Shown: positions 1 to 64,000 of the stretch, in pieces
Layout: each line of letters begins with the position of its first letter
Position numbering within the stretch: the first letter of the stretch is position 1
Assembly: GCA_001769655.1 (NCBI GenBank)
Contig: MEPC01000042.1
Location: forward strand, 219,125-283,124
Length of the DNA stretch: 64,000 nt
Direction: 5' to 3'
DNA from: Bacteroidetes bacterium RIFCSPLOWO2_12_FULL_37_12
GTDB lineage: Bacteria; Bacteroidota; Bacteroidia; 2-12-FULL-37-12
Made by a program: the position numbers and the translations under genes
The notes under the pieces: model-generated
The model's input: the letters and a program-made list of their open reading frames with translations, nothing else
Told to the model about the DNA's origin: nothing
The model's database searches: none

Positions 1-2773
1 CATCGCACCTGCCACCCGGATGATTAAGAGGATCTGAAATATTTTTTTTTCCATAAATTCCCAAGCCATTATTTTTATGTTTTCCATTGGTGTTAATCCA
101 ACTCCAGTTTAAGGAAGTCAAATTATATTTCCATAAATCTTTAAAGTAATTTGCGAGATAAGGGGTTTCATACCCGTATCCCCCAAAAATCATAAGGTTA
201 TTTTGATCTTTCCAGCCACCCATTCCTATTCTACCTGAAGGATTGTTTGTAACCGTATCCTGATTTAATGTCCCATAAATGTTTTGTTGATTGCATGCAT
301 CGGAACCCTTTAACCAGTACCATCGGTCAGTATTTATTTCAAATTTCCAAATATCATTGAGATAACCTGAACCAAAACGACCATATCCATAGCCACCAAA
401 AATAATCAGATTGCCACTACTATCTGAAATGCCCACTGTATTAGTGCGGCATCCAGGCATCATTGGATCACCCACTCCTGAATAAGAGCCAAACTGATTA
501 AGTTTCGTAAATCCTTTTTCGAAAGACCATTGGTTTGTAGATTTATTGTACTTCCAGAGAATATTCAAATAACCAAGACGTAACGAATCATCGTAGCCGT
601 ATCCACCAAATAAATATAGATTTCCATTATTATTTTCAATCAGAACCCCATTTTTTACACCACCTGGTTTTGCGTTGTCAGAGGGAATTTTGATAGTTCC
701 ATAGATTGCCGAAAGATTGATAAGTGGGAGTCCTTTTACTAATGACCATTTATTATTGATTGCATCGTACTTCCATAAATCAGATAAAAATCCTGTTTTT
801 GAATCTAAATCGTAACCATATCCTCCATAAAGCCATAAATTTTTATCTGAGTCGGAATAAATAGTCATTGCATCACTTCTTGCCGAAGGATTTGTGAGAG
901 AATCCAGAATATCTTTTCCTGTAGAATTAATAAATTTATCTCCATTAATCCAAGTCCAATTACCCGAGACCGGATTATATTTCCAAAGGTCGTTCAGGTA
1001 ACCTTGATTAATAGAATCATATCCATATCCACCGAAGAGCCAGAAATTTCCATTAACATCAGTCCATGCATTGGCATATTTTCTGGCACCTGGAAAATTG
1101 GTAGAACTTTCCACTCCTTTTTTACCATATTGGGCTGTAATCTTTGCATAGCCGTTATTTATCCAAGTCCATTTATCCGTTGAGGGATTATATTTCCAAA
1201 AATCATTCAAATAACCAGTCACAGACGAATCATATCCGAATCCTCCAAACATGTAGATAAACTGCTGGTTATCTTTCCAGAAAGCACTACCCTGTCTTGC
1301 TCCCGGGATGTTAAGGTCGGATTCAATATTTTTTTTGTAATAATGCGAAATGTTGTAATTATTATTGTCACCGGCTTCCCATATCCATTGATTGGTTGAC
1401 GGAATATAAGACCAAAGGTCTTTGAGATTATCAACGGGTCCTGAATATTCATAGCCGTAACCACCAAACAACCATATTTTATTGTTGACATCTTTCCAAA
1501 CAGTGGCACTCATACGCGAACCAGGACAATTAGAAGTGTCAGGCAATCCCATGGTACCGTATTTTCCATATTTATTTGAAATATCATTCCCATGTAGCCA
1601 AGTCCAAAATCCGGTGACAGGATCATATTTCCATAAATCATTCAGATATCCGGTGCCACTCTTACTATAACCGGTGCCACCAAAAAGAAAAAAACAACCT
1701 GAATTATCTTTCCAGAAAGAAGTGTAAATCCTTGACCCAGGATTATTTTCTAAGGCACCAGTACCTTTTATCCCATAGTTGCCAGCAGAATTAGGAGTAC
1801 TGTCACCACTCATCCACGTCCATGCTTTGTTATTCAAATCAAATTTCCAAAGATCATTCAAACTGCCCAAAGAGGAAGCCGCTCTGCCGGTGCCACCAAA
1901 AATATAGAGATTGTTATTATCATCCTGCCAGGTAGCAAACCCATACCGGGAGCCGGGAAGATTTTCGGGACTTGGTATTCCTTTAATGCCATATTTTCCG
2001 GAATGGTCCCCTTCGATGGCTCCACTCTCCCACGACCATAGTCCGCTGGAGACATCAAACCTCCATAAATCGCTCAGATAATTTTTTTCACCTTTAAAAT
2101 CATATCCATTTCCTCCATGAAGCCAAAAGTCACCATTTTTATCAACTGAACCTGATGCCTGGTCTCTTGCACCCGGGTAAGATGCAGAATCGGGAATGCT
2201 CACTTTTCCTTTTTTTCCTGGCATGTTTGGATTTTTCTCTCCATTAATCCAAACCCATTGATTAAGCTTAGGTGAATATTTCCATAAATCATTCAATAAT
2301 CCTGAAGAATTTTCCGAATAACCGGAACCGCCAAATAACCAGAGACAGGAGTCATTTCCTACCCAGGTAACCGCTTCTTTTCTTGCGCCTGGGTTTGATG
2401 AAAATGAAAAACTTCCCTTGTTTCCGTAAATACCTTTTTGATTAGGAATGTTATCGCCATTCATCCATGTCCATTGCTTTGTTTGAGGATTAAATGTCCA
2501 TAGGTCATTCAAGTATCCTGCGCCCGTTGGGTAATTATTGTCTTCACCACCGAATAGCCATAATAATCCATCGTTCGTAGTCCATGTCATCATATCTTTT
2601 CTCGCGCCGGGAGTATTTTCAGGCGCTGGAATATTTTTAGCGCCATAAAAAGCAGGCTGGTTTAAAAGAGAGTCACCACCCTCCCACATCCATGCGGCAG
2701 ATTGCGAAAATGCTTCATTATACAGAAGGGGAAAAAGCAAAGAAATCAATGAAATGCGAATGAAGTTTTTCAT
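1..2773 (-). CDS. Kelch-like repeat surface/secreted protein, C-terminus beyond window edge
   Basis: Reading the minus strand from the ATG at 2773, the frame stays open to base 1, giving 924 codons without a stop; the gene runs off the left edge. The first ~23 residues (MKNFIRISLISLLFPLLYNE...) form a signal peptide. The rest is at least 12 repeats of about 70-75 residues. Each has an FGGxGY core, a GYLNDLWKY segment, a W-T-W triplet and an N-x-PGAR stretch, as in long kelch/galactose-oxidase-type beta-propeller proteins. The likely C-terminal sorting tail lies outside the window. Such proteins are common exported proteins of Bacteroidota; ligand or substrate unknown. Repeat nature is seen directly; surface location is inferred. 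Confidence 0.85.
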   Translation of the reverse strand, partial: MKNFIRISLISLLFPLLYNEAFSQSAAWMWEGGDSLLNQPAFYGAKNIPAPENTPGARKDMMTWTTNDGLLWLFGGEDNNYPTGAGYLNDLWTFNPQTKQWTWMNGDNIPNQKGIYGNKGSFSFSSNPGARKEAVTWVGNDSCLWLFGGSGYSENSSGLLNDLWKYSPKLNQWVWINGEKNPNMPGKKGKVSIPDSASYPGARDQASGSVDKNGDFWLHGGNGYDFKGEKNYLSDLWRFDVSSGLWSWESGAIEGDHSGKYGIKGIPSPENLPGSRYGFATWQDDNNNLYIFGGTGRAASSLGSLNDLWKFDLNNKAWTWMSGDSTPNSAGNYGIKGTGALENNPGSRIYTSFWKDNSGCFFLFGGTGYSKSGTGYLNDLWKYDPVTGFWTWLHGNDISNKYGKYGTMGLPDTSNCPGSRMSATVWKDVNNKIWLFGGYGYEYSGPVDNLKDLWSYIPSTNQWIWEAGDNNNYNISHYYKKNIESDLNIPGARQGSAFWKDNQQFIYMFGGFGYDSSVTGYLNDFWKYNPSTDKWTWINNGYAKITAQYGKKGVESSTNFPGARKYANAWTDVNGNFWLFGGYGYDSINQGYLNDLWKYNPVSGNWTWINGDKFINSTGKDILDSLTNPSARSDAMTIYSDSDKNLWLYGGYGYDLDSKTGFLSDLWKYDAINNKWSLVKGLPLINLSAIYGTIKIPSDNAKPGGVKNGVLIENNNGNLYLFGGYGYDDSLRLGYLNILWKYNKSTNQWSFEKGFTKLNQFGSYSGVGDPMMPGCRTNTVGISDSSGNLIIFGGYGYGRFGSGYLNDIWKFEINTDRWYWLKGSDACNQQNIYGTLNQDTVTNNPSGRIGMGGWKDQNNLMIFGGYGYETPYLANYFKDLWKYNLTSLNWSWINTNGKHKNNGLGIYGKKNISDPLNHPGGRCD

Positions 2774-2888
2774 TGATGCGGGATAACGATGATTAGTATA
2801 GGGTAAGGAAAATCAAATATAATACATTAAAATGAAAAATCAAAGTAAAAAGTTTTTTTTCTTTTGAGCACTTTTAAAATATTTGTAG

Positions 2889-3053
2889 TTATACTGCAAT
2901 CGGTATAAATTATGTGTACTTTGGATGATGGTTATATGGTTAAATGGTTAAATGGTTATATGGTTATATGGTTATATAGTTATATGGTTATATGGTTATA
3001 TGGTTATATGGTTATTTAGATATTTACTGAAATATGATCCGTTTACAGCATAG
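2889..3053. repeat. MITE-like element with internal 8-bp tandem repeat (copy 1)
   Basis: Ends form an imperfect inverted repeat (TTATACTGCAATCGG at 2889-2903 against the complement of CCGTTTACAGCATAG at 3039-3053). The middle, 2928-3015, is eleven consecutive 8-bp units of the ATGGTTAT/ATGGTTAA type. Flanks inside the ends (GTGTACTTTGGATG on the left, ACTGAAAT...TCCGTTTA on the right) recur at 14122-14246, so this is a dispersed element and not only a microsatellite. No coding capacity. Confidence 0.7.
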
Positions 3054-3227
3054 TTAGTCGGAAGTTGGAAACTGGAAGCTGGAAGTAAAAAGTTATTCAC
3101 TTTTATTGAATAAACTCCTTTTACTAATTAAGAATCAAAAAGTTACATTGATAGATTAATGTATTAGTTGAATGAGAACTCTGAGTTCTGATTGTAAGGC
3201 ACAAATCTGAGCTTTCCATTTTACTTT
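3054..3227. other. Non-coding gap, short GGAAG-type repeats
   Basis: Between the repeat element and the TrpR-like gene. Near 3060-3087 there is a short purine-rich iteration of GGAAGTTGGAAACTGGAAG type. No gene, RNA or clear promoter is seen in the rest. Confidence 0.4.
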
Positions 3228-3512
3228 TCAATCCCAACCCAAGCCCAACATTCGTTCCATGAATGCCTGGTAGCCCTTATTTCCGGTTTTAAGCCATTTT
3301 GAAATACGGGCAATGGTTGCTGAACTAAGTCCTGTGGTGAACTCAATTTCAGTGTATGGGTTTCTTTTAGAAAGCATTTTGGCGGCTTTCCAGCGATTAC
3401 TCATTTCGAGTAATTCTTTAGGAGTGAGTAAATCGAAAAGAAATTTTCGCATGGTTTCCGGATTATCTTCCAATGAGAGCAACCGGATAAGCTGATCAGT
3501 TTCTTTGTTCAT
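3228..3512 (-). CDS. YerC/YecD-type TrpR-related DNA-binding protein
   Basis: A 94-residue protein resembling the TrpR-superfamily proteins called YerC/YecD. Residues ~30-85 hold the helix-turn-helix region: LTPKELLEMSNRW, then TEIEFTTGLSSATIARISKWL, ending in a GNKGYQ segment typical of the family. It probably acts as a small dimeric transcriptional regulator; its target is unknown. Length matches the family. The ATG at 3512 is preceded by a good Bacteroidota promoter (3571-3601, minus strand), giving a leader of about 50 nt. It is divergent from folB. Family assignment is strong; regulatory role is by family. Confidence 0.85.
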   Translation of the reverse strand: MNKETDQLIRLLSLEDNPETMRKFLFDLLTPKELLEMSNRWKAAKMLSKRNPYTEIEFTTGLSSATIARISKWLKTGNKGYQAFMERMLGLGWD

Positions 3513-3570
3513 AGAAAAGAATCATAAGAATTGTTAAATAATTAATAATTTAGGCGATTAAATCCCCGCA

Positions 3571-3601
3571 CAAAGGTAATACTTTAAATCGTTAAATTCA
3601 A
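3571..3601 (-). promoter_or_regulatory. Predicted Bacteroidota promoter for the TrpR-like gene
   Basis: On the minus strand: TTG (complement of 3599-3601), 20-bp spacer, TACCTTTG (complement of 3571-3578). This is an exact fit to TTG-N19-21-TAnnTTTG. Confidence 0.6.
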
Positions 3602-3607
3602 ATTCAG

Positions 3608-3982
3608 ATGAAAAAAATTTCAGATATAGCAAAAATTTCGCTTGAAGGAATGGAATTTTTTGCAAATCATGGATATTATGATGAGGAACAGAAAATAGGG
3701 AATAAGTTTGGTGTGGATGTTTCCATCATGGTTGATGTTTACAAAGCAGAAGAAAGCGATTCACTTTCTCAAACCGTAAACTATGAAAAACTTTACACCA
3801 TAGTAAAAGAGGAGATGATTAAGCCATCCCGGTTGCTGGAAAATATCGGAAACCGGATAATTCAGCGGGTGTTTGATGCTTTTTCAAAAGTGAATACGGT
3901 GGAGGTTACGGTTTCGAAGTTTAATCCGCCGGTAGGAGGGATTTGCAAACGGGCGAAAATACATTTGAAAAGGGAGAGGTAA
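3608..3982 (+). CDS. folB: Dihydroneopterin aldolase
   Basis: 124 residues, usual FolB length. It converts 7,8-dihydroneopterin to 6-hydroxymethyl-7,8-dihydropterin in cytoplasmic folate synthesis. Family features: ISLEGMEFFANHGYYDEEQ near the N-terminus with the conserved substrate-region Glu (E21/E25), SLSQTVNYEKLY around residues 53-64, LLENIGNRI near 78, and the C-terminal VTVSKFNPPVGG segment. Start is the ATG at 3608. It is a single gene, divergent from the TrpR-like gene and followed by a repeat element and a hairpin terminator. Alternative: a FolX-like epimerase, less likely given the neighbourhood-independent signature. Confidence 0.93.
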   Translation: MKKISDIAKISLEGMEFFANHGYYDEEQKIGNKFGVDVSIMVDVYKAEESDSLSQTVNYEKLYTIVKEEMIKPSRLLENIGNRIIQRVFDAFSKVNTVEVTVSKFNPPVGGICKRAKIHLKRER

Positions 3983-4006
3983 GGGTATTATTTTATACCG
4001 ATGGTA

Positions 4007-4153
4007 TATACCAAACCAACTCATTTTTTAGAAAAAAAACATGTAACACTAAACAAAAAATGAATAATTTCTAAGTACTCAACTCCTTTAACATTAATTA
4101 TTTTTTGTTATATGTTATTCATTTTTTTCAGAAACCTGTTTACCTTTGGTATA
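4007..4153. repeat. Short inverted-repeat element, TATACCAA family (copy 1)
   Basis: 147 bp bounded by TATACCAAA (4007-4015) and TTTGGTATA (4145-4153), non-coding. Read on the minus strand, its first ~65 bp match the sequence starting at 47862, including a shared AATGAATAACATATAAC block. The terminal sequence also resembles the ends of the element at 38951-39149. MITE-like; no transposase seen. Confidence 0.65.
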
Positions 4154-4172
4154 GTTTGGAATATAAAACAAA

Positions 4173-4199
4173 AACCCTCTCGCTAAGAGCAAGAGGGTT
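4173..4199. terminator. Bidirectional hairpin terminator
   Basis: Stem AACCCTCT (4173-4180) and AGAGGGTT (4192-4199) with an 11-nt loop, followed by a T-run on the plus strand and flanked by an A-run that gives T's on the minus strand. It lies between convergent folB and the lipoprotein gene. Confidence 0.8.
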
Positions 4200-4230
4200 T
4201 TTTTTAAAAAATTATTATATAGCTGAACAG

Positions 4231-5160
4231 TTAATTGCTACATCCCATAGATCCAAAACCCGCAACCTTCTTAAATTTGACATCTTCATCTATATCATCT
4301 AACCCTTGTCCGGATTCAAATGAAAATTGCAAGTATTCTCCGTTAAAGCCAATGTTTCCACCTGAAACGTTTAGTTTTCCTTTACTGGATAATGAGAAAG
4401 CGGGCGCACGAAAATCTACAACAACAGATAATCCTTTGTCAGCAAGTTTATCCGTGTTATTTTCCATGTCTTGTGCACTCTCAGCCCAATTAAGAACATC
4501 ATAAGAACCAGATGCACGTTCGGCATAAACTATGTAAACAGCCATCCCATTGAAAAACTCAAATGGGTTTTCCTTAGCAGATGAATCTCCTGAAGATGTA
4601 TCACCTGCAGATGTATTTCCTTCCAATAACTTTTTAAAATCACCACTTATTCCTAACACTACGGAAACCCCTGAAAACATGGAGTCGCTTCCAAACATGT
4701 TTAGCCCCATGGCTTCATCAGAAGCAGAAAAACAAAACGTGTAATTAATGTTTAAGCTAGTTTTTCCGGCTATAACAGTTCCACCGCCTGAAACAGAACC
4801 AAACGCATTGGCTGACACATATAAAATGCCACCGCCATTTGGACTTTCGACAAATTCAACACCTTCCGAAGATGAAAAATTAAAACCTTCGTTTGGTTCA
4901 GCAAAAGAAAAACCGCCGTCTCTGAGATTTGCAGTACCTAATACCTTTTTGTTTCCGGTATCAACAATTTTGATTTTGTTAATTCGGTTTAACGCCCTCT
5001 GGGCTTTATCCATAACAGTTTTATCGTCTGTAACAGTTGTTGATGTGCCACCATTGCCGGGTACTGGACATTCATTAGTACAGGACGAAATAATAAAAAG
5101 TGACATAAAAATTAATGCACCACAGAGGGACATTAATTTAAAATTTTTAATCGTTTTCAT
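4231..5160 (-). CDS. Lipoprotein of unknown function
   Basis: 309 residues. The N-terminus (MKTIKNFKLMSLCGALIF...) is a signal peptide with a lipobox ending ISSC, so the mature protein begins with a lipidated Cys at about residue 27. The mature part is Gly/Ser-rich with beta-strand-like stretches, ending GFGSMGCSN. No domain is recognised. It follows the beta-barrel gene by 49 bp in the same direction, so the two probably form an operon and may act together at the outer membrane. Secretion signal seen; function unknown. Confidence 0.7.
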   Translation of the reverse strand: MKTIKNFKLMSLCGALIFMSLFIISSCTNECPVPGNGGTSTTVTDDKTVMDKAQRALNRINKIKIVDTGNKKVLGTANLRDGGFSFAEPNEGFNFSSSEGVEFVESPNGGGILYVSANAFGSVSGGGTVIAGKTSLNINYTFCFSASDEAMGLNMFGSDSMFSGVSVVLGISGDFKKLLEGNTSAGDTSSGDSSAKENPFEFFNGMAVYIVYAERASGSYDVLNWAESAQDMENNTDKLADKGLSVVVDFRAPAFSLSSKGKLNVSGGNIGFNGEYLQFSFESGQGLDDIDEDVKFKKVAGFGSMGCSN

Positions 5161-5209
5161 AACAATATATTTTTGGAATAATTAAATTGAATTAATATCC
5201 AATCAGAAA

Positions 5210-5878
5210 TTAGAATATCCAGCCCAATCTGAGTTGACCATTAACATTTGGACCGAAGTTAAGGGTTGAACCTTGCTCTTCGTCTCTTGGAGCTACTGCG
5301 CCTTCGGCATCAGTACTTCTTTTTATTGTTGATTTCGATGTCATGGCAAAACCAAAACCTAATTCAGCTCCCAAATACGCGTGTTTTGTAAAATACCAGT
5401 CAAATCCGCAAGGAGCGTTTAATCCAATTCGGAGCCATCCATCTTTTCCAGTTTCAGTCATGGTATCTATTTTTTTGGATTTTGTCTGTGTTTTGCTTGT
5501 GCTGGTTTTCATACCAAAATCAACCACTACTCCGCAATATGGCGATAGACGGTCAGTGCCTGCCATGTGAAACTCAATACCGGGTGTCAAACCAAATGTA
5601 AAACTTGATTCGGTATCCTCCAGTTTGAGTGAATCTGTAGAATTATCATCATAATGAACTTTGCCTTCACTTGTCATCCCGATAAAAAGATTTGCTCTGT
5701 AAGCGCTCGTTCCTGAGAACATCCTAAATTGTAAGCCATTGATTCCAACCGGGCTTCCACTTAAGGGAGCAAATTGAAGTTCTATGGATTTATCTCCTGA
5801 ACCAGGTTTCATGTCTTGTGCTTGGTTAGAAAGTGCAATAGTTAAAATAACTATCAATAAGAAGAATGACTTTTTCAT
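5210..5878 (-). CDS. Outer-membrane beta-barrel protein
   Basis: 222 residues. Signal peptide MKKSFFLLIVILTIALSNQAQ, then alternating hydrophobic/polar strands with glycine and aromatic residues, and a C-terminal GQLRLGWIF ending in Phe, as in outer-membrane beta-barrels. Recurrent turns such as FGLTPGIEFHMAG and YLGAELGFGFAM suggest an 8- to 10-strand porin-like or OmpA-like barrel. First gene of a likely two-gene operon with the lipoprotein downstream. Exact role unknown; could also be a structural outer-membrane protein. Confidence 0.75.
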   Translation of the reverse strand: MKKSFFLLIVILTIALSNQAQDMKPGSGDKSIELQFAPLSGSPVGINGLQFRMFSGTSAYRANLFIGMTSEGKVHYDDNSTDSLKLEDTESSFTFGLTPGIEFHMAGTDRLSPYCGVVVDFGMKTSTSKTQTKSKKIDTMTETGKDGWLRIGLNAPCGFDWYFTKHAYLGAELGFGFAMTSKSTIKRSTDAEGAVAPRDEEQGSTLNFGPNVNGQLRLGWIF

Positions 5879-6241
5879 TTTTTTTTTAGTTTTTTCAGAG
5901 AGTTTTTTCTCCGATTAGTTTATAGGAAGTTTTATATTTTTTAAAAGCTTACTATTCTCACGAATGATTATCACTTTCAAAAAACTAAGAAAATCAGACC
6001 TCCATTAACAGATTTTCCCATAAAAACTTTGCAAAAATATGTTATTTTCATTAAAACACAAGTTTTTTATTAAAAAAATTGCCTTTATGAAATAATTGAT
6101 GGCTTTCTGCGTTAATTAAATACAGGGGGGTTAATAATTTTATCTTACTAAAGTGACCTATTCAATGGTACTTTTATATTTCTAAATTAAAAAATATTAA
6201 ATTTCTTTTGAAAATTTAACCTGTATTAACATCTAATTTGC
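5879..6241. other. AT-rich divergent promoter region
   Basis: 363 nt between two divergent envelope genes. It holds the predicted minus-strand promoter at 6032-6061. For the plus-strand gene only a weak TACTTTTA near 6170 is seen. No small gene or RNA recognised. Confidence 0.5.
6032..6061 (-). promoter_or_regulatory. Predicted promoter for the beta-barrel/lipoprotein pair
   Basis: Minus strand: TTG (complement of 6059-6061), 19-bp spacer, TATTTTTG (complement of 6032-6039), an exact consensus match; it implies a leader of about 150 nt. Confidence 0.5.
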
Positions 6242-8389
6242 ATGAATAAATTTATACAAACCAATTTGATTTCACACAAAAAGGTGGCTCTCCTTTTTCT
6301 GGTTTTTTCGTTTGTTAAAGTAAATGCACAAACCATCTACTATTCCGTAACTAATGGAAAAATTGTGCAATGGGAAAACAACTCAAGTTGGACAACGGGC
6401 TCGTATGGTAGCGGATTTAATACAGGGAATTATCCAAAAGCAGGAGATATTGCTTATATTAAGGGCTGTGAAATGGAAATCCGAAATCAAAATGCGGGCT
6501 GTGCTCAGGTATTTTTAGAAGCGACCAATTCTCAAGAGACCAAATTTGAGTTGCAAGCCGGTAAGACCATGTCCATTTCCGGTAACTTATCGGCAGTAGC
6601 TAATGCCACTTCTAAAAAAATCCATATTCATGTTCAGGATGCAAATTGCACATTAAACATTGGTGGGAATGTAATAGCCCGTAAAACAGGAGGTACATCC
6701 CAAAAAATAGAATTTTTATTTGAGAAAAATTCAACGACAACTGTTGCAGGAGATTTTAATTCCTACTATGAAAGCGGAAAAAACAATATCTCCGTGGAAA
6801 TAAAAAATACTGCCAAGGTAACTATCTCAGGAAATCTCCTGATGGATTATTCCGGCGGTGTGGAAAGAATTGATGTGTCAGTAAGCAATCAGGGTTTGTT
6901 ACAGGTAGTCGGAAATATTCAATACATAGCCACTAATCAGGGAAAAACAAAAATAACGCTTCGTGACGATGGTTCTGTATTAAAGATTGGAGGTAATTTT
7001 ATCCGTGGAGATGCAGGAAAAGGACAGAATTACGGAGTACTAAATTGTCTGAATAAATCAACAGTCCGGTTTAATGGAAATACTCAACAATTAGTAGGGG
7101 AAAATGCAGGTGCAGGGACTGATTTCTTTTATTATAAAAATGTAGTTATTGAAAGCACCAGTCCGGTTTCGCCACAGCTTTTGCTTGAAAAAAATGAAGG
7201 AGGCGGCGCTACCATAAATGGCACTATCACCTTTAATTCCGGAGTATTAAAGTTAGGAAGCCAACCGTTGATAATTACAGCAAATGGTTCCATCGCAGGC
7301 GGAAATTCCAACAGCTACATTAATGCCACTACTTTTAACGGTGGAGTGGTACGCAAAAATTATACTGGGAACTTTTCACAATTATTTCCTGTCGGTGATA
7401 ATAATGATTATACTCCGTTGACATTTGCGAGAAACAGTGGCAACAGCAATGGCACTTACATTACAATAAGTGTCACTGACGACCTTCATCCAAACTTTTT
7501 AAATACGGATAATGTGATTTCCAGGTATTGGAGAATAAATTCAGGGGGTGTCACTACTATAAATTATTCCCTTACTTACAATTATACAGACGCCGATGTC
7601 ACTGGTTCTGAAGCCAGCATGTATGCTGTAAGATGGGATGGCACCTCCTGGGGCGAATTTGGTCTGGCGGATGCAAACAACAACCGGTTAAACATCAATT
7701 CTCTTACATCAATCCCCATGAATCATGATTTCACGGGAGCGGCATCATCAGCGCTACCACTTGATTTGCTTAGTTTTTCAGGAAAACAAGATGGAGCAGG
7801 TACGTTACTTGAATGGGAAACAAGTTCCTCTATTAACGGTAAAAGTTTCCATGTTGAATATTCCAAAGATTTAAAAAAATTTATTGAGTTGGGCTTTGTA
7901 AATGAAGGAGAAATAGCAGGAGAAAAACAAAAATATTCCTACGCTGATTTTTCCAAAAAAACTCCCGGTGTATATTATTACCGTCTTAACCAGGTTGATA
8001 TAAATGGAGAAACAAAATTATCAAACGTAATAGCCATACCTGTAAGAAATGAATCCGATGAATTTACTGTTTCTGCCAACTATCCCAATCCGGTAAATAA
8101 AAGTGATCGATACACGCGAATTAATGTTACGCTTCCTGCTGAAGGAGAGGTCAGGATTTTAATTTATGACAGGAAGGGGCAATTATGGAGGAGCGCCACA
8201 AGGGTACTACCGGCAGGAGAAACTATACTGGAACTTGAAACATCAAATCTCCCGGAGGGAACATATCTCTATACATTAAATTATGAGTTCAAAACACTAA
8301 CAAGAAAATTTTACCGGTTAAGCAAGCCCATAAAAGAGGAGTGGGAGAAAAAGGGGGACGGATATTTATCGGGGACAACGGGGAAATAA
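6242..8389 (+). CDS. T9SS-sorted cell-surface protein
   Basis: 715 residues. Signal peptide ~1-30 (hydrophobic core VALLFLVFSFVKVNA). Residues ~30-500 are a long beta-rich repetitive region with many G-N-x-x motifs, like beta-helix surface proteins. The C-terminal ~80 residues form a type A T9SS sorting domain: VSANYPNPVNKS, VRILIYDRKGQ, LPAGE, LPEGTYLYTL, followed by the basic end KTLTRKFYRLSK. About 17 extra residues follow the normal end, perhaps a later read-through of an old stop. Exported through the outer membrane and probably surface-anchored. Substrate unknown. Convergent with the helicase gene 13 bp away. Confidence 0.8.
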   Translation: MNKFIQTNLISHKKVALLFLVFSFVKVNAQTIYYSVTNGKIVQWENNSSWTTGSYGSGFNTGNYPKAGDIAYIKGCEMEIRNQNAGCAQVFLEATNSQETKFELQAGKTMSISGNLSAVANATSKKIHIHVQDANCTLNIGGNVIARKTGGTSQKIEFLFEKNSTTTVAGDFNSYYESGKNNISVEIKNTAKVTISGNLLMDYSGGVERIDVSVSNQGLLQVVGNIQYIATNQGKTKITLRDDGSVLKIGGNFIRGDAGKGQNYGVLNCLNKSTVRFNGNTQQLVGENAGAGTDFFYYKNVVIESTSPVSPQLLLEKNEGGGATINGTITFNSGVLKLGSQPLIITANGSIAGGNSNSYINATTFNGGVVRKNYTGNFSQLFPVGDNNDYTPLTFARNSGNSNGTYITISVTDDLHPNFLNTDNVISRYWRINSGGVTTINYSLTYNYTDADVTGSEASMYAVRWDGTSWGEFGLADANNNRLNINSLTSIPMNHDFTGAASSALPLDLLSFSGKQDGAGTLLEWETSSSINGKSFHVEYSKDLKKFIELGFVNEGEIAGEKQKYSYADFSKKTPGVYYYRLNQVDINGETKLSNVIAIPVRNESDEFTVSANYPNPVNKSDRYTRINVTLPAEGEVRILIYDRKGQLWRSATRVLPAGETILELETSNLPEGTYLYTLNYEFKTLTRKFYRLSKPIKEEWEKKGDGYLSGTTGK

Positions 8390-8402
8390 ATGGAAAAGCA
8401 TA

Positions 8403-11363
8403 TCAATCCAAAATCTCCCGTATATCCCCTTCTGTCAAACTTCTGAAGATGCTGTCATCTGTGCGGATTAAATCTTCCGCTAATTTTAATTTACTTGCCT
8501 GGAGATTCAGAATTTTTTCTTCCACACTGTTTTTGGTTATAAATTTATAAATAAAAACCGTTTTATCCTGCCCAATCCGGTGAGCACGGTTAATGGCTTG
8601 CATTTCTACTGCTGGGTTCCACCAGGGGTCGAGAATAAAAACATAATCTGCCGCGGTCAGATTTAGTCCTAAGCCGCCGGCTTTAAGAGAAATAAGAAAT
8701 AATTTCACTGCGTCATCGTGCTGAAATTTTTCAACCGGTGATTTACGGTTTTGTGTATTTCCGTCAAGATAGGCGTAAATTATATTGCTTTTATCGAGGT
8801 GTTCCCTCAGAATAGTCAACAGTTTTACAAACTGGGAAAAAATCAAAACCTTATGCCCTTCTTTCATGGCATTTTCAATCATCTCACACACTTCATTGAA
8901 TTTTCCGGAGTCACCGGAGTAGTCCTCATTCAACATTCGTGGATGATTTACAATTTGACGCAACATGGTCAATCCCTGAAGTAAAATAAACTGGGATTGT
9001 GCTAGCCCTTTTTCTCCTATGGATTTCAAAATCTGGTTCCGGAATCCCGATTTAATTTCGTCATAGAAAATCTGTTGTTCCTCCGACATTTCATTGAAAA
9101 GGACTTGTTCAAATTTCTCGGGGAGTTCTTTTTCAACCTGTTGTTTGGTTCTCCTGAGAATAAAGGGCTGAATCATTTTCTGTAATTCCACAGATCTTTC
9201 CTGATTTTTTTGTTTTTCGATAGGAATCACAAACTCACTGTTAAAATATTTAAAATTACCGAGGAATCCGTGATTGGCAAATTCCATTTGTGACCAAAGG
9301 TCAGAGGTAGAATTCTCAATGGGGGTTCCGGTTAGCATAATCCGGTTCGCTGACTCAAGATTTTTTACGGCTTGTGAAATTTGCGAGGAAAAATTTTTTA
9401 TGGCTTGTGACTCATCAAGAATAATATAATTAAAGGGATATTTCTTAAGAAAGTCATGGTCCATTCTTACAATACCATACGTTGTAAATATTACGTGATG
9501 TTGATGAAAAACCATTGGATCTTTCTGTCGCTGGGGTCCTGTAAATTTCATAACTTTTAGTGCTGGCGTGAACTTTCTGGCTTCATCTTCCCAGTTATAT
9601 ATAAGGGAAGTAGGCATGATTACCAGCGAAGCATTTTTTATTTCTTTTTCTTTATAGAGTGACATTAAAAAAGCAAGGGTTTGAACTGTTTTTCCCAAGC
9701 CCATGTCATCGGCAAGAAAGCCGCCCATTTTCAAACTGTTGAGATAATGGAGCCAGTTATACCCTGTTTTCTGATAGTGCCTGAGTTGTCCGTTAAATTC
9801 ATCCGGCATAGGAATGTCCGTTAATTTTTCTGGCTCCAAAAGATTGTTCATTTTGCCATCTTTAGCAGGCACAATTAATTTTTTATCTTCGAGTGAGCGA
9901 ACGATTCCTACATGATATTTTTTTAATTTTAATCTTCCGTTGTCTTCCTGTAAATGAACGCTGAGATTTCCAAATTGAGCAAACCACTCTGAAGGGATGA
10001 CAGCCACCGTGCCATCGGGCAAACGGAATTCCCGGATGTTGCTAAGAATATGGTTTTTTAATTCGATAAAAGGGATTTCATATTTTCCGAAACGTACAGT
10101 GGAATAAACATCAAACCAATCATTCCCTTCTTTAACTTCAATAGAAATGTTTGCTTGTCCGATAAAATATTTCTCGGCAGTGGAATCAGAGGATGTGTTT
10201 TTTAATTCTTCCAATTCTATTCCTTGGTTCATCAATACGTCATAATGCAGATTTAACCAACCTAAAAAATCGAGACGGTTCATTTTGCAGGTAGCATGGG
10301 AAAAAGTGACTCCCAGTTGTTTAAAAAATGTGATTTTAGTTTTTTCAAAAATGGAATCCCTGAATATTCTTGCAAAAATCCATCCGGTTCCCTCTTTGGA
10401 AAATTCTACTGAAAATGATTTGTTTTCATCCAGGGGGAGTTGATAATTACCATACCTGAATAAACACTGAATAATCGTTTCATCCGGTGCTGAGGTAGGA
10501 GAAAATTTTTCAGTGTCTTCTGCTGAGGGTTCAAATAAAGTTCCGGTTTGTGCCTGTTTGGAATGTGAAAAAACCAGCCGGGCAATCGGTGCATGTTTTT
10601 CTTCAATCAGTGTCATTCCGTTGAGAAAAACTTTATGTGATTCGATGAGGGGTCTTGCAAATTTTTTAAAATACTCTTCTTCCAGCGAGCGCGGAATTTC
10701 AATAAACCATTTATTTAGGAAAGGGGATATTTTTTTTCCGTCTATTTCTTTTGGAAAATAATACAGCAGGTTGTTGACCAAGAGCCAGACGGGTTGCTGA
10801 CATAAAATTTTAGCATTCTGAAACTGGAAATTTATTCTTTCATCGCCACATTTGATAATGATAAAGTAATGGGTATTTTCTTCGTTGCGGTCAAAATGGA
10901 AATACACCCGAGCGGGTTCTTTCTGAATGAAGAGTTCTCTGCCCGCAGGTTCTCCGTCCGGGTTTGAGAAAAATAATCTTTTCCCGACCCACAAATCAAA
11001 CAAGTCGGCTATTTTCCGGTCAATATACGATTGGATGTATTCCAAAAAACGGGGATTATGGTATTTGCTTTTGGGCAGAAAAAAACGCTGAAAGAAATCG
11101 GCGGGGCGAATTTTTTCTTTATGAAATTTCCGGATGATTGCTTCCGGGTGGGTATCATCAATAAGATGAACCAATTCCATATCCTTTTCATCCAATCCAT
11201 GACTGAATTCAGTGACATTCCTTACCGATAAGGTTTGATGCTGAAGGGTCAACTCACGGTTTCCTTTGGTCTGAACAATATATGACTCGGGAAGAATTCC
11301 CAGAAATTCATGTTCATAAAAGGAATAAATGACTTGAAAAGGAAGTTCGGGGGAGACCTTCAT
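8403..11363 (-). CDS. SNF2-family DNA helicase/ATPase (RapA-like)
   Basis: 986 residues. The C-terminal half is a complete SNF2 ATPase: motif I LADDMGLGKTVQT, motif Ia LVIMPTSLIYNWEDE, motif II DESQ, motif III LTGTPIEN, motif V SLKAGGLGLNL and motif VI QAINRAHRIGQ. The N-terminal ~500 residues are the family's poorly conserved beta-rich extension; no zinc-finger SWIM motif is seen. These proteins translocate on double-stranded DNA and remodel protein-DNA or RNA-polymerase complexes. Not embedded in a defence or restriction locus here, so a housekeeping role is more likely. A TACCTTTG lies only 8 nt before the ATG (complement of 11372-11379), suggesting a near-leaderless transcript. Confidence 0.9.
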   Translation of the reverse strand: MKVSPELPFQVIYSFYEHEFLGILPESYIVQTKGNRELTLQHQTLSVRNVTEFSHGLDEKDMELVHLIDDTHPEAIIRKFHKEKIRPADFFQRFFLPKSKYHNPRFLEYIQSYIDRKIADLFDLWVGKRLFFSNPDGEPAGRELFIQKEPARVYFHFDRNEENTHYFIIIKCGDERINFQFQNAKILCQQPVWLLVNNLLYYFPKEIDGKKISPFLNKWFIEIPRSLEEEYFKKFARPLIESHKVFLNGMTLIEEKHAPIARLVFSHSKQAQTGTLFEPSAEDTEKFSPTSAPDETIIQCLFRYGNYQLPLDENKSFSVEFSKEGTGWIFARIFRDSIFEKTKITFFKQLGVTFSHATCKMNRLDFLGWLNLHYDVLMNQGIELEELKNTSSDSTAEKYFIGQANISIEVKEGNDWFDVYSTVRFGKYEIPFIELKNHILSNIREFRLPDGTVAVIPSEWFAQFGNLSVHLQEDNGRLKLKKYHVGIVRSLEDKKLIVPAKDGKMNNLLEPEKLTDIPMPDEFNGQLRHYQKTGYNWLHYLNSLKMGGFLADDMGLGKTVQTLAFLMSLYKEKEIKNASLVIMPTSLIYNWEDEARKFTPALKVMKFTGPQRQKDPMVFHQHHVIFTTYGIVRMDHDFLKKYPFNYIILDESQAIKNFSSQISQAVKNLESANRIMLTGTPIENSTSDLWSQMEFANHGFLGNFKYFNSEFVIPIEKQKNQERSVELQKMIQPFILRRTKQQVEKELPEKFEQVLFNEMSEEQQIFYDEIKSGFRNQILKSIGEKGLAQSQFILLQGLTMLRQIVNHPRMLNEDYSGDSGKFNEVCEMIENAMKEGHKVLIFSQFVKLLTILREHLDKSNIIYAYLDGNTQNRKSPVEKFQHDDAVKLFLISLKAGGLGLNLTAADYVFILDPWWNPAVEMQAINRAHRIGQDKTVFIYKFITKNSVEEKILNLQASKLKLAEDLIRTDDSIFRSLTEGDIREILD

Positions 11364-11398
11364 AAGGAAGGCAAAGGTAGGGAATAAAGGGATAAGGG

Positions 11399-11425
11399 TG
11401 TGGGGGTATCGGGGTATCGGGGTAA
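11399..11425. repeat. Short GGGGTATC 8-bp tandem repeat
   Basis: Two to three units of GGGGTATC just upstream of the helicase gene; the same 8-bp period as the GGGGTATA tracts at 20879, 47317 and 51664. Confidence 0.6.
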
Positions 11426-11439
11426 AATATAGATTATTT

Positions 11440-11598
11440 GTAACTACTCAGGTAGGTGTTATTTCTCACAAATATTATGTCACGCAAAGGCGCAAAGTAC
11501 GCAAAGTATTAAGTTCGCAGAGAAAAAAAATCAACTGATTTTTTTCTTTGCGCTCTTTGCGACTTTGCGTGAAAACTATTTTTATGCTGAGTGGTTAC
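11440..11598. repeat. Palindromic GCAAAG-type element with terminal inverted repeats (copy 1)
   Basis: Outer ends GTAACTACTCAG (11440-11451) and CTGAGTGGTTAC (11587-11598) are 12-bp inverted repeats with one mismatch. Inside is a long hairpin (11480-11572) whose arms are made of CGCAAAG iterations around a T/A-rich loop. The whole unit recurs in opposite orientation at 35441-35597. Non-coding, MITE-like or REP-like. Confidence 0.75.
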
Positions 11599-11658
11599 GA
11601 TTATTTTTGTATTTTTAATATTTTCAAAGGAAAATATTTTGCGAATCTAAAATATATT

Positions 11659-11689
11659 TTGCACAATTAAGCAAATCTACGTACTTTAG
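11659..11689 (+). promoter_or_regulatory. Probable promoter for the sulfatase-like gene
   Basis: TTG (11659-11661), 20-bp spacer, TACTTTAG (11682-11689), one mismatch from TAnnTTTG; ATG follows at 11711. Confidence 0.45.
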
Positions 11690-11710
11690 CAGACGTTCCC
11701 AAAAAAAAAC

Positions 11711-13333
11711 ATGCTCCTCCACATCCATCCCGGTTCAGCCAAACTGATGTATCAATTGCTTGCGGCTATATTTATAGGACTCATTCTATCCTATAAAATA
11801 ATTATTTCGGAAATGGAAAAGAAAAAGAATCCCCCTCCTTCCCTTCTATCTTCCCTCCTCTCCCCTCTTCTCTTCTCCATTTTTCCTATCTTATTTCTCC
11901 TTGCCAATAACATCAAACGTTTATCCACAGGTGAAATCATGGCACCTCTGATGGTTAGCATTTGTACAGCCATTTTTATATATCTGCTTCATTTTTTATT
12001 TACAAGACGGCATGATTTGTCTTCTTTTTTTACAAGTATGTGCATGCTGATTTTTTTATGCTATGGTCATGTTTTCCGTTTAATCAACGGGAGTCATGAT
12101 CCTGTGGAAGCATTCATCCGTCACCGGACACTTATTCCTCTCTTATTTTTGATTTATGGTTTACTTTTTTACCTACTCAGAAAAAAATCACTGATTACTG
12201 CAAACCACATTCTGAATAGAATTTCAATAGTAACACTGATTATTCCCTTATTTTTTTTAGTGACAGGAATTTTTGAGAAAAGAAAAATTTCCACCAGAAT
12301 TTCTTCTATTCCAGAAATAAAATATGATGTAACTTCATGGAACAAGCAGACAAACGATAAGCCCGATATATATTATTTAATTTTTGACGGGTATGGGGGA
12401 AAAGAAGTCATGAAAAAACATTTTGACTATGATAATTCTGCGTTTTATAATTTTTTGTATGCTAAAGGATTTCAGGTATTGGAAAAAAGCCGTCCAAATT
12501 ATCTCGGGACATTTTACTACATTGCCAGTACGCTTAACATGATGCACTTACCTGATATGAAAAAATGGTACGAGCTGATTAACCGGAATGCTGTTTTTTC
12601 TATATTTAAAAAACTCGGTTATCATACTATTCACGTATCCTCTGGAACGAGCAATGTGAATCTGGAAGGGTATGCCGATGAATATATCGAGAAAGGAATG
12701 TTTAATGAGTTCCGTTACACCTTGCTGGAATCCTCTGTTCTTCTTGCGATTGAGAAGTTTTTTGTAGTAGAAGATTTCCGGACAAAAATTTTATATACGT
12801 TGGATGAATTTAGTATCATCCCGGAAAAACCTTCTCCAAAATTTGTTTTTGCACATATTCTTTGCCCTCATGTTCCCTTTGTTTTTGGGAAAAACGGTGA
12901 AAAAAATTCAACAACGCATGTTGATATTACAAACCGCGGGAAGTATAAAAAAGAACTTTACATAAATCAATATATTTTCATAACCAAAAAAATCATGGAG
13001 GTAATTGAAATAATTTTAAACAAGTCCGGAAAAAAACCGGTCATCCTACTTCAGTCGGACCATGGACCTCCACTGGGTTCATTTATTGAGTTTACCGAAG
13101 GAGAAATTGTTAACGATAAATTCAATGAACCACTTTCTTTCAAAGAAATATTGGAAGGTTCACTTAATAATATCAACGCTGTTTACATTCCTGAAAATAA
13201 AAAAATTGGATACTATGATTCCATGACTGCTGTAAACACTTTTCGCGTCTTATTTAATCATTATTTTGATGCGGGATTGCCGTTACTGGAAGATAGTGTC
13301 CATTGGGTGGGGGATGTTAAGAATTTGGATTGA
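11711..13333 (+). CDS. Membrane-anchored sulfatase/phosphoglycerol-transferase-like protein
   Basis: 540 residues. Residues ~1-200 hold about six transmembrane helices; ~210-530 form an alkaline-phosphatase-superfamily (sulfatase-like) domain outside the membrane. Seen: DIYYLIFDGYGG with the first metal-binding Asp, an SRPNYLGTF segment in the region of the nucleophile, CPHVPFVF with a conserved His, and LLQSDHGPP with the metal-binding Asp-His pair. Relatives hydrolyse or transfer phospho- or sulfo-groups on cell-envelope glycans or lipids. No formylglycine C/SxPxR motif is evident, so an LtaS/EptA-like transferase or phosphatase is more likely than a true sulfatase. Convergent with the Ehr operon 26 bp away. 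Confidence 0.75.
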   Translation: MLLHIHPGSAKLMYQLLAAIFIGLILSYKIIISEMEKKKNPPPSLLSSLLSPLLFSIFPILFLLANNIKRLSTGEIMAPLMVSICTAIFIYLLHFLFTRRHDLSSFFTSMCMLIFLCYGHVFRLINGSHDPVEAFIRHRTLIPLLFLIYGLLFYLLRKKSLITANHILNRISIVTLIIPLFFLVTGIFEKRKISTRISSIPEIKYDVTSWNKQTNDKPDIYYLIFDGYGGKEVMKKHFDYDNSAFYNFLYAKGFQVLEKSRPNYLGTFYYIASTLNMMHLPDMKKWYELINRNAVFSIFKKLGYHTIHVSSGTSNVNLEGYADEYIEKGMFNEFRYTLLESSVLLAIEKFFVVEDFRTKILYTLDEFSIIPEKPSPKFVFAHILCPHVPFVFGKNGEKNSTTHVDITNRGKYKKELYINQYIFITKKIMEVIEIILNKSGKKPVILLQSDHGPPLGSFIEFTEGEIVNDKFNEPLSFKEILEGSLNNINAVYIPENKKIGYYDSMTAVNTFRVLFNHYFDAGLPLLEDSVHWVGDVKNLD

Positions 13334-13359
13334 GGGGTTGTAATTAGAAAACGCAACTA

Positions 13360-14115
13360 TCACCCTTTTCTTTTCCCAATCAACTCCAACACCCCATTGA
13401 TAAACGTCAATGGATGAATCGGATTTCCGGGGACGTACAAGTCAATTTTATATTTTTCGAGGAAACTCCGGTTCAATGCAGGACTGCCTTCAAAGATACC
13501 GCCGCTGATGGCGTCGGTTCCGGCTAAAATAATTATTTTGGGAGAAGGGGTGGCATCGTAACATAGTTGCAACGGCTCCGCCATGTTTTCGGTAATAGGT
13601 CCGGTAATCACAATGCCGTCGGCGTGACGGGGTGATGCCACAAATTCAATTCCGAATCTTCCCATATCAAAATTTACATTTCCACAAGCATTCAGTTCCA
13701 TTTCACAACTGTTATCCCCTCCCGCCGAAACCTGACGGAGTTTCAATGAATCGCCGAAATATTTTTTTATTTCTTTTCGGATTAGTTCCGGATCTAACGT
13801 GATGGGAATATCCTCTCCTTCTTTCACAATTAACCGCTCCCTTTCATTGGAAGAAATTTTATAATCAGTGGTAAATTTTATTTTTTCGGGGAAGGCAATT
13901 GCACATTCTCCGCAAAAAGTGCATTTACCAAGGTCTATGCGCATTGGATTTTTTTGAATGGCACCGGTGGGGCATAATTCCATCAATGCCTGTTCGTCAA
14001 CGTGTGACGTTGAGATGACCGGTCTGCCTCTAAAAATTCCAGGAATTTTTGCGGTGGTGACATAGGGAATGTATTGTTTTCCCTGGTGGATTAATATTTT
14101 AATGTTTTCTAACAT
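13360..14115 (-). CDS. Ehr/hydrogenase-4-like small subunit (HyfI/NuoB-like) with fused half-ferredoxin
   Basis: 251 residues, last gene of the Ehr-like operon. N-terminal ferredoxin-like part: CPTGAI (C48) and CTFCGEC (C65, C68, C71). The matching fourth Cys of the second motif is Phe75, so exactly one [4Fe-4S] site remains. Residues ~125-250 match the NuoB/HyfI fold (SPRHADGIVITGPITENM, AISGGIFEG). In the proximal-cluster region only C137 sits at an expected site; the partner position is Asp134, and the usual Cys in the GDCA-type motif is Asp201 (GTDA). C144 and C185 are extra and might substitute. So electron transfer through a canonical N2-type cluster is doubtful. A repeat element separates it from the large-subunit gene. 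Alignment by eye. Confidence 0.8.
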   Translation of the reverse strand: MLENIKILIHQGKQYIPYVTTAKIPGIFRGRPVISTSHVDEQALMELCPTGAIQKNPMRIDLGKCTFCGECAIAFPEKIKFTTDYKISSNERERLIVKEGEDIPITLDPELIRKEIKKYFGDSLKLRQVSAGGDNSCEMELNACGNVNFDMGRFGIEFVASPRHADGIVITGPITENMAEPLQLCYDATPSPKIIILAGTDAISGGIFEGSPALNRSFLEKYKIDLYVPGNPIHPLTFINGVLELIGKRKG

Positions 14116-14121
14116 TTTAGC

Positions 14122-14246
14122 TTATAATGTAATAGATATAAATTTCGTGTACTTTGGATGATTGTTATATGGTTATATGGTTAAATGGTTAAATGGTTAT
14201 ATGGTTATATATATTTTTGCTGAAATTTGCTCCGTTTAAAGTATAA
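14122..14246. repeat. MITE-like element with internal 8-bp repeat (copy 2), inside the Ehr operon
   Basis: Same architecture and flanking words as 2889-3053 (CGTGTACTTTGGATG on the left, CTGAAATTTGCTCCGTTTA on the right) but with a shorter tract of about five ATGGTTAT/ATGGTTAA units (14166-14207). It fills the whole 132-bp gap between the large-subunit stop and the small-subunit start, so any ribosome-binding site for the latter lies in or next to it. Confidence 0.7.
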
Positions 14247-14247
14247 A

Positions 14248-15747
14248 TTATAAATCATGTCCGCAGTAACTTAAATCAAAACTTTTATTGCAAACCGGAA
14301 AATCGGAAATTTCATTATTACGAACTGCTAATGCAAGCGCAAGCCAATTATGCATGGAAGGATCTTTCACTTTATAATAAAGGAGTTCACCTTGTTCATC
14401 GGTGACAGCACAGTGACAGATTTCACCTCTCCACCCTTCCACTAAGGAAATGCAAAATGACTCGGGTGAGGGTGATTTCAACCTATTTCTGTTTTTATTT
14501 TCTTCCGGAATATTTTCCATCATCCCGCGTATATATTTAATGGATTGTAAAATTTCTTCTTTACGGATTTGAGTTCGTGAATACACATCTCCATGCTTTT
14601 TTAAAATCGGTTCATGGTTAATGTTCTTATAAAAGTCATGTGGATGAGAAGTGCGTATGTCTCTTGAAATCCCAGACATTTTTGCAGACATACCTACCGC
14701 ACCTATAGACCGTGCCTGTTCTTGTGTCACTATACCCGTTTTTTCCAACCGTGCCATTGCACTTGGAAGGTTTTTAAATTCGTTGTACATCTCCTTAAAA
14801 TCAGGTTTAAATTGATTAATGAGCTGTGTCAGTTGTTCTCTTAAATTATAGGTAAAAGGAAAATTATTTTTTCCGGCTCTGATTAATCCCTTTGCAAGAC
14901 GATTTCCGCACCAGTTCTGAAAAAAATTTATAATGGGGGTCCGCAGACGCCCAAATACAGCACTTCCCAACTGGTAGCCAATGTCGGTACAGATGGCACT
15001 CAAATTTCCGGTATGTACGGCAATACGTTCTAATTCCAACGCAAGGGTTCTGGAAAACTGCAAATCGTCATCCGCTTTAAACCCTGATAAACTTTCCCAA
15101 AGATTTGCAAAAGCAGTGGAATGTCCGGCGACAGTGTCACCCGCAATATTTTCTGCGAGGGTAGTTCTCTGCAAAAGTTTTTTCTTTTCTTGAAACAATC
15201 TCTCTATTCCTCTATGTTGAAATCCAAGTTGAATTTCCAAATGAAGAATTTGTTCTCCGTTGCATATAAAACGGAAATGCCCAGGTTCAATGACCCCGGC
15301 ATGAATAGGACCCACTCCTACTTCGTGCAGTTCTTCGCTGTGGGAATTATAGAAAGGATAATTTATGATTTGTGAATTTTTATTTTTCCGGTCAGCAGGA
15401 AAACGCACCGGTTTCAACCAGGGATGGTCACAATAGTTAATTCCTGAGATTTCTGCTAACTCCCTTTCAAAAATATGAAAAGAAAGATGATGTTTTGTAA
15501 ATGAGTATTGTGTTGTATTTGCATCAATTACGGAAGAAGAGACAAAAATTTCATGCTCGGAATCATTCGCAATACAACAGATTAATTGCATTTCGTTTCT
15601 TTGTGGAAAACCAAAATAATTTACACAATGATTATAATGTTCTCTAAGCAAGGATGTATTGTATTCCAGAAATTCATCGTATCCAAGAACAGGAATTTCT
15701 CTTAGAGGAATTGTTTGATTATTTTTAATGATTATAGATCGTGTCAT
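14248..15747 (-). CDS. Ehr/hydrogenase-4-like large subunit (HyfG/NuoCD-like) without NiFe ligands
   Basis: 499 residues. The N-terminal ~130 residues are NuoC-like (ISGINYCDHPWLKPVRF); the remainder is NuoD/HycE-like (LEIQLGFQHRGIERLF, LALELERIAVHTGNLS, GWRGEICHC). In NiFe enzymes the first metal motif is R-x-C-G-x-C. Here the aligned segment is ENIAGDTVAGHS (A202, T205), with no Cys. The C-terminal DPCxxC is replaced by FDLSYCGHDL with a single Cys. Hence no classical NiFe site, as in Ehr complexes and complex I. Overlaps the HyfF gene by 4 bp (ATGA), so translational coupling is expected. Substrate unknown; could be ferredoxin- or quinone-linked proton pumping. Confidence 0.85.
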   Translation of the reverse strand: MTRSIIIKNNQTIPLREIPVLGYDEFLEYNTSLLREHYNHCVNYFGFPQRNEMQLICCIANDSEHEIFVSSSVIDANTTQYSFTKHHLSFHIFERELAEISGINYCDHPWLKPVRFPADRKNKNSQIINYPFYNSHSEELHEVGVGPIHAGVIEPGHFRFICNGEQILHLEIQLGFQHRGIERLFQEKKKLLQRTTLAENIAGDTVAGHSTAFANLWESLSGFKADDDLQFSRTLALELERIAVHTGNLSAICTDIGYQLGSAVFGRLRTPIINFFQNWCGNRLAKGLIRAGKNNFPFTYNLREQLTQLINQFKPDFKEMYNEFKNLPSAMARLEKTGIVTQEQARSIGAVGMSAKMSGISRDIRTSHPHDFYKNINHEPILKKHGDVYSRTQIRKEEILQSIKYIRGMMENIPEENKNRNRLKSPSPESFCISLVEGWRGEICHCAVTDEQGELLYYKVKDPSMHNWLALALAVRNNEISDFPVCNKSFDLSYCGHDL

Positions 15748-17168
15748 GGCAACAAACTGATAGCGTTATTAATTAAATTTACAAAGACAGCCGGAGGATA
15801 AATCCCAAGATACATAACCAAGCCCAGAAGAATAAATTCAGGGACAGATTCAATGACAGGAATTTTGGGAATTTCCGATTCGTTAAAACCGGCAGGGGAA
15901 GTAAAAAGTATTTTAAAGATATTTTTTCCAAATGCGTAGATGATAAGAGTCAACAGGATTAATAATCCAGCCAACATCCCCCAGTTTCCGGAGTCAAACA
16001 GCGAGCGGAAAATCATAAATTCGCTTACAAACATTCCGGTTGGGGGCATGGCGGTAATGGTAAAAAACGCAACTAAAAGAACCAGAGTGCCACTCAAATT
16101 GTACTTGAAATAATTACCCATATCATAGATGTTTTTGCTTTTGAATATTCTGTAAACGGGTCCTACCTGAAAAAATAAAGCGGATTTGGTAAACGTATGA
16201 AGTATTAGATGCAAGATGGCGGCATAACGTCCTACTCCACCGGAAGCCAACCCTGTAACAGCTAATCCTATATGATAAACACCGGAATAAGCAAGGAGGC
16301 GTTTAAAGTTTTTTACCCTCAGCATGTAAACGGTTGCTACAAAAACCGATAGTCCGCCGGAGATGAGAATTATTTTATTGGACCAAGCATAGATGGAAGT
16401 ATAACTGATAATTTCATAAAAACGGTAAATTGCGATGAATCCCATATTCATAAGTGCACTGGCAAAAACGGCTCCGGCTGGAGACGGCGCTTTATCCTTG
16501 GCGTCAATTCCCGCAGTGTACATGGGAACTAATCCTGCTTTGGCTGTTAAACCGGTCAGGATAAATAGAAAAGAAAGTTTCAACCAAAACACATTAAGCA
16601 AGGGGGCTTTATTTACGAGGGCATGATAGGATAAATTTTTCAACCCTTCTTCCTGTAGAGCAAGTGTAAGAAAAAGAATTCCTATAAAGACCAACGTAAT
16701 GCTGATGGAACAAACAAAAATATATTTCCATGTGCCTTCAAGGGAACGTAAATTTCTTCTGTGATAAATGAGAGCAGATGCGCTCAACGTGGTGAGTTCA
16801 ATAAAAACCCAGGAAACACCCAGATGACTTGCGAGGTAAGCGGCACTTAAAGAAGCCATCAACACAATCATAGCGGCAAAATAAACTCCCTGTTCACGAG
16901 GAATGTCACGGCTATGTTTGAAATAAATAAAACTGTGATAAAAAACAGGAATGATAATGACACTTAATGCAAACAAGAAAAGAATAGCCAGTGAATCGGG
17001 AATAAAGTATCCAAGTTCTTCCTTATTAAGATGATTATATTCATACAAGGTCAATATCCATTGAAGAACTGTAAACAATCCTACCAGTAAATAGTTTACC
17101 CTTCTGTTACGATTTACAACTAACAGTGAACTAATAATAAGGGTGCCGATGAGATAAATTCCTATCAT
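15744..17168 (-). CDS. Proton-translocating antiporter-like subunit (HyfF/NuoN-like)
   Basis: 474 residues, about 14 transmembrane helices, of the Mrp/NuoL-M-N antiporter family. Seen: LGVSWVFIELTTLSASALI with a buried Glu; LKLSFLFILTGLTAKAGLVPMYTAGIDAKDKAPSP with the channel Lys; LRVKNFKRLLAYSGVYHIGLA; and a C-terminal MPPTGMFVSEFMIF. Shorter than E. coli HyfF (~526 aa), but the core is intact. It would form one proton channel of the Ehr-like complex in the inner membrane. It overlaps the large-subunit gene by 4 bp. Confidence 0.87.
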   Translation of the reverse strand: MIGIYLIGTLIISSLLVVNRNRRVNYLLVGLFTVLQWILTLYEYNHLNKEELGYFIPDSLAILFLFALSVIIIPVFYHSFIYFKHSRDIPREQGVYFAAMIVLMASLSAAYLASHLGVSWVFIELTTLSASALIYHRRNLRSLEGTWKYIFVCSISITLVFIGILFLTLALQEEGLKNLSYHALVNKAPLLNVFWLKLSFLFILTGLTAKAGLVPMYTAGIDAKDKAPSPAGAVFASALMNMGFIAIYRFYEIISYTSIYAWSNKIILISGGLSVFVATVYMLRVKNFKRLLAYSGVYHIGLAVTGLASGGVGRYAAILHLILHTFTKSALFFQVGPVYRIFKSKNIYDMGNYFKYNLSGTLVLLVAFFTITAMPPTGMFVSEFMIFRSLFDSGNWGMLAGLLILLTLIIYAFGKNIFKILFTSPAGFNESEIPKIPVIESVPEFILLGLVMYLGIYPPAVFVNLINNAISLLP

Positions 17169-17205
17169 GATATACCTTAGGGTTTCTTCTATAAATTATT
17201 GTATA

Positions 17206-17227
17206 GAGACACGGCGCACCGTGTCTC
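17206..17227. repeat. Short perfect hairpin, GAGACACGG type (copy 1)
   Basis: Arms GAGACACGG and CCGTGTCTC around a CGCA loop, between hyfE-like and hyfF-like genes. The same core occurs at 33153-33177 before pfkA. REP-like; might also act as an RNA stem in the operon transcript. Confidence 0.7.
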
Positions 17228-17232
17228 TTCAA

Positions 17233-17862
17233 TTAATCCTTCAATTGCCTTAAATGATCCACGTCCTGTTCTTTTAATACATCTCCGATTTTATTTGCAA
17301 AAATTCCTAATAAAAACACGCTTGCAAAAATGTCAATTAATATTCCGGAATTCACCATCATAGGCATGGTGCTTCCGACAGCCAGTGAAAGAACGAATAC
17401 ACCATTTTCTATCACGAGAAACCCGATTACATGTGTAATTATTTTTCTACGGGTGGTAATGATGAAAAGTCCGGTGAATAATGCCGACAGTGCCACTACA
17501 AAAAATATTTTTCCGAGATGCGTGTCATGAATGGTGTTTGAAAGCAGGAAGGAGCCGAGTATAATAGCGGTAATAATTACTACGGAGAAGAAATTAGGAA
17601 GAAAAGGTTCTGCTTCACGGGTAATGTTATTACGTTTTATAACATAATTGAGAAAAACAGGAATGGCAATTGTTTTAAATACTATCGTTTCAAACAATAC
17701 AAATACCAGATTAAGGGGTTTTATTTCAATCAATTCAATAAATGCCACTCCAAAAAGGAGAATTCCCTGAAAGGAAAGAATGGAAATATATCCATAAAGC
17801 CGGTTTTGCATCCCCATGAAGACGAGCGTGATGAGGAAGGTGATAAGTAAAATATTTGTCAT
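17233..17862 (-). CDS. HyfE-like membrane subunit of the Ehr-type complex
   Basis: 209 residues from the ATG at 17862 (MTNILLITFLIT...), six to seven transmembrane helices, related to HyfE/NuoK-type subunits. A buried acidic residue (FGVAFIELIEIKPLN, FEVLFETIVFK-like region) and the C-terminal segment FLVIENGVFVLSL are NuoK-like. A longer frame opens with TTG at 17910, but those 16 codons come from a REP repeat, so the ATG is preferred. Part of the six-gene operon, 82 bp from the HyfC-like stop. Expected to contribute to proton translocation. Confidence 0.83.
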   Translation of the reverse strand: MTNILLITFLITLVFMGMQNRLYGYISILSFQGILLFGVAFIELIEIKPLNLVFVLFETIVFKTIAIPVFLNYVIKRNNITREAEPFLPNFFSVVIITAIILGSFLLSNTIHDTHLGKIFFVVALSALFTGLFIITTRRKIITHVIGFLVIENGVFVLSLAVGSTMPMMVNSGILIDIFASVFLLGIFANKIGDVLKEQDVDHLRQLKD

Positions 17863-17889
17863 ATAAAATAAATCTGGATTCGAAAAAAC

Positions 17890-17927
17890 CTCACCCCAGC
17901 CCCTCTCCAAAAATGGAGAGGGGTGAG
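17890..17927. repeat. REP-like CCCCTCTCC hairpin (copy 1)
   Basis: Inner stem CCCCTCTCC / GGAGAGGGG with an AAAAAT loop, flanked by CTCACCCC and GTGAG. The same repeat lies in opposite orientation at 60760-60796. Sits between two genes of the Ehr-like operon. Confidence 0.75.
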
Positions 17928-17949
17928 AAATTGGTCATAAATTATTAAA

Positions 17950-18858
17950 TTATACAATTTTTCCCAATATAAGTAACACGCCTAAGAATATGAGCAATGA
18001 AATGGAAGTGAGTGAAAATATAAATTGGGGATTATGGTTCATTCTGAATCGTGCCATGAATGATTCTATCGCTCCGATGATTACGGCTAACAACAACTGA
18101 ATTCCTGCAAAAATGAGAACGGAAAAAAACCATTCTTTCCCGCGGGTAAGAAAGAAATTTGAAATGATAGCGCCATACATGGCAAATTTCAGAGAAGATC
18201 CATATAAAATAAGCCCGAGGTCAAATCCGCTGTTGTCGAGGATCATTACTTCATGGATCATGGTAAGCTCCAGATGAGTTTTTGGATCGTCTATGGGCAT
18301 GCGGCTATTTTCAATCATGGCAATTATTACAAAGACAAATGCGGCAAGTGCTCCTACCGCATAAGAAATATAGGAACCAAAATGCAAGTGGCTGAATATT
18401 TCGTAAAAAGAAAGATGTCCGGTCAATAAAGCAAAGGAACCCATTAAAATGAAAAATGCCGGCTCCACCAACATGGAATATAACGCTTCGCGACTTGCTC
18501 CCATGCCTTCAAAACTACTGCCGGTATCCAATGAAGAGATAATCATAAAAAATTTTCCAAGCGCCAACAGGTAAGCAAAAAAAACAAAATCCCCCTTGAA
18601 GGAAATTAATCCCGGCTCATCTCCAAAAGGAATAAATAACGTAGCCGTTAAAAGGGTAGAGAAATAAAGAGTAGGCGCTATCTTAAAAATAAAACTACTG
18701 GTGTCACTATAAACAGAACCCTTCCTTAATAATTTGCGGATATCCTTTATAGGTTGAAAAATTCCGGGTCCTTTCCTACCCGAAAAAATACATTTTGTAC
18801 GAATGATAATTCCTGAGAAAAATAAACTTGAAATAATTATCAGCGAGAAACTAATCAT
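17950..18858 (-). CDS. HyfC/NuoH-like membrane subunit of the Ehr-type complex
   Basis: 302 residues, about eight transmembrane helices, NuoH/HyfC family. Characteristic features: GRKGPGIFQPIKDIRKLLRK near residue 30, loop with GSSFEGMGASREALYSMLVEP, and NSRMPIDDPKTHLELTMIHE with the family's acidic loop residues. It anchors the peripheral subunits to the membrane arm and forms part of the quinone/coupling cavity. ATG at 18858 lies 6 bp after the HyfB-like stop, so tightly co-transcribed. Assignment secure; what it couples to is not known. Confidence 0.9.
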   Translation of the reverse strand: MISFSLIIISSLFFSGIIIRTKCIFSGRKGPGIFQPIKDIRKLLRKGSVYSDTSSFIFKIAPTLYFSTLLTATLFIPFGDEPGLISFKGDFVFFAYLLALGKFFMIISSLDTGSSFEGMGASREALYSMLVEPAFFILMGSFALLTGHLSFYEIFSHLHFGSYISYAVGALAAFVFVIIAMIENSRMPIDDPKTHLELTMIHEVMILDNSGFDLGLILYGSSLKFAMYGAIISNFFLTRGKEWFFSVLIFAGIQLLLAVIIGAIESFMARFRMNHNPQFIFSLTSISLLIFLGVLLILGKIV

Positions 18859-18864
18859 AAATAA

Positions 18865-20877
18865 TTACATTTGTTTTAAAAGTCCCGTTATATAATTGAC
18901 CGCATCGGCTAACAGTGGAATACCTATAGCCAAAAGAATAAATATTACTCCGTATAAAATATAAAATTGAGGATTTCCATTTTGCAGGAAACGAAATCGT
19001 TGCATGAATCTTTTAAGGTTTTTAATCGGGAGGTCAATGAAAATCGCTTCTATTTTGTCGTAAGGATTTGTATGAACATGAACCGGCTCTGGAAAAACAG
19101 ATTTTATTTCCGTTTCTTTTTTATTTATCATGAGTAAGGGCTTTGCCAGTTTACGGTAAGAACGAACAAAGGAGTTAGCCGTATATTGAAGTTTAGGATT
19201 TGGCGCAACATACCCGCAACCCCAGGTAGGAGAAGTGGCTATGATTTTTGAAGAAATCCATTTTCTTATTCCAAAAAGAATCAGAGTAAGTAAAATAAAA
19301 CCCCAAACAGCTACGCTGACTGATTGCAGTATGGAAATAAATTCCATCCCCTGTGTGTTGATTGCAATTTCTCCGGTAAAAAGGGAGACGGGTGTTGAAA
19401 TAATACCGAGAAAAAATTGTGGCACTACTCCAATCAGGACAATTAAAATGACTACCATGTATTTTGGGAAAAGTGATGAAAATTCCACTTCCTGAACAGG
19501 GTGAGGATACACGGAGCGTTGGGTACCGAGAAAAATAATTCCGAATGCTTTGGTGAAGCACAATATCGCCAATCCTCCTATGGTAACTAATCCGACAATT
19601 GAAAAAATCATCAGGAGCGATGAAGACATATAAGATGAATTGATACCATGGAACAACCCCGAAAAAATCAGAAATTCAGAAATGAAACCGTTGAAAGGGG
19701 GAAGTCCGCAGATAGCCATGGATGCCACTAAAAACAAAGTGGCACTCTGTGGCATTTTTTTGATGAGTCCGCCTAATTTTTCAATATTCATTGTGTGAGT
19801 TGCCTGATATACGGTTCCGGAAACATAAAATAACAGTGACTTGAAAAGCGAATGGTTTAATGTATGTAGTAAGGCACCGGCAAAACCCGCAAAAGCAAGC
19901 CCAGAATTGTTTAATCCAAGTCCTATACAACCCAGCCCGATCCCTATTCCTATAATCCCAATATTTTCAATACTATGATATGCCAAAAGTTTTTTGACAT
20001 TGTGCTGAACGATGGCAAGCATCACTCCATATAAACCCGAAATAACAGATAAAATGAGAATGATATACCCCAGTAACAGATAATTTCCTTTGATAAGCAA
20101 CAGCATTTTCAGGATTCCGAAAATTCCGAGTTTAATGATGACTCCTGACATCATACCTGAAACATGAGCAGGTGCCGCAGGATGTGCGTACGGAAGCCAG
20201 GTATGAAATGGAACAAACCCCGCCTTGGTGGCAAATCCAATAAAGAAACATAAAAAAAGAATGAAATTTACCGCATTACCGGCAGTGACACTATATAGAT
20301 TGATAGCCGCAAAATCGAATGAACCGGTATGAGCGTGAACATAGATAAATCCGAGCATCAGAAAAACAATTCCTATATGCGCCTGAACCAGAAAATTGAT
20401 TCCTGCTTTGATTGTTTTTACCTTTTCATGTTCAAAGACAATGAGAAAAAAAGAACATATTGCCATCAATTCCCAAACACATAAAAAAACAAGTGAATTT
20501 TGTACAGCATATATACCGAGCATGGTTAAATGAATGGCAATATAGCTTGAGTAGTGGATGGTTATGTTTGGCGGATGATTTTTGTAATGACTCAAGTATT
20601 TTCTACCGTATAAAATTCCGGTGAGTGTGGTAAAATTCATTAGCAAAATGAACCATGCGCCGAGCGCATCCACCCTGACAGGAATTTCCCCGAAAACAGG
20701 ACCCCCATAAAAAATTTCTTCATAGTTATGTCCTTTAAGTGCAATAACTGCAATATAAGAACTTAAAACAGTGTTGCCCAATACAGCGAACAAGGTGATG
20801 TATCCTTTCCAGACCTCTTTCACCAGGGATACGAGTACGATGGAGAGAAGGGTGAGGGAAAGGATGGGAAGGGTCAT
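18865..20877 (-). CDS. HyfB/NuoL-like antiporter subunit of the Ehr-type complex
   Basis: 670 residues, first gene of the operon, with 16 or so transmembrane helices. Antiporter-core motifs: VFLCVWELMAICSFFLIVFEHEK with the conserved Glu; ATKAGFVPFHTWLPYAHPAAPAHVSGMMSG; VKKLLAYHSIENIG; LPPFNGFISEFLIFSGLF. The length and C-terminal extension match HyfB. It would form a second proton channel. The leader upstream of its ATG is made of GGGGTATA repeats (template strand G-rich) and shows no usual A-rich ribosome-binding region. No formate dehydrogenase gene is nearby, so a formate-hydrogenlyase role is not supported. Confidence 0.9.
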   Translation of the reverse strand: MTLPILSLTLLSIVLVSLVKEVWKGYITLFAVLGNTVLSSYIAVIALKGHNYEEIFYGGPVFGEIPVRVDALGAWFILLMNFTTLTGILYGRKYLSHYKNHPPNITIHYSSYIAIHLTMLGIYAVQNSLVFLCVWELMAICSFFLIVFEHEKVKTIKAGINFLVQAHIGIVFLMLGFIYVHAHTGSFDFAAINLYSVTAGNAVNFILFLCFFIGFATKAGFVPFHTWLPYAHPAAPAHVSGMMSGVIIKLGIFGILKMLLLIKGNYLLLGYIILILSVISGLYGVMLAIVQHNVKKLLAYHSIENIGIIGIGIGLGCIGLGLNNSGLAFAGFAGALLHTLNHSLFKSLLFYVSGTVYQATHTMNIEKLGGLIKKMPQSATLFLVASMAICGLPPFNGFISEFLIFSGLFHGINSSYMSSSLLMIFSIVGLVTIGGLAILCFTKAFGIIFLGTQRSVYPHPVQEVEFSSLFPKYMVVILIVLIGVVPQFFLGIISTPVSLFTGEIAINTQGMEFISILQSVSVAVWGFILLTLILFGIRKWISSKIIATSPTWGCGYVAPNPKLQYTANSFVRSYRKLAKPLLMINKKETEIKSVFPEPVHVHTNPYDKIEAIFIDLPIKNLKRFMQRFRFLQNGNPQFYILYGVIFILLAIGIPLLADAVNYITGLLKQM

Positions 20878-20878
20878 T

Positions 20879-20990
20879 CAGGGGGTATGGGGTATAGGGG
20901 GTGTAGGGGTATAAGGGGTATAGGGGTATAGGGGTATAGGGGTATAGGGGTATAGGGGTATAGGGGTATAGGGGTATAAGGGGATAAGGG
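20879..20990. repeat. GGGGTATA 8-bp tandem repeat with G-quadruplex potential
   Basis: About a dozen GGGGTATA-type units on the plus strand directly before the ATG of the HyfB-like gene. Runs of four G's with four-base loops fit the G-quadruplex pattern; for the minus-strand operon this is the template strand. A long Pro/Tyr-rich frame through it (20735-21004) is an artefact of the repeat. Confidence 0.8.
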
Positions 20991-21023
20991 GAAGGAAAGT
21001 GCAAATGTAAAAAAATTCAGCTA

Positions 21024-21053
21024 TTTCCATAAATAATAAAATTCATACATTTG
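21024..21053 (+). promoter_or_regulatory. Predicted promoter for the IcmF-like gene
   Basis: TACATTTG at 21046-21053 fits TAnnTTTG exactly; the upstream box is TTT (21024-21026), 19 bp away. Leader ~70 nt. Confidence 0.5.
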
Positions 21054-21125
21054 TGGAAATGAAATATTTTGAGTTTAAGAAACAATATTAAAGATTTTCT
21101 GGTTTTCCAATCCAATATTCACTGA

Positions 21126-24100
21126 ATGACCTCCCCCGAGCCATACAAACCTAAAAACAAAATACGGATCGTCACTGCGGCTTCGCTTTTTGACGGTCAC
21201 GATGCCGCCATCAATCTGATGCGGCGAATCCTGCAATCATCCGGATGTGAAGTAATTCATTTGGGACACAACCGTTCCGTGAGTGAAATTGTGGAATGTG
21301 CCATTCAGGAAGACGTACAAGCCGTTGCTGTTACTTCCTACCAGGGCGGACATCTTGAATATTTTAAATACATGCATGATTTGTTGAAAGAAAAAGGCGC
21401 AGGGCATATTAAAATTTTTGGTGGAGGCGGTGGAGTGATTCTTCCCAAAGAAATTGAAGAATTACACAACTATGGTATCGCCGGAATTTATTCTCCCGAT
21501 GATGGAAGGTCCATGGGTTTGCAGGGAATGATTAACGATATGCTTGGCAAATGTGATTTTCCTACCGTAACCCATCTGAATGGAGATGTGGATAAAGTAA
21601 CTAAGAAAGATCCTCTTATAATTGCTAAAACCATTACGTATTGTGAGAATTTTTCGGAACAGTCCCGTGAATTTATCAACCAATTAAAAAATTCCAACAC
21701 GCATAAAACCATACCCGTCATCGGGCTAACCGGCACCGGCGGCTCCGGAAAATCAAGTATCACCGATGAAATTGTCCGGCGGTTACAGAACGATTTTCCA
21801 ACTTTATCGGTAGCCATTCTATCCATTGACCCTACAAAAAAGAAAACTGGCGGCGCCTTGCTTGGCGACAGAATACGCATGAACTCCATTTATAACGAAA
21901 AGGTGTATATGCGCTCTCTTGCAACACGCCATTCTTCAAAATCGGTATCACTGTACCTTGAAGATGCTATTAAAATATGCAAAACTGCCGGCTTTGGAAT
22001 AATCTTAGTTGAGACATCCGGGATTGGTCAATCGGACTCCGAAATAGTGAATCATGTGGATCTGTCAGTTTATGTAATGACCAGTGAATACGGCGCGGGA
22101 ACTCAGTTGGAAAAGATTGACATGCTTGATTATGCCGACATGGTGGTAATTAACAAATCGGATAAGAAGGGCTCTCAGGATGCATTGCGGGATGTACGCA
22201 AACAATATCGCCGGAATCATAAATTATTTGATGCGAAAGAAGAAGACCTGCCTGTATATGCTACCGTTGCCTCGAAATTCAATGACACGGGCGTTAATGA
22301 ATTTTATGTTTCACTTTTGAAAAAGATACTGTCTAAAACGAGTGTCACTTTTTCCGGCTCAAAAAATATCAATGAGATTTCAGTGAGTGCACTTTCAAGT
22401 GTCAAAAATCAAAGTGCAGAAATTATTATTCCACCTTCTCGGGTAAGATATCTTGCTGAAATCGCTGAAAACAGTGACCGATATAAAAAATTTGTTAATG
22501 AACAATCGGAAATTGCGAGAAAGTTGTATCAGATTAGCGGCACATTGAGCATCTTAAAAGAAGAAAGTGAGAAAGGGGGAAAGGGGGAAAGCGAGACAAT
22601 ACGTGAAGAAATTAAATTCCTGTTGAAATTAAAAAATGGTCTTGAAGAAAAATTAGATCCGGAATGTAAAAAGGTATTAGAAGATTGGGAAAAAAATAAA
22701 AATCTTTATCTCAAAGACAAGTTTCAATATAAAGTCCGGAATCAAATCATAGAACAGGATTTATATTATGAATCCTTATCCCACACCCGGGTTCCCAAAA
22801 TAAGTATTCCAAAATTTCATGACTGGGGTGATATTTTGAAATGGAACTTAGAAGAAAATTTTCCGGGTAAATTTCCATTTACTTCCGGTACGTTCCCTTT
22901 GAAACGTCAGAGTGAAGATCCTACCCGCATGTTTGCCGGAGAAGGGGGACCTGAAAGAACCAATAAGCGGTTTCATTATGTTTCGAAAGGGCAACCTTAC
23001 CGCCGGCTCTCCACTGCTTTTGATTCAGTGACACTTTACGGTGAAAATCCGGATTATCGCCCGGATATTTATGGTAAAATCGGGAATTCCGGAGTAAGCG
23101 TTGCTACGTTAGACGATGCCAAAAAATTATATTCCGGTTTTAACCTCTGTGACCCCTCCACTTCAGTTTCCATGACCATTAATGGACCTGCACCCATGCT
23201 ACTCGGATTTTTTATGAACACTGCCATAGATCAGCAATGTGAAATTTATATCCATGAAAACAATCTTATAGAACAAACTTACAAGAAACTTCTTGAAATT
23301 TATAAAAGCAACCGCGATAAAATTCCATTCTATAGTATAGAAGAAGTTGAATTAGAACAGGTTTCGGTAGATCAGGATGACCTTGAATTGCTGGAGGACA
23401 TTGAACTCCGGGAATTGCAGGAAGCGTACGGAGCGGAATATACAGGTCAGGTAAAAGAATTTCACCAACAGTTTTTCTCCGCAAAAGACGATTATGCATT
23501 TCTCATCAAGTATCAAAGCGCAGTAGCTGGTTTTTATGTGGTAAAGGAGATGACTAAAACGCGGGTATTACGAAGTGAAATTTATATTCTGAAAAAATTC
23601 CGCAAAAAAGACATTGCCGGAAGAGCATTTCCGCTTATATGCCGTTTCTTTTATAAAAAAGGAGTGTTTGAAATTTTAAATACCTGCAACAGCACCCACA
23701 AAGGAAGTATTAAATTTCTGGAAAAAAATAATTTTAAACTGCTTGAGAAATTTAAACTTGAAAAAGTGGAAATGCTTAAATTTTCAGCTATGACATTCGA
23801 GAATTTAAACTATCTTCCCGAGGGTAATAACGGTCTCGGGTTGATGTTACTGGGTGTCACCGGCGATCAGGTTCTTCCTGAGAATGTATATGAAGAAATA
23901 AAGAAAAAAACATTGGCTACCGTGCGTGGTACGGTACAGGCGGATATTCTAAAAGAAGACCAGGCGCAGAACACCTGCATTTTTTCTACAGAGTTCGCGT
24001 TGAAAATGATGGGTGACATTCAGGAAAATTTTACCAGAAATAAAGTACGGAATTTTTATTCGGTATCCATTTCCGGTTATCATATTGCCGAAGCAGGAGC

Positions 24101-25025
24101 AAATCCCATCTCTCAACTTGCATTTACGCTTGCCAACGGATTCACTTACGTGGAAATTTATCTTGCCCGCGGATTAAAAATTGATGATTTTGCGCAAAAC
24201 CTTTCCTTTTTCTTTTCCAACGGTATTGACCCGGAATATGCCGTGATCGGAAGAGTGGCACGCAGGATCTGGGCTAAAGCCATTAAATATATTTACAAAG
24301 GTAATGAGCGTTCCCAGCAATTAAAATATCATATTCAAACTTCCGGTCGTTCACTTCACGCTCAGGAAATTGATTTTAATGATATTCGCACGACCTTGCA
24401 GGCGCTTTACGCTATTTATGATAATTGCAACTCACTGCATACAAACGCGCATGACGAGGCAATAACCACTCCAACGGAAACATCAGTACGCAGAGCCATG
24501 GCTATTCAACATATCATCAATAAAGAATTAGGTCTTGCAAAAAACGAGAATTCCCTGCAAGGTTCGTTTATCATTGAAGAACTCACAGATCTGGTGGAGG
24601 AGGCGGTTTTGAATGAATTCAGAAATATTTCAGAAAGAGGAGGGGTGCTGGGGGCAATGGAAACCATGTATCAGCGAAGTAAAATTCAGGAGGAGTCCTT
24701 GTATTATGAAACATTGAAACACAATGGTGAATATCCTATTGTCGGGGTCAATACTTTTTTGAACAGTGAGGGTTCTCCTACCATTATTCCTTCCGAAGTC
24801 ATCCGTTCCACGACAGCAGAAAAAGAATTTGCTATTACCACATTGAATGTATTTCAGGAAAGAAATAAAAATGTGTATGAAAAATCCATGACTGCCTTAA
24901 AAGAAACGGCTGTCACTGGAAAGAATTTGTTTGACACATTGCTGGAAGTATGCAAAGTGTGTTCGCTGGGGCAAATCTCAAAGAGTTTATATGAAGTGGG
25001 CGGGCAATACAGGAGGAGTATGTGA
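21126..25025 (+). CDS. icmF: Fused isobutyryl-CoA-mutase-type (IcmF) B12 mutase with inserted GNAT-like domain
   Basis: 1299 residues, longer than usual IcmF (roughly 1100-1150 expected). Order: B12-binding domain ~10-140 with the DGHDAA cobalt-ligand motif (His23); MeaI-type GTPase ~195-410 with Walker [13 protein letters not shown]; linker; mutase TIM barrel from ~600 ([57 protein letters not shown]). IcmF rearranges isobutyryl-CoA and n-butyryl-CoA with adenosylcobalamin; the GTPase domain loads the cofactor. Residues ~741-895 are not expected in IcmF and look like an acetyltransferase: [18 protein letters not shown], then [17 protein letters not shown], the A- and B-motif patterns of GNAT. 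The barrel resumes at [18 protein letters not shown]. Mutase motifs on both sides are intact. Could alternatively act on other acyl-CoAs. Confidence 0.92.
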
Positions 25026-25050
25026 GGGGGGCAAAGGAATTTACAGTTGA

Positions 25051-25386
25051 ATGGATCGAAAATATAAAATCTCTAAGACAATGGATAAAAACATTGATTC
25101 AATCGTAAAAAATTATTTAGCATATATAAAAAAAGAAGGATATCAGGTAGAACAAGCTTACTTGTTTGGCTCTTATGCTAATGGAAATGCTCACGAATAT
25201 AGCGACATTGATGTGGCACTGATATTTAATTTTATAAAAGATGAATACGAGATGCAACTGGAGTTGATGTTGCTGGGTGAAAAATGTGATTTACGCATTG
25301 AACCGCATCCTATTGCTATGAGCGACTTCAATAAAATCCATCCTTTAGCTGCAGAGATGATAAGACATGGTGTGAAAATTTCATAA
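25051..25386 (+). CDS. MNT-type nucleotidyltransferase-domain protein
   Basis: 111 residues with the minimal nucleotidyltransferase motif LFGSYANGNAHEYSDIDVAL (G-S-x10-D-x-D) and the third acidic residue region near DLRIEPHP. Such proteins usually pair with a HEPN protein as a toxin-antitoxin module that transfers nucleotides, but no HEPN gene is next door. Start at 25051; an internal ATG at 25081 is a plausible alternative. It follows icmF by 25 bp and precedes lpxB by 28 bp in the same direction. An orphan MNT; function uncertain. Confidence 0.75.
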   Translation: MDRKYKISKTMDKNIDSIVKNYLAYIKKEGYQVEQAYLFGSYANGNAHEYSDIDVALIFNFIKDEYEMQLELMLLGEKCDLRIEPHPIAMSDFNKIHPLAAEMIRHGVKIS

Positions 25387-25414
25387 ATCTGATTATCATA
25401 GGCATAAATCTGTC

Positions 25415-26542
25415 ATGAAATACTACATTATTTCCGGTGAACCTTCGGGTGATTTGCATGGAGCAAATCTCATCCGCCATCTAAAATTAACAGACCCTTT
25501 TGCTGAAATTTTTGTCTGGGGGGGTGATAAAATGAAAGCAGAAGGTGTGAACCTCCGGAAACATTACCGGGATTTGTCTTTTATGGGATTCGGAGAATTA
25601 GTTGCACACGCTGGAAAGATAATCAACAATGTCCGGTTTTTCCGTAAGGATATTTTACAATTCATGCCCGATGCAGTTATACTGATTGATTATCCTGGAT
25701 TTAACCTGCGTATGGCACCCTGGTTAAAACAAAAAGGATTTAATGTTTTTTATTACATCTCTCCCAAGATATGGGCATGGAATCAAAGTAGGATTAGCAG
25801 TATAAAAAAGTATATTGATAAAATGATTGTTATTTTTCCATTTGAAGTAGAATTTTATAAACGGTTTTCCTATCAGGTTTATTTTTTTGGTAACCCTGTA
25901 AAAGAGGAAGTAATGAATTTCAAACCGGATCCGGAATTCCGAAAAAAAAATAACCTGACTGAAAATCCCATCGTTGCAGTTTTACCCGGAAGTCGCAAAC
26001 AGGAAATTCAACGCCATCTTTCTTTAATTCTCGCCTTGCAAAACGACTTCCCAGCCACACAATTTGTAATAGCAGGATTGTCTGCAATTGATAAAAATAT
26101 ATACCAAAAAACACTTAAAAATTCCGCTATAAAATTGTTAGTGGATGCTACTTACGATTTATTGTATCATGCAAACACCGCCGTGGTTGCATCGGGAACG
26201 GCTACTCTTGAAACCGCTTTATTTAATATACCACAAGTGGTTTGTTATCGTGTAAATCCCGTTTCTGCATGGATAACCCGGAAAGTAATAAAAATACCTT
26301 ATGTGTCATTAGTGAATTTGTTGTCAGCCAAAGAATGTGTTAAAGAATTATTGCAGGAAAAATTCACACCTACGGGTTTAAGAAATGAACTGATGCGTTT
26401 GCTTGGTGACACCGAATATAGAAAAAAGATGACAGGCGAATATCAGGTATTGAAAGAAAAACTGGGTCCAGAGGGTGCTTCTGCTCGTGTGGCGGAAATG
26501 ATATGTCAGTGGACGCGGGAGGGGAAAACCTTGAAGATTTGA
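25415..26542 (+). CDS. lpxB: Lipid-A-disaccharide synthase
   Basis: 375 residues, usual LpxB length (GT19). It joins UDP-diacylglucosamine and lipid X into the lipid A disaccharide at the inner face of the inner membrane. Signatures: ISGEPSGDLHGANL at the N-terminus, VWGGDKM, LIDYPGFNLRMAPWLK, YYISPKIWAWNQSR, LPGSRKQEI, and VASGTATLETALFNIPQVVCYR with the conserved sugar-nucleotide region. Tail-to-tail with the DHH gene, 37 bp apart. Its presence supports an LPS-bearing outer membrane. Confidence 0.95.
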   Translation: MKYYIISGEPSGDLHGANLIRHLKLTDPFAEIFVWGGDKMKAEGVNLRKHYRDLSFMGFGELVAHAGKIINNVRFFRKDILQFMPDAVILIDYPGFNLRMAPWLKQKGFNVFYYISPKIWAWNQSRISSIKKYIDKMIVIFPFEVEFYKRFSYQVYFFGNPVKEEVMNFKPDPEFRKKNNLTENPIVAVLPGSRKQEIQRHLSLILALQNDFPATQFVIAGLSAIDKNIYQKTLKNSAIKLLVDATYDLLYHANTAVVASGTATLETALFNIPQVVCYRVNPVSAWITRKVIKIPYVSLVNLLSAKECVKELLQEKFTPTGLRNELMRLLGDTEYRKKMTGEYQVLKEKLGPEGASARVAEMICQWTREGKTLKI

Positions 26543-26579
26543 ATTTGATTGAAAAATAAATGGTTAGATGGTTGGATGG

Positions 26580-27599
26580 TTAAAAGATTAACCTCAACTT
26601 CTCTCTATACTCCGGCAGAAGTCCCACAAACTTTTCAACGGTCTTATCCAGCGTCAACGGACATTTTCCTCCCGCCGCATTCTTATGTCCTCCTCCCTCA
26701 AAATGATCTCTCGCAAATTCATTCACCGGAAATTCTCCTCTGGAACGGAATGATAATTTGATAATTTCCCCTCTGTCAACAATGATGGCGGCTAAAATGA
26801 CTCCCTCAATCGCTAATGCATAATTGACAAATCCCTCTGTGTCACCGGTCCGGGATTTGTATTTTTTAAGTTCCTCTTTGGTTATGACAATATACGCGGT
26901 ATTGTATTTCTTCAAAACGGTAATTTTCTCTTTCAAAATATAACCCAGAAAACGTGTTTTTATTTCGGTGCTGTTGTCATAGATAAAATGATGAATAGTT
27001 GAATGTTTAATGTCAAAGTCCATTAAATGTGCCACAATCCGGTGGGTTTTTTTTGTTGTAGTAGGATATTTGAATGAGCCCGTATCCGTAAGGATGCCTG
27101 CATAAATCAACACCGCAATTTCTTTGGTTAAGTTCGTTTCATCGTTCATGTATTTAACAATGAAATCATACACCAGTTCAGCCGTTGCCGCGGCTTCCGG
27201 ATCGCTTAACCGGTACATGGCAAAATTTTCGGGTTCGAGATGATGGTCTATTAATACCTTCTGAGCCATGGAATTTTTTACCAACGGACCCATGTCATTT
27301 ATTCTTTCCAAACTCGACATATCCATGCAAAAGATCAGGTCTGCCTCTGAAATTAATTTTTTGGAAAGCGCTGTCTTTACTTCAAAATTTATAACAGATT
27401 TTTGCCCGGGCATCCAATTTAAAAAACCTGGATAATCGGTTGGACTTATGACAACGGGGTCATGACCTGTTTTTTTAAAATAATGATAAAGCGCTAAAGA
27501 AGAACCCAAGGCATCGGCATCCGGTTTATGGTGTGATGTTATTACAATTTTTTTTCTGCCTTTGCTTAAGACATCCTTTAATAATTGGATATTGTTCAT
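26580..27599 (-). CDS. nrnA: DHH-family phosphoesterase (NrnA-like oligoribonuclease/pAp phosphatase)
   Basis: 339 residues. DHH domain: SHHKPDADALGSSLALY (motif I), CMDMSSLERI (motif II), VLIDHHLEP (motif III, the DHH triad). C-terminal DHHA1 domain with FARDHFEGGGHKNAAGGKC. Proteins of this layout degrade nanoRNAs and dephosphorylate 3'-phosphoadenosine 5'-phosphate using Mn2+ in the cytoplasm. Length and motif spacing agree with NrnA. On the opposite strand from the symporter; their upstream regions overlap at 27600-27660. A less likely alternative is a cyclic-di-AMP-linearising GdpP-like enzyme, but the membrane and GGDEF parts are absent. Confidence 0.85.
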   Translation of the reverse strand: MNNIQLLKDVLSKGRKKIVITSHHKPDADALGSSLALYHYFKKTGHDPVVISPTDYPGFLNWMPGQKSVINFEVKTALSKKLISEADLIFCMDMSSLERINDMGPLVKNSMAQKVLIDHHLEPENFAMYRLSDPEAAATAELVYDFIVKYMNDETNLTKEIAVLIYAGILTDTGSFKYPTTTKKTHRIVAHLMDFDIKHSTIHHFIYDNSTEIKTRFLGYILKEKITVLKKYNTAYIVITKEELKKYKSRTGDTEGFVNYALAIEGVILAAIIVDRGEIIKLSFRSRGEFPVNEFARDHFEGGGHKNAAGGKCPLTLDKTVEKFVGLLPEYREKLRLIF

Positions 27600-27629
27600 T
27601 TTTATAAGAAGGGGTAAAGGTACAGAAAA

Positions 27630-27659
27630 TTGTTTTATTTCAATATTTCATTACTTTTG
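27630..27659 (+). promoter_or_regulatory. Predicted promoter of the symporter gene
   Basis: TTG (27630-27632), 19-bp spacer, TACTTTTG (27652-27659): exact consensus. It shows that the frame extension upstream of 27699 is not translated. Confidence 0.65.
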
Positions 27660-27698
27660 CGCATCAACAGCGCCACAGCGAACCGTGCCGCTACACAC

Positions 27699-29003
27699 AT
27701 GAAAAAACTTCCCTTACATACGCTAATTTTATTGGCGCTCCTTGCTGGATTAATCTGGGGATTAATTAGTATTTCTACCGGGATTTCTCCTCAAATAACT
27801 ACACATTACATCAAGCCCTTCGGAACTATTTTTGTAAACCTGTTGAAATTAATTGCCATTCCACTTATTCTTGCTTCCTTAATCACAGGGGTGGCTAGCT
27901 TAAGCGATGTAAAAAAATTATCAAGAATAGGCGGAAAGACAATCGGAATTTACATACTAACCACCGTTGTGGCTATTGCCATCGGATTAGTTTGTGTAAA
28001 CATCATTCGCCCGGGTGAAAAACTTACCGGTGAAATGCGGCAGGAGTTGATGTCATCTTTCAATACTAACATAGAAAAAAATGCCACTACCGCCGATGAC
28101 TTTAAGAAATCCGGTCCCTTGCAATTTCTGGTTGACATGGTTCCAAGTAATCTTATCACCGCTTGTTCTGATAACCGTTTAATGCTTCAGGTGGTATTTT
28201 TTTCTGTACTCTTCGGAGTGGCACTCATCGGAGTGGCACAGGATAAGCGGCTTCCTGTAGTCAATTTTTTCTCCGGCGTTAATGAAGTTATTCTACGTAT
28301 GATTGATTTTATAATGAAGATAGCTCCAATCGGTGTATTTGCTCTTATTTCAGGGCTTATCGTGGAGGTGGCTGGTGATAATCCCTCAAGAGCCATCAAT
28401 CTTCTTACAGCTTTACTTTGGTATTCTATGACCGTATTATTGGGTTTACTATTGCATATCTTTTTAGTATATCTCTCCCTGCTACGATTTTTTACCAAGA
28501 TAAAACCAGGTGATTTTTTTAAAGGAATTCGTCCTGTTCAATTACTTGCATTCAGTACAAGTTCCAGTTCTGCCACTTTGCCCGTAACCATGGAATGTAC
28601 GGAAAAAAATCTGGGTGTCTCCGAAGAAATTTCGAGTTTTGTTTTACCCTTGGGTGCCACTATAAACATGGATGGCACTTCGCTCTACCAGGGAGTTGCC
28701 GCCGTTTTTATTGCTCAGGCATTGAATATGGATTTAACTTTTGCCGACCAACTAATGATCGTATTGACTGCCACGCTGGCTTCCATAGGCGCCGCCGGAG
28801 TTCCCGGAGCAGGTATGGTCATGCTGGTGATAGTTCTCGAAGCTATTCACGTACCCATAGAAGGAATTGCATTAATAGTGGCTGTTGACAGGATTCTGGA
28901 TATGTGCCGCACGGTTGTAAATGTCACAGGAGATGCAGTGGTTGCGTGTATGATTTCAAAATCGGAAGATCGTCTTAATTTATCCGGACAAGTTTCTTCC
29001 TGA
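27699..29003 (+). CDS. Dicarboxylate/amino acid:cation symporter (DAACS family)
   Basis: 434 residues from the ATG at 27699; a TTG-initiated longer frame from 27630 contains the promoter and is rejected. About eight transmembrane helices plus two re-entrant loops. Signatures of the glutamate/aspartate/C4-dicarboxylate symporters: the serine-rich hairpin FSTSSSSATLPVTMECTE, then LPLGATINMDGTSLYQGVAAVFIAQ, and AGVPGAGMVMLVIVLEA with DRILDMCRTVVNVTGDAV. Imports acidic amino acids or dicarboxylates with Na+ or H+; exact substrate not readable. Its last 29 bp overlap, tail to tail, the end of the next minus-strand gene. Confidence 0.92.
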   Translation: MKKLPLHTLILLALLAGLIWGLISISTGISPQITTHYIKPFGTIFVNLLKLIAIPLILASLITGVASLSDVKKLSRIGGKTIGIYILTTVVAIAIGLVCVNIIRPGEKLTGEMRQELMSSFNTNIEKNATTADDFKKSGPLQFLVDMVPSNLITACSDNRLMLQVVFFSVLFGVALIGVAQDKRLPVVNFFSGVNEVILRMIDFIMKIAPIGVFALISGLIVEVAGDNPSRAINLLTALLWYSMTVLLGLLLHIFLVYLSLLRFFTKIKPGDFFKGIRPVQLLAFSTSSSSATLPVTMECTEKNLGVSEEISSFVLPLGATINMDGTSLYQGVAAVFIAQALNMDLTFADQLMIVLTATLASIGAAGVPGAGMVMLVIVLEAIHVPIEGIALIVAVDRILDMCRTVVNVTGDAVVACMISKSEDRLNLSGQVSS

Positions 29004-32000
29004 AAGTACTGTTATTAATCTGAATATTTACAAAATATAATCCGCCGGACGACGGAGGTAAAATCCAATTGATTTTTTTCTCATTCTCCAAAATAGTTAA
29101 AGTTTGTTCTGCAATACGTTTTCCTGTTAAATCTAAAAGAGAGCACGTAACTTTTCCAAGTACCGATTCCTGTTGAATAAAAATAGTGATTTCATTTTCT
29201 TGCATGGGATTGGGATACACGGAAATGACTGTTTGATTATCCATGTTTTCAGTTATATCCACTGCATTCTGAAATACATAAATTTTCATCAATTTTTTAG
29301 TAGAACAATCTCCCTGCCCTGCTACTAATGTTATGTAATATCCACCCTTTTTGGTAAATGTAAAAACAGGATTTAATTCATAAGAACGAATCTCCCCCGG
29401 AAATTCCCAATAAAATGTATCTGCATCCACTGTTTTGTTGGTAAATGAAACCTGACCGCCGCGACTCAGATATACCGTGTCACTGTCCACTGTAAAATCG
29501 GCAACGGGAGTTGATAAGACAGTAACATAGCCCTCTTTAATCAGGATATCTGAGCCAAATTTGTTTTTTACGATTAATTCTACCGGATACTTTCCGGGTT
29601 TTTTATAGCTAATAACGGGATTTTGCAATGTCGAATAGAGGGAGTCAGATCCATAAAAAGTCCATTGCCATTCTTCAGCGATAGTGGCACTGTTTTCGTA
29701 AAAATAAACCGGTTCCCCCGAGCAAACAATTTCTTTATTAACAGTAAAACCGGCTATGGGTTTCTTATCGTAAAAAAGATTCGACTCCCAGATACCTCTT
29801 CCGTAAGTACCTGCACGTACTTTTTTCCCTGCCAAATAAATTTCCAATTCATTGACAATGACATTGGGAAGACCATTATTAAAACGTATCCAATCACCTA
29901 TGGAATCATTACGGTAAAAAACTCCCAGGTCCGTTCCAAGATATAAACCGTCATTAGAACCCGGGTCAAATTGAATGCAGTTTGCCGATATATTGGGAAG
30001 GGTACCGGAAATATTTTGCCAGGTGTCACCGCCGTTGGTTGATTCGTACACAGAAGAATTAGAGGAATAACCGTTAGTGAGCCAGATTTTACGGGAATCA
30101 TCCGGATGAATTAAAATTTTTGTGATACTGACAGAAGGTAATTTAGAAGATATATTGATCCAATTAGTGCCACCATCAATGGTTTTATAAAACCCTCCCC
30201 AGGTAGAAACATAAATTACATTCGTATCAGAAGGTGCCACTTTCAGAAATTGAATGTCACCGGTAAAATCAGCATCTGAAATCTGTTGCCAGTAAACCCC
30301 GCGGTTATAGGATCTGAACAGGTTATTATATCCTATGTATATAGTAGAGGGCTTTACGGGATTCAGTTCAATTGGAGTTACCCATGCGCCACCACCCGAA
30401 GGTGAAATGGGGCGAAAGGTTTCACCATAATCATCAGAGGCGGAAAAATTTCCATTTTGCCAGGATGCATAAATATGTTTATCGTCCATAAAATCAATCT
30501 GACAATCCATGCCATCAGCGCCCATTACTTTAATCCATTCGTTATTCAACAACATGCTGGTGCCATTATCCTGCGCTCCTCCCATAATCATCCGGGGATT
30601 GGTGGATGATTGTGCAATTCTGTAGTATTGAGTAATCTGCATGCCATCACTGCGCATTTCCCATCCGTTTCCTCCACTGCTGTAAAACACACCGCCATCA
30701 CACCCCGCCATCAATGCACCAAAAGGACTGTATTCAAGCGCATGGATATCGGCATGGACGTAGGGTACACTGCCACCGTTACTAAAAGCATTTATGCTCC
30801 AGGTGGTTCCTCCATCGGAAGATTTCCAGATATTCACTCCTCCCGCAAAAATAACATCCTGATCTCCGGGCGAAGCCGCCAGCGCTAAATCATACCATCC
30901 CTGTCCACCGCTACCTGAACCTGCAATATCCCATCCTAAAATATTAGGACTATCCGATTTTTTACTCCAGGTGACTCCTGCATCTTCTGAACGGTACATT
31001 CCATAAAAACCACTCTCAGAATTTGAAAACAACGCATATACAAAATCCGGGTTTGCCGGTGTCACTGCTATCTGACCTCTTGCGGCTCCGGATGAAGGAA
31101 GCCCACTTGAAATGATGCTCCAGATTTTTCCATTATCAACAGAACGGTAAACTTTACCTGACCCAACGGCATAAACAATATCCGGGTTAGTGGGATTAAA
31201 TTCCATGTCATTGAATTGCCCCTGTTTGCGGTTCGACCAGGTGTTCCCGCCATTTTCACTACGGTAAATACCTGCGCTGGTAGCGGCTAATAACGTATCT
31301 GTATTTATTGGGTGAATAATAACTCTTCCTACTTGTTCATAATTATCGGTGGACCATGATAAACCGGTTTCCTCCCAATTGATGCCACCATTTACTGATT
31401 TCAAAACACCAATGCTGTAAGTGTCACTGCCATCCATATCGCCGGTGGCAATAAATATTTCGGTAGGATTTTTTGGATTGACTGCAATATCTTTTACCCC
31501 TAAACTCAATAATTCATCGGTGGTGGTAAACCAGTTAGCGCCGCCATTTGTAGTTTTCCAGAATCCTCCGGAAGGAGAGCCGGCATAGAAAACGGCTGGT
31601 TTATTGGGATCAAACCCAAAACAATTAATTCTACCTATGCCTCCTTCGTTATCGGGATTCCCTTTGCTGACAGGTGAAATGAAAGGACCGACAGGTTTCC
31701 AGTTGGCGAGAGAATCGGAAATAATTATTTTAGGATGCGATTGCCGATATTGTTTCCACTCGTTCCAAACCAATCGCCTCGAAGGAAATTTACCGTCTTT
31801 ATCCACTCTTGATTGCCAGAAATATTCCCAACGCTTAAAGGGTTTCCATCCCTTGCTTCTTTCAATGGGACGATTTTTCCAATAGTTTGAAAACGCTGAC
31901 TGAATTGTTTTAAAATCGGGTTTTGCTCTGGAAGAATTACTCAACCAGGGTTCTTCCATCCAGGGTTGCGCCTGAGCAGTTAATAAAGGATAGGAAAAGA

Positions 32001-32040
32001 TAAAGAGAGCAATGAAATACTTTTTGATTTTGAGTATCAT
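28975..32040 (-). CDS. Large T9SS protein with Asp-box (BNR/sortilin-like) propeller and PKD domains
   Basis: 1021 residues from the ATG at 32040 (MILKIKKYFIALFIFSYPLL...); a TTG seven codons upstream is less likely. Signal peptide to about residue 25. Residues ~110-750 carry at least eight Asp-box motifs of S-x-D-x-G-x-x-W type (YRSENGGNTW, WKSSDGGTTW, YKTIDGGTNW, YESTNGGDTW), the blade edges of a sortilin/Vps10-like propeller. Two PKD domains follow (PIAGFTVNKE..., PVADFTVDSD...), then a type A T9SS tail (SVYPNPMQENEITIFI, VTCSLLDLTGKRI, GLYFVNI...KKLVRIN). Secreted or surface-bound; probably binds or degrades a polymer, but no catalytic motif is seen. Confidence 0.85.
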   Translation of the reverse strand: MILKIKKYFIALFIFSYPLLTAQAQPWMEEPWLSNSSRAKPDFKTIQSAFSNYWKNRPIERSKGWKPFKRWEYFWQSRVDKDGKFPSRRLVWNEWKQYRQSHPKIIISDSLANWKPVGPFISPVSKGNPDNEGGIGRINCFGFDPNKPAVFYAGSPSGGFWKTTNGGANWFTTTDELLSLGVKDIAVNPKNPTEIFIATGDMDGSDTYSIGVLKSVNGGINWEETGLSWSTDNYEQVGRVIIHPINTDTLLAATSAGIYRSENGGNTWSNRKQGQFNDMEFNPTNPDIVYAVGSGKVYRSVDNGKIWSIISSGLPSSGAARGQIAVTPANPDFVYALFSNSESGFYGMYRSEDAGVTWSKKSDSPNILGWDIAGSGSGGQGWYDLALAASPGDQDVIFAGGVNIWKSSDGGTTWSINAFSNGGSVPYVHADIHALEYSPFGALMAGCDGGVFYSSGGNGWEMRSDGMQITQYYRIAQSSTNPRMIMGGAQDNGTSMLLNNEWIKVMGADGMDCQIDFMDDKHIYASWQNGNFSASDDYGETFRPISPSGGGAWVTPIELNPVKPSTIYIGYNNLFRSYNRGVYWQQISDADFTGDIQFLKVAPSDTNVIYVSTWGGFYKTIDGGTNWINISSKLPSVSITKILIHPDDSRKIWLTNGYSSNSSVYESTNGGDTWQNISGTLPNISANCIQFDPGSNDGLYLGTDLGVFYRNDSIGDWIRFNNGLPNVIVNELEIYLAGKKVRAGTYGRGIWESNLFYDKKPIAGFTVNKEIVCSGEPVYFYENSATIAEEWQWTFYGSDSLYSTLQNPVISYKKPGKYPVELIVKNKFGSDILIKEGYVTVLSTPVADFTVDSDTVYLSRGGQVSFTNKTVDADTFYWEFPGEIRSYELNPVFTFTKKGGYYITLVAGQGDCSTKKLMKIYVFQNAVDITENMDNQTVISVYPNPMQENEITIFIQQESVLGKVTCSLLDLTGKRIAEQTLTILENEKKINWILPPSSGGLYFVNIQINNSTFRKKLVRIN

Positions 32041-32166
32041 AATTGAGTAAAATAAACCCAAATATATGAATTATAATTTATTTATTGTCTGACTAAAATA
32101 AGCCCTGAAAGGCAAGAGTGAACGATAAACATACTTTTTTTTGATTGTAATCAAAATATATTATGC

Positions 32167-33138
32167 TCACACCCTCAGAATCTCCGTAATTCTCAGTAGT
32201 TCCTGATTAATTTCTTTTTTTCTCGAAACACACTCATCAAACTCAGTAAACGTTAGTTTTCCATTTACTATTCCCACCATTTTATGCGTCATGCCATTGA
32301 TTAAACCTTCCACGGCGCCAAGTCCTAACCGGCTTGCCAGCACCCTGTCGTAAGCCGAAGGACTGCCTCCCCGTTGAATATGTCCCAGCACAAGCACCCG
32401 TGCGTCAATATGGGGGAATTTTTCTTTCACTTTAGAGGCAACCATCGAGGCATTTCCTTCTTCATCCCCTTCAGCTACAATAATAATCGAAGATGTTTTT
32501 TGACGATTCCAGCCCTGTTTTAAAATATCAAACACTTCCTGCATAGTGGTTATGGTTTCAGGAACCATTATCACTTCAGCGCCGGAACCAATCCCACATT
32601 CCATGGCAATAAACCCGGCATCGCGACCCATCACTTCCACAAAGAAAATCCGGTCGTGTGAATCCGCCGTGTTCCTTATTTTATCAATGGCTTCTACTGC
32701 GGTATTGATGGCAGTATCATATCCTATGGTGAAATCGGTGCCATATAAATCGTTATCTATCGTACCCGGAATCCCAATAACAGGAATTCCCGTTTCTTTT
32801 GAAAAAATACTTGCCCCTCTGAAGGTTCCGTCTCCTCCAATTGCCACCAACCCGTCAATTTCATGGTGCTGAAGATTGCGATATGCTTTTTTCCTTCCTT
32901 CAGGAGAAAAAAATTCTTTGCTCCGGGCTGATTTTAGGATCGTGCCACCATATTGAATGATATTGCTTACCGAACTGGATTTCATAGGGATGAAATTTCC
33001 TTCAATCATACCCTGATAGCCACGTATGATTCCAAAATTTTCCAGATTGTAGTAAACACAGGTTCGTACTACCGCACGGATGCATGCGTTCATTCCAGGA
33101 GAGTCGCCTCCGGATGTAAAAACTGCTATTCGTTTCAT
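32167..33138 (-). CDS. pfkA: ATP-dependent 6-phosphofructokinase
   Basis: 323 residues, standard bacterial PfkA size. Phosphorylates fructose 6-phosphate in glycolysis. Motifs: FTSGGDSPGMNACIRAVVR (nucleotide loop), AIGGDGTFRGA, IGIPGTIDNDLYGTDFTIGYDTA, EVMGRDAGFIA and LGHIQRGGSPSAYDR. The Gly in GGDGT and the Gly in PGTIDND point to ATP, not pyrophosphate, as donor (PPi enzymes have GGDDT and PKTIDND). Monocistronic on the minus strand; a short hairpin repeat lies just upstream of the ATG. Confidence 0.96.
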   Translation of the reverse strand: MKRIAVFTSGGDSPGMNACIRAVVRTCVYYNLENFGIIRGYQGMIEGNFIPMKSSSVSNIIQYGGTILKSARSKEFFSPEGRKKAYRNLQHHEIDGLVAIGGDGTFRGASIFSKETGIPVIGIPGTIDNDLYGTDFTIGYDTAINTAVEAIDKIRNTADSHDRIFFVEVMGRDAGFIAMECGIGSGAEVIMVPETITTMQEVFDILKQGWNRQKTSSIIIVAEGDEEGNASMVASKVKEKFPHIDARVLVLGHIQRGGSPSAYDRVLASRLGLGAVEGLINGMTHKMVGIVNGKLTFTEFDECVSRKKEINQELLRITEILRV

Positions 33139-33152
33139 TGGTTTTTTTTATT

Positions 33153-33177
33153 GAAACACGGCGCACCGTGTCTTTAC
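33153..33177. repeat. Short hairpin, GACACGG type (copy 2)
   Basis: Core ACACGG-CGCA-CCGTGT, the same arms and loop as 17206-17227, located between relA/spoT and pfkA (minus strand), so it could also be a stem in the transcript. Confidence 0.65.
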
Positions 33178-33212
33178 AATCTATATAATTAATTAGTATA
33201 TATAATTCCGCA

Positions 33213-35408
33213 TTATTTATGAAACCTCACCACATTCAACACTCCATTCACTTTCATTAATTTTTGGATGAGGGTTTCCAGATGACTTGTATCATTTACA
33301 TACAACATGATTTCCCCTTCAAACATGCCGTCGGTGGTATCAATGGTAATACCACGAATATTAACTTTCAATTCGTTGGAAATGACTTTCGTGATGTTAT
33401 TAAGAATTCCAACGCTGTCAATTCCTGAAATTTTTAAACCGGCTAAAAACGCCACCTCTTTCTGGCTGGTCCATTTTGCTTTTATAATCCGGTATCCGTA
33501 ATTCGACATCAGTGCCACTGCATTAGGACAATTGCAACGATGTATTTTTATTCCTTCGTTAATGGTTACAAAACCAAAAACATCATCCCCCTGAATGGGA
33601 GTACAACAGGGAGCCAGGGTGTAGTCAATTTTATCCATGTCTTCTCCAATCAGCAACATGTCCTCCCCTACCCCTCTTACTTCTTTCAATTTTTCGATAA
33701 AACTTTTTGCCGAAGGAACTTCTTTTTTCTTTTGTTCCTCCGATAATATTTCTTTGAACTCCCGGAAATCCGGTTTTTGTGTAGCTATCCGGTAATATAA
33801 ATCCAAAGGGGTTTGCATCCTATACCCTAAAAGCAGGCGGTTCAAATTTTGTTGAGTTAGTTCCAGTTTAAGTTTTTTAAGATGCTTTTTCACCGTTTCC
33901 TCACCATCCTGTGCAATTTTTTTCTTCATGTCTCGCAGGGCATCTTTGATCTTTGTCTTTGCTTTAGCGGTGACAGCAAATTTCAACCAATCCTCAGTAG
34001 GTTTTTGTTTGCCGGAAGTTAATATTTCGACCTGATCTCCATTTTTCAATGCATGGCTAAGTGGCACTAACTTCTGGTTTACTTTTGCGCCAATGCACTT
34101 TGAACCCACCTGGCTATGGATTTCAAACGCAAAATCAAGTGCCGTAGCATTTACGGGTAATGTTTTTAATTCTCCTTTAGGAGTAAATACATAAACCTCC
34201 TCTGCGAACAAATTCATCCGGAATTGATCTAAGAATTCTGCAGTAGTGGAAGGATCATTATTGGAAAGTAATTCACGCACCTTTGCTAACCAATGATCCA
34301 ATCCGTGGCTTTGGGATGAATTCGGGTCCTTGTATTTCCAATGAGCGGCAAATCCTTTTTCAGCAATTTCATTCATCCTTTTTGTGCGAATCTGTACTTC
34401 TACCCATTTCCCCAGATTACTCATAACCGTAGTATGTAATGATTCATATCCATTTGATTTAGGAGTGCTTATCCAGTCACGCAACCGCTCCGGATTGGGC
34501 AGGTAATGGTCGGTTATAATGGAATAAACTCTCCAGCAGTCGGCTTTTTCTTTTTCCAATTCACTGTCAAGGATAATACGGATGGCAAACTGGTCATAAA
34601 CCTGCTCAAAGGGTATCTGCTGTTTTTGCATTTTATTCCATATAGAATAAATGGATTTGGGACGTCCGGTTATTTCGACACGAAAACCCTCTGCCAATAA
34701 TGCATCTTCAATGGGCTTTATAAAATCTTTTATGAATTTATTTCTGCTTTCTTTCGTAATTTGGAGTTTATTTACAATATCAAGATAGGCATCTCTGTCG
34801 GTGTGTTTTAAACTGATATCTTCGAGTTCAGATTTGATTGCATATAGACCCAACCGGTGTGACAGTGGGGCATACAAGTACATGGTTTCCGAAGCAATTT
34901 TTAATTGTTTATCCCGTTGCATGGAATCAAGTGTACGCATATTATGCAAACGGTCGGCGAGTTTTATTAAAATTACTCTTACATCATCAGAAAGTGTAAG
35001 GAGCATTTTCCGGAAATTTTCTGCCTGGGCAGAAACGGTATAATCAAACACTCCTGAAATTTTGGTCAACCCGTCAATGATGGAAGAAACTTTTGGTCCG
35101 AATTCTCTTTCAATGTCCTCTAATTCAAGATCTGTATCTTCCACTACGTCATGCAACAAAGCACATATTACGGAAGTGACACCCAGCCCAATTTCCTCCA
35201 CACAAATCATAGCCACCGAAATGGGGTGATAGATGTATGGTTCTCCCGATTTGCGCCGCATGTCTTTGTGGGCATCCATTGCCATCTGGAATGCCTTGCG
35301 GATTAATTTGTTTTCGCCTTTTTTGATAAAGGATTGGCACTTCCTCAAAAGGGAACGGTAGCGTTTTAATATTTCTTTTTTCTCGGTTTCGACGTCTATG
35401 TCAATCAT
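33213..35408 (-). CDS. RelA/SpoT bifunctional (p)ppGpp synthetase/hydrolase
   Basis: 731 residues from the ATG at 35408 (MIDIDVETEKKE...); a TTG start 11 codons earlier is less likely. Makes and degrades the stringent-response alarmone. HD hydrolase domain: YIYHPISVAMI, ALLHDVVEDTDLELEDIE and LIKLADRLHNMRTL, all catalytic residues present. Synthetase domain: YDQFAIRIIL, GYESLHTTV, VEVQIRTKRMNEIAEKGFAAHW. Then a TGS domain (VYVFTPKGELKTLP...) and a C-terminal ACT domain (GLKISGIDSVGILNNITKVI). Both activities look intact, so a Rel/SpoT-type enzyme. A palindromic element copy lies directly upstream. Confidence 0.95.
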   Translation of the reverse strand: MIDIDVETEKKEILKRYRSLLRKCQSFIKKGENKLIRKAFQMAMDAHKDMRRKSGEPYIYHPISVAMICVEEIGLGVTSVICALLHDVVEDTDLELEDIEREFGPKVSSIIDGLTKISGVFDYTVSAQAENFRKMLLTLSDDVRVILIKLADRLHNMRTLDSMQRDKQLKIASETMYLYAPLSHRLGLYAIKSELEDISLKHTDRDAYLDIVNKLQITKESRNKFIKDFIKPIEDALLAEGFRVEITGRPKSIYSIWNKMQKQQIPFEQVYDQFAIRIILDSELEKEKADCWRVYSIITDHYLPNPERLRDWISTPKSNGYESLHTTVMSNLGKWVEVQIRTKRMNEIAEKGFAAHWKYKDPNSSQSHGLDHWLAKVRELLSNNDPSTTAEFLDQFRMNLFAEEVYVFTPKGELKTLPVNATALDFAFEIHSQVGSKCIGAKVNQKLVPLSHALKNGDQVEILTSGKQKPTEDWLKFAVTAKAKTKIKDALRDMKKKIAQDGEETVKKHLKKLKLELTQQNLNRLLLGYRMQTPLDLYYRIATQKPDFREFKEILSEEQKKKEVPSAKSFIEKLKEVRGVGEDMLLIGEDMDKIDYTLAPCCTPIQGDDVFGFVTINEGIKIHRCNCPNAVALMSNYGYRIIKAKWTSQKEVAFLAGLKISGIDSVGILNNITKVISNELKVNIRGITIDTTDGMFEGEIMLYVNDTSHLETLIQKLMKVNGVLNVVRFHK

Positions 35409-35440
35409 TTTTTTATCGTATCCTGATTTGTTTATTCTCA

Positions 35441-35597
35441 ATAACTACTCATTTAAAAAAAGTTCTCACGCAAAGTCGCAGAGGACGCAAAGAAAAAAAT
35501 CATTTATGATTTTTTTTCGCTGCGTACTTAATACTTTGCGTACTTTGCGCCTTTGCGTGATATAATATATGCGAGAAATAATACACGCATGGGTAAT
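35441..35597. repeat. Palindromic GCAAAG-type element (copy 2, inverted)
   Basis: Starts with ATAACTACTCA and contains a hairpin at 35466-35560. Its right arm is, on the complementary strand, identical over 27 bp to the left arm of the 11480 copy, and the flanks (GAGAAATAA-type) also match. So it is the 11440 element in reverse orientation, in the leader of relA/spoT. Confidence 0.75.
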
Positions 35598-35739
35598 TTT
35601 AATTCACGTTTGGAAAATAATAAAGACAATTATTAATACAAATTAACACTAAATTATCAATATTTTTACTATTCTACCCTTTCTATGTGAATTTCTATGT
35701 GCGTAGTACCTAAACTGTACGATCCAGAACATAGAGATA

Positions 35740-35882
35740 TAAAAATTATCCGCTAATTGACGCTAATTATTCGCGAATATACTCGAACAAAGAAATATTA
35801 AAATTAACCGATAGTTAACGCTAACCATTCGCGTGAATTAGCGGTTAATTTATTTATTCGCGTGAATTCGCGGTTAATTTTT
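35740..35882. repeat. Inverted/direct repeat cluster of GCGTGAATT-GCGGTTAATT type
   Basis: Two near-identical direct words (TTCGCGTGAATTAGCGGTTA at about 35829 and a GAATTCG variant at about 35857), plus the complementary words AATTATCCGCTAATTGACGC near 35744 and AATTAACCGATAGTTAACGC near 35801. They can fold into a long hairpin. It follows the stop of the large TPR gene and may act as a terminator. The stretch 35598-35739 before it shows nothing recognisable. Confidence 0.6.
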
Positions 35883-35887
35883 ATATA

Positions 35888-38800
35888 TTACATAATATTT
35901 CCCTTCAACTTTTTTTCCAGAAAATTATGCAAGGGAAATATTGCCCCCGCTAAAATCACATTTAATAAAAGTTTGTATGCCGGTTCACCGCCGGTTATCG
36001 TATCTGTATAGGGATCTAACAAAACGAGGATAAATTCAAAGAATATCAAAAAAGAAATAAACAGTGAAATTTCAAGCGTTTTTGCATAAATCCTGATGGT
36101 TCCTTGTTCATGTATTTTTTTGAATTTTCTGGCAACTAAAAAAATACTCATAAACAGCAACAATAAACCCAGCACAATCCCCGAATACTGCAACAAGTTT
36201 CTCCGGTTCACCCGTTCATCCTCTTTCCGTTTCTCCTCCTTCTCGACAGACACTTTGACGATTTCTGCTTTCTCGTACTCGTACTTCATCTCCGTGCGGG
36301 TTTGCTTTTTCAGATTTTCTTCGTTATGAATACTGTCCTTGTAAACGATGTACATTTTATAAGCGCCATACGCCGCGTTGGGCTTGCCTGATGTGTCATA
36401 GAGGACGGAGAGGTACTTGAATTGATCTATCAAAAATTCTTTTGCTCCAATTTCTATTGAAACCACAAGTGCTTTTTGCAGGTATTCTTCTGCTTCCTTG
36501 AACTTGCCGGTCTTGGTATAAAGCGAGCCGATGTTGCCGAGGTGTCTTGCAATGCCGTTTTTATTTCCGTGTTCTTCATCCATTTTTAATGCCTTAAAAT
36601 AATATTCCAATGCTTTGAGGTAATCGCCTTGATAATTAAAGACATTGCCGATGTTGCCGAGCCAGATTGCAATGTTACTTTTATTTCCAAGTTCTTCGTC
36701 CATTTTCAATGCTTTAAAATAATATTCCAATGCTTTGGGGTAATCACCTTGATCAATATAGACATTGCCGATATTGCCGACCCAGAGTGCAATGTTACTT
36801 TTATTCCCAAGCTCTTCATCCATTTTCAATGCTTTAAAATAATATTCCAATGCTTTGGGGTATTCCTCTTGTTCCACATAGACATTTCCGATGTTGCCAT
36901 GTTTTATTGCAATACCGTTTTTATTTCCAAGTTCTTCGTCCATTTTCAATGACTCAAAATAATATTCCAATGCTTTAGGGTAATCGCCTTGATCCATATA
37001 GACAATTCCGATGTTGCTGAGGGTGGCGGATATCCTTTTTTTGTCGTTGAATTGCTGATAGATTTTTAGCTTTTCAGAAAGATTTTCCAGTGCATTTTTA
37101 TAATCACCTGTCATCCAGTAATAACGCGCCATACCATCACAAGAAGTGGCTTTCCCGCGTTTATAGTTAATTTTATCAGATAACTTCAAAGCCATATTGG
37201 TAAAATAAAAAGCGGTATCTGGTACAGAGGAGAAATAGTAGAATGCAAGAGCGTTGAGGGTGTTCACACGGGTGGTGTCGTGCAGTTTTTTTTGCAATTC
37301 CGCTCTAAGTGAGTCGGTTTTATCCATAAAAAAAAAGTTAAGCCCTGAAATAAGCGTGAGCCCTGAACATAATAAGATGATTTTGAGAAGGGTATTTTTA
37401 ATTCCTGCCTCCAAGGTATTCTGTTTTGTTTTAATAAAACCTGCCTTTAGTTTCGTTTCCAAAAGATAGTGTAAAGGAAAAATAGCGCCTGCCAATATCG
37501 CATTAACCAACAATTTGTACGCAGGTGCTCCTCCGGTAATTCGCTCAATGTATGGGTCTAAGAAAACCAAGATAAACTCAAAAAATATCAGGACGGAAAT
37601 AAACAAAGCACCTTCTAATATCCGGGTTTGCTTTAGAACATTCTTTTGTTCCTGAACTTTACGGAACCTCCTGGCAAAAAGAAATATCCCGAAAAACAAA
37701 ATAATTAAACTCAGCATTATCCCCGAATACTGCAATAGGTTTCTCCGGTTCACCCGCTCTCCCTCTTTCCTTTTCTCCTCCTTCTCCACTTGCTCTTTGA
37801 CGATTTCCGCTTTCTCATACTCATATTTCATCTCTGTGCGTGTTTGCTTTTTCAGGTTTTCTTCATTGTAAATGCTGTCTCTGTAAACTATGTACATTTT
37901 ATAAGCGTCCAATGCCTCGTTGGGCTTGCCTATTGTGTCATTGAGAGAGGAGAGGTACTTGTATTGGTCTTTCAAATTCTCTTTTGTTCCTATTTCTTTG
38001 GAAACCAATAGTGCTTTTTGCAGGTACTCTTCCGCTTCCTTGAACTTGCCTGTCTTAGTATAAAGTGATCCGATGTTGCCGAGACAGATTGCAATGCCGT
38101 TTTTATTTCCAAGTTCTTCAGCCATTTTCAATGCTTTGAAATAATTTTCAAATGCTTTGGAGTAATCGCCTTTATTAATATAGACATTGCCAATGTTGCC
38201 GAATTGTCTTGCAATGCCGTTTTTATCTCCGAGCTTTTCATTCATAATCAATGCCTTGAAATAATATTCCAATGCTTTGGGGTAATCGCCTTTTTTTCTA
38301 TAGACACTTCCGATGTTGCCGAGTATGTCTGCTTCGTTGCTTTTGTTTCCAAGTTCTTCATCCATTTTTAATGCTTCAAAAAAATATTCCAGTGCTTTGG
38401 GGTAATCGCCTTGATTATTATAGACAATACCGATGTTGCCGAGCCGAATTGCAATACCGTTTTTATTTCCGAGTTTTTCATCCATTTTCAATGCCTTGAA
38501 ATAAAATTCCAATGCCTTTGGGTAATCGCCTTGATTCCTATAGATAATTCCGATGTTGCCAAGGGTGGCAGATACCCCATTATTGTCGTTAAGTTGCTGA
38601 AAAATCTTTAACTTTTCAGAAAGATTTTTCAATGCACTTTGATAATCACCTGTCAAATAGTAGTAACGTGCCATACCATCATAAGAAACGGCTTTCCCGC
38701 GTTCATAGTTAATTTTATCAGATAACTTCAAAGCCATATTGGTAAAATAAAAAGCGGTATCTGGTACAGAGGAGAAATAGTAGAATGCAAGAGCGTTAAG

Positions 38801-38941
38801 GGTGTTCACCTTGTTTGTATCTTCTTTTGCATGGATAAGTAGAATTTTTAACGAATCCGTTTTATTGGAAAAAGACATGTTTAGAAATGCAAAACATATA
38901 AAACACGTTAGCAGAAAAATGTTTTTAAATCGGGTGGTCAT
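35888..38941 (-). CDS. TPR membrane protein, internally duplicated (two complete copies fused)
   Basis: 1017 residues made of two homologous halves. Each half has a signal-like hydrophobic N-terminus (1-25; ~518-538), a VNTLNALAFYYFSSVPDTAF segment, five near-identical 40-residue TPR units (GNIGxVYxxQGDYPKALEYYFKALKMDEELGNK type), a KAEIVK coiled coil, and a C-terminal membrane block: one helix (NLLQYSGI...), then EGALFISVLIFFEFILVFLDPYI...TGGxPAYKLL...IFPLH. The second half has its own Met539 (MDKTDSL). No kinase, HTH or cyclase output domain is present. TPRs probably bind a peptide or protein partner outside or at the membrane; function unknown. Last of three related genes. Confidence 0.8.
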   Translation of the reverse strand: MTTRFKNIFLLTCFICFAFLNMSFSNKTDSLKILLIHAKEDTNKVNTLNALAFYYFSSVPDTAFYFTNMALKLSDKINYERGKAVSYDGMARYYYLTGDYQSALKNLSEKLKIFQQLNDNNGVSATLGNIGIIYRNQGDYPKALEFYFKALKMDEKLGNKNGIAIRLGNIGIVYNNQGDYPKALEYFFEALKMDEELGNKSNEADILGNIGSVYRKKGDYPKALEYYFKALIMNEKLGDKNGIARQFGNIGNVYINKGDYSKAFENYFKALKMAEELGNKNGIAICLGNIGSLYTKTGKFKEAEEYLQKALLVSKEIGTKENLKDQYKYLSSLNDTIGKPNEALDAYKMYIVYRDSIYNEENLKKQTRTEMKYEYEKAEIVKEQVEKEEKRKEGERVNRRNLLQYSGIMLSLIILFFGIFLFARRFRKVQEQKNVLKQTRILEGALFISVLIFFEFILVFLDPYIERITGGAPAYKLLVNAILAGAIFPLHYLLETKLKAGFIKTKQNTLEAGIKNTLLKIILLCSGLTLISGLNFFFMDKTDSLRAELQKKLHDTTRVNTLNALAFYYFSSVPDTAFYFTNMALKLSDKINYKRGKATSCDGMARYYWMTGDYKNALENLSEKLKIYQQFNDKKRISATLSNIGIVYMDQGDYPKALEYYFESLKMDEELGNKNGIAIKHGNIGNVYVEQEEYPKALEYYFKALKMDEELGNKSNIALWVGNIGNVYIDQGDYPKALEYYFKALKMDEELGNKSNIAIWLGNIGNVFNYQGDYLKALEYYFKALKMDEEHGNKNGIARHLGNIGSLYTKTGKFKEAEEYLQKALVVSIEIGAKEFLIDQFKYLSVLYDTSGKPNAAYGAYKMYIVYKDSIHNEENLKKQTRTEMKYEYEKAEIVKVSVEKEEKRKEDERVNRRNLLQYSGIVLGLLLLFMSIFLVARKFKKIHEQGTIRIYAKTLEISLFISFLIFFEFILVLLDPYTDTITGGEPAYKLLLNVILAGAIFPLHNFLEKKLKGNIM

Positions 38942-38950
38942 TTTTTATGT

Positions 38951-39149
38951 TATACCAATCTTATGTAGGTTTGCGAATTTATTGCCACAGATTACACGGA
39001 TTTTCACAGATTGTATTCACAGATTGGAAATGTAAATTTATGTTAATTGTACTGAATAAATAATCTGTGTTAAAAATCTGCGAAAATCCGTGTAATCAGT
39101 GGCATTATTAATATATATTTTTTTTATAAACCTGTTTCAGATTGGTATA
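38951..39149. repeat. Inverted-repeat element, TATACCAATC ends, overlapping the TPR gene end
   Basis: 199 bp bounded by TATACCAATC (38951-38960) and GATTGGTATA (39140-39149). Inside, arms CCACAGATTACACGGATTTT and the complement near 39070-39105 form a strong hairpin. Its right end overlaps the last codons and stop of the 39124 gene, so those residues derive from the element. Confidence 0.75.
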
Positions 39150-40716
39150 TAATATTTCCCTTCAACTTTTTTTCAAGAAAATTATGCAAGGGAAAGATTG
39201 CCCCTGCTAAAATCACATTCAATAAAAGTTTGTAAGCCGGTTCACCGCCGGTTATCGTATCTGTATAGGGATCTAACAAAACAAGGATAAATTCAAAGAA
39301 TATCAAAAAAGAAATAAAAAGTGAAATTTCAAGCGTTTTTGCATATATCCGGATTGTTTTTGGTTCATGTATTTTTTTGAATTTTCTGGCAAATAAAAAT
39401 ATCCCGATAAACAATAAAAACAAAAGTAACAAAATGCCGCTGTACTGCAAGATATTCCTCCTGCCAACTGCCACTGCCTCCTGCCGTTTTCTCTCTTCTT
39501 CCTTCTGTTTACGTTGCACTTCTGCTATTTCAAACTCATGCTTTTGCTCCAACCTGCCTATGTCTTTACTTTTTTCTTCATTGAAGAGGGAATCTTTTGC
39601 GACTGAGTATTTTTTGTAGTGTTCGTAAGCGAGTTTGTAGCGGGCAGTGACATTGTAAAGATCGCTGAAATACTTTTCTATATCCATGTTATAATTCATT
39701 TCTCCTATGTTTTTACAAATTGTATATGCGCTGTCAAGATATTTTTCGGCTAATGAATACTTCCCTGTTTCAGTGTAGCAAGAACCCATGTTTGCATAAT
39801 TTGCTGTAATCCAAGTTTTATTTTTTATTACCTTGTTAATTCCGAGAGCTTCATGGTAATGCTTCAATGCGTTTTGATAGTCAGATTTGTATTGGTAAAT
39901 AACTCCTATGTTACCGAGTATGTTTGCTATCCCTGGCATAATCTTCAACTTTTTGTAAATAGCCAACGCTTCTAAGTAGTGTTTTAATGAGTTTGGAAAA
40001 TCTTTTAGTTCCCCCTCAACAGCACCAATGCTGGAGAGTTGCATTGCCATTTCTCTTTTAAGCCCAAGTTCTTTATTAATTTCCAATGCTTCAAGGTAAT
40101 TTTTCAGAGCATTTGTGTAGTCCTTTTGTTCAACATAAATATGCCCGATATTGTAAAGTCCCGTCGCAACTCCTCTTTTGTTTCCCATCTCTTTTGCGAT
40201 TATAACCGCTGAAAAAAAGTGCTTTAACGCATTTGTGTAGTCCCCCTGATTTCTATAAACAATGCCGATATTTCCAAGAGAGGCGGCGATACCAATCCGA
40301 TCATTAATCTTTTTTCTGATTAATAGTGCGCTGAAATGATGTGATAATGATTGTTGATAATTTCCTTTAAAAAAAATAAAAAATCCAAGGTTGTTATGGG
40401 AACTGGCTATTCCCCTTTGAGCAGTCCTTACTAATTTATCCGCTGAAGGATTATTCTTGTTACTTGTAATTGGGTAAGATGCACTTAATTTTTTTGCAAG
40501 TTCAAGGGCTTGACTGCTGAACAAAATTGCTGAGTCAAGGTTATTTTCTTTCAATTCCCATGCAAGGAAATTGAGTGTATTTACCCTGTCAGTATCGTGA
40601 AGGTTAATTTGCAACCTTGATTTTAATGAATCAATCTTGCCGGTAAAGGAAAAACCCGGAAATGCAAAACAAATAAAATACGATACTAAAAAAATGTTTT
40701 TATATCTGGTGTTCAT
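39124..40716 (-). CDS. TPR membrane protein (single copy)
   Basis: 530 residues. Signal peptide ~1-28, then about six TPR units of 40 residues (LGNIGIVYRNQGDYTNALKHF... type), a coiled coil (EFEIAEVQRKQKEEERKRQE), one transmembrane helix (YSGILLLLFLLFIGIFLFARKFK), and the same three- to four-helix C-terminal block as its neighbours (LFISFLIFFEFILVLLDPY). The last eight residues (IYQSETGL) are encoded by the end of a dispersed element and are absent from the paralogue that ends ...KLKGNIM. Start ATG overlaps the previous gene's stop by 4 bp (ATGA), so translation is coupled. Confidence 0.82.
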   Translation of the reverse strand: MNTRYKNIFLVSYFICFAFPGFSFTGKIDSLKSRLQINLHDTDRVNTLNFLAWELKENNLDSAILFSSQALELAKKLSASYPITSNKNNPSADKLVRTAQRGIASSHNNLGFFIFFKGNYQQSLSHHFSALLIRKKINDRIGIAASLGNIGIVYRNQGDYTNALKHFFSAVIIAKEMGNKRGVATGLYNIGHIYVEQKDYTNALKNYLEALEINKELGLKREMAMQLSSIGAVEGELKDFPNSLKHYLEALAIYKKLKIMPGIANILGNIGVIYQYKSDYQNALKHYHEALGINKVIKNKTWITANYANMGSCYTETGKYSLAEKYLDSAYTICKNIGEMNYNMDIEKYFSDLYNVTARYKLAYEHYKKYSVAKDSLFNEEKSKDIGRLEQKHEFEIAEVQRKQKEEERKRQEAVAVGRRNILQYSGILLLLFLLFIGIFLFARKFKKIHEPKTIRIYAKTLEISLFISFLIFFEFILVLLDPYTDTITGGEPAYKLLLNVILAGAIFPLHNFLEKKLKGNIIYQSETGL

Positions 40717-43328
40717 TTTTTATTTTGAATTATTGGCATGTCATTATGCATAAACAACTTCTTCCTGATTTTCCCCTCCAACCACGCATGCACCGGAAAT
40801 ATACAAATAGCAATCACTGTATTAAATCCCAACTTCCATGCCGGCGCACCTCCTGTATATTGCTCTATGTAGGGGTCTGCGAGTACGGTAAGAAATTCAA
40901 ACAACAGCAGGAATGACACGAATAAGCCGCCTTCTAAGAATTTACGATTTACGAATTTTGATTTATAATTGAAAACAATAATGAAAATAAAAAACAAAAT
41001 GATAAGAATAGTAATAAAAGAATATTTCAGATTATTGTTTCTGTTTTTCCTCGCTGTTTCAATCTTAGCCATCTCTTCGGCTTTTATATTTTCTTCCACT
41101 TGCTTTTTTTCTAATGCTTGTTTTGCATCTATTTTAGAAAACTCCTGCGTCTGTTCCAATTGCTGTAAACTATCTTTGACAACTGAAAATTTTTGATAGG
41201 TTTCATAAACCTCTTTCTGCTTGTTTTTACTGCGTAGTTCGGTGATTTGATTTTGATAATTTGCAAGCAGGGTTTTCAGGGAATCCAACGGACTGAAGTC
41301 CGTTGTTACAATATGAGTTGTTCCTACGGAACTTTGGTGGCTATCATCATTTTTTTGTAAAGATGCAAAGGCGCTTAGTAATACAAAGGAAGATATACAG
41401 AAAAACAACAGGACATTCATATTTCCACTAGTATTATCTCTATTAATTTTTTGGAGCGTTTTTACCGGAAGTAATTTAAGCAGATATACTTGTGCAAAAT
41501 AAAAACCAATAGCAAGCACCGCATTAATCCCAAGTTTAAAAACCGGATCCCCGCTTGTGAGATTTTCAATTCTAATATCTGTAAGCAACAGAACGAATTC
41601 AAACAGCATTAATAGCGTAATAAATACAGCGCCGGTTTTTATATGCTCATGAACTCTGAATTTTGCAAATAACACGAGGATGGTTATTAAAACTATTACC
41701 GCCAGAACACTATAAATTATAGAATACTGCACGGCATCGCGATGTTTAACTGCCACTGCCAACTGCCACTGGCGCTCTTTTTCTTCTTTCTCTCTTTCTA
41801 TTTCCATTAGCGCAAACTCATGCCTTGCTTCCATCTTCCCCATGCTCACACTTTTTTCTTCATTAAAAACAGTGTCGCTCACTTTTAGGTAATTTTCGTA
41901 ATGTTCCACGGCAAGGGAGTACATGACGAGGCAACCGCGTGAGTTACCCCCACAAATTTTTCTGCCTTCTACGGTGGCATTCTGGGGAGCAGAGAAATAA
42001 AGTTTACTGAGGTTTTTATGCCCATCTTTTATATTATCCAAATATCCTATTTCTACTGCCAAATCAAGGGATTTATTTAGAAATTTCTCTGCATCACCGT
42101 AGCATTTTTGTTCAAAATAAAAAGTTCCGATGTTGCTATACCAAGTAGAAATATTACTTTTCTCTCCCAACTCTTCAGCTATTTTCAACGCTTTGAAATA
42201 ATGCTGTAATGCTTTTGAAAAATTACCTTGTGCGTTATAGATACCTCCGATGTTGCCGAGATTGGTTCCTATTCCGCTTTTATTTCCTAACTCCTGAGCT
42301 ATTTCCAATGCTTGAAAATAACTTTGCAATGCGTTGGGATAATTGCCCTGATACCCATAGGCAGCTCCAATATTAAGGAGTCGTGATGAAATTCCACTTT
42401 TATCTCCTATTTCCTGACTTATTTCCAATGCCTTGAAATAATATTGCAACGCGTTGGGATATTCGCCCTTAGCAGAATAGACAAGTCCGATATTGGATAA
42501 ATGCCTTGCCATTCCTTTTTTATTTTCCAACACTTTATCCATTTCATATGCATTGAAATAATGCTGTAATGCGTTGGGATAATCACCCTTAGAATAATAG
42601 ACAAGACCGATATTCCCAAGTTTTATAGCTATTCCTTTTTTATCTTTTAAGTCCTTTGCTATTTCCATTGCTTTGAAATAATGTTCCAACGCTTCAGGAT
42701 AGTTGCCTTGTTCAGTGCATATAAGTCCGATGTTATTAAGATCTACTGCCATTACACTTTTATCTCCCAATTGTTGTGCTATATCGTACGCCATGAAAAA
42801 ATGCTGTAATGCTTTCTGATAATCACTTTGCTCATAATAAATTCCTCCAATTTTACCGAGTGTGATGGCTGTTCCCCTTTTATCATTTATAACGTTTTTG
42901 CTGGTAAGAGCTTGAGAATAATAACTCAATGCAAGTGAATATTTTCCTTTTTCAGAATAGAAATCACCTATATTGTTTAAAGATTTTGATTTCCCTTTTT
43001 CCCATTTTATTTTTTCTGCAAATTCAAGGGCTTGTTGAGAAATAGTAAATGACGTATCGGGATTTATAAATTTGTATTCCCATGCGAGGGCGTTGAGAGT
43101 GGAGATTCGGGTGGTATCGTGCAAAGACGGCACGTTGTGACGCCCAAATTGGGCTTCTGTACTTCCCAAAACTGTACTTCCCAAAACAGCATTGAGCGAA
43201 TCAATTATTGTCGTTTGGGCAATTGCAGGAGAAGAGGAAAATAGTTGAAGTATGGTAATGAAAAAAATGGTTAATGGTAAATGATTTAAGGTTAAAGAAA
43301 AATAATTAATTTTAAGTGATTTTTTCAT
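40713..43328 (-). CDS. TPR membrane protein with a degenerate second half
   Basis: 871 residues. Signal peptide ~1-37; eight TPR units of 40 residues (NIGLVYYSKGDYPNALQHYF type); coiled coil; a transmembrane helix; then the membrane block (ITLLMLFEFVLLLTDIRIENLTSGDPVFKL). From Met637 a second, shortened copy begins: hydrophobic segment, coiled coil and the membrane block again (GGLFVSFLLLFEFLTVLADPY...TGGAPAWKL), but the TPRs are gone. Two short low-complexity insertions stand out: VLGSTVLGST near residue 50 (15-bp tandem duplication at 43157-43186) and a segment spanning a perfect DNA palindrome (41287-41304). First gene of the TPR operon; a possible -7 box TAAGTTTG lies at 43372-43379 (minus strand). 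Confidence 0.8.
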   Translation of the reverse strand: MKKSLKINYFSLTLNHLPLTIFFITILQLFSSSPAIAQTTIIDSLNAVLGSTVLGSTEAQFGRHNVPSLHDTTRISTLNALAWEYKFINPDTSFTISQQALEFAEKIKWEKGKSKSLNNIGDFYSEKGKYSLALSYYSQALTSKNVINDKRGTAITLGKIGGIYYEQSDYQKALQHFFMAYDIAQQLGDKSVMAVDLNNIGLICTEQGNYPEALEHYFKAMEIAKDLKDKKGIAIKLGNIGLVYYSKGDYPNALQHYFNAYEMDKVLENKKGMARHLSNIGLVYSAKGEYPNALQYYFKALEISQEIGDKSGISSRLLNIGAAYGYQGNYPNALQSYFQALEIAQELGNKSGIGTNLGNIGGIYNAQGNFSKALQHYFKALKIAEELGEKSNISTWYSNIGTFYFEQKCYGDAEKFLNKSLDLAVEIGYLDNIKDGHKNLSKLYFSAPQNATVEGRKICGGNSRGCLVMYSLAVEHYENYLKVSDTVFNEEKSVSMGKMEARHEFALMEIEREKEEKERQWQLAVAVKHRDAVQYSIIYSVLAVIVLITILVLFAKFRVHEHIKTGAVFITLLMLFEFVLLLTDIRIENLTSGDPVFKLGINAVLAIGFYFAQVYLLKLLPVKTLQKINRDNTSGNMNVLLFFCISSFVLLSAFASLQKNDDSHQSSVGTTHIVTTDFSPLDSLKTLLANYQNQITELRSKNKQKEVYETYQKFSVVKDSLQQLEQTQEFSKIDAKQALEKKQVEENIKAEEMAKIETARKNRNNNLKYSFITILIILFFIFIIVFNYKSKFVNRKFLEGGLFVSFLLLFEFLTVLADPYIEQYTGGAPAWKLGFNTVIAICIFPVHAWLEGKIRKKLFMHNDMPIIQNKK

Positions 43329-43394
43329 AAAATTGATTATACCGCACTATTTTTTTTAACCATTGACTACACAAACTTACAAAGATTACCCTGA

Positions 43395-43426
43395 TTGGTA
43401 AAGTTTCTATCTTTTCACTATCTTTG
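43395..43426 (+). promoter_or_regulatory. Predicted promoter for tRNA-Leu (and tig)
   Basis: TTG (43395-43397), 21-bp spacer, TATCTTTG (43419-43426): exact consensus. The tRNA begins about 16 nt after the expected start site. Confidence 0.65.
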
Positions 43427-43447
43427 CCCCTCTTTTACTCGCACACT

Positions 43448-43533
43448 GCGGGTGTGGCGGAACTGGCAGACGCACCAGACTTAGGATCTGGACCCGGTAA
43501 CACGGGATATGGGTTCGAGTCCCTTCACCCGCA
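43448..43533 (+). tRNA. tRNA-Leu, anticodon UAG
   Basis: 86 nt. Acceptor stem GCGGGTG pairs with CACCCGC before discriminator A; anticodon arm CCAGA-CTTAGGA-TCTGG gives anticodon TAG (reads CUA/CUN Leu). Long variable arm, as in class II tRNAs, and T-loop GGTTCGAGTCC. The 3' CCA is not encoded. Only 28 nt separate it from the tig start codon. Confidence 0.95.
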
Positions 43534-43561
43534 CTGAATACGTAATTAATTTTCCATACGC

Positions 43562-44950
43562 ATGCAACTAACCCTCACTAAATCAGACCCACTGAACGGA
43601 ATTATCAAACTCGTAATTGATCCTGCGGATTACGAACAGAAAATTAATAAAGAACTCTCCGATTATCGCAAAACATTTGCTATGAAAGGATTTCGCCCGG
43701 GCAATGTTCCTCTCCCCATTGTAAAGAAATTAGTAGGCAAGTACATGCTCGGAAAAACAATTGAAGAAACCGTTGACTCCTCACTTAAAAATTATTTCAA
43801 AGAACAAAAACTTGCCATATTAGGACAACCCCTGCCCCTTGAAAATCCGGAAAAAAAACTTGATTTTGACAACCCTGCAACATTTGAATTTTTGTTTGAA
43901 ATCGGTTTGGCACCCGACATAGAATTAGACCTTTCAAAAGTGAGCACTACGTTGCACGAAATACAAGTGGATGACACTTCTGTGGAAGATGCTATTTCCA
44001 TGCTTCAATTACGTCATGGAAAAGAAGAAAAAAAGATTAACTGCCAACGGGGTGATTTTGTCCGTTGCGATATTCTGAAAGATGGAAAAAATTTTAGAAC
44101 CGGAAAAGTATTTAATCTGAGTGACATTAACGAAGAAGAGTTGGTGAAATTTTTAGATAAACCATTAGAAGCGGAAATTGAATCAAACCCGGCTCTGATG
44201 TTAAGTGGAAAACCGGAACGACTTTCTGCCTTGCTCGATCTTCCGCAAGCGGATGCGCTAAAATTTAATGAAAATCTTGTATTTGTCATCAAAGATATTT
44301 ATTCCATTATAAAAGCAGAGTTAACGCATGAATTCTTCAAAAACGTTCTGGGTGAAAATGCCTCTGATTCGCTGGAAGAATTCAAACAAAAAATACGCAA
44401 AGACCTGGAGGATTCCTATAACCGCGATGCCAGAACTATTCATGTACGAGAGGTCTTGAATCATCTATTTGAATCGTTGAATCCCGCCTTACCCGAAAGT
44501 TTTCTGAAAAAGTGGCACTCAAAAACCCATAAGCATCATCATCACGAAGGAGAAAAAGCGCATGAACATACTCCTGAAGAAGAAGCACAGGAGTTTGAAG
44601 GTCTTCTCACATCCCTAAAACGGCGATTGATTTTAGATGCGTTGGTATCTAAATATCAGTTAGCAATTACTCCTGAAGAAATAAAAAACTATACCCGTAC
44701 CTCTCTCAGGGCGCAATATCAATATTATAACCTGGGAGAAGAAAAAATTAATGAAATTCTGGAGGAAGGTGTAAACCGGTTTTTATCAAATCAGGAAAAT
44801 GTTCAACATACGTATGATACACTTGAATATGGTAAAATTTCAAACGTTATTTTAAACACAGTAATTCCTCTGAAGAAATCAATCACTGTAACCGAATTTT
44901 TAAAACTCGAAGAAGAAACTCATAAAACCCAACATCATGAACATGTATAG
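43562..44950 (+). CDS. tig: Trigger factor
   Basis: 462 residues. Ribosome-associated chaperone with peptidyl-prolyl isomerase domain. The N-terminal ribosome-binding signature [21 protein letters not shown] is present (residues ~39-59). The middle FKBP-like region is divergent, as usual in Bacteroidota, and the C-terminal chaperone arms are alpha-helical. Unusual: a His-rich stretch at residues 319-336 ([10 protein letters not shown]-...-H-E-H, eight His) in a C-terminal arm. Probably transcribed with tRNA-Leu upstream, and overlaps clpP by 14 bp, a classic tig-clpP pairing. Confidence 0.95.
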
Positions 44951-45659
44951 TCCAAACAATCTAAACCGTGAATTCCGCAAGTATGCCACAAAGCATATTG
45001 GCATCAATAGTTTATTGCTCGATAAATATATATCTCGCTCGGAGGTAATACTTCCTCGTATGATGACTCCAAACATCATAGAAGAACGAAAACTGAACGT
45101 GGCTGTGATGGATGTCTTTTCACGATTGATGATAGACCGGATTATTTTTCTGGGAACCGCCATTGATGAATACATTGCCAACATTGTACAAGCGCAGTTA
45201 TTATTTCTTGAGTCATCTGACGCAAAAAAAGATATCACTATTTATATTAATTCACCCGGAGGTCAGGTGTATGCCGGTTTGGGAATTTATGATACGATAC
45301 AATTTATTAATCCCGATGTGTCCACCGTTTGTACCGGATTAGCCGCATCCATGGCCGCTGTATTACTTTGCGCAGGGACAAAAGGAAAACGTGCCGCTCT
45401 TCCGCACTCCCGGGTTATGATTCACCAACCGATGGGAGGCGTTCAGGGGCAGGCATCCGATATTGAAATCACCGCCCGTGAAATTCAGAAATTGAAAAAA
45501 GAACTGTATGATATTTTATCAAACCACTCGGGGCAGGAATACGACAAAATCTGGAAAGATGCTGATAGAGATAATTGGATGAGCGCCATTGAATCAAAAG
45601 AATACGGATTGATTGATGAAGTAATGACGAAGACATCAAGAATGAGCAAGGAGGGGTAG
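44937..45659 (+). CDS. clpP: ATP-dependent Clp protease proteolytic subunit
   Basis: 240 residues. Serine peptidase that forms the tetradecameric degradation chamber with ClpX/ClpA. Features: [13 protein letters not shown]-type start ([17 protein letters not shown]), [18 protein letters not shown], catalytic Ser in [14 protein letters not shown], catalytic His in [11 protein letters not shown]. The N-terminal ~45 residues before the canonical start are longer than in E. coli, common in Bacteroidota. ATG at 44937 lies inside the tig end; a second in-frame ATG at 44943 is possible. Confidence 0.95.
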
Positions 45660-45662
45660 GGA

Positions 45663-45737
45663 GTTTTAAGTTTTAAATTTTAAGTTTTGAGTTTTAAGTT
45701 GGTAGTAATTCTCGCAATTTGCCATAACTTAAAACTT
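45663..45737. terminator. AT-rich hairpin/repeat between convergent clpP and hemN
   Basis: TTTTAAGTTTTAAA-type iterations, with perfect 11-bp arms AGTTTTAAGTT (45690-45700) and AACTTAAAACT (45726-45736) around a 25-nt loop. Position suggests a terminator, but the AT-only stem makes this uncertain. Confidence 0.4.
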
Positions 45738-45751
45738 GACCGTAGTATATC

Positions 45752-47098
45752 TCAAACTGTCTGACTGAATTTTTTTTCTTTCATAGATTTTTTATAGTAG
45801 TACCTGTCAAACAAAAGACATATATTTCGTAGAAACAATTTTCCTTCCTCCAATACATTGATTTTTTTCCCGTTGACGGAAATCAAACCATCTTCTTCCA
45901 TAGTTTTTAATTGTTTTGTAAATTTATCCTGAATGAAAAATTCATCCTCCCCAATCTCTGTTTCCATACTACACATTATTTCCTGGATTTGCTTTCTGCT
46001 TTTAATGTCTTCATCGCTCAATTTATGACCTGTAATAACAGGTAGAATTCCATTATTTATTTCTGATTCATATTTTTTAGCTTCTTTTACGTTTTGAATA
46101 AAACCGGTTACAGCATCGCTGATGGAAGAAGCGCCTAATCCAATTAATAATCTGGATGCGCGCGGGGTATATCCCATAAAATTTCTATTCAGCCGTTTTT
46201 CACGAAAAGCAGTAAATAATTCATCTTCCGGTAATGCAAAATGATCCATTCCGACTTCTTTATATCCCATTTCGTTTAATAATTTTCTTCCCAATAAATG
46301 TAAATTCATTTTCACTTCCTGCGAGGGAAGAAACGGTTCAAGTGATTTCTGAGCCGGTTTAAGCCATGGAACATGCGCATAACTGTAAAATGCAATTCTA
46401 TCCGGTTTTAATTCACTCACTTTCTGCATTGTAAGATGAATACTTTTTTCATTTTGAGATGGCAACCCATATATTAAATCATAATTCACAGAAGTAAACC
46501 CTGAGCTTCTTGCATCGTCTGTAATTTTTTTTATTTGCTCAACAGTTTGTATCCGGTTAATCCTCTTCTGAACAGCCGGGTCAAAATCCTGAATTCCCAA
46601 ACTAATGCGGTTAAATCCCAATCGGGAAAGAGACGATAAATGTTCATTCATTGTGTTGTCAGGATGTCCTTCGAAACTATAATCGTGTTGTTTAGGCATC
46701 TCTGCACTATTTAAAATGCCATTGACAAGCCGTTCCAATTGTTCCGAATGAAAAAAAGTAGGAGTCCCACCCCCTAAATGAAATTCACGAATGATGGGAA
46801 TTTCAGAAAAATTTTTCAAATACATTTCCCACTCCTTTAAAATAGCGTTGACATAAAACTCTTCCACCGAATGATTTTTTGTTATGTAGCGGTTACAACC
46901 GCAATACGTGCATAAATTTTCACAAAAGGGTAAATGCACGTAAAGGTGTATGCCCTCTTTTTTATTGGTTTTGGAGAATGACTCTTTTACCATCGTGAAC
47001 CATTCATCTGATTTTTTAATTTTATTATTCCAGAAAGGTATTGTGGGGTAGCTAGTATATCTTGGAGCGGGAATGTTATACTTCAGATAATTGAACAT
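45752..47098 (-). CDS. hemN: Oxygen-independent coproporphyrinogen III oxidase
   Basis: 448 residues, close to E. coli HemN. Radical-SAM enzyme that makes protoporphyrinogen IX without oxygen in heme synthesis. Iron-sulfur/SAM motif YVHLPFCENLCTYCGCNRY (C-x3-C-x2-C-x-C, the extra Cys typical of HemN and absent from HemW), then FHLGGGTPTFF and the GFNRISLGIQDFD segment. Second gene of a two-gene operon, 2 bp after a small gene. The promoter carries the shared TGACAAATGTCA palindrome, consistent with induction under low oxygen. Confidence 0.93.
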   Translation of the reverse strand: MFNYLKYNIPAPRYTSYPTIPFWNNKIKKSDEWFTMVKESFSKTNKKEGIHLYVHLPFCENLCTYCGCNRYITKNHSVEEFYVNAILKEWEMYLKNFSEIPIIREFHLGGGTPTFFHSEQLERLVNGILNSAEMPKQHDYSFEGHPDNTMNEHLSSLSRLGFNRISLGIQDFDPAVQKRINRIQTVEQIKKITDDARSSGFTSVNYDLIYGLPSQNEKSIHLTMQKVSELKPDRIAFYSYAHVPWLKPAQKSLEPFLPSQEVKMNLHLLGRKLLNEMGYKEVGMDHFALPEDELFTAFREKRLNRNFMGYTPRASRLLIGLGASSISDAVTGFIQNVKEAKKYESEINNGILPVITGHKLSDEDIKSRKQIQEIMCSMETEIGEDEFFIQDKFTKQLKTMEEDGLISVNGKKINVLEEGKLFLRNICLLFDRYYYKKSMKEKKFSQTV

Positions 47099-47100
47099 AC

Positions 47101-47316
47101 TTATGAAATTTTCTCAAATAACCGGAAAAATCTTCGATTAAATTTAGTTTTTTGTTCTTCAGAAGAATAACCGGAAATTTTTTTCTGATACCTTTCAATA
47201 ATAAAGTTTACTAAATGGTCGGAAACAGAATAAATTATTTTCTTCTCATCTTCATTGAGCTTAATGAATTGATTTTTAACCTCTTTCGCGGGAATGTTTT
47301 TTAAGGTTTCAAACAT
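47101..47316 (-). CDS. Small conserved-looking protein preceding hemN
   Basis: 71 residues (MFETLKNIPAKEVKNQFIKL...), lysine-rich and mostly alpha-helical, without signal peptide, Cys or known motif. It ends 2 bp before the hemN start, and its start abuts a GGGGTATA-type repeat. The tight spacing and shared promoter suggest a role tied to anaerobic heme synthesis or its regulation, but I do not recognise the family. Confidence 0.65.
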   Translation of the reverse strand: MFETLKNIPAKEVKNQFIKLNEDEKKIIYSVSDHLVNFIIERYQKKISGYSSEEQKTKFNRRFFRLFEKIS

Positions 47317-47393
47317 GGGGTATAGGGGTATAGAGGTATAGAGGTATAGAACTTCAATATTTCCTTATACCTAAATACACTATACCTATTTTC
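47317..47393. repeat. GGGGTATA/GAGGTATA repeat element (copy 1)
   Basis: 8-bp iterations GGGGTATA/GAGGTATA, then GAACTTCAATATTTCCTTAT, then complementary TATACC words, forming a loose palindrome. The core also occurs at 51664-51735. It occupies the leader between the hemN promoter and the first start codon. Confidence 0.7.
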
Positions 47394-47406
47394 TTTTAGT
47401 TTGAGA

Positions 47407-47414
47407 CAAAGGTA
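47407..47414 (-). promoter_or_regulatory. -7 box of the small gene-hemN operon
   Basis: TACCTTTG on the minus strand (complement of 47407-47414); no good TTG at -33, as expected for an activator-dependent promoter. Confidence 0.5.
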
Positions 47415-47457
47415 ACATCATCTCCTACCCCTGAACATGATGTTGCTTAATGTAAAT

Positions 47458-47473
47458 AATGACAAATGTCATT
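47458..47473. promoter_or_regulatory. Predicted Crp/Fnr-family operator shared by hemN and the CMD gene
   Basis: Palindrome AATGAC-AAAT-GTCATT. Its centre is ~43 bp upstream of the expected CMD start site and ~64 bp upstream of the expected hemN-operon start, the standard class II and class I activator distances. The same TGACAAATGTCA core lies upstream of nifJ. Confidence 0.6.
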
Positions 47474-47495
47474 TATTTGCTATTTATGAAAATGG

Positions 47496-47503
47496 TACTT
47501 TTG
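47496..47503 (+). promoter_or_regulatory. -7 box of the CMD-like gene
   Basis: TACTTTTG, exact TAnnTTTG match; -33 region poor (TTT at 21 bp). Confidence 0.5.
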
Positions 47504-47531
47504 CGATAAACTATATAAACCAACAAACAGC

Positions 47532-47849
47532 ATGAAAAATCAACCACCCAAAAGGTTTACAATATTTATGGACAAATACCCTGAAATTGCCAACGCATAT
47601 TCTGCGTTAGGCGATTCTGTACATAAGGCAGGTCCTTTGGATGAAAAAACGAGGGCATTGATAAAAGTAGCAATCTCCGGTGGTGCCAGAATGGAAGGTG
47701 CCTTTCATTCTCATATTAAAAAAGCAAGAATGCTCGGTGTCACCAGAGAAGAAGTTGAGCATATTGTATTTCTTACATTACCAACCCTTGGTTTTCCTTC
47801 CATGATGACGCTTCTTTCCTGGGTAGAAGACCTCTATAAGAAAAAATAA
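47532..47849 (+). CDS. Carboxymuconolactone-decarboxylase (CMD)/AhpD-like protein
   Basis: 105 residues, one CMD-like domain. Seen: LDEKTRALIKVAISGGARMEGAFHSHIKKARMLGVTREEVEHIVFLT, the typical CMD core with the conserved His. The CxxC peroxidase pair of AhpD is absent (no Cys at all), so redox disulfide chemistry is unlikely. Proteins of this type are often of unknown function, and small CMD proteins are frequently found near anaerobic or stress genes. Its promoter carries the shared palindrome with hemN and nifJ, which suggests a role under low oxygen. Confidence 0.85.
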   Translation: MKNQPPKRFTIFMDKYPEIANAYSALGDSVHKAGPLDEKTRALIKVAISGGARMEGAFHSHIKKARMLGVTREEVEHIVFLTLPTLGFPSMMTLLSWVEDLYKKK

Positions 47850-47861
47850 TTATTTGGTTTA

Positions 47862-47930
47862 TATACCAAAGGTAAAGACGTTTTTGAAAAAATAATGAAT
47901 AACATATAACATTAAATAACTAAGTATGTT
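47862..47930. repeat. TATACCAA-family element fragment (copy 2)
   Basis: Begins TATACCAAAGGTAAA and matches the minus strand of the 4007-4153 element over about 65 bp, including AATGAATAACATATAAC. The other terminal repeat is not found, so it looks truncated. Confidence 0.6.
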
Positions 47931-47968
47931 TACCATGTGCCAATCCACTACCTGAAAAAGTAAACAAC

Positions 47969-47981
47969 ATGACAAATGTCA
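47969..47981. promoter_or_regulatory. Predicted Crp/Fnr-family operator of nifJ
   Basis: ATGACAAATGTCA, 12 bp identical to the core of 47458-47473. Its centre is ~64 bp before the predicted start site. Confidence 0.6.
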
Positions 47982-48026
47982 GGGATTTTTTTGAGAAATC
48001 TCATTAAAAAAAGTATTAAATGTAAT

Positions 48027-48034
48027 TACATTTG
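48027..48034 (+). promoter_or_regulatory. -7 box of nifJ
   Basis: TACATTTG, exact match; no TTG at -33. Leader about 80 nt to the ATG at 48121. Confidence 0.5.
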
Positions 48035-48120
48035 GTCGCGTTGGTTTTTTATTACTAATAGTATTACGCAATTGCCTTAATGTATTTCTCCGCTGTTTCA
48101 ATGTTATTTAAATTTCCTAT

Positions 48121-51100
48121 ATGCCACAGTCAATCGTTGACGGCAACGAAGCCGCCGCAAAAATCGCTTTCAAATTAAGTGAGATTTGTGCTATTTATCC
48201 CATTACTCCTTCCTCTCCAATGGGTGAATGGTGTGATATCTGGGCTACAGAAGGAAAACGAAATATCTGGGGAGCCATTCCCGAAATCATGGAAATGCAG
48301 AGTGAAGCAGGAGCCGCCGGTTGTATTCATGGAGCATTGCAAGCTGGTTCATTAGCAACAACCTTTACCTCGTCTCAAGGACTTTTGCTTATGATTCCTA
48401 ATATGTATAAAATGGCAGGCGAACTTCTCCCCGCTGTTTTACATGTTGCCGCCCGGACTATTGCCACTCACGCACTCTCTATTTTTGGCGACCACAGCGA
48501 TGTCATGTCCACCCGCATGACCGGCTTTGCATTACTCAGTTCAAGCTCCGTTCAATCTGTCGCCGATTTAGCGCTGATTTCTCATGTAGTCGCACTTAAA
48601 TCACGACTTCCTTTTTTACATTTTTTTGACGGATTCAGGACTTCCCATGAAGTAATGAAAATTTCAATTCCTGACGATGACATTATTAAAAAACTTATCC
48701 CTGAAAAAGAACTTTTTGAATTCAGAAAAAATGCACTTACTCCCGAACACCCTGTAGTCAGAGGTACTTCCCAGAATCCGGATGTTTATTTTCAGGCGCG
48801 AGAAACTATTAACCCCTATTATTCCCGTTGCCCTGAACTGGTAGAAGAAACCATGAAAGAGTTTACAGCATTGACAGGTAGGAAATATAAATTATTTGAA
48901 TATTATGGCAGTGCCACTGCTGAACGCATTATCATCATCATGGGATCCGGGAGTGAAACAGTGGAAGAGACCATTGACTATTTGAATCAACAAGGCGAAA
49001 ATACAGGAATGGTCAGAGTAAGATTGTATAGGCCATTTTCAATAACTCACTTTTTAACTTCCATTCCATCTACCGTAAAAAAAATAGCGGTCATGGACCG
49101 GACAAAGGAACCCGGTGCATCCGGAGAGCCATTATATCAGGATGTCATTACTTCTTTCGCTGAAAAAGGAATTGAAAGTGGATTTGAAAAAATGCCTGTG
49201 ATTACCGGAGGAAGATATGGTCTTTCTTCAAAAGAATTTTCTCCTGCTATGATAAAGGCAATTTTTGATGAACTTAAAAAGGATGTTCCAAAAAATCATT
49301 TCACCATTGGCATAACCGATGATGTCAGCTTTACTCATCTGCCATTCGATACTCATTTTTCTATTGAGTCCTCCACAGATTTTCGTGGGAAATTTTATGG
49401 TCTTGGCGCTGATGGCACGGTTAGCGCAAACAAAAATTCAATAAAAATAATTGGCGAGAACACCGCAAATCATGTTCAGGGTTATTTTGAATATGATTCA
49501 AAAAAATCAGGGTCTTATACCGTTTCCCATTTGCGCTTCAGTGAAAAACCCATCCGTTCCATTTACTTAATTGAGCAACCCAATTTCATTGCCTGCCACC
49601 AGGAACAATTTCTTGATAAATTCAACATGCTCTCGGATGCCGCATCAGGGGCTGTATTTTTATTAAACACCCGGATCTCTGAAAATCAAATCTGGAATTC
49701 TCTTTCTGTAGAATTGCAGAAAATAATGCTGTTGAAAAACATTCGTTTCTATGTTATTGACGGATATAAAATTGCCAGAGAATCCGGATTGGGTACGCGT
49801 ATCAACACCATTATGCAGACCTGTTTTTTTGCTATAGCAGGAATTATTCCGCAAGAGGATGCGATGAAGTTAATTAAAAACACAATCCGTAAATCCTACA
49901 GTCAGAAAGGAGAAAAAATTGTGGAACAAAACCTGAATGCCGTGGATGTAACCCTTTCGGGGTTGAAGGAGGTTAAGAAAGAGGGACTAACTTCCCAAAA
50001 AACACATACAACTAATTTTAACGGCGCTTCTGAATTTTTCATAAATGTTTGCAGTAAAATACTTGAACGTAACGGAGACGAGTTGCCGGCAAGCTGTTTC
50101 TCACCTGATGGAACTTTTCCGTCAGGCACTACACAATGGGAAAAAAGAAATATCGCTGATGAAGTACCGGTTTGGGATGAGTCGTTATGTATTCAATGCA
50201 ATAAATGTGTCATTGTTTGCCCCCATGCCGCCATCCGCGCTAAAGTTTTCAACCAAGGTGTGTTAAACGGAGTGCCGGATACATTTAAAAAAACTGCGTT
50301 CAAAGGAAAGGACTTCGGCGCCGATATTTTATATTCCCTTCAGGTAGCTGTGGAGGACTGCACCGGTTGTAAAATTTGTGTAGAAGTTTGTCCTGCTTCT
50401 TCTAAAGAAAATGAAAATCATAAGGCGATAAACATGTCGCCGAATACTACGGACGTCAAAAATAAAGAGGGATTGAACCTTGATTATTTTTTAAAAATTC
50501 CTGAAATCAACCGGGAGTTAATAAAAATGAATTCCGTGAAATTTTCCCAGTTTCTGCGACCCTTGTTTGAATATTCTGGTGCCTGTTCGGGATGTGGCGA
50601 AACCCCTTACGTAAAATTAGTGACACAATTATTCGGTGACCGTGCACTGGTAGCCAATGCTACCGGTTGTTCATCCATTTATGGGGGAAATTTACCCACT
50701 ACGCCATGGACGACCAATGAAGAAGGCAGAGGACCTGCCTGGGCAAACTCACTATTTGAAGATAATGCTGAGTTTGGGCTGGGCTTCCGTTTGTCTGCCG
50801 ATAAAAAGTATGAGTTTGCTTGTGAACTTTTGAAAAACGCAAGTGCTGAGTTGGGTGACACTCTTGTAAATGAAATCATAAACTCAGCGCAGAATAATGA
50901 AGCTGAAATAGCAAGACAAAGAAACCGGGTTCAATTGCTAAAGGAAAAATTATCTGATGCCGCTATTCCATCTTCTTCCCAGTTATTATCGCTGGCAGAT
51001 TATCTTGTTAAAAAAAGTGTTTGGATAATTGGAGGAGATGGATGGGCTTATGATATTGGTTTTGGTGGATTAGATCATGTAATTGCGTCGGGTAGAAACG

Positions 51101-51663
51101 TCAATATTCTTGTGCTTGATACGGAGGTTTATTCCAACACAGGCGGGCAAACTTCAAAATCCACTCCGCGTTCATCGGTGGCGCGCTTCTCTGCTTCCGG
51201 CAAAACTACTCCCAAAAAGGACCTGGGATTGATGATGATGGGATATAAAAATGCTTACATTGCCAGTGTGGCTATGGGCGCCAATGATGCGCAGGCAGTA
51301 AAGGCAATCCTGGAAGCGGAAAATTTTAATGGACCCTCTTTGATTATTGCTTATTCCCATTGTATCGCTCATGGAATAACTGATATTTCAAAAGGTCTCC
51401 AACATCAAAAAACTGCGGTGGATGCCGGTTACTGGCTTTTGTACCGTTATAATCCCGATAGAATGTTAAAAGGAGAAAATCCGTTAATGCTTGACAGTAA
51501 AGACCCGTCGCTTACTTTTAAGGATTTTGCTACGTTGGAAAACCGGTTTCATTCATCCATTAAAAAGGATCCCGTTCATAAAGAAAAACTTCACACACTG
51601 GAACAGCAGGATATTAGTTTGAGATGGGAGTTTTATAAAATGTTGTCGAAAGTACCCTCGTAG
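48121..51663 (+). CDS. nifJ: Pyruvate:ferredoxin (flavodoxin) oxidoreductase, single-chain
   Basis: 1180 residues, the normal fused alpha-gamma-delta-beta enzyme. Converts pyruvate and CoA to acetyl-CoA, CO2 and reduced ferredoxin in the cytoplasm. N-terminal domain: IYPITPSSPMGEWCDIWATEGKRNIWG; mid-chain two 4Fe-4S motifs, CIQCNKCVIVCPHAAI and CTGCKICVEVCPASS; TPP domain: YSGACSGCGETPYVKL, then GDGWAYDIGFGGLDHV and VYSNTGGQTSKSTPRS. All cofactor sites look complete. It would supply low-potential ferredoxin, possibly to the Ehr-like complex in this window. Carries the shared palindrome in its promoter and is followed by the Crp/Fnr gene. Confidence 0.96.
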   Translation: MPQSIVDGNEAAAKIAFKLSEICAIYPITPSSPMGEWCDIWATEGKRNIWGAIPEIMEMQSEAGAAGCIHGALQAGSLATTFTSSQGLLLMIPNMYKMAGELLPAVLHVAARTIATHALSIFGDHSDVMSTRMTGFALLSSSSVQSVADLALISHVVALKSRLPFLHFFDGFRTSHEVMKISIPDDDIIKKLIPEKELFEFRKNALTPEHPVVRGTSQNPDVYFQARETINPYYSRCPELVEETMKEFTALTGRKYKLFEYYGSATAERIIIIMGSGSETVEETIDYLNQQGENTGMVRVRLYRPFSITHFLTSIPSTVKKIAVMDRTKEPGASGEPLYQDVITSFAEKGIESGFEKMPVITGGRYGLSSKEFSPAMIKAIFDELKKDVPKNHFTIGITDDVSFTHLPFDTHFSIESSTDFRGKFYGLGADGTVSANKNSIKIIGENTANHVQGYFEYDSKKSGSYTVSHLRFSEKPIRSIYLIEQPNFIACHQEQFLDKFNMLSDAASGAVFLLNTRISENQIWNSLSVELQKIMLLKNIRFYVIDGYKIARESGLGTRINTIMQTCFFAIAGIIPQEDAMKLIKNTIRKSYSQKGEKIVEQNLNAVDVTLSGLKEVKKEGLTSQKTHTTNFNGASEFFINVCSKILERNGDELPASCFSPDGTFPSGTTQWEKRNIADEVPVWDESLCIQCNKCVIVCPHAAIRAKVFNQGVLNGVPDTFKKTAFKGKDFGADILYSLQVAVEDCTGCKICVEVCPASSKENENHKAINMSPNTTDVKNKEGLNLDYFLKIPEINRELIKMNSVKFSQFLRPLFEYSGACSGCGETPYVKLVTQLFGDRALVANATGCSSIYGGNLPTTPWTTNEEGRGPAWANSLFEDNAEFGLGFRLSADKKYEFACELLKNASAELGDTLVNEIINSAQNNEAEIARQRNRVQLLKEKLSDAAIPSSSQLLSLADYLVKKSVWIIGGDGWAYDIGFGGLDHVIASGRNVNILVLDTEVYSNTGGQTSKSTPRSSVARFSASGKTTPKKDLGLMMMGYKNAYIASVAMGANDAQAVKAILEAENFNGPSLIIAYSHCIAHGITDISKGLQHQKTAVDAGYWLLYRYNPDRMLKGENPLMLDSKDPSLTFKDFATLENRFHSSIKKDPVHKEKLHTLEQQDISLRWEFYKMLSKVPS

Positions 51664-51735
51664 GAGTATAAAGGTATAGGGGTATAGAACTTCAATATTT
51701 CCTTATACCCTATACCCTTATACCCATTTTCCCCC
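51664..51735. repeat. GGGGTATA repeat element (copy 2)
   Basis: Immediately after the nifJ stop codon: GGTATAGG units, the shared core GAACTTCAATATTTCCTTAT, then CCCTATACCC words, forming a loose palindrome. Same family as 47317-47393. Confidence 0.7.
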
Positions 51736-51756
51736 GGCACAGTAACGGTTAAACCA

Positions 51757-52521
51757 ATGAAATCAAAATACGAAACAAATTCCGTCAAAGAAAATCCTCC
51801 CAAAAACGGGGGCAATTCACGAACGTTGTCTGAATCGTGCAAACACACGAATTGCATGTTATTCTCTTACTGCCCGCATAGCCAGTCGGGACAAACTTTT
51901 CTGAAAAAAAATGCAATTATATTTTACCATTACAAAAAAGGACATCAAATCATTGTAGAGGACAATCCGGTGATGGGAATCTTTTTTATACAAAAAGGGA
52001 AGGTGAAAGTGTATCGCTCTTTCGCAAAAGGACATGACCTTATACTCCGGTTTGCAAAGGACGGTGAGGTAGTAGGGCATCGTGGTTTTGGTTCTGAAAT
52101 GATTTATCCCATTTCTGCCGCCGCGCTTGAAGATGCAACGATGTGTTTCATTCCCAAAGATGATTTTTATCAACTGTTGCATCACTTCCCAAAATTGTCT
52201 TTCACCATTCTTCTTTTTTATGCCGACGAGCTCAAGCGTATTGAATCACGTTTTATGAATATGTCGAAAATGACAGTAAAAGAAAAAACTGTGGATGCGT
52301 TATTAGAGATAAAGAAGGTATTTGGCATGGGGCAAAAATCACCTTTATTATTAAATGCAGAATTATTTCGGAAAGATATTGCCGACTTTGCCGGAATTTC
52401 TCCGGAACAATTAATTGGGCAACTAAAGTCCTTTAAAAGTGAGAATTTGATTCACGCGGAGGGGCGGAAGATTTGGTTGAATGACGTAAAGGCGCTGGAG
52501 GATATGGTGGGGGGGTTTTGA
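51757..52521 (+). CDS. Crp/Fnr-family transcriptional regulator
   Basis: 254 residues. Cyclic-nucleotide-binding-like beta-roll ~50-165 (MGIFFIQKGKVKVYRSFAKGHDLILRFAKDGEVVGHRG), dimer helix, and C-terminal winged HTH (LFRKDIADFAGISPEQLIGQLKSFKSENLI). The N-terminus has three Cys (C28, C33, C39: SCKHTNCMLFSYC), which may bind a redox-sensing Fe-S cluster as in Fnr, although the spacing differs and a fourth ligand is not obvious. Located 90 bp after nifJ. It is the natural candidate to bind the TGACAAATGTCA palindromes in the hemN, CMD and nifJ promoters. Regulation of those genes is inferred. Confidence 0.85.
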   Translation: MKSKYETNSVKENPPKNGGNSRTLSESCKHTNCMLFSYCPHSQSGQTFLKKNAIIFYHYKKGHQIIVEDNPVMGIFFIQKGKVKVYRSFAKGHDLILRFAKDGEVVGHRGFGSEMIYPISAAALEDATMCFIPKDDFYQLLHHFPKLSFTILLFYADELKRIESRFMNMSKMTVKEKTVDALLEIKKVFGMGQKSPLLLNAELFRKDIADFAGISPEQLIGQLKSFKSENLIHAEGRKIWLNDVKALEDMVGGF

Positions 52522-52525
52522 AATC

Positions 52526-53617
52526 TCACTTCTGAAACTTCACAACCAAATTCGCAATTTCACTCGGAATGTAAGGTTTCAACTTCGATAGGTCAACGAA
52601 GGTTTGTGTGAAACTTGCATCGGGAATGGTGTCACCGGAGGCAATGTATCCATTTGGACTTTTAAAGTATCCCGGTTCTTTTGCTTCTTTCAGGTACGTG
52701 GCTATGGTGGCAGAATCCGCCCCAGGATATCTTGTTTTGATTTCACTTTCCAGCACTTTGTATATGGAATATGCGCTGAATAAGCTACTGTTTGTATTGG
52801 TAGAGGAAGGAGGCAGTGCCACTTTCGCTACTCCCATGTTAATCGCATTATTCGCGTGTGCCACAAATGCCCAGTTTCTTCCGCCGGTATAGGTCGTGTC
52901 AATCAATATAATATCCGGATGATTGGAATTTCCATAAATATCAAGCACATCTCCTTTTTTTCCAACAAACATTTTCAGCGTATTCATCGAAAAATTATCT
53001 TTTTTGGGAATTCCTGAAACCGATACAATCATTCTTTTTTCATAAACGGAATCACTTTCTGTATAGTCAACCTGATAATGCACCGCTGTATCCATCGTTT
53101 CATTCCGGTTGAGATTTTTAGGACAAACCGTAGCAATACCCTTTACCGGATTTCTATCCCAGAAAATTTCAAGCGCCATACTGCTGTCGGCATCTTTCAT
53201 CGTGAGTTTGAATTCCCACGTCTTACTATTCAACACAGCATTTTGAATTACTCTGACCGCCTTTACCCGCTGGTCATCGTTGCTCGTAAAGGTGAAAGAC
53301 ATCGCTTTATTTATATTGTGTTTGCGAATGGCTGACATGATTTTTTTTACAAAATCAGCCGCGCCTTCTCCAACATTGATAAAAACTCTTAAATGTTTAT
53401 AGACCTCGCTCCCTTTTATTCCATCTCCCTGACTTTCTCCATAACGCGCCTGTAGCGTTGGGGAACTAATGGCATCGGGCACATCAATGGTCATGTTTTC
53501 CGGAACTACATTATCATCGGTTACTGGTGTGATTTCTTCATGTTCGTGTTTTTTGCAAGTAGTTAAGCTAAGTATTAAAACTGCTACAATTGCGGATAAA
53601 ATGGCTGTCTTTTTCAT
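52526..53617 (-). CDS. Lipoprotein of unknown function
   Basis: 363 residues from the ATG at 53617 (MKKTAILSAIVAVLILSLTTC); the longer frame to 53668 is not used. Lipobox LTTC gives lipidated Cys ~21, followed by KKHEHEE. The rest is soluble with no recognised catalytic motif (DIYGNSNHPDIILIDTTYTGGRNWAFVAHANNAINMG). It ends 4 bp from the converging Crp/Fnr gene. Probably periplasmic, outer-membrane anchored. Confidence 0.7.
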   Translation of the reverse strand: MKKTAILSAIVAVLILSLTTCKKHEHEEITPVTDDNVVPENMTIDVPDAISSPTLQARYGESQGDGIKGSEVYKHLRVFINVGEGAADFVKKIMSAIRKHNINKAMSFTFTSNDDQRVKAVRVIQNAVLNSKTWEFKLTMKDADSSMALEIFWDRNPVKGIATVCPKNLNRNETMDTAVHYQVDYTESDSVYEKRMIVSVSGIPKKDNFSMNTLKMFVGKKGDVLDIYGNSNHPDIILIDTTYTGGRNWAFVAHANNAINMGVAKVALPPSSTNTNSSLFSAYSIYKVLESEIKTRYPGADSATIATYLKEAKEPGYFKSPNGYIASGDTIPDASFTQTFVDLSKLKPYIPSEIANLVVKFQK

Positions 53618-53765
53618 TTTTTGTTTTGTTTTAGATTTAAGGTTACTGTTGTAAAAATAAAAGCGCAATATAACTACTTATTTCCGAAATAAAAAATGAT
53701 TAATGTAATGTTGTTTTTGGAGAGTTTATTCATTGTTTTTTTATTTGTTTTCTAACGGGGTATAT

Positions 53766-53795
53766 GTGAAAAATAAATATTTTTACGTACGTTTG
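53766..53795 (+). promoter_or_regulatory. Predicted promoter for the PLP enzyme
   Basis: TACGTTTG (53788-53795), exact match; GTG (53766-53768) at 19 bp. The ATG is only 13 nt after the -7 box, so the transcript has almost no leader. Confidence 0.5.
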
Positions 53796-53808
53796 ATAAA
53801 AAAATAAA

Positions 53809-55083
53809 ATGAAAAAACCCAAACCCTCCCCTCCTGCCGGAATCACCAACCCTGAAAGCTTAATGATGAGCTATGCTTATAATCCCGAATGGTCGGAAGG
53901 CGCTTTAAAATGTCCCATTTTTCAAACTTCCACTTTTGTATTCAAAAATGCGGAAGAAGGAAAAGCATTTTTTGAAATTGCCTACGGTTTACGAAAACAA
54001 GGGCGACATGAAAACCTCGGACTTATTTACAGCCGGTTAAATAATCCAGACCTTGAAATTCTTGAAAACCGTCTTTCTCTCTGGGACGGCGCAGAATCCT
54101 GTACTGTTTTTGAGAGCGGAATGGCGGCTATTGCAACCACGCTGATGACCTATCTGAAACCAGGAGATACCATTTTACATAGTGATCCCTTATATGGTGG
54201 CACTGATTATTTTATCAAACACATCCTTACAGGATTGAACATTCAGGTCATTGGTTTTAATGCCGGTGCCACTAAAAAAGAAATCCTGCAATTGGTTAAA
54301 AAATCCAACGGTAAAGGAAAAATAAAAATGCTTTATATTGAAACTCCTGCAAATCCTACGAATGTGATGGTGGATATCGGTATGTGTGCAGAAATAGCCG
54401 AGCAAATGTCAACATCCAACAATAAGGTAAAATTAGCAGTTGACAATACGTTCTTAGGTCCCTTGTGGCAACATCCGCTTAAACATGGAGCCGATCTGGT
54501 AATCTATTCCGCTACAAAATTTATTGGCGGACATAGCGATGTCATTGCCGGCGCTTGCCTTGGCAAAAAAGAAGATATTCAACTTGTTCGTGCGGTGCGT
54601 ACATTTTTTGGAACCATGGCGGGACCCTGGACCGGATGGTTACTGATGAGAAGTTTGGAAACATTAAAACTCAGAATGACCTGCCAGATGAAAAACGCCG
54701 TTCAGATTGCAGATTTTTTAGCATCGCACCCGAAAGTTGAAAAAGTATATTTCCCGGGAACTATTGACCCCCAAGACCCGCAATACGAAATTTATAAAAA
54801 ACAATGCTTTTCACCCGGCTCCATGATTTCGTTTGACCTTCGCGGCGGTGAAAAAGAAGCATTTCAATTTCTGAATCATCTGAAACTTATTAAACTGGCG
54901 GTCTCACTTGGTGGAACTGAATCACTGGCTGAACATCCTGCCACTATGACCCATTCGGATATTGATAAAAAAACTCAAAAAAAATTCGGAATCACCGATA
55001 AAATGATCCGCTTATCGGTTGGGGTTGAAAATCCAAATGATATCATGGATGATTTGAAAACCGCATTGGGAACAATACAATAG
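53809..55083 (+). CDS. Cys/Met metabolism PLP enzyme (methionine gamma-lyase/cystathionine gamma-synthase type)
   Basis: 424 residues, fold-type I PLP enzyme. Seen: GLIYSRLNNPDLEILENRLSLWDGAESCTVFESGMAAIATTL (YSR region), DPLYGGTDYF, VDNTFLGPLWQHPLKHGADLVIYSATKFIGGHSD with the PLP lysine in SATK, and the C-terminal LAVSLGGTESLAEHPATMTH motif. Catalyses gamma- or beta-elimination/replacement on sulfur amino acids; which one cannot be told from sequence alone. Methionine gamma-lyase is plausible because it would yield 2-oxobutyrate. Single gene with its own promoter. Confidence 0.88.
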   Translation: MKKPKPSPPAGITNPESLMMSYAYNPEWSEGALKCPIFQTSTFVFKNAEEGKAFFEIAYGLRKQGRHENLGLIYSRLNNPDLEILENRLSLWDGAESCTVFESGMAAIATTLMTYLKPGDTILHSDPLYGGTDYFIKHILTGLNIQVIGFNAGATKKEILQLVKKSNGKGKIKMLYIETPANPTNVMVDIGMCAEIAEQMSTSNNKVKLAVDNTFLGPLWQHPLKHGADLVIYSATKFIGGHSDVIAGACLGKKEDIQLVRAVRTFFGTMAGPWTGWLLMRSLETLKLRMTCQMKNAVQIADFLASHPKVEKVYFPGTIDPQDPQYEIYKKQCFSPGSMISFDLRGGEKEAFQFLNHLKLIKLAVSLGGTESLAEHPATMTHSDIDKKTQKKFGITDKMIRLSVGVENPNDIMDDLKTALGTIQ

Positions 55084-55135
55084 GGCATTTCTAAAAATTC
55101 AGCCAAACGTCTCCCTGTTTTTTTCTACAAACCTA

Positions 55136-55165
55136 ATTTTTGTCACTACCATCGCTGACAAAAAT
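55136..55165. promoter_or_regulatory. Perfect inverted repeat before the cytochrome/molybdoenzyme promoter
   Basis: Arms ATTTTTGTCA (55136-55145) and TGACAAAAAT (55156-55165) with a 10-nt spacer, only 2 bp upstream of the TTG box; centre about 53 bp before the expected start. Probable operator for an activator. Confidence 0.6.
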
Positions 55166-55167
55166 CA

Positions 55168-55198
55168 TTGATATGTCTGCCACCTGTGAATACTTTTG
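55168..55198 (+). promoter_or_regulatory. Promoter of the molybdoenzyme cluster
   Basis: TTG (55168-55170), 20-bp spacer, TACTTTTG (55191-55198): exact consensus. Confidence 0.7.
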
Positions 55199-55261
55199 AT
55201 GACTTAATTCATAATATCCGTCACATATTATTACTGATTCTTATCATATTCCTAAAAAATC

Positions 55262-56869
55262 ATGAGCAAAAAATTTTTCCTTCTGCTTATTGGGTTTAGC
55301 GCATATTTTCTTTTCGGTTCTTTTATCATTCAACCGAAATACTGGTTGAATAAAGAAGAAAATAAGAAATCAAACCCTACCGTTGAAACTGAAACATTAT
55401 ATAATACTTATTGCACTCCTTGCCACGGAAGTCAGGGGGATGGAGAAGGTGAGCTTGCTTATTTGCTGTATCCAAAACCTCGTAATTTCACTAAAGGGAT
55501 GTTCAAACTAAGAAGCACCCCAAGTGGTCAAATGCCATCGGATGATGATTTGTTTAAAACGATAAAAAACGGTATGGCAGGTACCGCCATGCCTTCTTTT
55601 ACTTTTTTAAAAGAAGATGAAATTAAGTCGCTTGTGGATTTTGTAAAAAAACTATCTCAAAAATGCCCGCCAAATCAGCCCTGCGAAAATTATTTTACAG
55701 GCGCTGTCACCAACCCTGTGAAAGTACCCGAACCGTTAGCTTCTTCTGCTGAATTAGTAGAAAAAGGAAAATCCGTTTATACTTCATTGGGATGTGATAA
55801 ATGCCACGGTGAAAAAGGAATTGGCGACGGTCCATCGGCGCTCACTCTGAAAGACGGATGGGGATACCCGATACCCGTCCGGGATTTTACGAGTGGTACG
55901 TATGTAGGAGGGGGTTCTCCCAAAGACCTGTACCTTCGCTTTATCACCGGAATGAGTGGCACTCCGATGCCTTCTTTTGAAAGCGCTATTAATGAAATGG
56001 CAGGAACTAATGATGCAGACAGGCAAAAATACATTTGGGGGCTTATTCATTATATTAAAAGTTTGGAAGTAAAAAATGCGAGCACACAAAATACAATTTC
56101 CCCTGAGAATAATATTATTGAATGTCAGAAATCATCTGCAATTACTGATACCGATAAACTTTTTGGCAATTCCAAAATCTGGAGTAATGCGAAGACGTAT
56201 TCTATTCCGGTGAACCGTCTATGGCAAAAGACGAGCAACAATCAATTGCTCGTTTCTGTATCTGCCATTTATGATGGGCAAAAAGTGGCGGTGAAAATGG
56301 TTTGGAATGACCCCGATAAAACTGATAATACTTACAGAATTCAGGAATTTCAGGACGGTTCCGCCGTTCAATTTTCCTTGACAGATAAACCCGGTTTTCA
56401 TGGAATGGGTAGTAAAGACAGTCCCGTTGATATCTGGTTCTGGCACTCCGACTGGCAGGCACGGATTGGGAAAGATAATAATCAACTGTACGCACATAGC
56501 TCTTATGCAGATGGACACACAACCGATTATCCTCAATCAATTCATCCAAATGCGCTTTCAACCGGAAGAGATGCTGGTAATAATCTGTCGCAGGATATTA
56601 AATCAAGTCCGGTAGAAGCAGTATCTGCAAAAGGTCCCGGAACATTGAAATCAAAACCAACTATAAATCAAAATGTCACCGGCAAAGGCGTATGGGCGGA
56701 AAATAAATGGACTGTAGTGTTAATTAGAAATATGTCGGGCGGCAAAGAGGAAGTGCAAATCGCAAATGGAAAAGAAATACCTGTTGCGTTTGCAATATGG
56801 AATGGAAGCATGAATGACCGGAACGGACAGAAAATGGTATCAACGTGGTATAAATTGAAGGTGCGGTAA
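55262..56869 (+). CDS. Diheme cytochrome c fused to a heme-b gamma subunit (type II DMSO reductase family)
   Basis: 535 residues. N-terminal membrane anchor/signal (KFFLLLIGFSAYFLFGSFI). Two cytochrome c domains: C51-T-P-C54-H55 and C178-D-K-C181-H182, each followed by a Met-ligand motif (GTAMPSF, GTPMPSF). Residues ~300-535 match the ethylbenzene-dehydrogenase-type gamma subunit that binds heme b (VSAIYDGQKVAVKMVWNDPDKT, DGSAVQFSLTD, FHGMG, DIWFWHSDWQA). It would carry electrons between the Mo/Fe-S enzyme and the periplasmic or membrane pool. First gene of the cluster. Fused c/b gamma subunits resemble NxrC-like proteins rather than ClrC or NarI. No NarI-type membrane quinone subunit is present. 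Confidence 0.87.
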   Translation: MSKKFFLLLIGFSAYFLFGSFIIQPKYWLNKEENKKSNPTVETETLYNTYCTPCHGSQGDGEGELAYLLYPKPRNFTKGMFKLRSTPSGQMPSDDDLFKTIKNGMAGTAMPSFTFLKEDEIKSLVDFVKKLSQKCPPNQPCENYFTGAVTNPVKVPEPLASSAELVEKGKSVYTSLGCDKCHGEKGIGDGPSALTLKDGWGYPIPVRDFTSGTYVGGGSPKDLYLRFITGMSGTPMPSFESAINEMAGTNDADRQKYIWGLIHYIKSLEVKNASTQNTISPENNIIECQKSSAITDTDKLFGNSKIWSNAKTYSIPVNRLWQKTSNNQLLVSVSAIYDGQKVAVKMVWNDPDKTDNTYRIQEFQDGSAVQFSLTDKPGFHGMGSKDSPVDIWFWHSDWQARIGKDNNQLYAHSSYADGHTTDYPQSIHPNALSTGRDAGNNLSQDIKSSPVEAVSAKGPGTLKSKPTINQNVTGKGVWAENKWTVVLIRNMSGGKEEVQIANGKEIPVAFAIWNGSMNDRNGQKMVSTWYKLKVR

Positions 56870-56874
56870 CATTG

Positions 56875-57015
56875 GTTATTGGGCATTGGTTTTTGGGCAT
56901 TGGTCATTTGACATTTGACATTGTTCATTTGACATTGTTCATTGCTCAAACATCCAATATCCAACAAACAACGAACAACAAACAACGAAGAACAAACAAC
57001 AAAACAACGAACAAC
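56875..57015. repeat. Low-complexity leader: GGCATTGGT/GACATTGTTCATTT then ACAACGAACA iterations
   Basis: Two back-to-back low-complexity blocks fill the gap between the cytochrome and alpha genes: T/G-rich words to about 56950, then A/C-rich AACAACGAACAAC words up to the ATG. The track upstream of 57020 is therefore not a natural N-terminus. Confidence 0.7.
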
Positions 57016-57019
57016 AACC

Positions 57020-60000
57020 ATGGAAGAATCCTCAAAACAAAAAAACATCAGCCGGAAAAAATTTCTCACTCTCGGCTTAATCGGCGGTGGTGGCACTGTC
57101 ATGATGCTGAGCGCTTTCAAAAACATGCACTTCCTCGGCACGCTGGATGACATAGAAAATCCCCTTGCTTTTTATCCGAGTCGTGATTGGGAAAAGGTTT
57201 ACCGTAATCAATATGCGTGTGACAGCTCCTTCACTTTTATCTGTTCTCCCAATTGCACTCACGAATGTCGTATGCGTGCCTTTGTCCGTAACGGGGTCAT
57301 GATGCGTGCTGAACAAAACTACGACAATCATAAAATTTCAGATCCGCAGGGAAATAAATCAACGCATGCATGGAATCCAAGAGGATGTTCAAATGGTTTT
57401 ACTTTCCATAGAAGAGTGTATGGAAGTTATCGTCTTAAATATCCTATGGTAAGAAAAACATGGAAACAATGGGCAGATGATGGATTTCCTGAATTAACAC
57501 CGGAAAATAAAGCTAAGTATAAATTTACAGCCCGTGCCACTGATACATTTGTTCGGTTAAGCTGGGACGAAGCACATACCTATCTGGCAAAGGGTTTAAT
57601 AAACATAGCCACACGTTACAGCGGAGAAGAAGGAAAAAAATTGCTACTTGCCCAGGGTTATCCTGAAGAAATGTTAACCCATTGGGATGGTGCGGGGACC
57701 CGGACAATTAAACTCAGAGGTGGAATGGGATTACTTGGTGTCATTGGAAAATATGGTGCATACCGTTTTTCCAATACCCTTTCCATCATGGATACTCACA
57801 TACGCAAAGTGGATCACGAAAAAGCACACGGAGGTAGAATCTGGTCAAATTATACCTGGCATGGTGACCAGGCGCCAGGTCATCCCTTTGTTCACGGACT
57901 ACAGGGTTCTGACTGCGATTTTAATGATTTACGCAATAGTAAATTACATATCGGTCTCGGTAAAAATTTAATTGAAAACAAACGAGCCGATAATCATTTT
58001 ATGACTGAAATTATGGAACGGGGAGGAAAAATTGTTGTCATCACACCGGAATACAGCCCTTCGGCTACTCGGGCAAATTACTGGCTCACCATACGGCCAA
58101 ATACCGATGCCGCTTTGTTGCTGGGTGTCACAAAAATCATAATAGATAATAAATGGTATGATGAAAAATTTATCAAAGAATTTACAGACATGCCCATTTT
58201 AATCAGAAAAGATAATTTGAAACGACTCAACGCTGAACAAGTTATAAAAGGATATAAAAGGGGTTTATCAAAAGAAGGCGCCAGTTTCAAAATTCATGGC
58301 TTGAAAGAAGAACAATATAAAATGATTGGGGATTATATGGTTTTTGATGAAAATACAAAAACGGTTCAGCCCATCACCCGTGATCAGGTTGGAACTTATT
58401 TAGCTAAACTAAATCCAAAAATTGACTGGGAAGGTAAAGTAAAATTAGCCGACGGAAAAGAAATTGAAGTACTCACCATATTCACTGCCTATAAAAATAT
58501 TCATTTGAAAGATTATTCATTAGAACAGGTAGTTGAAATTACGCATGCTCCCAAAGAGCTCATCCAACAACTTGCTAAAGATATTGCAACCATGAAGCCC
58601 GTTGCCATTCACATTGGTGAGGGCATCAATCACTGGTTCCATGCAACCGAAGTTAATCGTGCCACTTATCTTCCGCTGATGCTTACCGGAAACATTGGAA
58701 TTCCCGGAGCCGGAAGTCATACATGGGCAGGAAATTATAAAGCAGGTCTTTTCCATGGATCAGAAGAAACCGGTCCCGGATTTAAAGGATGGATTTCCGA
58801 AGATCCGTTTGAAGCTAACCTGAATCCTTTTGCAAAAGGAAAAGAAATACACGCACACGGATATACGCAGGATGAAGAGCCCGCTTACTGGAATAGTGAT
58901 GACAGACCACTCATGGTAAACACACCGAAATATGGAAAGAAAGTATTTACCGGAAAAACACACATGCCTACTCCTACAAAAGCATTGTGGCACACGAACG
59001 TAAATCTTCTCAACAATGCCAAGTGGTGTTACGAGATGATTAAAAATGTAAATCCTAACATTGAAATGATAGTGTCACAGGATATTGAGATGACATCCAC
59101 CTGCGAGTATGCTGACTTCGTTTTACCGGCAAACAGTTGGGTCGAGCAACAAACCTATGAGTTGACTGGTGCATGTTCCAACCCGTTCTTACAAATCTGG
59201 AAAGGCGGACTAAAACCGGTTTTTGATTCAAAGGACGATGTTAAAATCTGGGCAGATACCGCAAAAAAATTAGGAGAAATATATAACGACAAACGCTTTG
59301 AAGAATATTGGAAATTTGCACTGGAAGGTAAAACTGAAGTTTATATTGACCGTCTTCTCGATTCAAGCATTCCCACTCAAGGATATACAACTGCCGATAT
59401 TATGGCAGGAAAATATGGTGAACCGGGTGCCGCTTTATTCCAATTCAGAACCTATCCGCGTAATCCATTTTTTGAACAGATTAAAGACAGTATTCCGTTT
59501 TTTACTCCTACCGGCCGTCTGCAATCATATAACGACGAACCCGAAGTAATTGAATACGGTGAGAATTTTATTGTTCACAGAGAAGGACCGGAAGCAACTC
59601 CCTACCTTCCAAATGTAATTGTATCTGCAAATCCACTCATCCGTCCCGAAGATTATGGGATTTCTCGCGAAGCAATGACTCCGGAAGAAAGACAAGCAAG
59701 AAATATAAAACTTCCATGGTCTGAAGTCAAAAATACCAAAAATCCTCTATGGGAAAAAGGATTTCATTTTTATTGCTTCACTCCGAAAACAAGACACGCA
59801 ACTCATTCTTCATGGCAGGTAACCGATTGGCAATTTCTTCTCAACAATCCGTTTGGTGATCCATGGAGGACTGACAAACGACAACCCGGTGTAGGAGAAC
59901 ATACAATATATATGAATCCAAAAGCTGCGCAGGATTTAGGAATTGAGGATGGGGATTATGTATATGTAGATGCTGATCCACAAAACAGGCCTTACAAAGG

Positions 60001-60481
60001 ATGGTCAGCCAGTGACCCGTTCTACAAAGTGGCACGATTGAAATTGCGTATGCGTTTTAATCCATCCTATCCTTATCATTGCATAATGATGAAACACGGA
60101 GCGTACATTGCCACTGAACGATCTGTAAAAGCACATGAAACAAGATCTGATGGAAGAGCATTATCAGAAGATACAGGGTATCAGGCGAGTTTCCGTTATG
60201 GCTCACAGCAATCTCTCACTTTTGGCTGGTTGATGCCCATGCATCAATTGGATAGTTTATTTCATAAAGCAAAAGCAAAGGTCGGATTCATTTTCGGTGG
60301 TGAAGCAGACAATCATGCCGTCAATACGGTTCCAAAAGAAACATTGGTAAGAGTGACACTTGCAGAAAAAGGCGGATTGGAAGGGAAAGGCAGATTAGAA
60401 GTTGTAAACACCGGCTACACACCCGGCAACGAAAGTGAATATATGCAACGATATATAAACGGGGAATTGGTGACGGTTTGA
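57020..60481 (+). CDS. Molybdopterin (type II DMSO reductase family) alpha subunit, Nxr/Nar/Pcr-like
   Basis: 1153 residues from the ATG at 57020; an earlier frame only reads repeats. Twin-arginine-like leader S11-R-K-K-F-L then a hydrophobic stretch (LGLIGGGGTVMML), so probably exported folded; RK replaces RR. Fe-S ligands C75-x3-C79-x3-C83 and C123 (ICSPNCTHECRMRAFVRNG; NPRGCSNG). Downstream HRRVYGSYRLKYPMVRKTWKQWADDGFP and the Mo-site region SNYTWHGDQAPGHP with an Asp (D283) aligned to the NarG/PcrA Mo ligand. The pattern is closest to NxrA-type enzymes. The substrate (nitrite, nitrate, chlorate, selenate, hydrocarbon or other) is not readable. Partner genes for gamma, beta, chaperone and a cupredoxin surround it. 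Confidence 0.9.
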   Translation: MEESSKQKNISRKKFLTLGLIGGGGTVMMLSAFKNMHFLGTLDDIENPLAFYPSRDWEKVYRNQYACDSSFTFICSPNCTHECRMRAFVRNGVMMRAEQNYDNHKISDPQGNKSTHAWNPRGCSNGFTFHRRVYGSYRLKYPMVRKTWKQWADDGFPELTPENKAKYKFTARATDTFVRLSWDEAHTYLAKGLINIATRYSGEEGKKLLLAQGYPEEMLTHWDGAGTRTIKLRGGMGLLGVIGKYGAYRFSNTLSIMDTHIRKVDHEKAHGGRIWSNYTWHGDQAPGHPFVHGLQGSDCDFNDLRNSKLHIGLGKNLIENKRADNHFMTEIMERGGKIVVITPEYSPSATRANYWLTIRPNTDAALLLGVTKIIIDNKWYDEKFIKEFTDMPILIRKDNLKRLNAEQVIKGYKRGLSKEGASFKIHGLKEEQYKMIGDYMVFDENTKTVQPITRDQVGTYLAKLNPKIDWEGKVKLADGKEIEVLTIFTAYKNIHLKDYSLEQVVEITHAPKELIQQLAKDIATMKPVAIHIGEGINHWFHATEVNRATYLPLMLTGNIGIPGAGSHTWAGNYKAGLFHGSEETGPGFKGWISEDPFEANLNPFAKGKEIHAHGYTQDEEPAYWNSDDRPLMVNTPKYGKKVFTGKTHMPTPTKALWHTNVNLLNNAKWCYEMIKNVNPNIEMIVSQDIEMTSTCEYADFVLPANSWVEQQTYELTGACSNPFLQIWKGGLKPVFDSKDDVKIWADTAKKLGEIYNDKRFEEYWKFALEGKTEVYIDRLLDSSIPTQGYTTADIMAGKYGEPGAALFQFRTYPRNPFFEQIKDSIPFFTPTGRLQSYNDEPEVIEYGENFIVHREGPEATPYLPNVIVSANPLIRPEDYGISREAMTPEERQARNIKLPWSEVKNTKNPLWEKGFHFYCFTPKTRHATHSSWQVTDWQFLLNNPFGDPWRTDKRQPGVGEHTIYMNPKAAQDLGIEDGDYVYVDADPQNRPYKGWSASDPFYKVARLKLRMRFNPSYPYHCIMMKHGAYIATERSVKAHETRSDGRALSEDTGYQASFRYGSQQSLTFGWLMPMHQLDSLFHKAKAKVGFIFGGEADNHAVNTVPKETLVRVTLAEKGGLEGKGRLEVVNTGYTPGNESEYMQRYINGELVTV

Positions 60482-60500
60482 TGTAACGGTCGCATTTATT

Positions 60501-60752
60501 ATGGCAGAAAAAAAATTTGAAGACGACGATCCCATGTTGCTCAATGCAGTAATCATGGAAGATGTTAACCCTGAAATACAGGTAAAAATAGTGATTGAAG
60601 AATTTATCATCAGCGGTTTCAGCAAAGATGAAATATTCTCACTTTTTACAAATCCATTTTATCGCGGGGCAAATTTATTATACAAGAAAGTCGGAAAAGA
60701 GAGGGTCGAGGAGATGATTAAAGAATGTTTTGGAAATTGGAAATTAGTATAA
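60501..60752 (+). CDS. 83-residue protein between alpha and beta subunit genes
   Basis: Small, acidic-N-terminus, helical protein (MAEKKFEDDDPMLLNAVIMEDVNPEIQVKIVIEEFIISGF), no signal peptide or Cys. It has the motif FTNPFYRGANLLYKKVG and ends in FGNWKLV. Located 19 bp after the alpha stop and 91 bp before the beta start, so co-transcribed. Position suggests an assembly or maturation role for the Mo enzyme. I do not recognise the family; a real gene is supported by its place and tight spacing. Confidence 0.75.
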   Translation: MAEKKFEDDDPMLLNAVIMEDVNPEIQVKIVIEEFIISGFSKDEIFSLFTNPFYRGANLLYKKVGKERVEEMIKECFGNWKLV

Positions 60753-60759
60753 ACACACT

Positions 60760-60796
60760 TTCACCCCTCTCCTTTTAGGAGAGGGGCTGGTGTGAA
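60760..60796. repeat. REP-like CCCCTCTCC hairpin (copy 2, inverted)
   Basis: Stem CCCCTCTCC / GGAGAGGGG with a TTTTA loop, with flanks TTCAC and GTGTGAA; followed by a T-run. Inverted copy of 17890-17927. It could weaken read-through between the small gene and the beta gene. Confidence 0.75.
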
Positions 60797-60843
60797 GTTT
60801 TTTTAGAAATTAAAAATTATTAATAAATCTTAAATATAAAACA

Positions 60844-62151
60844 ATGGCAAAAGTATATAACTGGCAACTCGGAAGAGAAATGGATTATCCTTACGAGGCA
60901 AAATATCCTGCTCTTCAGTTTGCCGCTATTTTCAACACCAATCGTTGTATTGGTTGTCATACCTGTTCCATGGCTTGTAAAAGCACCTGGACTTTTTCGG
61001 ATGGGCAGGAATACATGTGGTGGAATAATATAGAAACAAAACCTTACGGAGGTTATCCACAGTTTTGGGATATGAAAATTCTTAAACTTCTTGATTCTGC
61101 GCATGTAAGTCAGGAAAAAGAAATGACATGGAATACTGATAAGAAAGACGTAAAAAAAGCTCCTTACGGGCAGTATGATGGAATGACTATTTTCGAGGCA
61201 GTTCAGCATGAGAAACCGGAAGAAGGACAATCACGGGTTCTTGGGTATTTACCGCAGGATCATGAGTGGTCAAAACCAAATATTCATGAAGATGCGTCTC
61301 CCATCAACACAAAAGAGCACGATGCCATGGGATTTGCAAAAGAAGGCGTTAAACTACCGGTACACGATTCATTCTTTTTTTATTTACAACGGATTTGCAA
61401 TCATTGCCAATATCCGGCATGTCTTGCCGCTTGTCCAAGAAAAGCAATTTATAAACGTCCCGAAGATGGGGTTGTACTAATAGATCAGGAGAGATGCAGA
61501 GGATATAGAAAATGCAATGAAGCTTGTCCATACAAAAAACCCATGTACAATGGTAAAACGAAAGCATCTGAAAAATGCATAGCTTGTTATCCACGATTGG
61601 AAGGAAAAGATAATATTATCAGCCCCGAAGGAGTACCGGTTGAAACCCGTTGTATGAGCGCCTGTGTTGGAAAAATACGCTTGCAGGGTTTGGTTAAACT
61701 GGACTCAAACGGTTTGTGGGAAAAAGATAGTAGCAATCCACTATATGCACTGATTCATGAGGAAAAAATTGCATTGCCTTTATATCCTCAGTTTGGCACT
61801 GAACCAAATATGTATTACATTCCTCCTCGATGGGCACCGAGAAATTACCTTATGCAAATGTTTGGACCCGGTGTACAGCAGTCCATTGACAATTATACAT
61901 ATCCTACGCGGAGAACCCTTGCAATTTTACAGTTATTCAGAGCACAACGGGAAATAATTTATAAATTTGAAACGAAAGAAGGTCCAAAAATTTATGAGAG
62001 AGAAGTTACCCTATCCGATGGAACAAAAAAAATGTTGGAGGTTTTTGATGACACGGCTATTGGATATAATAAAAACGGAAAAGAATGTGTGCGAGTCACG
62101 GTGCAGGAGCCGGCTTTTGAACGGAGTGCAAAGTTTTTGAATTCTATTTAA
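60844..62151 (+). CDS. Four-cluster Fe-S beta subunit (NxrB/NarH/PcrB-like)
   Basis: 435 residues, no signal peptide; expected to travel with the alpha subunit. Cluster motifs in order: C35-I-G-C-H-T-C-x3-C45 (NTNRCIGCHTCSMACKSTW), RICNHCQYPACLAACPRKAI, RCRGYRKCNEACPYKK and SEKCIACYPRL...RCMSACVGKIRLQG. In the third, Tyr replaces a Cys (NarH has Trp), as expected for a [3Fe-4S] site. NNIETKPYGGYPQFWDMKIL is a family signature. Passes electrons from alpha to the gamma heme protein. Downstream of a REP hairpin; the next gene has its own promoter. Confidence 0.92.
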   Translation: MAKVYNWQLGREMDYPYEAKYPALQFAAIFNTNRCIGCHTCSMACKSTWTFSDGQEYMWWNNIETKPYGGYPQFWDMKILKLLDSAHVSQEKEMTWNTDKKDVKKAPYGQYDGMTIFEAVQHEKPEEGQSRVLGYLPQDHEWSKPNIHEDASPINTKEHDAMGFAKEGVKLPVHDSFFFYLQRICNHCQYPACLAACPRKAIYKRPEDGVVLIDQERCRGYRKCNEACPYKKPMYNGKTKASEKCIACYPRLEGKDNIISPEGVPVETRCMSACVGKIRLQGLVKLDSNGLWEKDSSNPLYALIHEEKIALPLYPQFGTEPNMYYIPPRWAPRNYLMQMFGPGVQQSIDNYTYPTRRTLAILQLFRAQREIIYKFETKEGPKIYEREVTLSDGTKKMLEVFDDTAIGYNKNGKECVRVTVQEPAFERSAKFLNSI

Positions 62152-62164
62152 ATTGCTCTTTTCA

Positions 62165-62195
62165 ATGTTTATTTAAGTTTTTGGTATTATCTTTG
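62165..62195 (+). promoter_or_regulatory. Predicted promoter for the cupredoxin gene
   Basis: ATG (62165-62167) in place of TTG, 20-bp spacer, TATCTTTG (62188-62195), exact -7 box. Start site about 62201. Confidence 0.5.
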
Positions 62196-62243
62196 CGGCT
62201 CCGTCACGTTTTATTATTAATAAACCAATTAAACCAAAAAAAA

Positions 62244-62975
62244 ATGAAAATGAACGTTATTACTTCAGCAGTATTACTCACCCTTTGCCTGAGTACTGCT
62301 ACAGATTCTACTTATGCAGGAAATAATGGAAATACGGTAGCCGGTGGCTCTGTTTCCGGTACTGTAAAATTTGAAGGTACCGCTCCTAAGCCAAGACCTA
62401 TAAATATGGTGGCAGACAAAGTTTGTGCTTCGCAACACACTTCTACTGTCTTCTCTGAAGATGCGGTCATCAGTTCCACAAATACACTTAAAAATGTATT
62501 TGTATATATAAAAGATTTTAAAGGAACTGCCCCTGCTCCAAAAGGTGCTGTTTCACTTACTCAGTCCGGTTGTATATATAAACCACATGTTTTGGGATTA
62601 ATGGTAGGACAGAAACTTGAAATTACGAACGATGACGCATTATTGCATAATTTACATGGAACTCCATCTGTAAATAAAGAATTTAATGTGGGACAACCCA
62701 AAAAAGGGATGAAGAATGAATTTACATTTGACAAAGAAGAAGTGGGTATTCCGATAAAATGTGATGTTCATCCCTGGATGAAGTCCTATCTTCATGTTCT
62801 GAAGCATCCTTATTTTGCCGTTACAGATGAAAATGGAAAATTCACTATCAGTGGTGTACCGGCAGGAACATACACTGTTGAAGCATGGCACGAAAAATAT
62901 GGCACCAAAACCATGACCATAAAAGTGACTGACGGCGGAAGTGCTATGGCAGATTTTTCTATGTCGAAAAAATAG
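62244..62975 (+). CDS. Secreted cupredoxin with carboxypeptidase-regulatory-like C-terminal domain
   Basis: 243 residues from the ATG at 62244; a TTG start at 62181 lies before the promoter start and is rejected. Signal peptide 1-25. Residues ~35-190 form a type-1 copper domain: H135 or H138 (LLHNLHGT), C173, H176 and M179 in IKCDVHPWMKS give the blue-copper ligand set H...C-x2-H-x2-M. Residues ~190-243 (FAVTDENGKFTISGVPAGTYTVEAWHEKYG) form a regulatory-like Ig domain. Likely soluble electron carrier for the Mo enzyme. Copper binding is inferred from the ligand pattern. Confidence 0.85.
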   Translation: MKMNVITSAVLLTLCLSTATDSTYAGNNGNTVAGGSVSGTVKFEGTAPKPRPINMVADKVCASQHTSTVFSEDAVISSTNTLKNVFVYIKDFKGTAPAPKGAVSLTQSGCIYKPHVLGLMVGQKLEITNDDALLHNLHGTPSVNKEFNVGQPKKGMKNEFTFDKEEVGIPIKCDVHPWMKSYLHVLKHPYFAVTDENGKFTISGVPAGTYTVEAWHEKYGTKTMTIKVTDGGSAMADFSMSKK

Positions 62976-62994
62976 AAGAAATTAATCACTCACC

Positions 62995-63669
62995 ATGCCA
63001 CAGCCCTCCATAGAAACATCCATTGCAAGAAGTAATTTGTACTTGTTCATTTCAGTGCTTTATTCCCAACCTGGAAATGACAGATTTGAGATGCTACTGG
63101 AAGATGAATTTAAATTGAAAATTAAATCCGCTGTAACCTCACTTTTTCCTACATCCCAACATGGAAATCTGAACAACATTATTTCAGAAATCTTCCAGTT
63201 AGCATCATCAGAAAAATCCCAATTATCTGATAATTACTTTTTACACTTTGGTCATACTTTGTCGAAAGAAACAGTCCCTTACGAATTGGAACAGTTACCT
63301 CAAACAGAAATTTTCAATAAGACCGACCGGTTGGCAGACATACTTGGTTTTTATAATGCTTTTGGGATTCAACCGGATATGCCCGAACGTGGTGACCATA
63401 TTTCCATGCAGACAGAATTTCTTTCTTTTCTGTTATTAAAAATGGCGCTGGCTATTGAAAAAGGCGAAGACATTACAAATCTTCAAACCTGTGAAAAAGC
63501 TTTTCATTCATTCTGGAATGAACATTTTTCGAATTGGATTCAGTTTTATATACCCAAAACAAAAAATTTCACCTCCTCCCCTTTTTATCTGAAAGCAAAT
63601 GCGTTTCTTGAGGAGTTTTTCTTGTTTGAGAAACAACTTGTTGAAACCGCAACTCCCCTACCCTGCTGA
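62995..63669 (+). CDS. TorD/NarJ-like molybdoenzyme chaperone
   Basis: 224 residues, all-helical, no signal. Motif ERGDHISMQTEFLSFLLLKMA (residues ~130-150) is the conserved E-x-x-DHI-x-x-E-type element of TorD/DmsD-family chaperones. Also YELEQLPQTEIFNKTDRLADILGFYNAFG upstream of it. It would bind the alpha subunit, support Mo-cofactor insertion and proofread export. Starts 20 bp after the cupredoxin stop, same operon. Shorter than NarJ families but typical of type II DMSO reductase clusters. Confidence 0.85.
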   Translation: MPQPSIETSIARSNLYLFISVLYSQPGNDRFEMLLEDEFKLKIKSAVTSLFPTSQHGNLNNIISEIFQLASSEKSQLSDNYFLHFGHTLSKETVPYELEQLPQTEIFNKTDRLADILGFYNAFGIQPDMPERGDHISMQTEFLSFLLLKMALAIEKGEDITNLQTCEKAFHSFWNEHFSNWIQFYIPKTKNFTSSPFYLKANAFLEEFFLFEKQLVETATPLPC

Positions 63670-63701
63670 TATTCCTCTTTTTTTATATAAAACTCATTTA
63701 T

Positions 63702-63709
63702 TACATTTG
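63702..63709 (+). promoter_or_regulatory. -7 box of the last lipoprotein gene
   Basis: TACATTTG exact match; -33 box TTT (63679-63681) at 20 bp. The transcript start would fall just before the repeat tract, so the tract is in the leader. Confidence 0.45.
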
Positions 63710-63723
63710 CCGCCATTGTCCTA

Positions 63724-63812
63724 AACCATTTAACCATTTTAACCATTTTAACCATTTAACCATTTTAACCATTTAACCATTTTAACCATATAGCCATTAA
63801 ACCATTCAACCA
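63724..63812. repeat. CCATTTAA/CCATTTTAA tandem repeat in the lipoprotein leader
   Basis: Mixed 8- and 9-bp units, complementary in type to the ATGGTTAA words at 2928 and 14166. It lies between a predicted promoter and the ATG at 63828. Confidence 0.7.
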
Positions 63813-63827
63813 TTTGAACAATAAAAC

Positions 63828-64000
63828 ATGAAACCACATCCATATTTTATTATTACTCTCTTTACAGGAATTTTATTAAGTTCCTGCGGAGAAAAAACCC
63901 CCTCTAATCAGGAAAATCAAAATAGTGTAACTGAAACAGGGTCTTTTGGGAAAGCAATTACCGAAGAAAATGCAACTCCTTTAAGCGAACTTTCACAAAA
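63828..64000 (+). CDS. Lipoprotein, DUF4920-like, truncated by window edge
   Basis: 57 residues visible. Signal peptide MKPHPYFIITLFTGILLSSC with a lipobox (LSSC, Cys20), then a spacer and SFGKAITEENATPLSELSQ, which resembles the start of DUF4920 (G-x-x-I-x... pattern). Downstream of the chaperone gene in the same direction. Could be a cluster partner, but the own promoter and repeat leader mean independent control is possible. Confidence 0.6.
   Translation, partial: MKPHPYFIITLFTGILLSSCGEKTPSNQENQNSVTETGSFGKAITEENATPLSELSQ

Follow-up and report, generated by a model that had tools for sequence, protein, structure and literature searches.

Two copies of the palindrome TGACAAATGTCA lie at three promoters of anaerobic genes in a Bacteroidia genome, and the sequences compared here make it very probable that the palindrome is the docking site of a Crp/Fnr-family activator that responds to low oxygen at Bacteroidota promoters, probably through an FNR-type sensor. 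An earlier, sequence-only reading had proposed a compact low-oxygen regulon with activator-type spacing. Genome-wide and cross-species tests strongly support both the regulon and the spacing, but not the compactness, as the sites also cover benzoyl-CoA reductase, had/oah, four of the six ferredoxin-oxidoreductase loci, cytochrome oxidases and a nitrate-reductase-like operon.

Candidate operators and promoter boxes in the window

The 64,000-nucleotide stretch that we analysed (the window) carries TGACAAATGTCA at 47460-47471 and 47970-47981, where the earlier reading had put it at 47458 and 47969. It had also correctly assigned three promoters to these two copies, to which we add a fourth with the same grammar, at 55134-55198. 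The features are:

45752..47098 (−), hemN, oxygen-independent coproporphyrinogen III oxidase (TIGR00538, above cut-off)
47101..47316 (−), small protein of 71 aa that opens the hemN-side transcript
47407..47414 (−), −7 box TACCTTTG of the hemN-side promoter; dyad axis to box end 59 bp (class I position)
47460..47471, candidate Crp/Fnr-type operator TGACAAATGTCA, common to the divergent CMD (+) and hemN-side (−) promoters
47496..47503 (+), −7 box TACTTTTG of the CMD promoter; dyad axis to box end 38 bp (class II position)
47532..47849 (+), CMD-family protein of 105 aa (PF02627)
47970..47981, candidate Crp/Fnr-type operator TGACAAATGTCA of nifJ
48027..48034 (+), −7 box TACATTTG of nifJ; dyad axis to box end 59 bp (class I position)
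48121..51663 (+), nifJ, pyruvate:ferredoxin oxidoreductase (TIGR02176, above cut-off)
55134..55145, half-conserved tandem second candidate operator TAATTTTTGTCA, 22 bp upstream of TGACAAAAATCA; axis 59 bp from box end
55156..55167, candidate operator TGACAAAAATCA belonging to the NXR/nitrate-reductase-like operon (type II DMSO-reductase family); dyad axis to box end 37 bp
55191..55198 (+), −7 box TACTTTTG of the same operon
55262..56869 (+), cytochrome c plus heme-b (gamma) subunit, type II DMSO reductase family, first gene of the operon

The boxes at CMD, the hemN side and nifJ all match TAnnTTTG, the consensus of the Bacteroidota −7 element (PMC7366714). On inspection, TTTG is missing 19-21 bp upstream of each of them, in line with the poor −33 boxes noticed earlier. 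The spacings first given as −43, −64 and −64 were right within 1-2 bp, the distances from dyad axis to box end being 38, 59 and 59 bp. With start sites as predicted, axis-to-box-end distances of 37-38 and 59 bp would correspond to class II and class I placement, respectively.

The NXR/nitrate-reductase-like operon (55262-63669) comprises heme-b/cytochrome c, Mo and Fe-S subunits, with a chaperone-like gene last. Before its Mo-subunit gene, repeated TTGACATT / TGACATTGTTCA units (56872-56945) resemble low-complexity repeats rather than operators.

Sites and spacing in the genome and in relatives

We searched the 3.94-Mb genome with the reversed pattern as control. The relaxed palindrome TGACAnnTGTCA occurs five times, against ~4.6 expected by composition and one for the control, and its one-mismatch copies are not enriched genome-wide (92 versus 84 for the control). 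The exact 12-mer TGACAAATGTCA, of which TGACCCGGGTCA is an inner-base variant, has four copies versus 1.1 expected (P = 0.026). All four precede genes, but the bare count is only mildly above chance; palindrome count alone is weak evidence, and the signal is carried by position and spacing. Of the five TGACAnnTGTCA copies a single one is coding, and its centre differs (TGACAACTGTCA).

The genes downstream of the four exact copies are oxygen-labile or anaerobic: CMD/hemN, nifJ, a korA-type 2-oxoacid:ferredoxin oxidoreductase on contig C1 (site 108 bp before the ATG) and bcrCBAD, encoding benzoyl-CoA reductase, on contig C9 (74 bp upstream). Copies with one mismatch stand upstream of a second kor operon on C21, at 105 bp, and of a por-type operon on C38, at 39 bp. 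A site is present at four of the six ferredoxin-oxidoreductase (PF01558) loci, all four of the pyruvate/2-oxoglutarate type, and absent at the other two, iorAB (iorB) and a vor-type locus, neither of that kind. Perfect TAnnTTTG boxes are found at five promoters, with axis-to-box-end distances of 38, 59, 59, 59 and 37 bp. The C21 and C38 sites were picked by sequence alone; the perfect boxes that accompany them, at 59 and 37 bp respectively, independently confirm both spacings. The korA promoter on C1 has no box at the expected spacing and one at 25 bp instead, and no recognisable box stands at the expected place in the bcr promoter of this genome.

A composite pattern, TGAY-N4-RTCA followed after 20-48 bp by TAnnTTTG, matched 23 times in the genome against once for its reversal, and a few of the matches lie in coding sequence (for example on C16). 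By matched length, the gap was 23 or 24 (axis at 37 or 38 bp) in seven and 45 (axis at 59 bp) in another seven. The composite marks the window promoter at 55134-55198 and a cytochrome oxidase operon on C33, both with tandem sites at 59 and 37 bp, as well as another oxidase (C19), a phasin-like gene and the had-oah genes of the benzoyl-CoA pathway on C21 (Had above cut-off). No hcp-like gene lies downstream of any of the listed sites in this genome.

The spacing recurs in relatives, which belong at closest to the same class. Exact TGACAnnTGTCA was mostly scattered in ten relatives picked by regulator similarity, indicating that the inner bases are not kept across species; the looser TGAC-N4-GTCA proved informative. 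In an unbiased scan of every tetramer dyad, run on the nifJ upstream regions of 29 relatives without the window itself, TGAC-N4-GTCA ranked first (4 observed, 0.04 expected); ATGA-N6-TCAT and TGAT-N4-ATCA, both forms of this same motif, came next. With the strict composite in 59 relatives, a gap of 23 (37-bp spacing) accounted for 38 of the 96 listed matches (P ~3e-30 versus an even spread), gaps of 24 and 45 for eight and seven, and 31 genomes had a composite with a gap of 23 or 24. The downstream genes, named by reading the sequences without a family scan, include fnr-like regulators themselves, cbb3 oxidase (ccoN), NarK-like transporters, RIC/YtfE, universal stress proteins (uspA) and cytochromes; to judge from these sequences, they are classical FNR/NNR targets. 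Few sites were found upstream of korA in relatives, with boxes in only three, at 35-36 bp, so kor control is not class-wide. Sites, spacing, conservation and target genes are thus established by computation.

Separately, genome G036 carries TGACAATTGTCA near MsrB and peroxiredoxin genes (L085, L087, L088) and 13 copies of TGACANNTGTCA against two for the control; this is perhaps a peroxide-type regulon with a look-alike palindrome.

Candidate operators upstream of benzoyl-CoA reductase genes

A BcrB search gave at least 80 loci, mostly in Bacteroidota MAGs, with BcrB 72-85% identical:

L043 (contig C9) 9905-14900, bcrCBAD, ATP-dependent benzoyl-CoA reductase of the Bacteroidia genome; other loci L277-L356

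The C9 genes match benzoyl-CoA reductase subunit models, B and D above cut-offs, A and C as best hits below theirs. Among the bcr records are some that bear the names Armatimonadetes, Competibacteraceae or KSB1, through mis-binning or transfer. Beside bcr on C9, a 4-hydroxybenzoyl-CoA-reductase-like Mo enzyme is encoded at 3679-7406 (minus strand); its alpha subunit is split over two ORFs, with a 2Fe-2S domain fused to the first half, possibly through a frameshift or an assembly error.

We analysed the upstream regions of 74 operons from the matches listed, mostly from Bacteroidota MAGs. An unbiased dyad scan ranked ATGA-N6-TCAT first (35 versus 1.5 expected, P ~3e-35, a value that overstates the number of independent events as many of these genomes are interrelated) and TGAT-N4-ATCA second (29 versus 0.93 expected). 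TGAY-N4-RTCA is present in 48 of the 74 upstreams (null mean 1.8, maximum 5) and absent from 26. Where a perfect box lies within reach of the site, it does so at exactly 37 bp in all 11 cases; with one box mismatch allowed, 32 sites are at 37 bp, five at 59 bp and at most two at any other distance. Paired sites show a 22-bp step 14 times. The inner four bases are free, and A and T are favoured at the flanks. The dyad that comes first in the unbiased scans, ATGAY-N4-RTCAT, has the TGA core and N4 spacer of an FNR-type operator, to which class we assign it on sequence.

The regulator and the proposed mechanism

The sequence-only reading had singled out the Crp/Fnr gene that follows nifJ:

51757..52521 (+), Crp/Fnr regulator of 254 aa; Cys28/33/39 plus Cys130; recognition helix EQLIGQL

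Its domain scores (PF00027, 63.9 bits; PF13545, 34.6 bits; both above gathering score) place the protein in the Crp/Fnr superfamily, with a predicted cNMP-binding-fold domain and a Crp-type HTH. The three N-terminal cysteines reported earlier are there, and a fourth, Cys130, falls in the alignment on the residue that A. fischeri FNR uses as its fourth cluster ligand. Their N-terminal spacing, C-x4-C-x5-C, differs from that of FNR, and the NCBIfam Fnr model scores 61.5 bits against a cut-off of 228. The recognition helix departs from E--SR: E217 Q L I G221 keeps the Glu and has lost the Ser and Arg, so we do not file the gene as a canonical FNR. Residue 221 is Arg or Lys in nearly all homologues and most paralogues. 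No site lies directly upstream of the gene, which starts 93 bp after nifJ. A related-loci search with this regulator as query returned no match, and an AlphaFold2 model built from a three-sequence alignment was poor (mean pLDDT 50.6) and was set aside.

This protein is a plausible binder of TGACAAATGTCA. However, the genome encodes six Crp/Fnr proteins above cut-off, other four-Cys paralogues among them, and we lean slightly towards one of these, most likely the C17 FNR or the canonical C33 FNR, as the reader of the same operators, which would be a variant of the FNR-type explanation and not exclusive of it. The C17 protein has four cysteines in its N-terminal region plus a central one and the helix EQVSKHL, and C33 has ETVIRLL; both retain the recognition-helix Arg/Lys that the window protein lacks. 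In its own promoter, the C17 gene has a site with one mismatch, whose perfect box stands at 37 bp; in another Bacteroidota genome (L327), bcrB is followed ~1.5 kb downstream by a regulator of the same subfamily (EQVSKYL). Together with Gly221, these two observations make adjacency to nifJ suggestive only. Conversely, the window gene comes directly after nifJ and may share its site-controlled promoter, and its protein keeps four Cys aligned with FNR. A bolder division of labour is doubtful, in which the nifJ-adjacent protein would be a specialised paralogue, its canonical recognition Arg lost, that reads the inner bases of TGACAnnTGTCA (always AAAT/ATTT here) and runs a dedicated 'low-potential electron plus anaerobic aromatics' sub-regulon (PFOR, KOR, benzoyl-CoA reductase, hemN), distinct from a general ATGAY-N4-RTCAT regulon of the other FNR paralogues.

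It is unlikely that the regulator senses nitric oxide or nitrogen oxides, as DNR, NnrR or HcpR do, rather than oxygen. The HcpR operator of delta-proteobacteria and cyanobacteria, wyTTGACnnnnGTCAArw (TTGACnnnnGTCAA; PMC1274295), shows the same TGAC-N4-GTCA dyad, RIC/YtfE, narK and cytochrome c genes are among the targets in relatives, and the C17 paralogue adjoins a copper nitrite reductase gene. Yet the core targets here (nifJ, kor, bcr, had, hemN) encode oxygen-labile enzymes that have no link to NO, and an N-terminal Cys cluster plus a central Cys fits Fe-S oxygen sensing. HcpR regulons consist of hcp/frdX, whereas those described here consist of ferredoxin oxidoreductases, bcr, hemN and oxidases; Bacteroides HcpR2 reads GTAACnnnnGTTAC.

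Very improbable is an unrelated dimeric factor outside the Crp/Fnr superfamily. The G036 palindromes preceding peroxiredoxin and MsrB genes suggest that similar sequences can have other readers; however, the 4-bp spacer and TGA core are those of FNR and HcpR operators, the site recurs in the promoters of fnr-like genes themselves, and seven relatives with no detectable regulator homologue hold one composite where 9.5 are expected (P = 8e-4). That the palindrome arose by chance and its copies are unrelated to regulation, as the near-compositional count of TGACAnnTGTCA and the unenriched degenerate copies might suggest, is contradicted by the fixed −7 box spacing in the histograms, the target identities and the cross-species conservation, and we consider it extremely improbable.

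For the FNR-type activator, we infer binding, activation and Fe-S sensing as follows. Without oxygen, a dimeric FNR-type protein with an Fe-S cluster would bind the operator, a Bacteroidota-type Crp/Fnr element (A)TGAY-N4-RTCA(T), and bring in RNA polymerase, carrying the phylum's primary sigma factor, at promoters where a good −7 box (TAnnTTTG) stands without a −33 box. The operator axis would sit at about −41 (class II) or, two helical turns higher, at about −62 (class I), sometimes at both in tandem sites 22 bp apart, and polymerase would be touched from either position, the simplest model at promoters without a −33 element. The genes switched on in this way would be those for oxygen-independent heme synthesis, for the ferredoxin oxidoreductases of pyruvate and 2-oxoacids and for the benzoyl-CoA pathway, which the oxidoreductases would feed with low-potential electrons; related sites would serve nitrate-type respiration and terminal oxidases. 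In Thauera, benzoyl-CoA reductase takes its electrons from ferredoxin reduced by 2-oxoglutarate oxidoreductase, and a similar supply here would explain the common control of kor and bcr.

The dyad class (HcpR TTGACnnnnGTCAA, PMC1274295) and class II FNR promoters are already known. The E. coli FNR box, TTGATnnnnATCAA at −41.5, shares the N4 dyad spacing, the TGA core and the class II/class I positions, and its regulator likewise has four Cys; the systems differ in half-site (ATGAC/ATGAT here, TTGAT in E. coli), promoter (a Bacteroidota −7 box versus −10/−35) and Cys spacing (x4/x5 versus x2/x5). The proposed class II position also matches that of the FNR-like AcpR, which acts at −41.5 on the Azoarcus bzd PN promoter (PMC6678401); like the activator proposed here, it is an FNR-family anaerobic activator of an ATP-dependent benzoyl-CoA reductase operon, but phylum, sigma factor, operator half-site and reductase subtype (bzd versus bcr) differ. 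The literature covered, which was partial and so gives weak evidence, contained no FNR box, operator of this kind or spacing rule for Bacteroidota, and nothing on bcr regulation in that phylum.

With promoters and a sigma factor unlike those of E. coli, Bacteroidota have been difficult subjects for predicting FNR-type regulation. The grammar offered here, ATGAY-N4-RTCAT with an axis-to-box-end distance of 37 or 59 bp to TAnnTTTG and a tandem step of 22 bp, is testable and lets low-oxygen regulons be read straight from Bacteroidota genomes. It places the anaerobic benzoyl-CoA degradation of uncultured Bacteroidota, with matching electron-supply enzymes, under predicted low-oxygen control.
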